From positions 19,393 through 54,400 of the forward strand of contig QHRF01000088.1 in assembly GCA_003220055.1 (NCBI GenBank): 35,008 nucleotides of DNA. The letters are read 5' to 3'. This stretch comes from Verrucomicrobiota bacterium. Lineage in GTDB: Bacteria; Verrucomicrobiota; Verrucomicrobiia; Chthoniobacterales; UBA10450. Below the pieces are notes generated by a model that saw nothing but the letters and a program-made list of their open reading frames with translations, did no database searches and was not told the origin of the DNA. Each line of letters begins with the position of its first letter. The stretch's first letter is position 1. This document shows, in pieces, positions 1-35,008 of the stretch. A program made the translations under genes and the position numbers.

Positions 1-539
1 TCGATTGTCGATCTTGATAGGCAATCGGCGGCTTTGTCAGATCGCTAATTTCAAATTCGGGCGGAACATCGCCCATCACTTTTCGGAAAAATTTCGTCTG
101 CGTTTCCGAAAACGGAAAACAACGCCAGAGCGCGTACGAGTTCAGGCCGTTGTTCAGCGCCGTCCTTGAGACGGTTGAGGAAACCGAATAGACCGCCTCG
201 ATCTCGGCGAAGTGTCGCAAAAAATATAAATCGCCGACCTCGCGATCGTCTTCCACGCGAAAGCCGTCAAGATTCAGTTTAGTTGCCTCGCCTTTTTCAA
301 AAGGGTGAGGTCGATAAATCAAAGCGCGCCCGGGATAATTTTCTCGGATGTAATCGAGACCATGGTTCAGGTGTTCGATGTAAACAGCCGGTTCGAGATT
401 CTTTACCAGCAGAAAAGGCGTTCCGAAGAAAATCACGCGACGATGCCCTGCTCGCGACGACTGTCGGAGTCGATCTTCTCCGCCATTGAACTGCGCAGAG
501 AAGTCACGCAGCTCCGCAATGCTCGGAAAACGCGAAGGG
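1..539. repeat. Direct repeat, left copy (539 bp, continues beyond window)
   Basis: This stretch matches 1151-1689 base for base at a constant offset of 1150, except at positions 263-264 (GC here, AT at 1413-1414). Identity stops sharply after the GCGAAGGG ending at 539. The copy starts at the window edge, so it probably extends further left. It carries an internal fragment of the glycosyltransferase-like gene on the minus strand. Confidence 0.95.
1..539 (-). pseudogene. Internal fragment of glycosyltransferase-like gene (duplicate)
   Basis: Read on the minus strand, this copy encodes the same protein segment as residues about 157-335 of the ORF running 2156 to 1074, including the YRPHPFE motif and the SVSST motif. 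The two-base difference changes one Asp codon (GAT) to Gly (GGC). Upstream of the fragment, in its frame, there is a TAG at 544-542 and no start codon, so it cannot be expressed as the original protein. Its 3' end lies beyond the window. I read it as a non-functional by-product of a tandem duplication, or possibly an assembly artefact. Confidence 0.7.
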
Positions 540-540
540 C

Positions 541-990
541 CCTAATCCAAGCGTGCTCGAGCAGGATGTCGATTTTGTGCGCGACCGGTGGGAATTCGCC
601 GCCGTGGACGCAGCGCTCGCGCGCGGTTTGCCCGTGCTCGCAATCTGCAAGGGCATGCAGCTATTGAATGTCGCTCTCGGCGGGACACTGAAGCTCGATA
701 TTCCCGGTCACAAACTTCCCGAACAAAAAGACAACGACATCCAACCGTTGCGTTTTGAAACAAAAGCAGCGCACCGGTTCGAAAAGGTGAACAGCTCGCA
801 TCATCAAGCCATTGACACTTTGGGCCGCGGCTTTGAAATCGAGTCCTGGTGCGCAACCGACGACATCGTCGAACAAATCCGGCTCCGTAATTATCCCTTC
901 GCGCTCGGAGTCCAATACCACCCGGAGCGCGGTAAGATTTACGATTCCCTCTTCGAAGACTTCTTTGACAGAATTAACAAAATTAACTGA
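541..990 (+). pseudogene. 5'-truncated class I glutamine amidotransferase (peptidase C26, PuuD-like)
   Basis: The reading frame encodes the C-terminal part of a gamma-glutamyl-GABA-hydrolase-like class I glutamine amidotransferase, a family that hydrolyses gamma-glutamyl amides or glutamine through a Cys-His-Glu triad. The nucleophile elbow AICKGMQ and the GVQYHPE motif with catalytic His and Glu are both present, as is the conserved SSHHQAID segment. The N-terminal half of the roughly 240-residue domain is missing. The frame enters the repeated DNA at 539/540, where sequence from the opposite-strand glycosyltransferase gene takes over. A GTG at 553 could start translation, but the product would lack the first half of the fold. 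An intact copy may lie left of the window if this is a tandem duplication. The gene converges on the glycosyltransferase-like gene. Confidence 0.75.
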
Positions 991-1032
991 ATGATTTCAG
1001 AAAAGGATTCTGTCGATTCTGTTCATTCTGTC
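967..1032. repeat. Imperfect inverted repeat with iterated ATTCTGT motif
   Basis: The arm at 967-983 (GACAGAATTAACAAAAT) is complementary to 1016-1032 with two mismatches. The right side also contains three ATTCTGT heptamers at 1007, 1016 and 1025. The left arm supplies the last codons and stop of the amidotransferase frame. Its position between convergent genes would suit a bidirectional terminator or a dispersed palindromic element. Confidence 0.55.
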
Positions 1033-1073
1033 GTTTCGCTCTGCGAAGCGCCGCGTCGTCGAGAGGGTGACGA

Positions 1074-2333
1074 CTACAGTGTTGCCACTCGTTCTTTCAG
1101 ATTCACCGCTCTCTTCAACGCATTCGAGAAGCTGTTTTGTCCCGCGACCATCGATTGTCGATCTTGATAGGCAATCGGCGGCTTTGTCAGATCGCTAATT
1201 TCAAATTCGGGCGGAACATCGCCCATCACTTTTCGGAAAAATTTCGTCTGCGTTTCCGAAAACGGAAAACAACGCCAGAGCGCGTACGAGTTCAGGCCGT
1301 TGTTCAGCGCCGTCCTTGAGACGGTTGAGGAAACCGAATAGACCGCCTCGATCTCGGCGAAGTGTCGCAAAAAATATAAATCGCCGACCTCGCGATCGTC
1401 TTCCACGCGAAAATCGTCAAGATTCAGTTTAGTTGCCTCGCCTTTTTCAAAAGGGTGAGGTCGATAAATCAAAGCGCGCCCGGGATAATTTTCTCGGATG
1501 TAATCGAGACCATGGTTCAGGTGTTCGATGTAAACAGCCGGTTCGAGATTCTTTACCAGCAGAAAAGGCGTTCCGAAGAAAATCACGCGACGATGCCCTG
1601 CTCGCGACGACTGTCGGAGTCGATCTTCTCCGCCATTGAACTGCGCAGAGAAGTCACGCAGCTCCGCAATGCTCGGAAAACGCGAAGGGATAATTTGGTG
1701 TTCCGCTTGAGCGGGCAATTCGCCGCCGCTGTTGCTCATGAAAATTATCACGTCGAAGATTTCATCCAGGTCCTTTTGTAAGCGCCGGAGACGCACGCCG
1801 TCACCGCCTGGATTGATTCGCGGTTTGTAGTGGATGGTCCGTTCCACGCCGGCCAGCGGCTCTACCACGCGATTTTGCAACCATCCCGAAGTCGTGAATC
1901 GAAAACGAGCGCGATCACCGTGTCGCGTCAATTCGCCGAAAGCTTTTTGCGACGCGCACAGGATCTTGAAAACGTCCGGATGGGCGGACAGCGCAGCGTT
2001 GCCCAATCCGAGCAGACCAGCCAGGCAAAGCAAAACATCCTTCTCGGGATCGATCGGCAACGCACCAACTCCGCGCTGTCGATCCACGTTTTCGCGATAA
2101 AGCCGCGGTAGATCCTTCAATCCCCGACACGTTTTGACCTTCGGGAACGCGTGCACTTGAGCGAACTCACGGACAAACTCCTGCCAGTTCGCGTTTTCCC
2201 ACCATTACGATTCCTCTCGCAACAAATGAATGCCGCCCGGGAATCGATCGCGGAGCGCGTCCGCCGCCACCAGCGCGTTCGGCAACCGGTCCGGCCGTGA
2301 AATCACGATCCAAAGTTTTGGTTCCTGCGGCAT
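1074..2333 (-). pseudogene. Glycosyltransferase-like gene interrupted by an in-frame TAA
   Basis: The frame opens with an ATG at 2333, two bases after the queE stop, and reads MPQEPKLWIVISRPDRLPNA, a typical first Rossmann strand. At 2207-2205 it meets a TAA, then continues open in the same frame (WWENANWQEFVREF) to the stop at 1074, about 419 residues in all. The longest uninterrupted piece runs from 2156. The part after the stop carries YRPHPFE near residue 228 and SVSSTVSRTA near residue 275, counted from 2156. These resemble the HP and S-S/T motifs of bacterial sialyl/polysialyltransferase-like GT-B enzymes; that family assignment is tentative. Residues about 157-335 are duplicated at 1-539. 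Close spacing to queE suggests co-transcription. The TAA could be a genuine nonsense mutation, a sequencing error or, less likely, a readthrough site. Confidence 0.65.
1151..1689. repeat. Direct repeat, right copy
   Basis: This is the second copy of 1-539, at an offset of 1150 bases with two adjacent mismatches (1413-1414). It sits inside the glycosyltransferase-like gene and continues uninterrupted into the rest of that gene at 1690, so this is the native context. The copy at 1-539 is the displaced one at its right boundary. Confidence 0.95.
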
Positions 2334-2335
2334 CG

Positions 2336-2989
2336 CTAAACTCCGCGCGCGGTTGGCGTCCAGATAAACTTGTGCATCTGCAGTTGAAAACGGACACCAA
2401 GCTTGTCCTCAAGAATCCATTCCACGATTTGGCGGGGAGAGATTCGGCCGAAGATTGGCGAGAATAGAACGGCCCGGCAGCGTTTCGTCAGATCGAACTT
2501 GCGAACTTTGTCGCACGACCATTCGTAATCTTCGCGTGAGCCCATTACCAATTTCACCTCGTCGCGCTTCGTTAGATGGTCGATGTTCGACCAGAGATTT
2601 TTCTCCACTTCGCCGCTACCAGGCGTTTTCAAGTCCATGATCCGATGCACGCGCGGATCGACTTTTGAAATATCGTGCGCGCCGCTCGTTTCCAGCAAAA
2701 CAGTGTGGCCGGCGTCGCATAAGATCGACATCAACGGAAGGACGTTCTTTTGCAGGAGCGGCTCGCCGCCGGTGATCTCAACGAGGGGACAGTGAAGCTC
2801 TTCGACTCGATCGATAATTTCACTCAGCGACATCTTCTTGCCCTCGTAAAACGCGTATTCGGTGTCGCAATAATTGCAGCGCAAATCGCAGAAAGTGAGC
2901 CGGACAAAGACACAGCGTTCTCCGGCCCAGGTGCTCTCGCCCTGGATCGATTGATAAATCTCGTTGATCGTCAGCTTCTTTTCGTCCAT
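2336..2989 (-). CDS. queE: 7-carboxy-7-deazaguanine synthase, radical SAM enzyme
   Basis: QueE converts 6-carboxytetrahydropterin to 7-carboxy-7-deazaguanine in the queuosine pathway. The protein (217 aa, usual length for the family) starts at ATG 2989 with MDEKKLTINEIYQSIQGEST, the conserved QueE opening; the longer upstream frame would run into trpA. The radical-SAM cluster motif is TFCDLRCNYC (Cys-x3-Cys-x2-Cys) near residues 31-38, followed by the SAM-binding ITGGEPLLQ. The C-terminal half is ordinary. The gene is divergent from trpA with only 37 bases between the start codons. No other queuosine gene is nearby. The stop TAG is two bases from the ATG of the glycosyltransferase-like gene, so the two were probably an operon. 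Confidence 0.93.
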   Translation of the reverse strand: MDEKKLTINEIYQSIQGESTWAGERCVFVRLTFCDLRCNYCDTEYAFYEGKKMSLSEIIDRVEELHCPLVEITGGEPLLQKNVLPLMSILCDAGHTVLLETSGAHDISKVDPRVHRIMDLKTPGSGEVEKNLWSNIDHLTKRDEVKLVMGSREDYEWSCDKVRKFDLTKRCRAVLFSPIFGRISPRQIVEWILEDKLGVRFQLQMHKFIWTPTARGV

Positions 2990-3026
2990 TCGACTCAGGC
3001 TTAATTCTATCAGATCATCTGGTTCG

Positions 3027-3851
3027 ATGCACAACCGGATCGACGACTGTTTCGCGCGTTTATGCTCGCAAAAGCGCAAAGGGTTTATTCCCTACATTTG
3101 CGCCGGCGATCCGAGCCTCAAAAAGACAGTCGAGTTGGGTTTGGCGCTCGAAAAATCTGGGGCCGACCTTCTCGAGCTTGGCTTGCCATTTTCTGATCCG
3201 CTCGCCGACGGGATTGTGAATCAATTGGCCGCGCAACGTTCACTTGCGGCTGGCACGACTGTGCGCGGCGTTTTCGATTGCGCCCGCGAGATCCGCCGCC
3301 AGTCGCAAATTCCGATCGTTCTCTACAGTTATCTCAACCCGATCTTCCAATTCGGTGCCGAAAAGTTTCATCGCGAGGCGGAGGCAGCGGGAGTGAATGG
3401 GCTGCTCATTCTCGATCTTCCACCAGAAGAAGATCTCTTAGAACTTGACTGCTTAAAGCAGTCAAGTCCCGGAGCGCGTGTTGCGGAGCAAAACGTGATT
3501 CACATCAGGCTAATCGCCCCGACGACTCCGGCTGATCGGATGAAGGAGATCGCGAAAAGCGCAAAAGGATTTCTTTACTACGTTTCGCGCGAGGGCGTGA
3601 CTGGCGCGCGCGATTCAATTGCAACCTCGTTGCCGGAAAAAATCGCGGAGCTGAGAAAGATCTCGGATTTGCCGATCGCGGTCGGATTTGGAATTTCAAA
3701 TCCCAAGCAAGCTCGCGAAGTCGCGCAACACGCCGACGCCGTTGTGGTCGGCAGCGCGATTGTCGATCTTATCGCGAAGCACGGAGACAAACCGAAGATG
3801 GTTGAGAAGGTCAGTGCTTTCGCGCGCGATTTAGCGAAGGCGATCCACTAG
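3027..3851 (+). CDS. trpA: Tryptophan synthase alpha subunit
   Basis: TrpA cleaves indole-3-glycerol phosphate to indole and glyceraldehyde 3-phosphate and passes indole to TrpB. The 274-residue product has the conserved PYICAGDPS strand and LLELGLPFSDPLADG, giving catalytic Glu50 and Asp61 (E. coli Glu49 and Asp60). The phosphate-binding segments VGFGISNP and VVVGSAIV are also present. ATG 3027 was chosen because the start at 2964 lies inside queE and adds residues foreign to the family. Between LPPEED and LIAPTTP the protein is several residues longer than usual, and that stretch contains a perfect palindrome (3443-3467). No trpB is adjacent. The stop TAG shares the palindromic CTAG at 3848-3851 with the stop of the convergent gene. 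Confidence 0.95.
   Translation: MHNRIDDCFARLCSQKRKGFIPYICAGDPSLKKTVELGLALEKSGADLLELGLPFSDPLADGIVNQLAAQRSLAAGTTVRGVFDCAREIRRQSQIPIVLYSYLNPIFQFGAEKFHREAEAAGVNGLLILDLPPEEDLLELDCLKQSSPGARVAEQNVIHIRLIAPTTPADRMKEIAKSAKGFLYYVSREGVTGARDSIATSLPEKIAELRKISDLPIAVGFGISNPKQAREVAQHADAVVVGSAIVDLIAKHGDKPKMVEKVSAFARDLAKAIH
3443..3467. repeat. Perfect 12-bp inverted repeat inside trpA
   Basis: ACTTGACTGCTT at 3443-3454 is followed by one base and its exact reverse complement AAGCAGTCAAGT at 3456-3467. It lies in frame in trpA, encoding about residues 139-148 in a region where this TrpA is longer than typical. It looks like a palindromic element accepted within a surface loop. Confidence 0.8.
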
Positions 3852-4594
3852 ATCCCGCACTTCTGTCTGGCTTCTGCGAAGTTCGATTTCTTGCGCAGAA
3901 GTGAGGCGAGATAAGCATCGACGGCCGGAACGTCGTGGATCCGGGTAAGATTGACTGGCGTTTCGAGTCGCGAGAAGATTGCGTAGGCGATCTTGCTTCG
4001 CGGAACTTCTTTTTCGCCGTAACCGCCCGGAATATTGCTCGACCAAAAACGGACATATTCGCCGTCGGGATGATTCACCGTTCCGAGAAAGATCACCGAA
4101 TGACCGTGTTCGCTCCGACCGACATTTTGGTTCCAAAAAATTTTCATGAAATCGCCCGGCTGCGCTTGCGCGAAATCCGTAAAGTTTCTTCCGAGTCCGA
4201 GTTCGTGAAACAAGCGGCCAGTTCCGGGGCCGTTGGCGTTCCAGCGACCCCAAATCCCTTCGCCGTCGTGCTGATCGCGAATCATCAGTTGGTTCAAGGT
4301 GGCAAAGTCGAGCTGGAGCTGGCCACTGTCGCGCAAGGCTTCGATCGTTTTGATGAAGACGATATAAGTCGCGCCCGAGCAGAAACTCGGATACGGCGCG
4401 GTCGGGATGACGAAGAATTTTCCTGATTCGAAGTGCGCGGCCGATTCCAACTTAATTTTGGCGAAGTGCGAGACGGAGTACTTGCCGCCGCTCGGCATCT
4501 TTTGGACTTGCTCGAGAATTAGCGAATTGAGGCTCGCGGCGCCTGCGCCTTGCGCGATGGCCGCGACGCAAACGACCCAGATCAGCTTTCGCAT
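3848..4594 (-). CDS. Secreted NlpC/P60-like cysteine amidase/peptidase (putative)
   Basis: The 248-residue protein begins at ATG 4594 (MRKLIWVVCVAAIAQGAGAA), a clear signal peptide ending near residue 20; a TTG at 4603 is a weaker alternative start. A possible papain-like active site is Cys72 in YPSFCSGATY and His165 in SEHGHSVIFLG, preceded by QPGDFMKIFW. That Cys ... PGD ... HxxI order is typical of NlpC/P60 and CHAP domains, which cut peptidoglycan stem peptides or amide bonds. I cannot name the exact subfamily. It would act in the periplasm or outside the cell. It converges on trpA with overlapping stops and is divergent from dapF, consistent with a wall-related role beside diaminopimelate synthesis, though that link is only inference. 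Confidence 0.7.
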   Translation of the reverse strand: MRKLIWVVCVAAIAQGAGAASLNSLILEQVQKMPSGGKYSVSHFAKIKLESAAHFESGKFFVIPTAPYPSFCSGATYIVFIKTIEALRDSGQLQLDFATLNQLMIRDQHDGEGIWGRWNANGPGTGRLFHELGLGRNFTDFAQAQPGDFMKIFWNQNVGRSEHGHSVIFLGTVNHPDGEYVRFWSSNIPGGYGEKEVPRSKIAYAIFSRLETPVNLTRIHDVPAVDAYLASLLRKKSNFAEARQKCGI

Positions 4595-4632
4595 GAGCGA
4601 CAACTAAACGACAAATTTGCTCTTGGGCAACG

Positions 4633-4660
4633 TTGTCATTGAGACAGCCACCGCTACATT
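4633..4660 (+). promoter_or_regulatory. Possible sigma70-type promoter for the dapF operon
   Basis: TTGTCA at 4633-4638 and TACATT at 4655-4660 are separated by 16 bases and lie 11 bases before the dapF ATG. Transcription would start only a few bases from the start codon, giving a very short leader. This is pattern matching only. Confidence 0.3.
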
Positions 4661-4671
4661 AGATCGATATC

Positions 4672-5475
4672 ATGTTGCGATTCACTAAGATGAACGGCGC
4701 CGGGAACGATTTTGTCATGATCGACAATCGCGGAGGCAACGTGCGCTTGGAGCCGGATCAAATCGTTCGCATTTGCGATCGTCATCACGGTGTTGGCGCA
4801 GACGGAATTTTGTTGCTCGAGAAAGGCTCAAACGGCGCCGATTTCAGGATGCGCTACTACAACCGCGACGGCGGCGAAGCGGAAATGTGCGGAAACGGCG
4901 CGCGCTGTTTCGCGCGCTTCGCTAACAAAGTCGCCGGAGCACCGGCGAAAATCTCATTTCAAACGCCGGCCGGCCTGATTCGGGGAGAATTGCGCGGCGA
5001 ACTGGTCACTCTCCAACTGACCGACCCGAAAGACTTGCGACTTGGGATCGAACTTGTTGCCAATTCTGAGAAAGAACGCGTGCATTTTATCAACAGTGGC
5101 GTGCCGCACGTGGTGGTACCGGTTTCCAAAGTCGACGATGTCGATGTTCGCCGGAGAGGCGAAGCGATCCGGCGTGACAAAATGTTTGCGCCGGCTGGGG
5201 CGAATGTGAATTTTATCGAGAAGCGCGGCGCGCAGAAAATTCTCGTGCGAACATACGAGCGCGGCGTCGAAGAGGAAACGCTGGCCTGCGGAACGGGTGT
5301 CGTTGCCAGCGCCCTGATTTTTGCCGCAACGGAAAAGGTCGATGGACCAATCAGTGTGATCGTTCGCAGCGGCAGCGAACTCAGCGTCGGTTTTAAGAGG
5401 GCAGGGGATCAATTTACCAACGTGACCCTGACCGGCCCCGCAGAGTTTGCTTTTGAGGGCACGATCGACGTTTAA
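4672..5475 (+). CDS. dapF: Diaminopimelate epimerase
   Basis: DapF converts LL- to meso-diaminopimelate for lysine and peptidoglycan. The 267-residue protein opens with FTKMNGAGNDFVMIDNR, the family hallmark. The two catalytic cysteines are Cys73 (EMCGNGARC) and Cys206 (LACGTG). Its length is normal. It is the first gene of a plus-strand run dapF-dapA-dapB-folK-panB; dapA starts 11 bases after its stop. The upstream 77 bases are divergent to the secreted NlpC-like gene and hold a possible promoter. Confidence 0.96.
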   Translation: MLRFTKMNGAGNDFVMIDNRGGNVRLEPDQIVRICDRHHGVGADGILLLEKGSNGADFRMRYYNRDGGEAEMCGNGARCFARFANKVAGAPAKISFQTPAGLIRGELRGELVTLQLTDPKDLRLGIELVANSEKERVHFINSGVPHVVVPVSKVDDVDVRRRGEAIRRDKMFAPAGANVNFIEKRGAQKILVRTYERGVEEETLACGTGVVASALIFAATEKVDGPISVIVRSGSELSVGFKRAGDQFTNVTLTGPAEFAFEGTIDV

Positions 5476-5486
5476 TTTGCTAACAA

Positions 5487-6365
5487 ATGTTTCGCGGCAC
5501 TTTCACGGCAGTAGTGACCCCCTTCCGCAACGGAGACATCGATTTTGCGGCGTTCGAAAAATTAGTCGAAGCGCAGATCGCGGCCGGAATTACCGGAGTT
5601 GTCGCGGTCGGCACGACGGGCGAATCACCGACACTGACTCATGATGAGAAACACGAGGTCATTCAACGCGCGATAAAGATCGCCAACGGTGGCTGTAAGG
5701 TCATTGCCGGTGCGGGGACGAATTCTACGCGAGATTCGATTGAAGCGACGAAATTCGCCGAGAAAGCCGGCGCGGATGGCGCATTGCTCGTCGCGCCTTA
5801 CTACAACAAACCGAGCCAGGAAGGATTATTTCGACACTTCAAGGCGATCGCCGGGGCAACATCGCTGCCGGTGATGCTTTACAACATTCCTGGTCGCTGT
5901 GCGGTGGATATTGCCGCGGACACGGTTGTCAGATTGGCGGAAACGTGTCGCAATATCGTTTCGATCAAAGAAGCGAGCGGCAGCGTAGAGCGCGTCGCCG
6001 AATTGCGCCGCCGTTTACCGCAAGAGTTCACGATTTTGAGCGGCGACGATTCGTTGACCCTGCCATTCATGGCGGTGGGCGCGGTTGGGGTTGTGAGTGT
6101 GGCTTCGAATTTGTTTCCGGCGGAACTTTGTGCACTGGTTCGAGCTTGCGATTCGGGTGATTACAAATCGGCCGAAAGTTTGCATCGCAAGCTTTTCCAG
6201 GTGTTTAAAGATTTGTTTATCGAACCGAATCCGGTGCCGGCGAAAACCGCACTGGCTTGGCGCGGCGCGATGTCAGCCGAAGTCCGTTTGCCATTATGCG
6301 AAATGTCGGACGCGAACCAAACTCGCTTGCGCAAAACAGTCGAGGAATTCGAAAAAGCAAAATGA
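5487..6365 (+). CDS. dapA: 4-hydroxy-tetrahydrodipicolinate synthase
   Basis: DapA condenses pyruvate with aspartate semialdehyde, the entry to the diaminopimelate branch. The 292-residue TIM-barrel protein has the GTTGESPTL substrate loop, the YNIPGR strand with its conserved Tyr, and Schiff-base Lys161 in IVSIKEASG. Start and length match the family. The stop TGA overlaps the dapB ATG in an ATGA, so translation is probably coupled. Confidence 0.96.
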   Translation: MFRGTFTAVVTPFRNGDIDFAAFEKLVEAQIAAGITGVVAVGTTGESPTLTHDEKHEVIQRAIKIANGGCKVIAGAGTNSTRDSIEATKFAEKAGADGALLVAPYYNKPSQEGLFRHFKAIAGATSLPVMLYNIPGRCAVDIAADTVVRLAETCRNIVSIKEASGSVERVAELRRRLPQEFTILSGDDSLTLPFMAVGAVGVVSVASNLFPAELCALVRACDSGDYKSAESLHRKLFQVFKDLFIEPNPVPAKTALAWRGAMSAEVRLPLCEMSDANQTRLRKTVEEFEKAK

Positions 6366-7048
6366 AAACGTCGGTGCGCGTTGCGCTGATCGGGGCACGC
6401 GGTCGAATGGGCCAGACAATCGCCGATTTGGCCAAGGACGATCCAAAGATCGACATCGTCGCGCAATGCGATCTAGGCGACGCGATCGATCCAGCCATCA
6501 AGGATTGCGACGTCGCGATCGACTTCAGCAATTCGAGCGCGATCGACGAAATCTGTCGGACGGCTTTGCAGCACGGAAAAGCGCTCGTCATTGGCACGAC
6601 CGGGCATTCGCCGGAGCAGCGCCAATTAATTGAAGAAACGGCCGGTAAATTGCCAATTGTCTTCGCGCCGAACTTTAGCGTCGGAGTGAACGCGCTCTTT
6701 GCTCTGACCCGCCAGGTCGCGGAAATTTTCGGTTCTGAGTTCGCGCCCAAAATCACCGAGACACATCACAAGATGAAGAAAGATGCGCCAAGCGGAACGG
6801 CGAAAACGCTCCGTGAGATTTTGAAAGAGACGCAAGAAGTTCCAATCGAATCAATTCGCGAAGGCGACGTTGTCGGCGAGCATACGGTCACTTTTGCCGG
6901 ACCCGACGAACGGCTCGAACTAACCCATCGGGCCGGCAGTCGCGAAATTTTTGCGCGCGGTGCTTTGCGTGCGGCGCAATGGATCGTTGGGAAACCTGCT
7001 AGGCTTTACTCGATGCAGGACGTGCTCGGAATTACCCCGGCGAAATGA
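6362..7048 (+). CDS. dapB: 4-hydroxy-tetrahydrodipicolinate reductase
   Basis: DapB reduces the DapA product with NAD(P)H. The start at ATG 6362, overlapping the dapA stop by 4 bases, gives MKTSVRVALIGARGRMG with the dinucleotide-binding GxxGxMG motif at the very N-terminus; longer frames merely read through dapA. The catalytic segment ETHHKMKKDAPSGTA is intact. At 228 residues it is on the short side for the family, which is usually about 240-270, but no domain is missing. The stop overlaps the folK ATG (ATGA at 7045-7048). Confidence 0.96.
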   Translation: MKTSVRVALIGARGRMGQTIADLAKDDPKIDIVAQCDLGDAIDPAIKDCDVAIDFSNSSAIDEICRTALQHGKALVIGTTGHSPEQRQLIEETAGKLPIVFAPNFSVGVNALFALTRQVAEIFGSEFAPKITETHHKMKKDAPSGTAKTLREILKETQEVPIESIREGDVVGEHTVTFAGPDERLELTHRAGSREIFARGALRAAQWIVGKPARLYSMQDVLGITPAK

Positions 7049-7575
7049 GGACCGGCATCGCGCTCGGTTCGAATTTGGGCGATCGAATGGCGAATTTGCG
7101 CGCGGCGCGAAAAGCGATTGTCGATCTGGTCCGCCAGCGGACGGACTCGCCGGGGCGAGCCAATGTTAAACCGCCGATGCGGAGTTCGCCGATCTACGAA
7201 ACGGAGCCGGTAGATTGTGAGCCGGATGCGGGCAAGTTCCTAAACGCGGTTTTGGAAATCGAATACGACGGCGATCCAAGCGAGTTGCTGGAGCAGCTCG
7301 TTCGCGTCGAAGAATCGCTCGGACGCAAACGCGATCACACCAGAAACATTTCACGCAAGATCGACATCGATCTTCTTTATGCTGGTGATCTGAGCGTCGA
7401 GAACGAGCGTTTGCAGTTGCCTCATCCGCGTCTGGATCAGCGGAAATTTGTGCTTCAGCCTTTGGCCGATATCCAGCCTGATTTAACTTTACCTAACCAA
7501 ACAAAAACCGTGCGCGAGCTGCTCGCGCAGATTGAGGATTCGACTAAAGTGATCTGCTTCGCGGAGAAGTGGTAA
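7045..7575 (+). CDS. folK: 2-amino-4-hydroxy-6-hydroxymethyldihydropteridine pyrophosphokinase
   Basis: FolK transfers pyrophosphate from ATP to 6-hydroxymethyl-dihydropterin in folate synthesis. The 176-residue protein opens with IALGSNLGDRMANL, contains SSPIYETEPVD and the ATP/metal signature RNISRKIDIDLL, then LPHPRLDQRKFVLQPL, all diagnostic. It overlaps dapB by 4 bases, and its TAA shares one base with the panB ATG. Pairing with panB brings two pterin/one-carbon-linked steps into one transcript, because PanB uses methylene-tetrahydrofolate. Confidence 0.95.
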   Translation: MRTGIALGSNLGDRMANLRAARKAIVDLVRQRTDSPGRANVKPPMRSSPIYETEPVDCEPDAGKFLNAVLEIEYDGDPSELLEQLVRVEESLGRKRDHTRNISRKIDIDLLYAGDLSVENERLQLPHPRLDQRKFVLQPLADIQPDLTLPNQTKTVRELLAQIEDSTKVICFAEKW

Positions 7576-8363
7576 TGACGAATCTGGTCGAGAAATATCG
7601 GGAAATGAAGAAGCGCGGCGAGAAGGTCACCGCGCTGACCGCTTACGATTATCCGACAGCGCGACTGCTCGACGAGAGCGGGATCGACATCATTCTGGTC
7701 GGCGATTCGTTAGGTATGGTCGTGCTCGGTTATGAAGATACCACGAGCGTTTCGTTGGATGAGATGTTGCATCACACTCGCGCGGTCGCGCGCGGAGTTA
7801 AATCCGCGTTGGTAGTCGGCGATATGCCGATCCATACTTTCGAAAAGCCGGCCCAAGCGGTTGCGACGGCGAAACAATTTATCAATGCCGGCGCTCAGGC
7901 GGTGAAGCTGGAGGGCGGCGTGAGTCACGCCGCGCATATCGAAGCGATAACTGATGCCGGAATTCCGTACATGGCCCACATTGGAATGCTGCCGCAGCAC
8001 GTTCGAGAACAGGGCGGTTACAAAGTCAAAGGTAAAACGCAATCGGAAGCCGAAGCGTTGATCGCAGATGCACGCGCGGTGGAAAAAGCGGGCGCGTTTT
8101 CTGTCGTTCTCGAGATTGTGGTCCCGGAGATCGCCAAACAAATCACCCACGCGATTAGCATTCCGACGATTGGCATCGGATCGGGGGAACAATGTGATGG
8201 CCAGATTCTGGTGACGCACGATTTGATCGGGCTATTTCCCTGGTTCACTCCGAAATTTGTTTCGCCGGAGGCGCGGGTGGCCGACGAGATTCGCAGGGCG
8301 GCCTGTGCTTTCATTGAACGAACGCGCGGAGCAAGTGCAGTGTCTAAGCGGCCAGGAGTTTGA
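7575..8363 (+). CDS. panB: 3-methyl-2-oxobutanoate hydroxymethyltransferase
   Basis: PanB adds a hydroxymethyl group from methylene-THF to 2-oxoisovalerate to give ketopantoate, the first step towards pantothenate and CoA. The 262-residue barrel has TALTAYDYPTA, the metal-binding VGDSLGM, GDMP, the AVKLEGG strand and IGIGSG. The ATG at 7575, overlapping the folK TAA by one base, was preferred to a GTG two codons upstream. It ends the tight operon; the next gene starts 35 bases later. No panC or panD is in the window. Confidence 0.96.
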   Translation: MTNLVEKYREMKKRGEKVTALTAYDYPTARLLDESGIDIILVGDSLGMVVLGYEDTTSVSLDEMLHHTRAVARGVKSALVVGDMPIHTFEKPAQAVATAKQFINAGAQAVKLEGGVSHAAHIEAITDAGIPYMAHIGMLPQHVREQGGYKVKGKTQSEAEALIADARAVEKAGAFSVVLEIVVPEIAKQITHAISIPTIGIGSGEQCDGQILVTHDLIGLFPWFTPKFVSPEARVADEIRRAACAFIERTRGASAVSKRPGV

Positions 8364-8398
8364 CAACGATTTGGCGCTAAAGGTGTTTAATTAAGACG

Positions 8399-9490
8399 AT
8401 GAAAGCAGCGACCCGAATTTCCGATTTCGACGACATCGACGATATCGAACACGAAGCGCTGCTTACCGGCAGCCCAGAGCGAAGCTGGATTTGGTTTGGT
8501 TTGATTATATCGCTCTGCCTCCACATCACCCTTTGCATTTATTTTTATCGGACACGATTTCAGTCAGTCGATGCAGTCTTCAGTGATGTGCAGCAGCCGA
8601 TGACTTTTAGGGTCAAAAATGTCGATATGGCTCAGATCGATAAAGCAAGTGGCGATCAAATAAATCCGGCGGCAAAACCCAATCCCGACGACACGAAGGA
8701 ACAGCAGCCGGACGAGAAGAAATCGTTCGATAAGCTTTTGCAGGAGATTCAGGCGACGACCGCGATGCCGGACGACATGAGCAACGTTTTGCCGGACAAG
8801 CCGAAAGTCGACCAGGCAGACGTGGCTTCGGTGATGAACGAGATCGAACGCAGCACGGTGCAAACTCTTTCTACAAATCCGAACGCCACCCACGAGCAAT
8901 CGCTCTTGAACGACAGCTCGGTCTCAGGCCGACCGCAGCCCGCGCTCAGCGGAACGGAGCTGGCGACCAGCACGATCATTAAACGTCCGAACACTTTCAC
9001 GAGTAAACTTCCCGGGGACAGCGCCGGCCCGAACAAAAAAGGCGCGCCCGGATTCAGCGATCTCGATCAATTGCTCTCGCAAAAAGGTCCGCTCGGTTCG
9101 GGAACGAAGATTCGAATGCCCGAAGATCAACTTTTCGGCTTCGACAGCGCTAACTTACAACCTAGCGATATTTTGCACAAACTTGTCGATCTTCTAAAAC
9201 GCAATCCGAAGGCGATGTTCACGATCGAGGGTTACACTGATTCGATCGGCACCTATGAATACAATCTGGATTTGAGCCAGCGCCGCGCCGACAACATGAA
9301 GCAATATTTGGTGGAGGCTTTGGGCATTGATCCATCGCACATTGATGCGCGCGGTCGGGGATCAACTAAGTTTGTGGTCCCGCCGCGCCCGGTGGCTCCA
9401 ACCGCGTCCCAAGCCGAATTCGACGTAGAGATTGAACGCGAACGCGCAAACCGCCGCGTCGAGGTCACGATTAACACAAACCCGCAGTAA
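8399..9490 (+). CDS. Inner-membrane-anchored OmpA-domain protein
   Basis: This 363-residue protein has a short cytoplasmic N-terminus, one hydrophobic segment at about residues 31-50 (WFGLIISLCLHITLCIYFY) and a long polar, low-complexity linker rich in Asp, Pro and Lys to about residue 230. The C-terminal OmpA-like peptidoglycan-binding domain reads LFGFDSANL, IEGYTDSIG, then LSQRRADNMKQYL and RRVEVTI. The layout resembles TolA/TonB-style spanning proteins joined to an OmpA domain rather than an outer-membrane barrel. It probably links the inner membrane to the cell wall. It converges on the pilus operon. The start is ATG 8399, following a GTTTAATTAAGACG spacer with no strong ribosome site. 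Confidence 0.8.
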   Translation: MKAATRISDFDDIDDIEHEALLTGSPERSWIWFGLIISLCLHITLCIYFYRTRFQSVDAVFSDVQQPMTFRVKNVDMAQIDKASGDQINPAAKPNPDDTKEQQPDEKKSFDKLLQEIQATTAMPDDMSNVLPDKPKVDQADVASVMNEIERSTVQTLSTNPNATHEQSLLNDSSVSGRPQPALSGTELATSTIIKRPNTFTSKLPGDSAGPNKKGAPGFSDLDQLLSQKGPLGSGTKIRMPEDQLFGFDSANLQPSDILHKLVDLLKRNPKAMFTIEGYTDSIGTYEYNLDLSQRRADNMKQYLVEALGIDPSHIDARGRGSTKFVVPPRPVAPTASQAEFDVEIERERANRRVEVTINTNPQ

Positions 9491-9508
9491 TCCTTGTGTG
9501 AGGTAGTA

Positions 9509-9551
9509 GCGGTTCACCGAACCGCCCGCGGGCGATTGAGGTCAATCGCCC
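9509..9551. terminator. Two adjacent hairpins between convergent genes
   Basis: GCGGTTC (9509-9515) pairs with GAACCGC (9519-9525), and GGGCGATTGA (9530-9539) pairs with TCAATCGCCC (9542-9551). Both are perfect. They lie between the OmpA-domain gene and the pseudopilin gene, where a bidirectional terminator is expected. No clear T-tract follows, so they may instead be a dispersed palindromic repeat. Confidence 0.5.
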
Positions 9552-10166
9552 CTACCAGTTCTTGATCCACTTTGTCTGATTCGTCCCGGATGAATCGTCG
9601 GCAATGCTCCAGAGATCGAACGTTGGATTGTAGCCGTAAGTTTTGCCTGAACTCTTCGCAGTCGAGTAACCATAGCTGTTACCAAACGGGTCCCGAATAA
9701 ATGCAACATTTTGGTTCTGATCCGTCGGACTTAGCTGATTTGGTTTGAACGAAAAGTACGATTTTCCTTCGACAACACGATTGTGATCTGTATCACCGCT
9801 TAGTTGTTCGTAGAGATACAGACTCGCCGCCACTGGTGTTGGGGCCGTGGTCGGATCAATGTTTTCTGTCTTACTTGGATCCGTCGGATAAAGTCCATTA
9901 TCGGCTTTGTAGCTTTCGAGCGCGGCCGACATCGCGGCAATTTCGGCTTCGGCCCGGGAGCGCGCCCCTTTCTTCTGCACGTAACCGACCGTGCTCAGAA
10001 TCAAACCGGCCAAGATGATAATGATCGCGATGACCAGGAGCACTTCGATGACGGTGAACGAAGCTTCGCTTCGAAATGACGAATGACGAATGACGAATGA
10101 CGAATCAATTACGAAACCAGAACGACGAAACAAGCGTCGGGCGATCCAAGTTTTGCATTTTGTCAT
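9552..10166 (-). CDS. Type II secretion/type IV pilus pseudopilin with unusual leader
   Basis: The mature part starts FTVIEVLLVIAIIIILAGLI, the class III pilin signature with Phe+1 and Glu+5, followed by a helix and SYKADNGLYP as in GspG-type pseudopilins. The protein ends near a WSIADD segment. In GspG-like proteins this subunit builds the pseudopilus in the inner membrane. Two things are odd. The residue before Phe is Ser, where prepilin peptidase normally needs Gly (or Ala). The leader from the best ATG (10166) is about 36 residues and is partly encoded by a 7-bp tandem repeat (DSSFVIRHSSF). The start is uncertain (10184 is an alternative). It is the last gene of gspE-gspE-gspF-pseudopilin. 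Confidence 0.8.
   Translation of the reverse strand: MTKCKTWIARRLFRRSGFVIDSSFVIRHSSFRSEASFTVIEVLLVIAIIIILAGLILSTVGYVQKKGARSRAEAEIAAMSAALESYKADNGLYPTDPSKTENIDPTTAPTPVAASLYLYEQLSGDTDHNRVVEGKSYFSFKPNQLSPTDQNQNVAFIRDPFGNSYGYSTAKSSGKTYGYNPTFDLWSIADDSSGTNQTKWIKNW
10074..10106. repeat. Tandem GAATGAC heptamer repeat
   Basis: The 7-mer GAATGAC occurs three times in a row at 10081-10101, with a near copy before (10074-10080) and a partial one after. Related GTCATTC motifs in the opposite orientation lie at about 10162-10168 and 10194-10200. The array lies in the leader-coding region of the pseudopilin gene. Confidence 0.85.
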
Positions 10167-10203
10167 TCCTTCGACATTCGACATTTGTGCCTCGTCATTC
10201 AAA

Positions 10204-11496
10204 TCACGTTTGCTGTTGCAAGCCCTGGATGATGCTGATGAGCGGCAGGAACAGCGCAATCACGATCGTGCCGACGACGAGCGCGAGAAACACAATCATG
10301 ATTGGCTCCAACGCCGCGGTCATGGCTGCGACTGAGTTGTCCACTTCGTCATCATAGACATCGGCGATCTTCAAAAGCATCTCGGGGAGTTGTCCGGTTT
10401 CTTCGCCGACGTCGATCATACTGACGACCATTGGTGGAAACGCGCCGCTGGCTTCAAGCGGTTGCACGATCGATTCGCCTTCCTTAACACTCTCGTGGAC
10501 CTGACCAATCGCGCCCGCGATTACCATGTTGCCGGCGGTCTCGCGGGTAATGTTAAGGGCTTGCAAGATTGGAACGCCGCTGGTGACAAGGGTTCCGAGA
10601 GTTCGCGAGAACCGTGAGATCGCTGTCTTCCGAATGACGTCGCCAAAGAGCGGAAAATGAAGTTTAGCACGGTCGATTGCCGATTTTCCGCGCGGGGTGC
10701 GATTAGCGAACTTGTATCCGGCGATCGCGGCGAAGAGCAGCGCGAGAATCACGAGCCAGTGACCCTGGACAAATCTGCTCACGGTAATGACGAGCGTCGT
10801 GATCACGGGTAATGGGCGATCGCCGAGCATGTCGTGAAAGATCGCTTCGAATTTCGGCACGATAAAGACGAGCAGAAATCCCATGATCGCGACCGCCATC
10901 GTCATGACGATGAGTGGATAGACCATAGCGGCGGCAACTTTGTTTTTAATCTTGGCCGCTTTTTCCTGAAACTCCGCGAGCCGGGTAAGAACGAGCTCGA
11001 GTACACCGCCGACTTCGCCGGCCTTCACCATATTGATGTAAAGATCGTTAAAGATGAGCGGATACAGCGCGAGACTTTCCGAAAACGTGCTGCCGCCCTG
11101 GACCGACTCAGCGAGCTTGTCGATCGTGTTTTTTAAAACCGTGTCGCGTTCCTGTTTGGCGAGAACGTTGAGGGCGCGCAAAAGAGGCAGGCCCGCATCG
11201 ATCAGGGTTGCTAGCTGACGCGTGAAAATCATTAGGATTTTCGGTTTAACTTTTTTGCGCTGGAAAAGAACGATGCCTTTTCGTTTTTCGCGCGGTTGCG
11301 CGACACGCGCGGCTTTGGCCGCGCGCTTGGCCGCTTTGCCATCGCGCCCCCCGCCTTTTCCTTCCTCGTAAACGTTGGTCGGAAAAAATCCGGCCTGACG
11401 CAGCTGGCCGATGGCTTCGTTCGTCGAAGCGGCTTCGACGAGCCCGGTCGATTCCTGTCCGCGTGAATCGAGCGCTACGTAAGTGAAACGCGGCAT
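10204..11496 (-). CDS. gspF: Type II secretion/type IV pilus inner-membrane platform protein
   Basis: GspF/PilC forms the inner-membrane platform on which the GspE ATPase acts. The 430-residue protein opens with MPRFTYVALDSRGQE as usual, then a basic, Ala/Lys-rich insertion near residues 45-75. Two T2SSF domains follow at about 90-210 and 290-415, each with the glycine- and proline-containing turn (ALNVLAKQERD and ALNITRETAGN), and membrane segments lie near 190-215, 240-260 and 395-425. It starts 25 bases after the preceding gspE. Whether the system is a pilus or a secretion machine cannot be told from this window, because no secretin or peptidase is present. Confidence 0.93.
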   Translation of the reverse strand: MPRFTYVALDSRGQESTGLVEAASTNEAIGQLRQAGFFPTNVYEEGKGGGRDGKAAKRAAKAARVAQPREKRKGIVLFQRKKVKPKILMIFTRQLATLIDAGLPLLRALNVLAKQERDTVLKNTIDKLAESVQGGSTFSESLALYPLIFNDLYINMVKAGEVGGVLELVLTRLAEFQEKAAKIKNKVAAAMVYPLIVMTMAVAIMGFLLVFIVPKFEAIFHDMLGDRPLPVITTLVITVSRFVQGHWLVILALLFAAIAGYKFANRTPRGKSAIDRAKLHFPLFGDVIRKTAISRFSRTLGTLVTSGVPILQALNITRETAGNMVIAGAIGQVHESVKEGESIVQPLEASGAFPPMVVSMIDVGEETGQLPEMLLKIADVYDDEVDNSVAAMTAALEPIMIVFLALVVGTIVIALFLPLISIIQGLQQQT

Positions 11497-11521
11497 GACG
11501 ACATCAATGTTAGGCGAACGC

Positions 11522-13207
11522 TCAGGTGTATTTCAATACCTCCTCGATGGTGGTATCGCCGGCAAAAATACTGCGCAATCCATCCTGCCGCAGCGTCACC
11601 ATTCCGAGCTCAACCGCTTTTTGTTTGAGAACGACGGTCGGCGCCCGTTCATTGACCAACTCGCGGAGCGGATCGGTGATTTTCATTAACTCATAAATTC
11701 CTTTGCGGCCCTTGTAGCCGGTGTTATTGCATGAGTCACAACCTTTGCCGTAGAAAAATTTGCGATCGCCGATATCCTTTTTGGCTAATTCGATCTGGGC
11801 CAGGAGCGATGCGTTAGGCGTGTAAGCGGCCCGGCAGTTCGGGCAGATGCTCCGGAGCAATCGCTGACCAAGCACAGCTTCGAGCGTGGCAGAAATCAAA
11901 AACGGTTCCACGCCCATGTCGATCAAGCGCGTGATTGCGCCGGGCGCATCGTTCGTGTGCAGAGTCGTGAAAACGAGATGGCCAGTGAGCGATGCTTGAA
12001 TGGCGATTTGGGCGGTCTCGAGATCGCGCGTTTCGCCGATCATGATCCGATCAGGATCCTGCCGGAGAAACGCGCGTAAAGCGCGAGCGAATGTAAGACC
12101 GATCCCCTCGTTCACCGGCACCTGAACGATTCCTTCCAAGTCGTACTCGACCGGTTCTTCGGCCGTGAGCAATTTGGCATCGATGGTGTTGATCTTGCGC
12201 AAGCAGGAATAAAGCGTCGTCGTTTTTCCGGAACCGGTCGGGCCGGTGGCAATAAAAATTCCATTCGGCCGATTGATGATTTCGAGAATGTAATTGTGCA
12301 CGTAGTCGGGCATCCCGAGCATTTCCAGATCGAGATTCACGGTCGAGCGATCGAGCACGCGCAAAACGACGCTCTCGCCGAACTGCGTCGGCAAAGTCGA
12401 AACGCGAAGATCGACATGCCGGCCGGCGATATTTTTTTGAATGCGGCCGTCCTGTGGCAGACGCCGCTCGGCGATGTTCATGTTCGCCATCACTTTGACG
12501 CGGGAGATGACCGGCAACGCGAGATGGCGCGGCGGCGGCGACATTTCGTAAAGCGCGCCGTCCACTCGATAGCGGATTTTGAATTCGTTTTCGAACGGCT
12601 CGAAATGAATATCGCTCGCGCGGTCCTGGATCGCTTGATACAAAATTAAATCGACAAAGCGAATGATCGGTGTGGCGTTCGCCTCCGCTTCGACGGCGGC
12701 GGCAGTTTCGTCGCCGCGAATTTGCAGCATGTCGCCGGCTTCGCCGAGTTGCTTGAGCACTTGCTCCATGCTCGTGGTGTCGGCGCCGTAATATTCCTTG
12801 ATTCGATTATCGATTTGCTCGGTTGGCGCGACCACAACATCGACATCTTTGCCGAGCGCGAAGCGGAGATCTTCGGCCGCGCGCGGGTCGAGCGGGTCGG
12901 CCAAAGCAATCCGCAAAGTATTTCCGCTCAAACCGATCGGAAGTGCGCGGTGAAGACGCGCCAGTCCGCTCGGAATCAATTTCAAAATCGTGGGCGGAAT
13001 TTCGTTATCGCCAAGATCGACATATTCGGCGCCGAGCGCGTCGGCGATCGTGTGATAGAAGCCGGTTTCATCGACGAAACCGCTGTCCACCATCGCCTGG
13101 ATGATGGTTTTGCCGTTCAAGTTCGCCTCGTTTAAGACGTCCTCGGCTTGCGACGGTTGAAGGACGTGCTGTTCGATGAAAAGTTCGGCGACTTGTTTCT
13201 CGTTCAT
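11522..13207 (-). CDS. gspE: Type II secretion/type IV pilus assembly ATPase (second copy)
   Basis: This hexameric ATPase powers pilin or pseudopilin polymerisation. The 561-residue protein has an N-terminal GspE_N/MshEN domain (about 1-150) and the conserved ASDIHFEP segment. It also has Walker A GPTGSGKTTTLY near residue 320, the Asp box and Walker B region (MIGETRDLETAQIA), HTNDAPGAITRL, and a four-cysteine zinc site (CPNC near 455, CDSC near 487). Its ATG shares one base with the stop of the upstream gspE copy (TAATG), so the two are translationally coupled. The two copies share the same architecture but have clearly different N-terminal domains. Confidence 0.93.
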   Translation of the reverse strand: MNEKQVAELFIEQHVLQPSQAEDVLNEANLNGKTIIQAMVDSGFVDETGFYHTIADALGAEYVDLGDNEIPPTILKLIPSGLARLHRALPIGLSGNTLRIALADPLDPRAAEDLRFALGKDVDVVVAPTEQIDNRIKEYYGADTTSMEQVLKQLGEAGDMLQIRGDETAAAVEAEANATPIIRFVDLILYQAIQDRASDIHFEPFENEFKIRYRVDGALYEMSPPPRHLALPVISRVKVMANMNIAERRLPQDGRIQKNIAGRHVDLRVSTLPTQFGESVVLRVLDRSTVNLDLEMLGMPDYVHNYILEIINRPNGIFIATGPTGSGKTTTLYSCLRKINTIDAKLLTAEEPVEYDLEGIVQVPVNEGIGLTFARALRAFLRQDPDRIMIGETRDLETAQIAIQASLTGHLVFTTLHTNDAPGAITRLIDMGVEPFLISATLEAVLGQRLLRSICPNCRAAYTPNASLLAQIELAKKDIGDRKFFYGKGCDSCNNTGYKGRKGIYELMKITDPLRELVNERAPTVVLKQKAVELGMVTLRQDGLRSIFAGDTTIEEVLKYT

Positions 13208-14910
13208 TAACTGACGTCTCCGATGGTGATTGAAATCACTTCCTCAGCGCTGGTGAGGCCCGCGAGAACTTTGCGGACGCCGTCTTCGCGCAAAGTGCGC
13301 ATGCCCAGCTCGCGGGCGCGCTGACGCAGCGACAAAGTCGCACTTCGTTTGTTGATCATGTGGCGGACTTCGTCGTCGAGAATAAAAATTTCAAAGATGC
13401 CCATGCGGCCTTTGTAACCAGTGCCGCGACATTGCTCGCAGCCTTTGCCTTGCATCACTTGCGCGTCGCGGAGTTGACCCGGCTCGATTCGCAGAGCGCG
13501 GATTTCGCTTTCGCCCAGTTCCACGGGTTCCCGGCAATTCGGACAGATTCGCCGAACGAGTCGTTGTGCCATGATCGCGCGCAGGGACGAAGCAACGAGA
13601 AAGGGCTGCACGCCGATGTCGATCAAACGCGGGATGGCGGACGGCGCGTCGTTGGTGTGGAGTGTGCTGAAGACGAGATGACCAGTCAGTGAAGCGTTCG
13701 TTGCGATGCTGGCGGTTTCGAGATCGCGGATCTCGCCGATCATGATCACGTTCGGCGCCTGGCGAAGAATCGAGCGCAAGGCCGCCGGAAATGTCATCCC
13801 GATTTCCGGATTTACCTGGACCTGATTGATGCCGGTCATTTGATATTCGATCGGTTCTTCGACGGTGATAATCTTGCGGTCCGGCTTGTTAATGTAATTG
13901 AGACAAGCGTAGAGCGTGCTGGTTTTTCCGGAGCCGGTCGGTCCGGTGACGAGCAAAACTCCGTCCGGCAATTGAATCAAACGCTCGAATGTTTCCTGGT
14001 CGTCGCTGAAAAAACCAAGCTCGGGCAGCCCAAGCATCAGACTCGATTTGTCGAGGACGCGCATGACGACGCTCTCGCCATGATTGGTCGGGATGGTGGA
14101 GACGCGCAGGTCGATCGGCTTCTTTTTGATTTTGACCTGAATCCGTCCGTCCTGTGGCAGTCGCTTTTCGGCGATGCTCATCGAACCGGTCATGATTTTT
14201 AGCCGGCTGACGATGGCGGATTGCAAACGTTTTGGCGGCGCCTGCATTTCCTGGAGGACGCCGTCAATTCGGAACCGGACACGGAATTTTTTGTCGAGCG
14301 GCTCGAGATGAATGTCGCTCGCGCCGGCGCGATGCGCTTCGATGATCAACATTGAGACCATGCGAATGATTGGGGCGTCGGCTTCATCGACTTCGGTGAT
14401 GGCAGCGCCGTCGCCGAGCTCGAGACCAAGATCGACATCTTCGCCAATTTTTTCTTTGAGGGCATCGGCGGCTTCATCTGCCGTGCCGTAATATTTGATC
14501 AGCGCTTCCCGAATTTTTTCGAGGCTTGTGCAAACCAGCTCGAGCTCGCGTTGGAGCAAAAAGCTCAGGCTATCGATCGTGTCGATGTCGAGTGGATCGC
14601 TTACGGCTACGACCAGACCGGTTTCGCCAAAAGCGACTGGAATGACTTTGAACCGCCGCGCGTCTTCAGCGCGGATCTGTTTGATAATCGCCGGCGGAAT
14701 CACCATCGTGGAGAGATCGATCCAGTCCATGTGCGCCTGCGCGGCCAGCGAACGCGAGACGTCGGACTCGGTAACGGCGCCACCTTTAATCAGAAGATCG
14801 ACAATGTTGTTCTGGCCGTCCAAGCGCGGGCGTGCTTTGTCGATTTGCTTGCGCGAAACCAACCCGACGTCTTGCAGGACTTTGAGGACGTAATCTTCGT
14901 TTTGTTGCAC
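13207..14910 (-). CDS. gspE: Type II secretion/type IV pilus assembly ATPase (first copy)
   Basis: A second full-length GspE/PilB ATPase of 567 residues. It has an N-terminal MshEN-type domain, ASDIHLEPLD and Walker A GPTGSGKTSTLYA near residue 320. MIGEIRDLETASIA, HTNDAPSAIPRL and a four-cysteine zinc site (CPNC near 454 and CEQC about 30 residues later) follow. It starts at GTG 14910 (MQQNEDYVLKVLQ) with no strong ribosome site. It is the promoter-proximal gene of the four-gene operon. Two complete ATPases in tandem ahead of one GspF suggest either a hetero-oligomer or one motor for extension and one for another task; neither is a PilT-type retraction ATPase by sequence. Confidence 0.93.
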   Translation of the reverse strand: MQQNEDYVLKVLQDVGLVSRKQIDKARPRLDGQNNIVDLLIKGGAVTESDVSRSLAAQAHMDWIDLSTMVIPPAIIKQIRAEDARRFKVIPVAFGETGLVVAVSDPLDIDTIDSLSFLLQRELELVCTSLEKIREALIKYYGTADEAADALKEKIGEDVDLGLELGDGAAITEVDEADAPIIRMVSMLIIEAHRAGASDIHLEPLDKKFRVRFRIDGVLQEMQAPPKRLQSAIVSRLKIMTGSMSIAEKRLPQDGRIQVKIKKKPIDLRVSTIPTNHGESVVMRVLDKSSLMLGLPELGFFSDDQETFERLIQLPDGVLLVTGPTGSGKTSTLYACLNYINKPDRKIITVEEPIEYQMTGINQVQVNPEIGMTFPAALRSILRQAPNVIMIGEIRDLETASIATNASLTGHLVFSTLHTNDAPSAIPRLIDIGVQPFLVASSLRAIMAQRLVRRICPNCREPVELGESEIRALRIEPGQLRDAQVMQGKGCEQCRGTGYKGRMGIFEIFILDDEVRHMINKRSATLSLRQRARELGMRTLREDGVRKVLAGLTSAEEVISITIGDVS

Positions 14911-15090
14911 GGCCTGGGAAACCTGACCCCGCTAGTTTATCCGAATCCGCCCGCGGCGTGAACCGCTATTTACGGCTCAACCGAAAAAATAAAATCAACG
15001 CCGCGTTCGGTTTGCCGACTTTGTCCCTGAAGGCACGGCCACATCGGGGGGATTTTCCGAGTCAGATAACAACTTTAGGGGAAAATTGCG
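14911..15090. other. Intergenic region upstream of the gspE operon
   Basis: These 180 bases between the gspE start and the broken FG-GAP gene hold no convincing reading frame, RNA gene or hairpin. The promoter of the minus-strand gspE operon should lie here, but I could not pick a convincing -35/-10 pair. Confidence 0.4.
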
Positions 15091-15361
15091 ATGTTTTCGG
15101 GTTGGCCGCGCATAATGCAAGTTGGGGGATTTTTTGGGTTTGTGGCGACGTGCGTGCTGCTTTGCCTCTTTGTCCTCGTCGCAAGTTGATCCGCAGCAGA
15201 CGTTTGCTGCACCACCAGTGTATTCCGTTGCCGGCAGTGAAGTCGGCATCACCGGTTTGACTTCAATGGCCAAAGGCGATTTTAACACCGACGGAATTCT
15301 GGATTTTGCCGCAGGAGGGTTCGCCTATGCGGCTACAGTTACCATCTTGAATGTTCGCTGA
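15091..15361 (+). pseudogene. Remnant of a secreted FG-GAP repeat protein
   Basis: From ATG 15091 (or 15115) the frame encodes a hydrophobic signal peptide (GFFGFVATCVLLCLFVLVAS) and hits TGA at 15187-15189. The +1 frame then continues with QVDPQQTFAAPPVYSVAG and a recognisable FG-GAP/VCBS unit (AKGDFNTDGILDFAAGGF), ending at TGA 15359-15361. Signal peptide, mature start and one repeat in the right order but in two frames point to a frameshift in a gene that originally had many repeats and is now cut short. An intact family member would be several hundred residues long and exported. It converges on glmS. Confidence 0.6.
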
Positions 15362-15369
15362 TCGCGCGA

Positions 15370-17226
15370 CTACTCGACCGTCACGCTTTTGGCCAGATTG
15401 CGAGGCTTATCGACGTCGCGGCCGAGTTCGACTGCAAGGTGGTAGGCAAGGAGCTGCAATGGAATCACCGTCAGAACCGGACTGAGACAATCGATAACAT
15501 CCGGGACTTCGACGATATCTGCGGCGAGACCCTTGAGTTGTTTCGCGCCGTTCCCGGAAGTGATGGCGATGATCGGTCCCTTGCGCGCTTTTACTTGCTC
15601 AATGTTGTTCAGGTTCTTTGAGAACACCGCGTCATCCGGCGCGATGAAGATGGAAGGCAAGTCCGGCCTAACGAGTGCAATGATTCCATGTTTGAGTTCC
15701 GCGCTGGGATGCCCGTCGGCGAAAAGGTAAGTGATCTCCTTCATCTTGAGCGCGCCTTCGAGCGCGATCGGATAATTGAATTGCCGTCCGAAAAAAAGCA
15801 TTCCGCTGACATCGGCATATTTCTTCGCGATCGCTTTAACTTGATCGCTTAACTTTAGCACTTGCTCGATGTGCCCTGGCAACGCTTCGAGCGCATCAAT
15901 GATTCGCTTTCCCTGGGCGGTGGAGAGCTGGCGCATGCGGCCGAGGAGCAGACCGATCAGCGTTAGAATCACAAGTTGGGAGGTAAACGATTTCGTTGCG
16001 GCGACACCGATCTCGGGACCGGCGTGCATGTAAACGCCGCCATCGCTCTCGCGTGCGATGGTACTGGCGACGTTGTTACAAATTCCGAGCGTGCGATATC
16101 CTTTGCGTTTGCTTTCGCGTAACGCGCCGAGTGTGTCGGCGGTCTCGCCGCTCTGGCTGATGGCGAAGACCAATGTGTGTTCGGTCGGAGGAGTATTGCG
16201 ATGGCGGTACTCGCTCGCGAATTCAACTTCAACCGGGATACTGGCAAGTTGCTCGATGATGTATTCGCCGACCCGACCTGCATGCAAGGCGGTGCCGCAG
16301 CCGGTCAGAACCACCCGTGCGACGTCGCGCAGTTCTGCCGGGTTCATATTCAAACCGCCGAGCTTGGCAGTGCACTCTTCATAGGTGAGGCGGCCACGCA
16401 TCGCGTCGCGCACTGAGTCAGGCTGCTCGCAGATTTCCTTGAGCATGTAGTGCGGGTAATCGCCTTTCTTAATGTCTTCCGCGCTGAACTCGACTTTGCT
16501 GACCGCATGCTCCCCAACGGCGCCATCGATCGCGCTGATCTCAAATTTGTCTCGCTCGAGTGCGACAAGGTCGAAGTCGTTTAAGTAAATGGCGTCGCGC
16601 GTGTGAGCGACGATCGCGCTCACGTCGCTCGCCAGGAAATTTTCATCTTTGCCAACGCCGAGAACAAGCGGGCTTCCCCGGCGCGCGCCGACAATAAAAT
16701 TCGGAATATCCGCGTGGACTACGGCAATCCCATAAGTGCCGATGACTTGTTTTAATGCCGCGCGCGTAGCGTTAACCAGGCGGGCTTTAGAGTCTTTGCC
16801 GTCAAGCTGCCGATAAATATTTCCGATTAGGTGCGCCAACACTTCGGTGTCGGTGTCGGACCGAAAATTCGTATCGCCGTTTTGGATCAGTTGCTCTTTG
16901 AGTATCCGGTAATTTTCGATTACGCCGTTGTGAACGAGGGCGATCTTGCCGGTGGCGTCGAAATGCGGGTGGGCGTTCTCGTCGTTGACCTTTCCGTGCG
17001 TCGCCCAACGGGTGTGGCTGATTCCGTAAGATCCAGCGGCCGGTTCTTGCGAAATGAGCTTGGCCAGTGAAGCGATCCGACCGGCGCACTTGCGCGTCTC
17101 GACATGATCGCCATTAACGATGGCGACGCCGGCGGAATCGTAGCCGCGATATTCGAGGCGACGAAGTCCATCGAGCAAAATGGGCGCAGCTTGCGAGCGC
17201 CCGACATAACCGACGATTCCACACAT
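15370..17226 (-). CDS. glmS: Glutamine-fructose-6-phosphate aminotransferase (isomerising)
   Basis: GlmS makes glucosamine 6-phosphate from fructose 6-phosphate and glutamine, the first step to UDP-GlcNAc for wall and lipopolysaccharide. The start at ATG 17226 gives MCGIVGYVG, placing the catalytic cysteine right after the initiator; the longer frame would block it. The 618-residue protein has the N-terminal glutaminase domain (RRLEYRGYDSAG, HTRWATHG) to about residue 240, then two SIS domains (GCGTALHAG, ISQSGETADT). The ending DKPRNLAKSVTVE is canonical. It is divergent from glgC with about 100 bases between them, and no glmM or glmU is nearby. No glmS ribozyme is evident. Confidence 0.97.
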   Translation of the reverse strand: MCGIVGYVGRSQAAPILLDGLRRLEYRGYDSAGVAIVNGDHVETRKCAGRIASLAKLISQEPAAGSYGISHTRWATHGKVNDENAHPHFDATGKIALVHNGVIENYRILKEQLIQNGDTNFRSDTDTEVLAHLIGNIYRQLDGKDSKARLVNATRAALKQVIGTYGIAVVHADIPNFIVGARRGSPLVLGVGKDENFLASDVSAIVAHTRDAIYLNDFDLVALERDKFEISAIDGAVGEHAVSKVEFSAEDIKKGDYPHYMLKEICEQPDSVRDAMRGRLTYEECTAKLGGLNMNPAELRDVARVVLTGCGTALHAGRVGEYIIEQLASIPVEVEFASEYRHRNTPPTEHTLVFAISQSGETADTLGALRESKRKGYRTLGICNNVASTIARESDGGVYMHAGPEIGVAATKSFTSQLVILTLIGLLLGRMRQLSTAQGKRIIDALEALPGHIEQVLKLSDQVKAIAKKYADVSGMLFFGRQFNYPIALEGALKMKEITYLFADGHPSAELKHGIIALVRPDLPSIFIAPDDAVFSKNLNNIEQVKARKGPIIAITSGNGAKQLKGLAADIVEVPDVIDCLSPVLTVIPLQLLAYHLAVELGRDVDKPRNLAKSVTVE

Positions 17227-17325
17227 ACTAGGAAATGAAGGTTGCCACTGGCGGCAGCCCCGTGCAACCGGGGTAAACCGAGCAAAAAGGTTGCCGTGAA
17301 CCACCAGCACTGAGTTATTGGAGGT

Positions 17326-18663
17326 GTGCAGACCCAAAATCCCGGCGCTCGCGATTCAGTCTCGCCGCTGTCCACGCCCGCGCTTCCACCGGGCACGACT
17401 CAGCGAACACTCGCGATTATCATGGGCGGCGGCGCAGGCACCCGCCTGTTCCCGTTAACGAAAGATCGCGCCAAGCCGGCGGTGCCGCTCGGCGGCAAAT
17501 ATCGCATCGTCGATATTCCGATCAGCAATTGCCTGAACTCGGGTCTGCGGTCGATTTACGTGCTGACGCAGTTCAACAGCATGTCGTTACATCGACATAT
17601 ACAGGACAGCTACAAGTTCGACAATTTCTCGCGCAGTTTCATCGACATCTTAGCGGCGCAACAAACTCCAGAAGGCTCGCAGTGGTATCAGGGAACCGCC
17701 GATGCGGTCCGTCAAAACATGCGCTACTTCCTTGAACGTCCATTCGATTATTATCTGATTCTCAGCGGCGACCAACTATACCGCATGGATTTTCGGACGC
17801 TGTTGCATCAGCACATTCAAACCGGCGCCGACATCACCCTCGCGACCAAACCGATCCATCGCCATCAGGTCGCTGAGTTCGGCATTATGCAAAGCGGAGT
17901 CGATCGCCGGATCGTGCGCTTTGTCGAAAAGCCGAAGGACGACACAATCCTTCAGGAATTGAAGATGAGTCGCGAGCTCCTGCGCGCCGTTGGCTCCAAA
18001 GAGGATGAAGAATTGTTCCAGGCTTCCATGGGAATTTATCTATTCAATCGCGACGTTCTTGTGAAGTGCCTCGACAACGACCTGTTCGATTTCGGCAAGG
18101 ACATCATTCCGCACTCAATCAAAGATCGACAGGTAAACGCGTTCATTTTTCAGGATTACTGGGAAGACATTGGAACGGTGCGCGCGTTTTACGAAGCGAA
18201 CCTCGACCTGACCGATCTCGTCCCGGAATACAGTTTTTTCGATACCGAGGCGCCGATTTACACGCATCCGAGATTTTTGCCGGGGAGTAAAGTTAATGGC
18301 GCAGCGCTGCGACAGGCGATCATTTCTGACGGCTGCATCATTTCCGATGCGCACATCGAGCGCAGCGTCATTGGTATTCGCAGCATCATTCAGAGCGGTG
18401 CGACGATCCGGAACAGTGTGATTATGGGAGCGGACTATTTCGAACAAGATCGGCCAGGCGCAGCGGATGTGCCGCCGATCGGGGTGGGACGCAATTGCGT
18501 AGTTGATCGCGCCATTATCGACAAGAACGCACGCATCGCCGACGGCGTCGTGATCACGCCGGAAGGAAAAGCCGCGAACCTGGACGCGGACAATTACTTC
18601 ATTCGCGACGGGATCGTGGTTGTGCCAAAGAACGCGGTTATCCCGGCGGGCGTCTGGATCTAA
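17326..18663 (+). CDS. glgC: Glucose-1-phosphate adenylyltransferase
   Basis: GlgC makes ADP-glucose for glycogen synthesis and is usually the regulated step. The 445-residue protein carries IIMGGGAGTRLFPLTKDRAKP (nucleotide loop) and later the GTADAVRQN segment. The sugar-binding strand LILSGDQLYRMD, FVEKPKDD and YWEDIGTV follow, and a left-handed beta-helix lies at the C-terminus (about 300-440). GTG 17326 is the only reasonable start before the first strand; a GGAGG lies almost on top of it, so the ribosome-site spacing is poor. No other glycogen gene is in the window. Confidence 0.95.
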   Translation: MQTQNPGARDSVSPLSTPALPPGTTQRTLAIIMGGGAGTRLFPLTKDRAKPAVPLGGKYRIVDIPISNCLNSGLRSIYVLTQFNSMSLHRHIQDSYKFDNFSRSFIDILAAQQTPEGSQWYQGTADAVRQNMRYFLERPFDYYLILSGDQLYRMDFRTLLHQHIQTGADITLATKPIHRHQVAEFGIMQSGVDRRIVRFVEKPKDDTILQELKMSRELLRAVGSKEDEELFQASMGIYLFNRDVLVKCLDNDLFDFGKDIIPHSIKDRQVNAFIFQDYWEDIGTVRAFYEANLDLTDLVPEYSFFDTEAPIYTHPRFLPGSKVNGAALRQAIISDGCIISDAHIERSVIGIRSIIQSGATIRNSVIMGADYFEQDRPGAADVPPIGVGRNCVVDRAIIDKNARIADGVVITPEGKAANLDADNYFIRDGIVVVPKNAVIPAGVWI

Positions 18664-18702
18664 ATCGGTACTATAAACAGACCGACATAGGGCGTTTGAA
18701 GG

Positions 18703-18912
18703 TCAGCGTTTGTCGCTGAAATTGGCAAATTGACCGCCGGCTTCCCATTTTTCCTGCTTGTTCCAAGGCATGGCGGATTCCGGTTTCGCATCTGGATCGT
18801 TGACCAGCGCGACGTGTTCTTTTTGGCTTGCGCATGAAACGAGCATTCCTGCCGCTGCCACCAACAGAACGGCCGCGACCTTTCTCTCCTGCCTACGAAT
18901 TTGTGCCAGCAT
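18703..18912 (-). CDS. Small lipoprotein of unknown function
   Basis: This 69-residue product has a basic start, a hydrophobic stretch and a lipobox LVSC with Cys27, the pattern for lipid attachment and export. The mature part is about 43 residues, polar, with PWNKQEKWEAGGQF near the end. Its ATG lies 20 bases inside the end of the upstream coiled-coil gene, suggesting co-translation and perhaps a shared envelope role. I do not recognise the family. Confidence 0.6.
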   Translation of the reverse strand: MLAQIRRQERKVAAVLLVAAAGMLVSCASQKEHVALVNDPDAKPESAMPWNKQEKWEAGGQFANFSDKR

Positions 18913-19714
18913 AGATGACGGTGTCTCCAGGTTGCACCTGGACGCCTCGCGCCAGAGTGCCGGTCATGATATCGCCGATAGCGGTCGCCGGTTCAACTGA
19001 AGAAATGCGAATTTTTCCAATGAAGCTGCCATCTCGCACGATCAGCATTTCAGAATGCGGCTCCACCCCGTTGCGGCCGCCGAGATTAAGGACGACGAAA
19101 TTGTAAGCCTGATTAACGGCAAGGATTGTGCCCCGAACGCCCACTTTCCCGCGCCCCACGGCCCGGCGCTTTTTCTCATCTTCCAGCTGAGAGGAGCGCT
19201 CTCTTACGGATTGCAATTTTTCGGAAAGCAGACTTTTCTCGCGCTCCCCGCTGTCGAGCTGCTGGCGGGCGTCATCGAGCTGCGCCTGCAACTCAACCAC
19301 CGATGGCGCACCAGGATTGACCGAGGCTGGCTGTTTTTCTTCGATTTGCTTTTGTAAGGCCAGGATCTCCGCTTCTTTGTCCTGAAGTTTGGCTTCGAGC
19401 TGCCGCTTTTCATTAAGAATTTGGGTCAATTGACCCTCGGCGGCTCCGGTGTTGTCTTTGCGCTCAGCCATCTGAGCCAGCTTGGCTTGCTCGACCGCAA
19501 TTGCCGCTTCGCGCGCCTTAAGTTCCTTTTCCTTCCTGGCGCGATCCTGTTCGGCGATAGCGCGTGTGGTCGAGGTATCGGCTACGGCTGAACGGAGCGT
19601 TTTCACTTTTGCGACGTTGAGGGCACCGAAAATCGCAGCCACGAAAAGAAGTAAAGCGGAGGCGCCGATCAGCGTTTTCGGGGTGGGACCAAAATTCTGG
19701 GACAGGGATAGCAC
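18893..19714 (-). CDS. Membrane-anchored coiled-coil protein with C-terminal beta domain
   Basis: After an uncertain start (GTG 19714 or TTG 19720; the GTG at 19834 would run antisense across the small basic gene) the protein has one membrane segment (LIGASALLLFVAAIFGAL). A long Glu/Gln/Lys-rich coiled coil follows over about 150 residues (KEKELKAREAAIAVEQAK, EAEILALQKQIEEKQ). The C-terminal beta-rich domain reads GTILAVNQAYNFVVLNLGGR, then GSFIGKIRISSVEP. The order recalls MreC-like envelope proteins (membrane helix, coiled coil, beta domain), but I cannot claim homology. It overlaps the lipoprotein gene by 20 bases. Function is unknown; an envelope-spanning structural role is inferred. Confidence 0.7.
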   Translation of the reverse strand: MLSLSQNFGPTPKTLIGASALLLFVAAIFGALNVAKVKTLRSAVADTSTTRAIAEQDRARKEKELKAREAAIAVEQAKLAQMAERKDNTGAAEGQLTQILNEKRQLEAKLQDKEAEILALQKQIEEKQPASVNPGAPSVVELQAQLDDARQQLDSGEREKSLLSEKLQSVRERSSQLEDEKKRRAVGRGKVGVRGTILAVNQAYNFVVLNLGGRNGVEPHSEMLIVRDGSFIGKIRISSVEPATAIGDIMTGTLARGVQVQPGDTVIYAGTNS

Positions 19715-19795
19715 AAACAAATTGTTTAACTGGAGCGCGGGGCAAAATGCAATCCTCGATTTCGGCGTTCGCGAGCGAGCTTGCTTGCGCACGGC

Positions 19796-19957
19796 ATGCT
19801 TCCTTCGTATAACAAGCGCGTGGGTCAGCAGCACCGAGTTCGATCGAAACGCAAGCGCCGAAAAGCGTATCTGAAACGCAAGAAAAAAACGTTGCGCTCC
19901 AAACAGCGCGAATCGCCGAAATCGCGCAGCAAAAAAGAGCCGCCACCGGCGGCGTAG
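19796..19957 (+). CDS. Small, highly basic protein (53 aa)
   Basis: ATG 19796 opens a 53-codon frame to TAG 19955-19957: MLPSYNKRVGQQHRVRSKR, then a Lys/Arg-dense middle (KRRKAYLKRKKKTLRSK) and a tail ending KKEPPPAA. Nearly half the residues are Lys or Arg, as in small ribosome-associated or nucleic-acid-binding proteins such as bTHX-like peptides. I cannot assign a family. It lies 43 bases before the YacP-like gene on the same strand, which fits an RNA-linked pair. The opposite-strand reading of this region as the start of the coiled-coil protein is less convincing. Confidence 0.55.
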   Translation: MLPSYNKRVGQQHRVRSKRKRRKAYLKRKKKTLRSKQRESPKSRSKKEPPPAA

Positions 19958-20000
19958 ACCAACGTCTCGCTTCCGAGAAGCGCGCGAACTAAAGTATGGA

Positions 20001-20405
20001 GTGCCTGCACGATATCTTATCGTCGATGGTCACAGCATCATTTTCGCGTGGCCCAAGTTGCGTGACCTGCATGCCAGACGACCGTACCTCGCGCGTGAGG
20101 CACTGATCAAGGAACTGCGGCATTATCAAGATTGGACGGGAGTCCACGTCGCGGTCGTTTTTGACGGGCAAGGCGACCGTGTGAGCGAGGTTTCCGATCC
20201 GCACGACGTGCAAATTTTCTACGCCCGCCGTGACCAATCAGCGGATGCGATCATTGAGCGACTGGCTAGCAAATATGGATCGCGGTTCGAAATAACGGTC
20301 GCGACGTCGGACTTCCTCGAAATGGAAACGGTGAATGCGAGCGGCGCCGCTTGCATTTCGCCCGATGGATTGCGGAAACTTTTGAGAGCGGCCGAAAAGA
20401 GCTGA
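20001..20405 (+). CDS. YacP-like NYN domain protein (putative endoribonuclease)
   Basis: The 134-residue protein matches the YacP/Rae1 NYN (PIN-like) family. It opens with ARYLIVDGHSIIFAW, the first acidic strand, then DWTGVHVAVVFDGQGD and a conserved FYARRDQSADAIIERL acidic segment, then ITVATSDFLEM. In Bacillus, Rae1 cuts mRNA on the ribosome; whether this homologue does so is inference. GTG 20001 is the start that gives the family N-terminus, with GGA just upstream. Its TGA abuts the stop of the convergent response regulator without a gap. Confidence 0.8.
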   Translation: MPARYLIVDGHSIIFAWPKLRDLHARRPYLAREALIKELRHYQDWTGVHVAVVFDGQGDRVSEVSDPHDVQIFYARRDQSADAIIERLASKYGSRFEITVATSDFLEMETVNASGAACISPDGLRKLLRAAEKS

Positions 20406-20852
20406 TCAAGCAGCTCCGGCCAGGGCTGACTGCTGACCGTTGGAGGTCACGTTGGGTTTGCGCTGCTGACAGGTGGCGAGAATTCGCGCGAGCACGCAGT
20501 AGAGTTGTTCAATCGGAAGGTTTTTGCTGACGTATCCGTTCGCGCCCGCGTGGAGGGCAGCATGCATTTGCTCTTCGTCGTAGCCGACGCCGGTGAAAAC
20601 GACAATCGGAAGCGTCGGATTCAGCTCTCGCATAAAGGAGATCAGAGAAATTCCGTCAACTTTGGGCATCTTAAGATCGACAATGGCTACTTCGCAGTCG
20701 TTCTCCGAGAGCCAGGCCGCCGTCTGGAAGCCATCGGTCAAAGCGGAGCAGGTGTGACCGCGTTGACGCAGATACGTGACCAGGAACTTAGCGATGCCAG
20801 GGTCGTCATCAATGATCAGGAATTGAGAGTAGTCGCGTTTAGCCGGCTTCAT
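20406..20852 (-). CDS. Single-domain response regulator
   Basis: A CheY-like receiver of 148 residues with no output domain. The acidic pair sits in LIIDDDPG, the phospho-acceptor Asp in VAIVDLKMPK, the switch Thr in VVFTGVG, and the Lys in GYVSKN. A short Gln/Ser/Ala-rich tail follows. It lies 86 bases after lpxD on the same strand. Its cognate kinase is not shown by position; the two kinases 2-7 kb away are candidates. It would act through protein contacts rather than DNA binding. Confidence 0.88.
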   Translation of the reverse strand: MKPAKRDYSQFLIIDDDPGIAKFLVTYLRQRGHTCSALTDGFQTAAWLSENDCEVAIVDLKMPKVDGISLISFMRELNPTLPIVVFTGVGYDEEQMHAALHAGANGYVSKNLPIEQLYCVLARILATCQQRKPNVTSNGQQSALAGAA

Positions 20853-20938
20853 TGCCTATAATTTCCATAATGACCAAAGCACTATCCTTGCCAATCTTAA
20901 ATCCTCCTCCGGCAGTTTCAGCTTGCCCCGCGACCCTC

Positions 20939-21952
20939 TCAGAGCCCCAGCTTTTTCTCGATCGCCTTGACCCGATCGAACAGCTTGCCCAGCCGATGAA
21001 TCCAGGCGATCTGCCGCTTCGCCTCTGGCAAGGGCACAGCTGGCGAGCCAAACCATGCGCCGCCCGGCAAGTCCTTCGAAATGCCGCTTTGCGCCGCGAT
21101 AATCGTGTTGTCCTCGATGGTAAGATGGCCAATGACCCCGACCTGGCCGGCCATCATCACTTTTTCTCCGACGCGGGTGCTGCCGGAAATGCCCGTTTGC
21201 GCGGCGATGATGGAATGCTTTCCAATAATGACGTTGTGCGCGATCTGCACAAGATTGTCGATCTTAACGCCTTCTTGGATCCAGGTCCGGCCGAATCGAG
21301 CGCGATCAATGGTTGTGTTTGCCCCGATCTCAACGTCGTCGTCAATTTGGACAATTCCGAGTTGCGGAATTTTTTGGTAACGGCCTTCGACGAATTCGAA
21401 CCCAAAACCATCCGCGCCGATTACTGCACCGCTGTGAATAATGGCGCGCGCGCCGATTCGTGTTCGTTCGCGAATGGTTACGTTCGCATAGATCAGGCAT
21501 GACGCGCCGATAATGCTTTCGTGTCCGATGTAGCTGCCGGCACCGATCACGGCGTTGTCACCAATTGTCGCGCCAGATTCGATGACCGCATGCGGTTGAA
21601 TCGAGATGCCGCTTCCGATTTTTGCAGTTGGATCGACAACCGCTGTCGGGTGAATGCCCGGCGTAAAAGCAATCGGTTTGGGCGCCAGTTTCAGGACAAC
21701 TTGCTCGAAGGCTTTCGAAGGGTTGGCCACGCGGATCTGCGCGGCCGCGGTCTGCCCGGAAAAATCCAGCGGAACAAAAACGGCCGATGCCCGTGTTTGC
21801 CGAAGGCGCGCCAGATAACGCGGATCGGCGTAAAATGTGATCTCGCCCGCGACCGCTTCCGAGAGCGATGCGGCCCCGTCAATTTCCAGCGCCGGATCGC
21901 CGCGCAATTCTCCTCCGCAAAGGGCCGCGAGTTCCTTAAGAGTAAAACTCAC
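20939..21952 (-). CDS. lpxD: UDP-3-O-(3-hydroxyacyl)glucosamine N-acyltransferase
   Basis: LpxD adds the second hydroxyacyl chain in lipid A synthesis, so the cell makes a lipid A-type outer membrane. The protein has the N-terminal uridine-binding domain (FTLKELAALCGGEL, ITFYADPRYL), then many hexapeptide repeats (IHPTAVVDPTAKIG onwards) and the catalytic His in VQIAHNVIIG. The C-terminal helix ends VKAIEKKLGL. The GTG at 21952 gives a family-typical start; a TTG at 21961 adds three residues. It lies 45 bases after the aldolase gene. No other lpx gene is nearby. Confidence 0.95.
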   Translation of the reverse strand: MSFTLKELAALCGGELRGDPALEIDGAASLSEAVAGEITFYADPRYLARLRQTRASAVFVPLDFSGQTAAAQIRVANPSKAFEQVVLKLAPKPIAFTPGIHPTAVVDPTAKIGSGISIQPHAVIESGATIGDNAVIGAGSYIGHESIIGASCLIYANVTIRERTRIGARAIIHSGAVIGADGFGFEFVEGRYQKIPQLGIVQIDDDVEIGANTTIDRARFGRTWIQEGVKIDNLVQIAHNVIIGKHSIIAAQTGISGSTRVGEKVMMAGQVGVIGHLTIEDNTIIAAQSGISKDLPGGAWFGSPAVPLPEAKRQIAWIHRLGKLFDRVKAIEKKLGL

Positions 21953-21996
21953 GTGATTCAAAGGGCGCCGGGAACATCCGCAAAATCGATGTCGAT

Positions 21997-22965
21997 CTAG
22001 GATTTAATACTCGAGCGGACTGTATCCAGTTGGCCGGCGGAACCGAGTTTCTCGTTTTTGTGCGCAATAAAGTTGGCATACTCCTCGACGAAAGTTTTTC
22101 CCGGCGGCCGAAAATCGAATTGCTCGGGATGATCGCGGAAGAATTCGCGATGGACGCGAGTCCAAACGAGGCGTCCGTCAGTGTCGATGTTCACTTTGGT
22201 CACGCCGAGTTTCGCGGCTGGCAGATACTCTTCTTCGTTCACGCCGCGCGCAGAAGGATCGAGTTTTCCACCGGCGGCATTAATGCGGTCGACTTCCGAT
22301 TTCGGAACGCTCGACGAGCCGTGCATGACGATCGGGGTGGGGGGAAGGCCAGCTTGCTTCACCTTGTCGCGAATTCCCTCAATCACATCAAAGTGGAGCG
22401 ACTGTTGCCCTTTAAACTTGTAAGCGCCATGGCTCGTTCCGATCGCGGCAGCAAGCGAGTCGCATTTCGTTTGTTTAATAAATTCAACCGCTTCGTCGGG
22501 ATTAGTCAGGCAGGCGTGGCCTTCATCCACCTTGATGTCTTCTTCGACGCCGCCAAGTCTGCCGAGCTCGGCTTCAACGCTGATGCCTTTGGGATGGGCC
22601 CTGTCCACGACCCGCTTAGTGATCTCAACATTTTTCTCGAACGGCTCCCCGCTGGCGTCAATCATTACCGAACTGTAGAACCCGGACGCGATGCAATCGT
22701 AACAAGCTTCTTCGTCGCCGTGATCGAGGTGCACGGCGAAGATTGCCTCCGGAAACATTCCTTCGGCTGTGCGAATGATCGCTTCCAGCATTCGCTTGTC
22801 GGCGTACTTTCGCGCGCCCTTGGAAAGCTGGATGATAAACGGCGCCTTGCTTTGCACGTTGCCGCGGAAAAGTCCGAGGCATTGTTCCATATTGTTGATG
22901 TTGTAGGCGCCGACAGCAAACTTGCCGTAGGCGACCTTGTAGAGTTGAGCGGTGGTGACGATCAT
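21997..22965 (-). CDS. fba: Class II fructose-bisphosphate aldolase
   Basis: This enzyme splits fructose 1,6-bisphosphate in glycolysis or joins trioses in gluconeogenesis. The 322-residue product has the zinc ligands and motifs of class II: AVHLDHGD, EAELGRLGG, AAAIGTSHGAYKF, VMHGSSSVP, and TKVNIDTDGRL near the C-terminus. It starts at ATG 22965 (MIVTTAQLYKVAYG), with no clear ribosome site. It follows the soluble histidine kinase by 73 bases on the same strand and precedes lpxD. Confidence 0.93.
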   Translation of the reverse strand: MIVTTAQLYKVAYGKFAVGAYNINNMEQCLGLFRGNVQSKAPFIIQLSKGARKYADKRMLEAIIRTAEGMFPEAIFAVHLDHGDEEACYDCIASGFYSSVMIDASGEPFEKNVEITKRVVDRAHPKGISVEAELGRLGGVEEDIKVDEGHACLTNPDEAVEFIKQTKCDSLAAAIGTSHGAYKFKGQQSLHFDVIEGIRDKVKQAGLPPTPIVMHGSSSVPKSEVDRINAAGGKLDPSARGVNEEEYLPAAKLGVTKVNIDTDGRLVWTRVHREFFRDHPEQFDFRPPGKTFVEEYANFIAHKNEKLGSAGQLDTVRSSIKS

Positions 22966-23038
22966 AAAGGTGGGAAAGTGCTGATTTGCTTTTGCGAAGA
23001 CTCAAATCGCGGGCCGCAAATCGCAACTCGAATTTTTG

Positions 23039-25042
23039 TTAATCGGATCCGCTCGTTGTCGGTAAGAGCACACTGACCTGTGTGCCTTTTGACGTCGAAT
23101 CGACTTCTACCCGGCCATGATGATCGAACACAGTCCGCTTTACAATCGGCAAACCGAGACCCATTCCGCGCGGTTTGGTAGTGCAAAACGGTGAAAAGAT
23201 CTTCTCTTTTATTTCCGGGGCGATGCCGGTGCCGTTGTCCTGGACCGTGACGACGACGGCGGCGGAATGGCGTCCTTCCCGGACAGGTTTTGCCGAGAGG
23301 GTAATGCGCGGTTTACTCCGGTCCGCGCTGGCTTCGGCAGCGTTGGCGAGAAGGTGGGCGAAGGCTTCGGCCAGCGCTGTTTCATCTCCTAACACCCGCG
23401 GCAGATTACTGGGCAATGAAGTTTCCAATTCCACTCTGCCGTTGATGCCATAGCGCGACCGGGCAATTTCAACGCCCTTTTTGACCGGGGAGCGGACGTC
23501 GATTGGCTTGAGCACGAGCTCGGGTGGATGCGCGAAGTTGTTGATTTGCGTAATAATTTTATCGAGCCGATCGATTTCATTGACCACAATCTTATTGAAC
23601 TCCTTGCGAAAATCCGCGTCATCGAAACGCTCCGGCAGGAGTTGGGCAAAAGTCTTGATCGCGACGAGCGGATTACGAATTTCGTGGGACATGCTGGCGG
23701 CCAGGTCGGTCCAGAACGTCGCTCGATCGAGCAACGCTTGTTTCTCGCGCAAAGTTTCCTCAACGGTCAAATCTTGGATTACCGCGACCGCGCCAAGGGG
23801 CGAACCGTTGTCGGCGATTTGGCGCGTTTCGACAGAAAGCGATCTCCGGGTGTTATTGTCGATCCATTGCTGCGGCGGCAACGGCGTCTTTGCTTCCAAT
23901 GTTTCGCGCAGAAAGCTGGCGAGTCTGTTGCCGACCGCTTCCACCGGCTTACTCAAAGTCTCCGCGCCGGACAGACCGAGAATTTTTTCGGCAGGCGGAT
24001 TAAACCAACGAACAGTCGCGTCCACGTCGATGGCGACGATGCCGGGCGGAATTGATTTCAGGAGCGTTTCTGCCAGCGTTCTTTGGACAGTTGCTTCTTC
24101 ATACAGAAGCGCATTTTCAAGAATGGTGGAGACGTGCTCGGCCAGCATCGTGAGACCTTCCAAGTCGCGATCGTCGAAAAGCTGCCCGGTCACACGGTGG
24201 CCGAAGAAAACCCAGCCGATGATACAGCCGCGCGCGTAAAGGGGCACGATCGCTTCGGCGCCGAACATGTCGAGCGCGCGCCTCATAACGTTTCGCTCTC
24301 GCTGGTCTGGTGTTCGAGCAAGATTGGCGCGGGAAATGAGATGCGCATGTAACTCAAACCAGCGCACCAGCGTGTCGCGCTTTTCGAATTTCAATTCTTC
24401 GGTCTCGGGCAAGCAATGAAGGCCCGCACGCAGGCGATACGGATCTCCTTTGCGAGTTTGCGAAAAGAGTCCTACCCGGCTCACGCCGGCTGCATCGGCT
24501 AAGGCTTCCACCACTGCCGCCACCAGCGTGTCCATATTGTCCAGACGGCGAAGGACCCGAGGGAATCGCAGCAACGGCAACGTCCTGATCGTGTCGATCG
24601 ATTGATGTGCAGCTTCAGTTTTCCGATGAACATCCGGCGTCAGGGTCGATGTTTCGCGCAAATCGCGGTTTTCCTGCGAAACTTTCAAATAATCGAGCGC
24701 GCGCCCGAGAAGCGCTTGAAAACGGCGCCGTTCTAAGCCGATCTCTTCAGCGGCGTAGATTCCAACCTGTTCGGCTTCGCGTAACGTCTCAGATTGAGCA
24801 ACGCCGAATGCGATGATCAAAATATCGGACCGTTCACTCTGGATTTGGTCGATTAATTCGCGGCATTCTTTTGATCGCAAATCCATCATTAAGACGGAAG
24901 GGCCCGCTTGTTGCAGAACAGGCTCGAGGCGATCTGGGTCGCTCACGTGCCGCACTTGAGCCATCGTGCGCAAGAATGCTCTCGCCCTGCGAACGAGTTC
25001 GGCATCCTGCGTATAGATGATGCAGACCGGCGCGGGCGTCAT
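23039..25042 (-). CDS. Soluble sensor histidine kinase with pseudo-receiver, GAF and PAS domains
   Basis: The 667-residue protein has an N-terminal receiver-like fold (1-125) that keeps an Asp in LMMDLRS but lacks the acidic pair and the usual Lys. A GAF domain (about 165-320) and a PAS domain (about 330-440, [15 protein letters not shown]) follow. The HisKA helix carries His453 ([16 protein letters not shown]), and the ATPase domain has [18 protein letters not shown] and GLGLPIV. No membrane segment is seen. Its ATG overlaps the stop of the membrane kinase by 4 bases, so the pair is co-translated. The HisKA region is strikingly like that of its neighbour, pointing to gene duplication. No DNA-binding regulator is adjacent. 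Confidence 0.9.
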
Positions 25043-27564
25043 GCGGCAGCCACCTTGCTGTCAAACCGCACTAACGGGAGCGAAATGTGAAACGCCGTGC
25101 CCTTGTCCAGTTCGCTCTCGACTTCGATTTGTCCTCGGTGCTCCTGAATGATTCCGTGCACGACCGATAGCCCAAGTCCCGTTCCGTAGTCTTTGGTGGT
25201 GAAGAACGGATCGAAGACGTGCGGAATATCTTCGGCCCGAATTCCTTCTCCGCTGTCGCGAATGGTAATGCGCAACGCCTCGCCCGCCCGTCCATTCCCA
25301 TTGCTCTCGCCATTGGCAGAGCCAAGGGCGCTCATCCACTGTTCGTTCGAGCGAATTTCAGTCTTCACTGATAATTCGCCATGCGTTTTCATCGCATCCA
25401 TGGCGTTTAAAAAAAAGTTGAGAAAAACCTGCTCCAGCTGATCAGCATCGCCGTGGATCGTATCGACATCCGCGCACCACGAATGATTCAATTTAATATC
25501 TTTCTGGTAAAGCCTGTGGCCAACAAGCGTAAGCGCTTTTTCCAGAATCTCATGCACATGCAGCGGTTTGAGAATTGGTTTGGCCGGCCGCGCAAACCGA
25601 AGCAGCTGATTTACGAGTGAATCAATTCGGTCGATCTCGTGCCCGATTAAATTCGAAAACGTGTCCCGAAAATCGGAGTCCTGATAACGCTCAGGAAGAA
25701 GTTGGGCGAAAGTTTTGAGCGAGACGAGCGGGTTCTTGATCTCGTGCGCCATTCCCGCTGAAAGTGTTCCAAGACTGGCCAGCCGGTCGCTGCGACGAAT
25801 TTGCAGTTCCAAACGTTTGATTGCGGTAATGTCCGTCAGCACCATCAACGCACCGAGCATTTGTCCATCTTCGCCATGAAAGATTTGTGTGCTCGTGCGC
25901 ACAATCAGGTCCTGATTGTCTGCGCGCAGAATGATTTCACCACTTTCCTGGCTTTCTCCTGTGCGCAATGTGTCGCGCAGCGGCGCCCCCAGTTGATTCG
26001 GCAGATTATCCAGCGAGCGGTCGAGCACCTCCTCGGAATTGAGTCCAGTGATTAGCCCGGCCTCGTTGTTGAAGACCGTGATGCGTTCGTCGGTCCCAGC
26101 CGCGATGACGCCGCTGGTGAGATTTTCCAGCAATGTCTCATTATAAATCTTCGCGTTCTGTACTTCGGTGAAAAGTTCCGCGTTCTCGATGGCGACGGCG
26201 AGCTGGCCGCACAGCACCTGAAGCGCGCTTTGCTCGACGGCGCCGTAAATTCGGCCGGATCGCCGTGGGCCGAGCAGCAGCACGCCGGCCAATTGATCAC
26301 GCGCAAAGATTCCCATGGCCAGCGCAATTTGAAGCGAGTCCAACTGCCGCATCACGCGCCGAAGCTGCGGCGTTGGCCTCGCGCGATGTAGTTCGTCCAT
26401 GACGATCGGTTCACGATTCGACTCAAGCTGGACGATCGTCGCCTGATCGCTCGTTAACGCCAATCGTTGACGCGATCCAATGTCGACCGTCGGATATTCC
26501 TGGGAAAATCCTTGCTTGTCCTGCAACAGGATTAAGACGCGGTCGGCGCCAACTGCCTCGGCTACGGTGCTGGCAAATCGATCGAGCAGGTCCCGTAAAG
26601 TTGTAACCGACGACAGTATTTTAGCTGCTTTGCTAACCGTGGCGCGAAAATCCAGCTGATGCGATCCGATGAAAAGACGTTCCGCCAGGCCTTGTGAAAT
26701 TCCTCGCGCCGGCGCCATCGCAAAGGCGACTACGATGGCCGCCGCCACATGCGCGATGGTGTGAGCGTTGCTCGCAGAGGATCGCAAGGCTGTTGCCACC
26801 AGCCACCAAACCAAAACATAAAGGGCGAGCAGATAAGCCGAGAGCAATCCGTAAGAAATTAGGCGCCGAAATAGGACCCCGACCTCCATGATTCTGCGCG
26901 TGGCGAGCCCGTAAGCGACCACGACGGTAAAAAGAACAACGCGAAACGGCGCTAACCAAAGCAAGCGCGATGGTTCGATAAAAAAACGAAGAACCTGATA
27001 AGCTGCGAGTGTAAATGCCAGGATAAGGATCGCGCCCAACAAAATGAATCCCAGTTCGGCTCGTTGTCTGCCCGAAGCCGCCCGCAAATCCCGCACGGAG
27101 ACAATAATTAGAGCGACAATGGCTGTGGCGAAGTAGAGCGCGTAAACGTAAACACCGATGCCATAGATCGGCTTGGGCGCGGACGCTTCCATTTGGGCGC
27201 CGATCAAAAAAAACTTTGTTTGGCAAAAACCGATCATCCCGATTGTCAGGACGGTCCATCCCCGTGACTGGCGAAGAATGTCGCGCCAGTTCTTCGGTCT
27301 TTCGCGAATCGAAAGACGCAGCAGGTTAAAGACAGCAAGTATCAGGATTCCTGCAGCGAATGCCTCTCGGATGCACCACGCTAAAATTGAGAGATTTGTC
27401 GTTATGGATCCGAAGTAAAGGCACCCCAGCCACCCGATTGCAGCCAAGGACAAAAAAAGAAAACTTTGATTGGGCTTGTGACGTGGATTGGCAAAGAACA
27501 CCGCCACAGCTATAGCCAACTGGATCGCGATCGCGCCAAGAATTGGGATTGTTTCGCTATTCAT
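25039..27564 (-). CDS. Membrane sensor histidine kinase (7TM-GAF-PAS, PrsK-like)
   Basis: An 841-residue kinase. The first 300 residues contain seven or eight hydrophobic helices (from IPILGAIAIQLAIAVAVFFA), as in 7TM-type and PrsK-type sensors. GAF (about 320-460) and PAS (about 480-590) domains follow. HisKA has His607 in GMAHEIKNPLVSLKTF, and a HATPase domain has DSGEGIRAEDIPHVFDPFF and GLGLSVV. PrsK kinases regulate exopolysaccharide/PEP-CTERM genes in other bacteria; no such locus is visible here. Its start overlaps the ketosynthase stop by 8 bases, and its stop overlaps the next kinase start by 4. Confidence 0.9.
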   Translation of the reverse strand: MNSETIPILGAIAIQLAIAVAVFFANPRHKPNQSFLFLSLAAIGWLGCLYFGSITTNLSILAWCIREAFAAGILILAVFNLLRLSIRERPKNWRDILRQSRGWTVLTIGMIGFCQTKFFLIGAQMEASAPKPIYGIGVYVYALYFATAIVALIIVSVRDLRAASGRQRAELGFILLGAILILAFTLAAYQVLRFFIEPSRLLWLAPFRVVLFTVVVAYGLATRRIMEVGVLFRRLISYGLLSAYLLALYVLVWWLVATALRSSASNAHTIAHVAAAIVVAFAMAPARGISQGLAERLFIGSHQLDFRATVSKAAKILSSVTTLRDLLDRFASTVAEAVGADRVLILLQDKQGFSQEYPTVDIGSRQRLALTSDQATIVQLESNREPIVMDELHRARPTPQLRRVMRQLDSLQIALAMGIFARDQLAGVLLLGPRRSGRIYGAVEQSALQVLCGQLAVAIENAELFTEVQNAKIYNETLLENLTSGVIAAGTDERITVFNNEAGLITGLNSEEVLDRSLDNLPNQLGAPLRDTLRTGESQESGEIILRADNQDLIVRTSTQIFHGEDGQMLGALMVLTDITAIKRLELQIRRSDRLASLGTLSAGMAHEIKNPLVSLKTFAQLLPERYQDSDFRDTFSNLIGHEIDRIDSLVNQLLRFARPAKPILKPLHVHEILEKALTLVGHRLYQKDIKLNHSWCADVDTIHGDADQLEQVFLNFFLNAMDAMKTHGELSVKTEIRSNEQWMSALGSANGESNGNGRAGEALRITIRDSGEGIRAEDIPHVFDPFFTTKDYGTGLGLSVVHGIIQEHRGQIEVESELDKGTAFHISLPLVRFDSKVAAA

Positions 27565-28801
27565 TTGGAGATACTCGATTCACCACGAGTGAACTCGCGC
27601 TCCCGCCGAGTCCGCGCACGTTTACCAATGCACGGTTAAGTTTTGTTCTCCGCGGACGCGACGGAACCACATCCAGATCGCATTCCGGGTCCGCGATCTC
27701 GTAATTCGCCGTCGGCGGAATCAATTGGTCGCGTATACTTAATGCACAGGCAGCGATTTGCAGTGGTCCGGCTGCCGCTAATGGATTGCCGGTAACTCCT
27801 TTGATTGAACTTACCGGAACTGCATAAGCCCGTTCTCTGAATACTTCCTTAATGTAGCGCACTTCCGCCGCGTCCAACGTCGGATCACCCGGACCATAAG
27901 CGGAGATATAATCGATATCCTCCGTGGTGCAGCCGGCGTTCGCCAAAGCCATTTGCATCGAGCCGCGCAAACCCGAAGCAATCCCTTCCGGCTCCAGATC
28001 GCGCTGGGCACCGTAACCGCTGATCTCAAGGTAGATTCGTGCTCCTCTCGCTTCAGCTCGTTGTAGATTTTCGAGCACAAACATACCCGCGCCTTCCGAC
28101 AAGACTCCGGACTTACGCGAAAGATCGAATGGCCGGCTGGCCCGCTCCGGCTCGCCATTGTGCGAGACACTCAGTCCACTTGCGATAAAACTGGCGACTC
28201 CGTGCAGCGTAATCGGAGCGTCTGCGCCGCCGGCAATGGCAAGTTCTGCCTCGCCCGACCGAATCATGTTCACGGCCAACGCCACCGCATCCAGGCCCGA
28301 AGGACAAGCGGAGGAAACGGTCGCTGCGTGTGCTCCGGCTCCAATGCGATCAGCAATCACGTTAGCAGCGGCCTGCGGTTTTGAAGCGCCGAGAGCCATC
28401 GGCGAGACACCGTCGAGTCCGCGTCGATCTGAATCCATAAAGACGCGTTCAATCACATCAAGGGCGCTCGTACTGACGCCCACGACGACAGGTGTCGGGC
28501 TCGGCAGGTCCAATTCTGTAATTTTCAGCCCGGCGTCTTCAATTGCCATCATCGCGGCGGCATAAGCCAGCTGCGTGTGTCGCGCCATCCGCTTCGGTTT
28601 TAGTTCCGGCTCGATGTAATTGAGTGGATTAAAATCTTTTATTTCGCCAGCAATCTGGTCCTTGAGACCGCTCGCGTCGAAGAAAGTGATCGGTGCGACG
28701 CCGCTGCGGCCGGCAAGAATCGATTCCCAGAACGCCTCGTTACCGATTCCGTTCGGAGCCAAAATCCCCATACCGGTGATCACAACGCGATTTCGCTTCA
28801 T
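27557..28801 (-). CDS. Degenerate beta-ketoacyl synthase (FabF/chain-length-factor-like)
   Basis: The 414-residue protein has the full thiolase-fold ketosynthase length. It opens with RVVITGMGILAPNGIG and has the nucleophile Cys166 in SSACPSGLDA, RPFDLSRKSGVLSEGAG and a C-terminal GLGGSASSLV. The two histidines needed for decarboxylative condensation are replaced: Tyr302 in YISAYGPGD (E. coli FabF His303) and Asn339 in VTGNPLAAAG (His340). The Lys in SSIKGVTG remains. The GPL after the last glycine run resembles KS-beta/chain-length factors, yet those usually lose the Cys instead. It probably cannot act as a normal condensing enzyme, and may be an acyl-binding or transfer protein. No acyl carrier protein or partner KS is adjacent. 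It sits in an overlapping gene set with two kinases. Confidence 0.85.
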   Translation of the reverse strand: MKRNRVVITGMGILAPNGIGNEAFWESILAGRSGVAPITFFDASGLKDQIAGEIKDFNPLNYIEPELKPKRMARHTQLAYAAAMMAIEDAGLKITELDLPSPTPVVVGVSTSALDVIERVFMDSDRRGLDGVSPMALGASKPQAAANVIADRIGAGAHAATVSSACPSGLDAVALAVNMIRSGEAELAIAGGADAPITLHGVASFIASGLSVSHNGEPERASRPFDLSRKSGVLSEGAGMFVLENLQRAEARGARIYLEISGYGAQRDLEPEGIASGLRGSMQMALANAGCTTEDIDYISAYGPGDPTLDAAEVRYIKEVFRERAYAVPVSSIKGVTGNPLAAAGPLQIAACALSIRDQLIPPTANYEIADPECDLDVVPSRPRRTKLNRALVNVRGLGGSASSLVVNRVSPNE

Positions 28802-28929
28802 TGATCCTGGCGCCTCTGCGCGCGGAGACGGCTCGTGAAGAAAGTCCGAGTGACCGCCGCCGTGAAGTCCGCGGGATTAGCGGTTAACTGGTTGTCGATT
28901 TTTTCGGCCACGAACGAATCACGACGCAT
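28798..28929 (-). CDS. Small ORF (43 aa) coupled to the ketosynthase gene
   Basis: ATG 28929 opens a 43-codon frame (MRRDSFVAEKIDNQLTANPA onwards) whose TGA overlaps the ketosynthase ATG in an ATGA at 28801-28798. It is not an acyl carrier protein; no Asp-Ser-Leu site is present. It could be a small protein or a leader frame for translational coupling. A TATAAT lies about 26 bases before its start. I do not recognise it and support comes only from the overlap. Confidence 0.35.
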   Translation of the reverse strand: MRRDSFVAEKIDNQLTANPADFTAAVTRTFFTSRLRAQRRQDQ

Positions 28930-28954
28930 TCTAGACGCTACATTAACTCCAGTC

Positions 28955-28960
28955 ATTATA
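28955..28960 (-). promoter_or_regulatory. Possible -10 box for the ketosynthase-kinase operon
   Basis: The minus strand reads TATAAT at 28960-28955, about 26 bases before the small ORF start. No good -35 hexamer lies 16-18 bases upstream, so an activator or another sigma factor would be needed. Weak evidence. Confidence 0.25.
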
Positions 28961-28984
28961 TTTTTTGCGCCCCAACCGGATCAC

Positions 28985-29013
28985 TTATTCACCAAAGCCG
29001 GAACTTATTCACA
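28985..29013 (+). promoter_or_regulatory. Pair of DnaA-box-like direct repeats
   Basis: TTATTCACC (28985-28993) and TTATTCACA (29005-29013) are parts of a 10-base direct repeat ACTTATTCAC spaced exactly 20 bases apart. The second matches the DnaA-box consensus TTATNCACA and the first differs by one base. They lie in the divergent control region between the ketosynthase-kinase set and the receiver-kinase hybrid. They could be DnaA sites or the tandem operator of another regulator. Confidence 0.4.
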
Positions 29014-29145
29014 AGTTGCACCTTGCGTGCCACTGATTTCTGCTTCACCGTTCGCCCGGCTGAGCTAGATGAATTTGCGCCTGTTTTTTTTGTTTCTCTG
29101 TCCCGTCCGCGGCATGCCCCTAGCTTCTACGGCCGCTGACGCATT

Positions 29146-30288
29146 ATGACCGCCGCGACCCAACTGCCCCAAATCCTTGTTATTGATGATGAAATGGGGC
29201 CGCGCGAAAGCTTGCGCATGCTCCTGAAACCGAATTATCAGGTGCACACGGCTGATTGTGTCGAGGCCGGGATCAAACTCCTCAAAGAGAAACAACCGGA
29301 CACGATTGTCATGGACATTCGGATGCCGGGAGTAAGCGGGATCGAGGGTTTGCGCCAAATTCGCGAGATTGATCCGCATTTATCGGTCATCATGCTCACC
29401 GGTTTTGGTGCGCTTGAAACTGCGAAGGAAGCTTTACGACTTGGCGCTAACGATTACATCGCCAAGCCATTTGATGCTCATGAAATGCAGCAGGTTATTA
29501 ATCGCAACGTTGAACGGACCCGCGCTCATCGGACGAGCGAAAATGCGGCTGCTGAAATCAAGGAATTGAACAACCGGTTGCTTAAGCAACTGGCGCAAAA
29601 AGAACGCTTGGCGGCGCTTGGCCAGGCGTCTGCCGAGTTTGTTCACGATCTTGGCAATCCACTCACTATTGTTTGGGGCTACGTCCAACTACTCGCGCGT
29701 CGTCTCGAAAAATCTGAGGAGGACGAAAGCGCCAGCTCGGTCAAAGAATTGAAAATCATCGAGCAACATGTGCGCACTTGTCGGGAATTGCTCACGATGT
29801 GGCAGGGCTACGGCAATGTCGAAGCTTCGCCCCCTAGACCGGTTTCCGTTTCGGCGACCCTTCAAGAGATTCTCAAGGGCCTCGCACCTGTGGCCGATCA
29901 AAAGGGGATCGCATTCCGAGTGACAATTTGTGATGACCGGTGCGTGCTTTTAGGAGACGCCTTGCAGCTTAATCGCGCCATTCAAAACGTCCTCATCAAT
30001 GCCGTCCAGGCTTGCCCGGAAAAAAAGGGAATTATCACAGTCAGGTGCACCCAAAAAGATTTTTACGTCGATCTTCGCGTCGAAGACAACGGGGCCGGGA
30101 TCCCGGCGGCTCAGTTGAACAAGGTTTTCGATCCTTATTTCACAACCAAACAGGCCACAAGCGGCACCGGTTTAGGACTCTATATCACCAAGAAGGTCAT
30201 CGAAGACCACAACGGCTCGATCAAAGTAGAAAGCACCCCCGGCGTTGGGACGATTTTCACGATTCGTCTCCCGTTATCGACTAGCTGA
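29146..30288 (+). CDS. Receiver-histidine kinase hybrid (soluble)
   Basis: The 380-residue protein begins with a receiver domain (about 8-125): acidic pair in LVIDDEMG, Asp57 in VMDIRMPG, Thr in VIMLTGFG, Lys in YIAKPFD. A short coiled linker follows, then a HisKA helix with His167 (FVHDLGNPLTIVWGY) and a HATPase domain (DNGAGIPAAQLNKVFDPYF, GTGLGLYITKK). No membrane segment is seen. This RR-HK order suits a phosphorelay node that is itself switched by an upstream kinase. It is divergent from the ketosynthase-kinase set, whose kinases are plausible partners. About 116 bases without an evident gene separate it from the LanB-like gene. Confidence 0.9.
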   Translation: MTAATQLPQILVIDDEMGPRESLRMLLKPNYQVHTADCVEAGIKLLKEKQPDTIVMDIRMPGVSGIEGLRQIREIDPHLSVIMLTGFGALETAKEALRLGANDYIAKPFDAHEMQQVINRNVERTRAHRTSENAAAEIKELNNRLLKQLAQKERLAALGQASAEFVHDLGNPLTIVWGYVQLLARRLEKSEEDESASSVKELKIIEQHVRTCRELLTMWQGYGNVEASPPRPVSVSATLQEILKGLAPVADQKGIAFRVTICDDRCVLLGDALQLNRAIQNVLINAVQACPEKKGIITVRCTQKDFYVDLRVEDNGAGIPAAQLNKVFDPYFTTKQATSGTGLGLYITKKVIEDHNGSIKVESTPGVGTIFTIRLPLSTS

Positions 30289-30404
30289 GTTGTAGCCACG
30301 GCGCGCTCTGTCTCTGTGCGCCAAGAACGTCTCGACCGAGGGAGGCGGCCGTAGCTCGCGCGGTTTCACTTGTCAGTTCCCTCGCGTTTGGTTTTGCTGA
30401 ACGC

Positions 30405-32465
30405 GTGCCGTATCGCCTCGCGCCAATTTTCCTGATTCGTTTAGCTGGCGCGCCTTTCGGCACGGTCGAACGTTTGGCCACACCGGTCACTGCCACCACC
30501 GCTCGCGATCTGGTCGTTAGGCAAAAACGAATCGAGCCGGGCGATGAGAAGGGCTTGGCGACAACGCTTCATGACGAGCTCGACGCCGCTCGAAAATCAT
30601 TGCTCGGTTCCGCCCGCACCATCTTGCCGCGCTATTTGATCTTTGGTGCAGAAGGAATGCGCGACCGCATTTCCTCTTTGTTGGAAATCAATCCGGATGC
30701 TGCGCTTCCCGCGCGCAACTCGCGCAGCCGCGAACGTGAGCGCCACCTCGTGCTTTATCTCCAACGCATCGCCGCGAAGAACGATACGTTTAGTGAGTTC
30801 GGACCTTCCGGCTGGGGCAGGATCGGCAAAAACGTTGCCGGAGTCGGATTGAAGCCGGAGCCCGGTATCGCAAAACGCGAAGCATTCCTGGAACGTTGGA
30901 CTGCTCACGCAATTGCGGCTGCGGTTAACGCTCGTCTAGAAAGCTCAAATCCGAAGCTAACGGTGCCCGCGCTGGAACCGCAGGCCGTGGAAATTTTGCT
31001 CGAAGACGTGACAAATTGGCTTCCAAGTCCCGCTCGCGACAAATGGTTGTCGATTTTGCAGGCGTTGGTCGAGCTCCCGCAGAAATTTGCCGCGACGACC
31101 GACACACTAGATCGACAATCGATCTTGGACGAAACCCAAGCGTCGCTGCAATCAATCGGCGCCAAACCAAAACAGGGCGATCGTTTTCTTTATACCGCTA
31201 GCAATCCGATCGGCGAAGAATGTTTTCGCGAATGTCATTTCGAAATTAACGAACGTTTGATCGATGAGGTTCCAATTCAGGCCGAGCCGTGGATCGACCT
31301 CTGGCGCGACAGTTACGCATTCATTGCTTCACGCGTGGGTGCTGGTTTGCGCGGAATCATGGAAAAGGCCGGCGCAAAAAGCGGTGTGATGCCGTTGCCC
31401 GCATTTCTGCAAGCGTGCGAAACGGCGAAACTGCCGCTGACCGGACCCGGGTTGGTTGCGCTCGCGGTCATGGCGTTTCAGGAAGTGAAAGCTGCATTTC
31501 GAAAACGATTGCAGCCGCATGTCGATCTTAGCGAATACGAACTTACACCCGAGGATTGCCATGTCGTCCGCGACAATTTCGATTACCCAAAGTTCGATGA
31601 GTACACTTATCCGTCAGCCGATCTGCAATTGGCCGCGACTTCAACTGAAGCGATCGAGGGCGGTGATTATCAATGGATCCTGGCCGAGCTGCATCCGCCA
31701 ATCGCAATGCTTCATCATTGCATGTACTGGAGTTGCCCAGACAAAGAAGCGCTCAGTCGCGCATTAGCGAGCACGACCTTCCGTCGTCCGACTTTCCACT
31801 TCGGTTTTTTCGCAGCGGATTTCACTGCTCATACCACCGTGCGTTTGTTCGACGCGATGCCCGGGCTTTCAAACTTCGTTGCGCCACAGCGCGCGAACCC
31901 GAACTGGAGAAGAATTCTGCCGACCGATGCTGAAGTTTATATCGATGAAACCACCGGCGACGTGTGTCTCCGCAAGATTGACAATCACGAACATCTCGGG
32001 TCGTTTGCGCGTGCCTGGGTGATTCCGCTTGGATTTCATCCGTTTCAATTCGGAATGGCTCAGCACACACCTCGGTTGCGTTGCGGGAAGGTGATTGTGC
32101 AACGTCGCAGCTGGACGGTGAAAGCCGAGGATTTGATGCCCGGCAATTACACCGGCATCTCGTGTAACTTAGTACTGGCCATCGCAAAATTGCGGGCCGA
32201 GAGAAATTTACCGCGCTTTGTTTACATTCGGCCGACCGAACAAGCATTGCGCCGTAGTGGCGCGGAAGGTCGCGATAAAGATACGAAACCGGTTTTTGTC
32301 GATCTCGAGAGCTATTTGTTCCTGGAAATTTTTTACCGTTGGCTGGTCAAGGCGGGCGAGATTGAAGTCACCGAAATGCTGCCTGACCCCGAGCATTTAT
32401 TTTGGAAAGAACCAGATGGCCGGCGCAGCTTTGAGCTGCGCACGCTGGTTGTTCCACGCTCATGA
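30405..32465 (+). CDS. LanB-type lantibiotic dehydratase homologue (glutamylation domain only)
   Basis: The 686-residue protein resembles the N-terminal glutamylation domain of class I lantibiotic dehydratases, which use glutamyl-tRNA to modify Ser/Thr in a precursor peptide. Recognisable parts are RHLVLYLQRIAAKNDTFSEF near residues 113-133 (the family's R..LxxLxR...PTPF region) and LPTDAEVYIDETTGDV. PRLRCGKVIVQRRSWTV and the end region LPRFVYIRP ... PVFVDLESYLFLE ... EMLPDPEHLF also match. No SpaB_C elimination domain follows; full LanB proteins are about 1000 residues. Stand-alone versions include split dehydratases and peptide aminoacyl-tRNA ligases (PEARLs). No precursor, cyclase or transporter gene is visible. 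GTG 30405 is the only candidate start in the frame. Its TGA overlaps the parA ATG by 4 bases. Confidence 0.72.
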   Translation: MPYRLAPIFLIRLAGAPFGTVERLATPVTATTARDLVVRQKRIEPGDEKGLATTLHDELDAARKSLLGSARTILPRYLIFGAEGMRDRISSLLEINPDAALPARNSRSRERERHLVLYLQRIAAKNDTFSEFGPSGWGRIGKNVAGVGLKPEPGIAKREAFLERWTAHAIAAAVNARLESSNPKLTVPALEPQAVEILLEDVTNWLPSPARDKWLSILQALVELPQKFAATTDTLDRQSILDETQASLQSIGAKPKQGDRFLYTASNPIGEECFRECHFEINERLIDEVPIQAEPWIDLWRDSYAFIASRVGAGLRGIMEKAGAKSGVMPLPAFLQACETAKLPLTGPGLVALAVMAFQEVKAAFRKRLQPHVDLSEYELTPEDCHVVRDNFDYPKFDEYTYPSADLQLAATSTEAIEGGDYQWILAELHPPIAMLHHCMYWSCPDKEALSRALASTTFRRPTFHFGFFAADFTAHTTVRLFDAMPGLSNFVAPQRANPNWRRILPTDAEVYIDETTGDVCLRKIDNHEHLGSFARAWVIPLGFHPFQFGMAQHTPRLRCGKVIVQRRSWTVKAEDLMPGNYTGISCNLVLAIAKLRAERNLPRFVYIRPTEQALRRSGAEGRDKDTKPVFVDLESYLFLEIFYRWLVKAGEIEVTEMLPDPEHLFWKEPDGRRSFELRTLVVPRS

Positions 32466-33286
32466 AAATTGTCGCGATCGCTAATCAAAAAGGCGGAGTG
32501 GGCAAGACAACGACTGCCGTGAATCTCGGCGTGGCGTTAGCGGAAAAGAAACGGCGCGTTCTCCTAATTGATCTCGATCCTCAGGCGAATGCGACCAGCG
32601 CGCTCGGCATGCAGGAAGTGGAAGGCGAGAGCATTTACGAACCGCTTGTCGGCGGAACGTCCATCGCCGACAAAATATTACCGACCCGCGTCGATAATTT
32701 ATTCATCATTCCGGCCGATCTCGATCTGGCCGGCGCGGAAGTTGAAATTGCGCGAATGCCGGACCACCTCACGCGTTTGGCCAGGATATTATCGACCTTT
32801 CGGTTGGATGAAACGTTTGACCTCGTCCTTTTGGATTGTCCGCCTTCACTAGGCATTCTCATGACCAACGCGCTCGCCGCGGCCGACGAAATCCTGACTC
32901 CAATCCAGTGCGAATATTTCGCCCTCGAAGGCTTGGTCAAAATTGTCCGCGTGGTTGAGCAAGTGCGGGATTCAGGCGCGAACGATCAAATCGAGATCGG
33001 CGGCATTGTCATGACCATGTTCGACAGGAGGACCAATCTGAGCGGGCAAGTGGTCGACGAAGTGCGGCAACATTTTGGCAGTCGCGTTTACAATACGGTG
33101 ATTCCGCGCACGGTCCGGTTAAGCGAGGCGCCCAGCTTCGGGAAATCGATTCTCGAGTACGACCCGAGCGGCGCCGGCGCCGGCGCTTATCGCGCTCTCG
33201 CGCGTGAATTCATCAAGCGACATGCTCCTTCAGCCATTGCTCGCGAGACAGAGAAAACACATTCGCTGGAAAGCCTCGGAAAGTAG
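32462..33286 (+). CDS. parA: ParA/Soj family ATPase
   Basis: A 274-residue ParA ATPase of the chromosomal Soj type, which form DNA-bound gradients to partition chromosomes or position cargo. The deviant Walker A is KGGVGKTT (residues 10-17) after IANQ. LLIDLDPQANATS, LVLLDCPPSLG and the C-terminal TVIPRTVRLSEAPSFGKSIL are typical. There is no N-terminal DNA-binding extension. ParB normally follows Soj, but here the next gene is a convergent GNAT gene and no parB is in the window. The start overlaps the LanB-like gene (ATGA), so the two are co-translated. The last 74 bases are antisense to the end of the GNAT gene. Confidence 0.93.
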   Translation: MKIVAIANQKGGVGKTTTAVNLGVALAEKKRRVLLIDLDPQANATSALGMQEVEGESIYEPLVGGTSIADKILPTRVDNLFIIPADLDLAGAEVEIARMPDHLTRLARILSTFRLDETFDLVLLDCPPSLGILMTNALAAADEILTPIQCEYFALEGLVKIVRVVEQVRDSGANDQIEIGGIVMTMFDRRTNLSGQVVDEVRQHFGSRVYNTVIPRTVRLSEAPSFGKSILEYDPSGAGAGAYRALAREFIKRHAPSAIARETEKTHSLESLGK

Positions 33287-33740
33287 TGTGCTTCTCCAGT
33301 GCCATCCCGATTTTTTCGGCAACGCGCCGGGAAGCGATGTTTTCGGGGTGAATTAACGAAATGACCCGCGGCAGTTTCAAATCCCGAAAAGCGTGATCGC
33401 GGACTGCAATGGCCGCTTCCGTGGCCAGACCTTTGTTCCAATAATCGGGATGCAGCCGGTAGCCGATTTCGATTTCATTTTTCTCGTCGACTACTTGATG
33501 AAAAAAGCCGCAGTAGCCGATCAATTTGCCGCCTGTTTGGATAACAACTGCAAACTGAGACGGTAGGCCTGCGCGATTCCAAGAAAGAATTTTATCTAGC
33601 ACGCCCTGCGTCTGTTCCCTCGTATAAACGCCGAGCGAAAAACGCATGAAATCCTGGTCCGCCATTAACTCGGACAAAAGGTCGACATCTTCGGCGCGAA
33701 ATGGCCGCAGAATAACGCGCGACGCTTCCAGAATCGCCAT
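33213..33740 (-). CDS. GNAT family N-acetyltransferase (RimJ/RimL-like)
   Basis: The 175-residue protein from ATG 33740 (MAILEASRVILRPF) is a typical RimJ/L-type GNAT acetyltransferase. The acetyl-CoA-binding region reads EIGYRLHPDYWNKGLATEA, followed by VISLIHPENIASRRVAEKIGM. These enzymes acetylate protein N-termini or small amines; the substrate is unknown. A longer frame to 33842 would run into the divergent udgX gene, so the shorter start is preferred. Its 3' end overlaps parA antisense by 74 bases. The spacer to udgX is 50 bases. Confidence 0.88.
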   Translation of the reverse strand: MAILEASRVILRPFRAEDVDLLSELMADQDFMRFSLGVYTREQTQGVLDKILSWNRAGLPSQFAVVIQTGGKLIGYCGFFHQVVDEKNEIEIGYRLHPDYWNKGLATEAAIAVRDHAFRDLKLPRVISLIHPENIASRRVAEKIGMALEKHTTFRGFPANVFSLSREQWLKEHVA

Positions 33741-33790
33741 CGCGATCAATAAAGACGAATCGCGCGTGAGTTGCGATTTATTACGGAGAG

Positions 33791-34432
33791 ATGCCGACGA
33801 AAAACGACGAGTACGCGCGACCGGCCACGCCGCCGGACTCATCCAATCTGTCGACTGTGCGGGAGGCGGCGGAGAATTGCACGGCTTGTCATTTGTACCA
33901 GCGCGCGACTCAAACAGTTTTTGGCGAGGGACCTAAAAAAGCGACGATTATGCTCGTTGGCGAACAGCCCGGCGATTACGAAGACGTTGCTGGAAAACCA
34001 TTTGTCGGCCCCGCCGGAAAAATCATGGACCGCGCGCTGGAAGAAGCGGGGCTCGATCGCAAAGAAGTTTACGTCACCAATGCGGTGAAACATTTCAAAT
34101 GGGAGCCGCGCGGGAAACGTCGCATCCACCAAAAGCCGAACTCGCGCGAAGTCGCGGCTTGTCGTCCGTGGCTTGAAGCCGAGTTGCGAATCGTTAGGCC
34201 GAAGTTGCTTGTCGTTCTTGGCTCAACTGCGGGCCAGGCAATTTTCGGACCATCATTTCGCGTTACGCGCGAGCGCGGAAAAGTTCTTTCATCGAAGCTC
34301 GCGCTAAAAGTCGTGGCCACGGTCCATCCTTCGTCGCTGTTGCGCCAGCCGGATGAAGAATCGCGACACCGCGAATACAAAAACTTCGTCGCCGATCTCC
34401 GGGTTGCGATCACTGCGGCGGACGCCGACTAA
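33791..34432 (+). CDS. udgX: UdgX-type uracil-DNA glycosylase
   Basis: The 213-residue protein belongs to the iron-sulfur uracil-DNA glycosylases and has the features of UdgX, which removes uracil and stays covalently bound to the DNA through a histidine. Seen here: CTAC near residues 30-33 (cluster cysteines), GEQPGDYEDVAGKPFVGPAG (motif A), VTNAVKHFKW, the loop KRRIHQKP with His113 (M. smegmatis UdgX His109), ACRPWLEAE with a further cysteine, and VATVHPSSLLR. ATG 33791 follows ACGGAGAG, a good ribosome site. It is divergent from the GNAT gene; its TAA overlaps the stop of the convergent secreted protein. Confidence 0.9.
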   Translation: MPTKNDEYARPATPPDSSNLSTVREAAENCTACHLYQRATQTVFGEGPKKATIMLVGEQPGDYEDVAGKPFVGPAGKIMDRALEEAGLDRKEVYVTNAVKHFKWEPRGKRRIHQKPNSREVAACRPWLEAELRIVRPKLLVVLGSTAGQAIFGPSFRVTRERGKVLSSKLALKVVATVHPSSLLRQPDEESRHREYKNFVADLRVAITAADAD

Positions 34433-34848
34433 GACTTCGGCGTCGCCGGCGCTTTCGGCGCTGGGCTCGCAGTTTTCTTTTCCATCGGCCCAAGCTTTAC
34501 AAATTTTGCCTCAAGCGTGCCGTCTGAATTTTTCCAATAAGCGCCGCTCACTTCTTCATTATCGGCAATGTCCTTCATTGTTCCGGCGGCCGCGCCCTTC
34601 ATGATGCTTGTTTTATCTGTGACCTTGAAAACCCGGGTCGCCTCTTTGCTACTAATCGTGAACGTTTTGTTCTTCTGGTCCACTGCCGAAACCATTCCGT
34701 GAAATGGAATTGGTCGTGTTGGCTGTTTGCTTGGCGCCGCTGAAGGCGTTGGCGAAGACGAGCTGGATTTTGCCGTTTGCGCGCCAAGCGATAATGGAAA
34801 AATGAGGGAAGCAACGATGGCGGCGGCGAGAGAAGCCTTGGATATCAT
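34429..34848 (-). CDS. Secreted small protein, Pro/Ser/Lys-rich, unknown function
   Basis: The 139-residue product starts with a signal peptide (MISKASLAAAIVASLIFPLS, cleavage near AQT). A Ser/Pro linker and a central beta-rich segment of about 70 residues follow (FHGMVSAVDQKNKTFTISS, then TSIMKGAAAGTMKDIADNE), with a Lys/Ala/Pro tail. The middle resembles small OB-like secreted domains, but I cannot assign it. Its stop overlaps that of udgX in CTAA at 34429-34432. Its promoter should lie at 34849-34900. Confidence 0.7.
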   Translation of the reverse strand: MISKASLAAAIVASLIFPLSLGAQTAKSSSSSPTPSAAPSKQPTRPIPFHGMVSAVDQKNKTFTISSKEATRVFKVTDKTSIMKGAAAGTMKDIADNEEVSGAYWKNSDGTLEAKFVKLGPMEKKTASPAPKAPATPKS

Positions 34849-34973
34849 AAATTCGGCAATTAATTGACCGGCTTTGCCAAGCTAAATGGAGAGGTAGGGG
34901 ACTGCGAGCGAAGACTGGAAGTAAGGGGATTACGCTTCCGCTAGCGATCCGAAAATGTACCCGCTTTTAAACG

Positions 34974-35004
34974 TTACCTCCACGCTTCGAGGCTTTGGAG
35001 GTAA
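34974..35004. repeat. Inverted repeat at the window end
   Basis: TTACCTCCA (34974-34982) pairs perfectly with TGGAGGTAA (34996-35004) across a 13-base loop. GTAAGGGG also appears at 34921-34928 and again at 35001-35008. The stretch 34849-35008 holds no gene that I can see. The feature may be part of a larger element cut by the window edge. Confidence 0.45.
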
Positions 35005-35008
35005 GGGG

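Follow-up and report, generated by a model that had tools for sequence, protein, structure and literature searches.

The window, that is, the whole stretch of 35,008 nucleotides analysed here, comes from the draft genome of a soil Verrucomicrobiota bacterium (2.08 Mb, 148 contigs, 80% complete), whose nearest named relatives are metagenome-assembled genomes of Chthoniobacterales/Spartobacteria. Its minus strand carries an operon that begins with a ketosynthase-like gene of the FabF fold (KS; positions 27557 to 28801, 414 aa; PF00109, 6.6e-46; PF02801, 4.8e-22), followed by two histidine kinase genes. Pfam and alignment indicated that HK1 (25039 to 27564, 841 aa) consists of a 7TM-type membrane sensor and GAF, PAS, HisKA, and HATPase domains with His607, and Pfam, profile comparison, and alignment that HK2 (23039 to 25042, 667 aa) consists of a decayed N-terminal receiver and GAF, PAS, HisKA, and HATPase domains with His453. 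KS and HK1 overlap by 8 nt (27557 to 27564) and HK1 and HK2 by 4 nt (25039 to 25042), and a 43-codon small ORF on the same strand (28798 to 28929) overlaps KS by 4 nt (28798 to 28801). The divergent gene on the plus strand (29146 to 30288) encodes a receiver-histidine kinase hybrid (RR-HK; REC-HisKA-HATPase; Pfam Response_reg, 1.3e-29; HATPase_c, 2.2e-28). KS, HK1, HK2, and RR-HK are intact, conserved genes. The earlier note had joined the small ORF, KS, and the two kinase genes into one translation unit at 25039 to 28929. Its coordinates and overlaps of 4, 8, and 4 bases were correct, and KS, HK1, and HK2 are indeed coupled; however, the small ORF is not a gene, which leaves three frames, and the operon reaches the end of HK2 at 23039 and probably 20406.

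Beyond HK2, the operon probably continues on the minus strand through genes for a class II aldolase (21997 to 22965; PF01116, 7.3e-77), LpxD (20939 to 21961), and a single-domain receiver protein of 148 aa (20406 to 20852). The aldolase gene, which starts 73 nt after HK2 and possibly shares its transcript, is a family-specific neighbour retained 3' of HK2 in most loci of the family to which the window belongs. LpxD was found as a single copy in a search of the organism's own genome assembly. The single-domain receiver protein shows about 30% identity to the receiver of RR-HK; its gene was also retained downstream in the window's family, and it is a possible output or relay. On the other side, a LanB-like gene (30405 to 32465, plus strand; PF04738, weak) directly follows RR-HK and was retained in most family loci; genes for a ParA-like ATPase and a uracil-DNA glycosylase lie downstream of it. 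Two tandem PilB/GspE-type ATPases and a PilC/GspF protein are encoded at 10204 to 14910 (minus strand), and a PilB-like gene was also observed near the module in locus L061.

An exact 4-nt overlap was observed for HK1/HK2 in 53 of 67 loci, for KS/HK1 in 27 of 68, and for HK2 and the regulator gene that follows it elsewhere in 18 of 30, with some values offset by the use of longest-ORF calls in the other loci. The start-stop overlaps recur across loci and are therefore not due to chance. The small ORF, in contrast to the three coupled genes, is most likely an untranslated leader. It matched no family among Pfam and other family profiles, and its start and frame were lost in a congener (L048); within the genus the leader was conserved at the DNA level whether coding or not, and the small ORF was no better conserved than its surroundings. 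Furthermore, the -10 hexamer (TAGAATG) of a promoter-like block, ATGACT-17-TAGAAT (28928 to 28962, minus strand), shares bases with the ATG of the small ORF; this block is the sole sigma-70-like site in the gap before KS. Most family loci retained 24 to 35 of the block's 35 bases, compared with at most 22 after shuffling, at 23 to 195 nt from the KS start. If this block is the promoter, the ATG of the small ORF would not be transcribed at all. The absence of a family match, the unconserved frame and start, and the position of the ATG within the -10 box led us to reject the small ORF as a gene. Upstream of the block, at approximately 28975 to 29025 (minus strand), two repeat-like motifs, TTGTGAATAAGT and TTGGTGAATAAGTG, were observed; their reverse complement resembles DnaA boxes (TTATTCACA), and they are retained within the genus as well as in L034.

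The predicted model of KS (mean pLDDT 82) gave TM values of 0.92 to 0.93 to FabF structures, and both the fold, which is of the thiolase type, and the sequence family are those of FabF. However, KS scored 352 bits against TIGR03150, under the equivalog cut-off of 493.75, and it lacks the Cys-His-His catalytic triad of FabF/KAS II: its active site is made up of Cys166, Tyr302 in place of the first His, Lys334, Asn339 in place of the second His, and Leu398 in place of the gating Phe. The description "degenerate ketosynthase" thus suits the loss of both His residues, but not the Cys, which was present in all 67 scorable KSs linked to the kinases. Among these 67, the first His position was occupied by His in 33, Tyr in 28, Asn in 4, and Trp in 2, and the Lys position by Lys in 63 and Arg in 4. 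The second His was replaced in 62 (Asn in 55) and retained in 5, and the full Cys-His-Lys-His set was found only once, in Candidatus Brocadia, whereas ordinary FabF loci from the same scan retained the complete catalytic set. The triad is mostly Cys-His-Asn outside the window's family and Cys-Tyr-Asn within it; the family's pattern of Cys, Lys, and Asn/Tyr was kept down to about 52% identity, and the Cys across phyla. One subgroup of kinase-linked KSs (L175 to L177 and L183) shows Cys-Asn-Arg-His, with the His loss reversed relative to the rest. Since malonyl decarboxylation by FabF requires both His residues (PMC2649909), the sequence suggests that normal elongation by KS should be impaired, and thioester loading on its Cys could persist.

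Other assignments of KS were considered. In a chain length factor (KS-beta) the Cys would be replaced by Gln, yet it was present in 67 of 67. A PpyS, OleA, or FabH type was rejected, as the best families and structures were those of FabF and the triad in the window is Cys-Tyr-Asn, not Cys-His-Asn. Nor is KS a housekeeping FabF, ordinary FabF paralogues being separate from it in the same genomes (approximately 35 to 40% identity) and in the tree described below.

HK1 scored 25 bits against HisKA_7TM, which is under the cut-off, and a Planctomycetota homologue scored 41 bits, which is over it. Residues 1 to 295 of HK1 were modelled as a bundle of at least seven membrane-length helices. A fold search with this sensor model gave no significant solved relative; a weak helical-bundle resemblance to GPCRs, with E above 0.001, was taken as no homology. 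The first 130 residues of HK2 form a decayed receiver, as indicated by profile comparison with true receivers (94%, E 1.2e-7); its homologues in Planctomycetota matched PF00072 at 1e-9 to 1e-11, and alignment showed its Asp54 to be invariant. The phospho-accepting His and the ATP-binding motifs of both kinases were likewise conserved in the alignments. RR-HK was conserved beside KS in the window's family, Kiritimatiellota, and Lentisphaerota; the suggestion that it could complete a relay is borne out insofar as RR-HK belongs to the conserved genes of the module. Known kinases were poor matches. PrsK/PrsR of PEP-CTERM systems comprises a membrane kinase with a GAF domain and a sigma-54 regulator, as do some forms of the present module, but HK1 (78.4 bits) and HK2 (94.2 bits) fell far below the TIGR02916 cut-off of 300. 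AtoS (NF008468) was rejected in the same manner, with 326.9 bits for HK1 and 231.8 bits for HK2 against a cut-off of 646.

The linkage of KS to the kinases was examined by co-occurrence. Among 37 genomes of the window's family, KS and HK1 were both present in 30, both absent in 6, and HK1 alone was present in 1 (HK1 in 31 in total). The KS orthologues in the 30 genomes showed 52 to 100% identity, ordinary FabF paralogues being far lower, and the only mismatch was in G014, whose HK1 begins at the first base of a contig. The order in the family was RR-HK diverging from KS, HK1, and HK2, usually with the aldolase gene next, and in G020 only KS and HK1 were still together. Of 289 genomes in the phylum, 46 contained HK1. 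The best KS exceeded 490 bits in 36 genomes, all of which had HK1, directly downstream in 35; in the remaining one (G269), KS and HK1 were split over contig ends. The next-best KS score, 473 bits, came from a genome without HK1, and two more divergent kinase-linked KSs (G168 and G132) scored inside the FabF range. Besides contig-edge cases, HK1 without an adjacent KS was found in G322, G172, and G242. The locus in G322 (L192) has FadL, RR-HK, HK1, HK2, and NtrC genes with no KS between FadL and HK1, and that in G172 (L178, 8627 to 11131) has a lone HK1 orthologue, 56% to a Lentisphaerota HK1, with no KS, HK2, or regulator nearby.

In the KS tree, all 67 kinase-linked KSs lay on one side of a single branch and 74 other KSs lay outside it (SH-aLRT 98), corresponding to one label change versus 47.4 with shuffled labels. 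The kinase-linked KSs in the tree were picked by their HK1 neighbour, and the co-occurrence counts serve as the independent test. Gene clustering of 43 loci revealed no shared fatty-acid synthesis neighbour of KS, and we accordingly rejected the idea that KS is tied to fatty-acid genes rather than to the kinases. The earlier note had raised two outcomes adverse to its proposal, a gene order confined to this genome and co-conservation of KS with fatty acid genes; the KS-HK-HK order was found far beyond the window's genome, and KS travels with the kinases. In the window itself, a KS of this clade lies directly upstream of an HK1 orthologue, with HK2 following, as in the module defined from the other loci.

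Outside the window's family, the usual locus consists of RR-HK and a FadL gene divergent from KS, HK1, HK2, and a regulator gene that overlaps HK2. The channel is of the FadL/OMPP1/TodX type, and the regulator is an NtrC-type sigma-54 protein or a receiver-Fis protein; in one group, HK2 is followed by just a Fis-type piece of 69 to 70 aa. Such full-form loci were found in Lentisphaerota and Kiritimatiellota and in further lineages assigned to the same phylum. FadL was detected by Pfam at four loci and was present at most loci outside the family for which sufficient upstream sequence was available. This channel, divergent to KS in most other lineages, lends circumstantial support to the acyl-sensing function proposed in the earlier note. 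An FAD-linked oxidase gene (FAD_binding_4) was observed beside the RR-HK/FadL genes in 12 loci (L174, L184, L185, L187, L190, L193 to L198, and L200), O-methyltransferase genes in L069, L181, and L200, and SAM methyltransferase genes in 8 module loci.

The window and the other family loci contain neither FadL nor an NtrC/Fis regulator gene at the locus. A genome search found no FadL anywhere in the window's genome, and FadL was absent from 55 and present in 6 of 61 family genomes. All 25 loci that have an aromatic residue (Tyr or Trp) at the first His position of KS and at least 4 kb of upstream sequence lacked FadL there, whereas FadL lay upstream in 28 loci with His or Asn, counting a partial one in L072; G048, with a Trp KS, carries FadL elsewhere in its genome. 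Shared ancestry confounds this link between the aromatic residue and the loss of FadL, the Tyr forms being one clade and the events numbering about two. As for the missing output, three full-length NtrC candidates elsewhere in the genome were only 37 to 44% identical to module regulators, below the best partners among the module regulators themselves (approximately 54 to 79% in the pairs listed), and none of these candidates was identified as the output regulator of the window's lineage.

The KS-HK1 linkage also crosses phyla. Two named Planctomycetota loci, one of them from Candidatus Brocadia, combine KS and HK1 with a B12 radical SAM protein and a receiver-HD-GYP protein, whose gene is cut by the contig end in Brocadia; FadL was present in one of the two loci and NtrC in one. 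In both (L123, Candidatus Brocadia, 4170 to 12843; L084, 7181 to 12830), the B12 radical SAM gene overlaps or nearly touches KS. The Brocadia locus also contains two further KSs, and the arrangement as a whole is possibly relevant to the unusual anammox lipids. An equation of this locus with Kuenenia kuste2802-2805 was unsupported, kuste2802 being listed as AcpS.

From the gene set, its order and overlaps, the co-occurrence, the single clade, the active-site pattern, and the intact kinase motifs, we infer a signalling module for acyl ligands in which KS would be the acyl-thioester partner of the 7TM kinase HK1, a reading whose chances we consider evenly balanced. With the same even confidence, the window's locus may be regarded as a pared-down local example of a conserved two-component module answering an acyl-type (fatty-acid-like) molecule. 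Where the module is more complete, the FadL-type channel would import a hydrophobic molecule; alternatively, the ligand may be internal acyl-ACP. KS, produced in step with HK1 and poorly suited to normal chain elongation, would bind the acyl chain through a thioester at its invariant Cys and serve HK1 as a partner that handles acyl groups: it might present or convert the ligand, or it might dock to the kinases when loaded or when unloaded. HK1 and HK2 would then pass phosphate via the receivers of HK2 and RR-HK to the NtrC/Fis regulator. The window's lineage no longer has FadL or a dedicated regulator at this locus, and Tyr has also taken the place of the first catalytic His; KS there is therefore most likely a non-condensing acyl-binding regulator. 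Because FadL is absent from the window's genome, any ligand there may be internal or different. The most specific form of this proposal is that KS is an intracellular acyl receptor that carries out no elongation, reads acyl-ACP or imported fatty acids via its Cys, and controls the 7TM kinase by contact, in a system spread through Verrucomicrobiota and found in some Planctomycetota with no described counterpart; we advance it tentatively, as somewhat less probable than the general reading.

A rather unlikely alternative is that KS is a signal synthase that joins or transfers acyl chains to yield a diffusible lipid signal, which would then be handled by FadL and HK1. Such a synthase-sensor pair would parallel CqsA/CqsS or RpfF/RpfC, the synthase here being a KS. 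The adjacent FadL would fit this role, as would the Cys-His-Asn triad of most kinase-linked KSs outside the window's family, which is that of PpyS (PMC4578411), and the tailoring-type enzymes beside the module in subsets of loci (O-methyltransferases, SAM methyltransferases, FAD oxidases in 12 loci, and B12 radical SAM proteins). However, no tailoring enzyme was constant across loci, PpyS is of FabH descent whereas KS is of FabF descent, and a stoichiometric partner would explain the KS-HK1 overlap equally well. Moreover, the window's family, with its His-to-Tyr change and its loss of FadL, is the least likely place for a condensing enzyme.

Still less probable is that KS is a metabolic enzyme, such as a specialised acyltransferase or condensing enzyme for envelope lipids, and that the kinases merely regulate KS and its neighbours, KS being their target and having no share in sensing. 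LpxD, an acyl-ACP enzyme of which this is the sole copy found, lies downstream, and in Candidatus Brocadia the KS gene is accompanied by those for two additional KSs and a B12 radical SAM protein; but LpxD and the aldolase gene adjoin the module chiefly within the window's family, the 43-locus clustering gave no common fatty-acid synthesis neighbour, and KS, which precedes the kinases with overlapping genes, tracks HK1 and not lipid genes across phyla. That KS is a functionless relic kept through its translation in the operon is very improbable: although the window's family lacks both catalytic His residues, the pattern of Cys, Lys, and Asn/Tyr is conserved, and the linked KSs are full-length open frames forming one clade.

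The proposed acyl-signalling module would resemble RpfF/RpfC or CqsA/CqsS in its working, with no synthase family in common. The closest working analogy is the DSF system RpfF/RpfC/RpfG of Xanthomonas, in which the gene for an acyl-ACP enzyme likewise lies beside that for a membrane kinase with a receiver. RpfF binds the RpfC receiver, and catalytically dead RpfF is still able to signal in Xylella (PMC4504480); the receiver-HD-GYP gene of the Planctomycetota variant adds a likeness to RpfG. Unlike KS, RpfF belongs to the crotonase family, of which no member occurred among the Pfam matches of the proteins scanned, and the module differs further by its two kinases and receiver-kinase, its NtrC/Fis regulators, and the FadL in the locus. 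In the alpha-hydroxyketone systems CqsA/CqsS and LqsA/LqsS, too, a synthase-like gene adjoins that for a multi-TM kinase, and the signal is lipid-like (PMC3376566), but CqsA and LqsA are PLP-dependent enzymes, not of the KS fold, and those systems have no KS, FadL, or second kinase.

Two ketosynthase groups were also compared. PpyS is derived from FabH and paired with LuxR-type receptors, not kinases. This photopyrone synthase is a KS making a quorum-sensing signal with a Cys-His-Asn triad (PMC4578411), whereas the KS of the window is FabF-like with Cys-Tyr-Asn. The divergent fabF paralogues of Kuenenia stuttgartiensis, which are ladderane candidates, are likewise Planctomycetota relatives of FabF with replaced active-site residues, but in them Val, Phe, or Ser takes the place of the Cys, and the paper on them makes no mention of a kinase (PMC2649909); the KSs of the present module all retain the Cys, and a kinase gene comes next. 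We found no description of a KS-HK1-HK2 module in open-licence papers, in agreement with the earlier view that no system of this layout had been described.

If the proposed reading is true, these loci would encode a system for sensing lipid signals in phyla about whose cell-cell and lipid signalling very little is known. They would also provide, alongside RpfF/RpfC, a second and unrelated case in which a fatty-acid enzyme has become part of a kinase pathway. The defined gene set of FadL, KS, HK1, HK2, and regulator offers a testable ligand and targets, and "fabF" annotations in these phyla may conceal a signalling protein.
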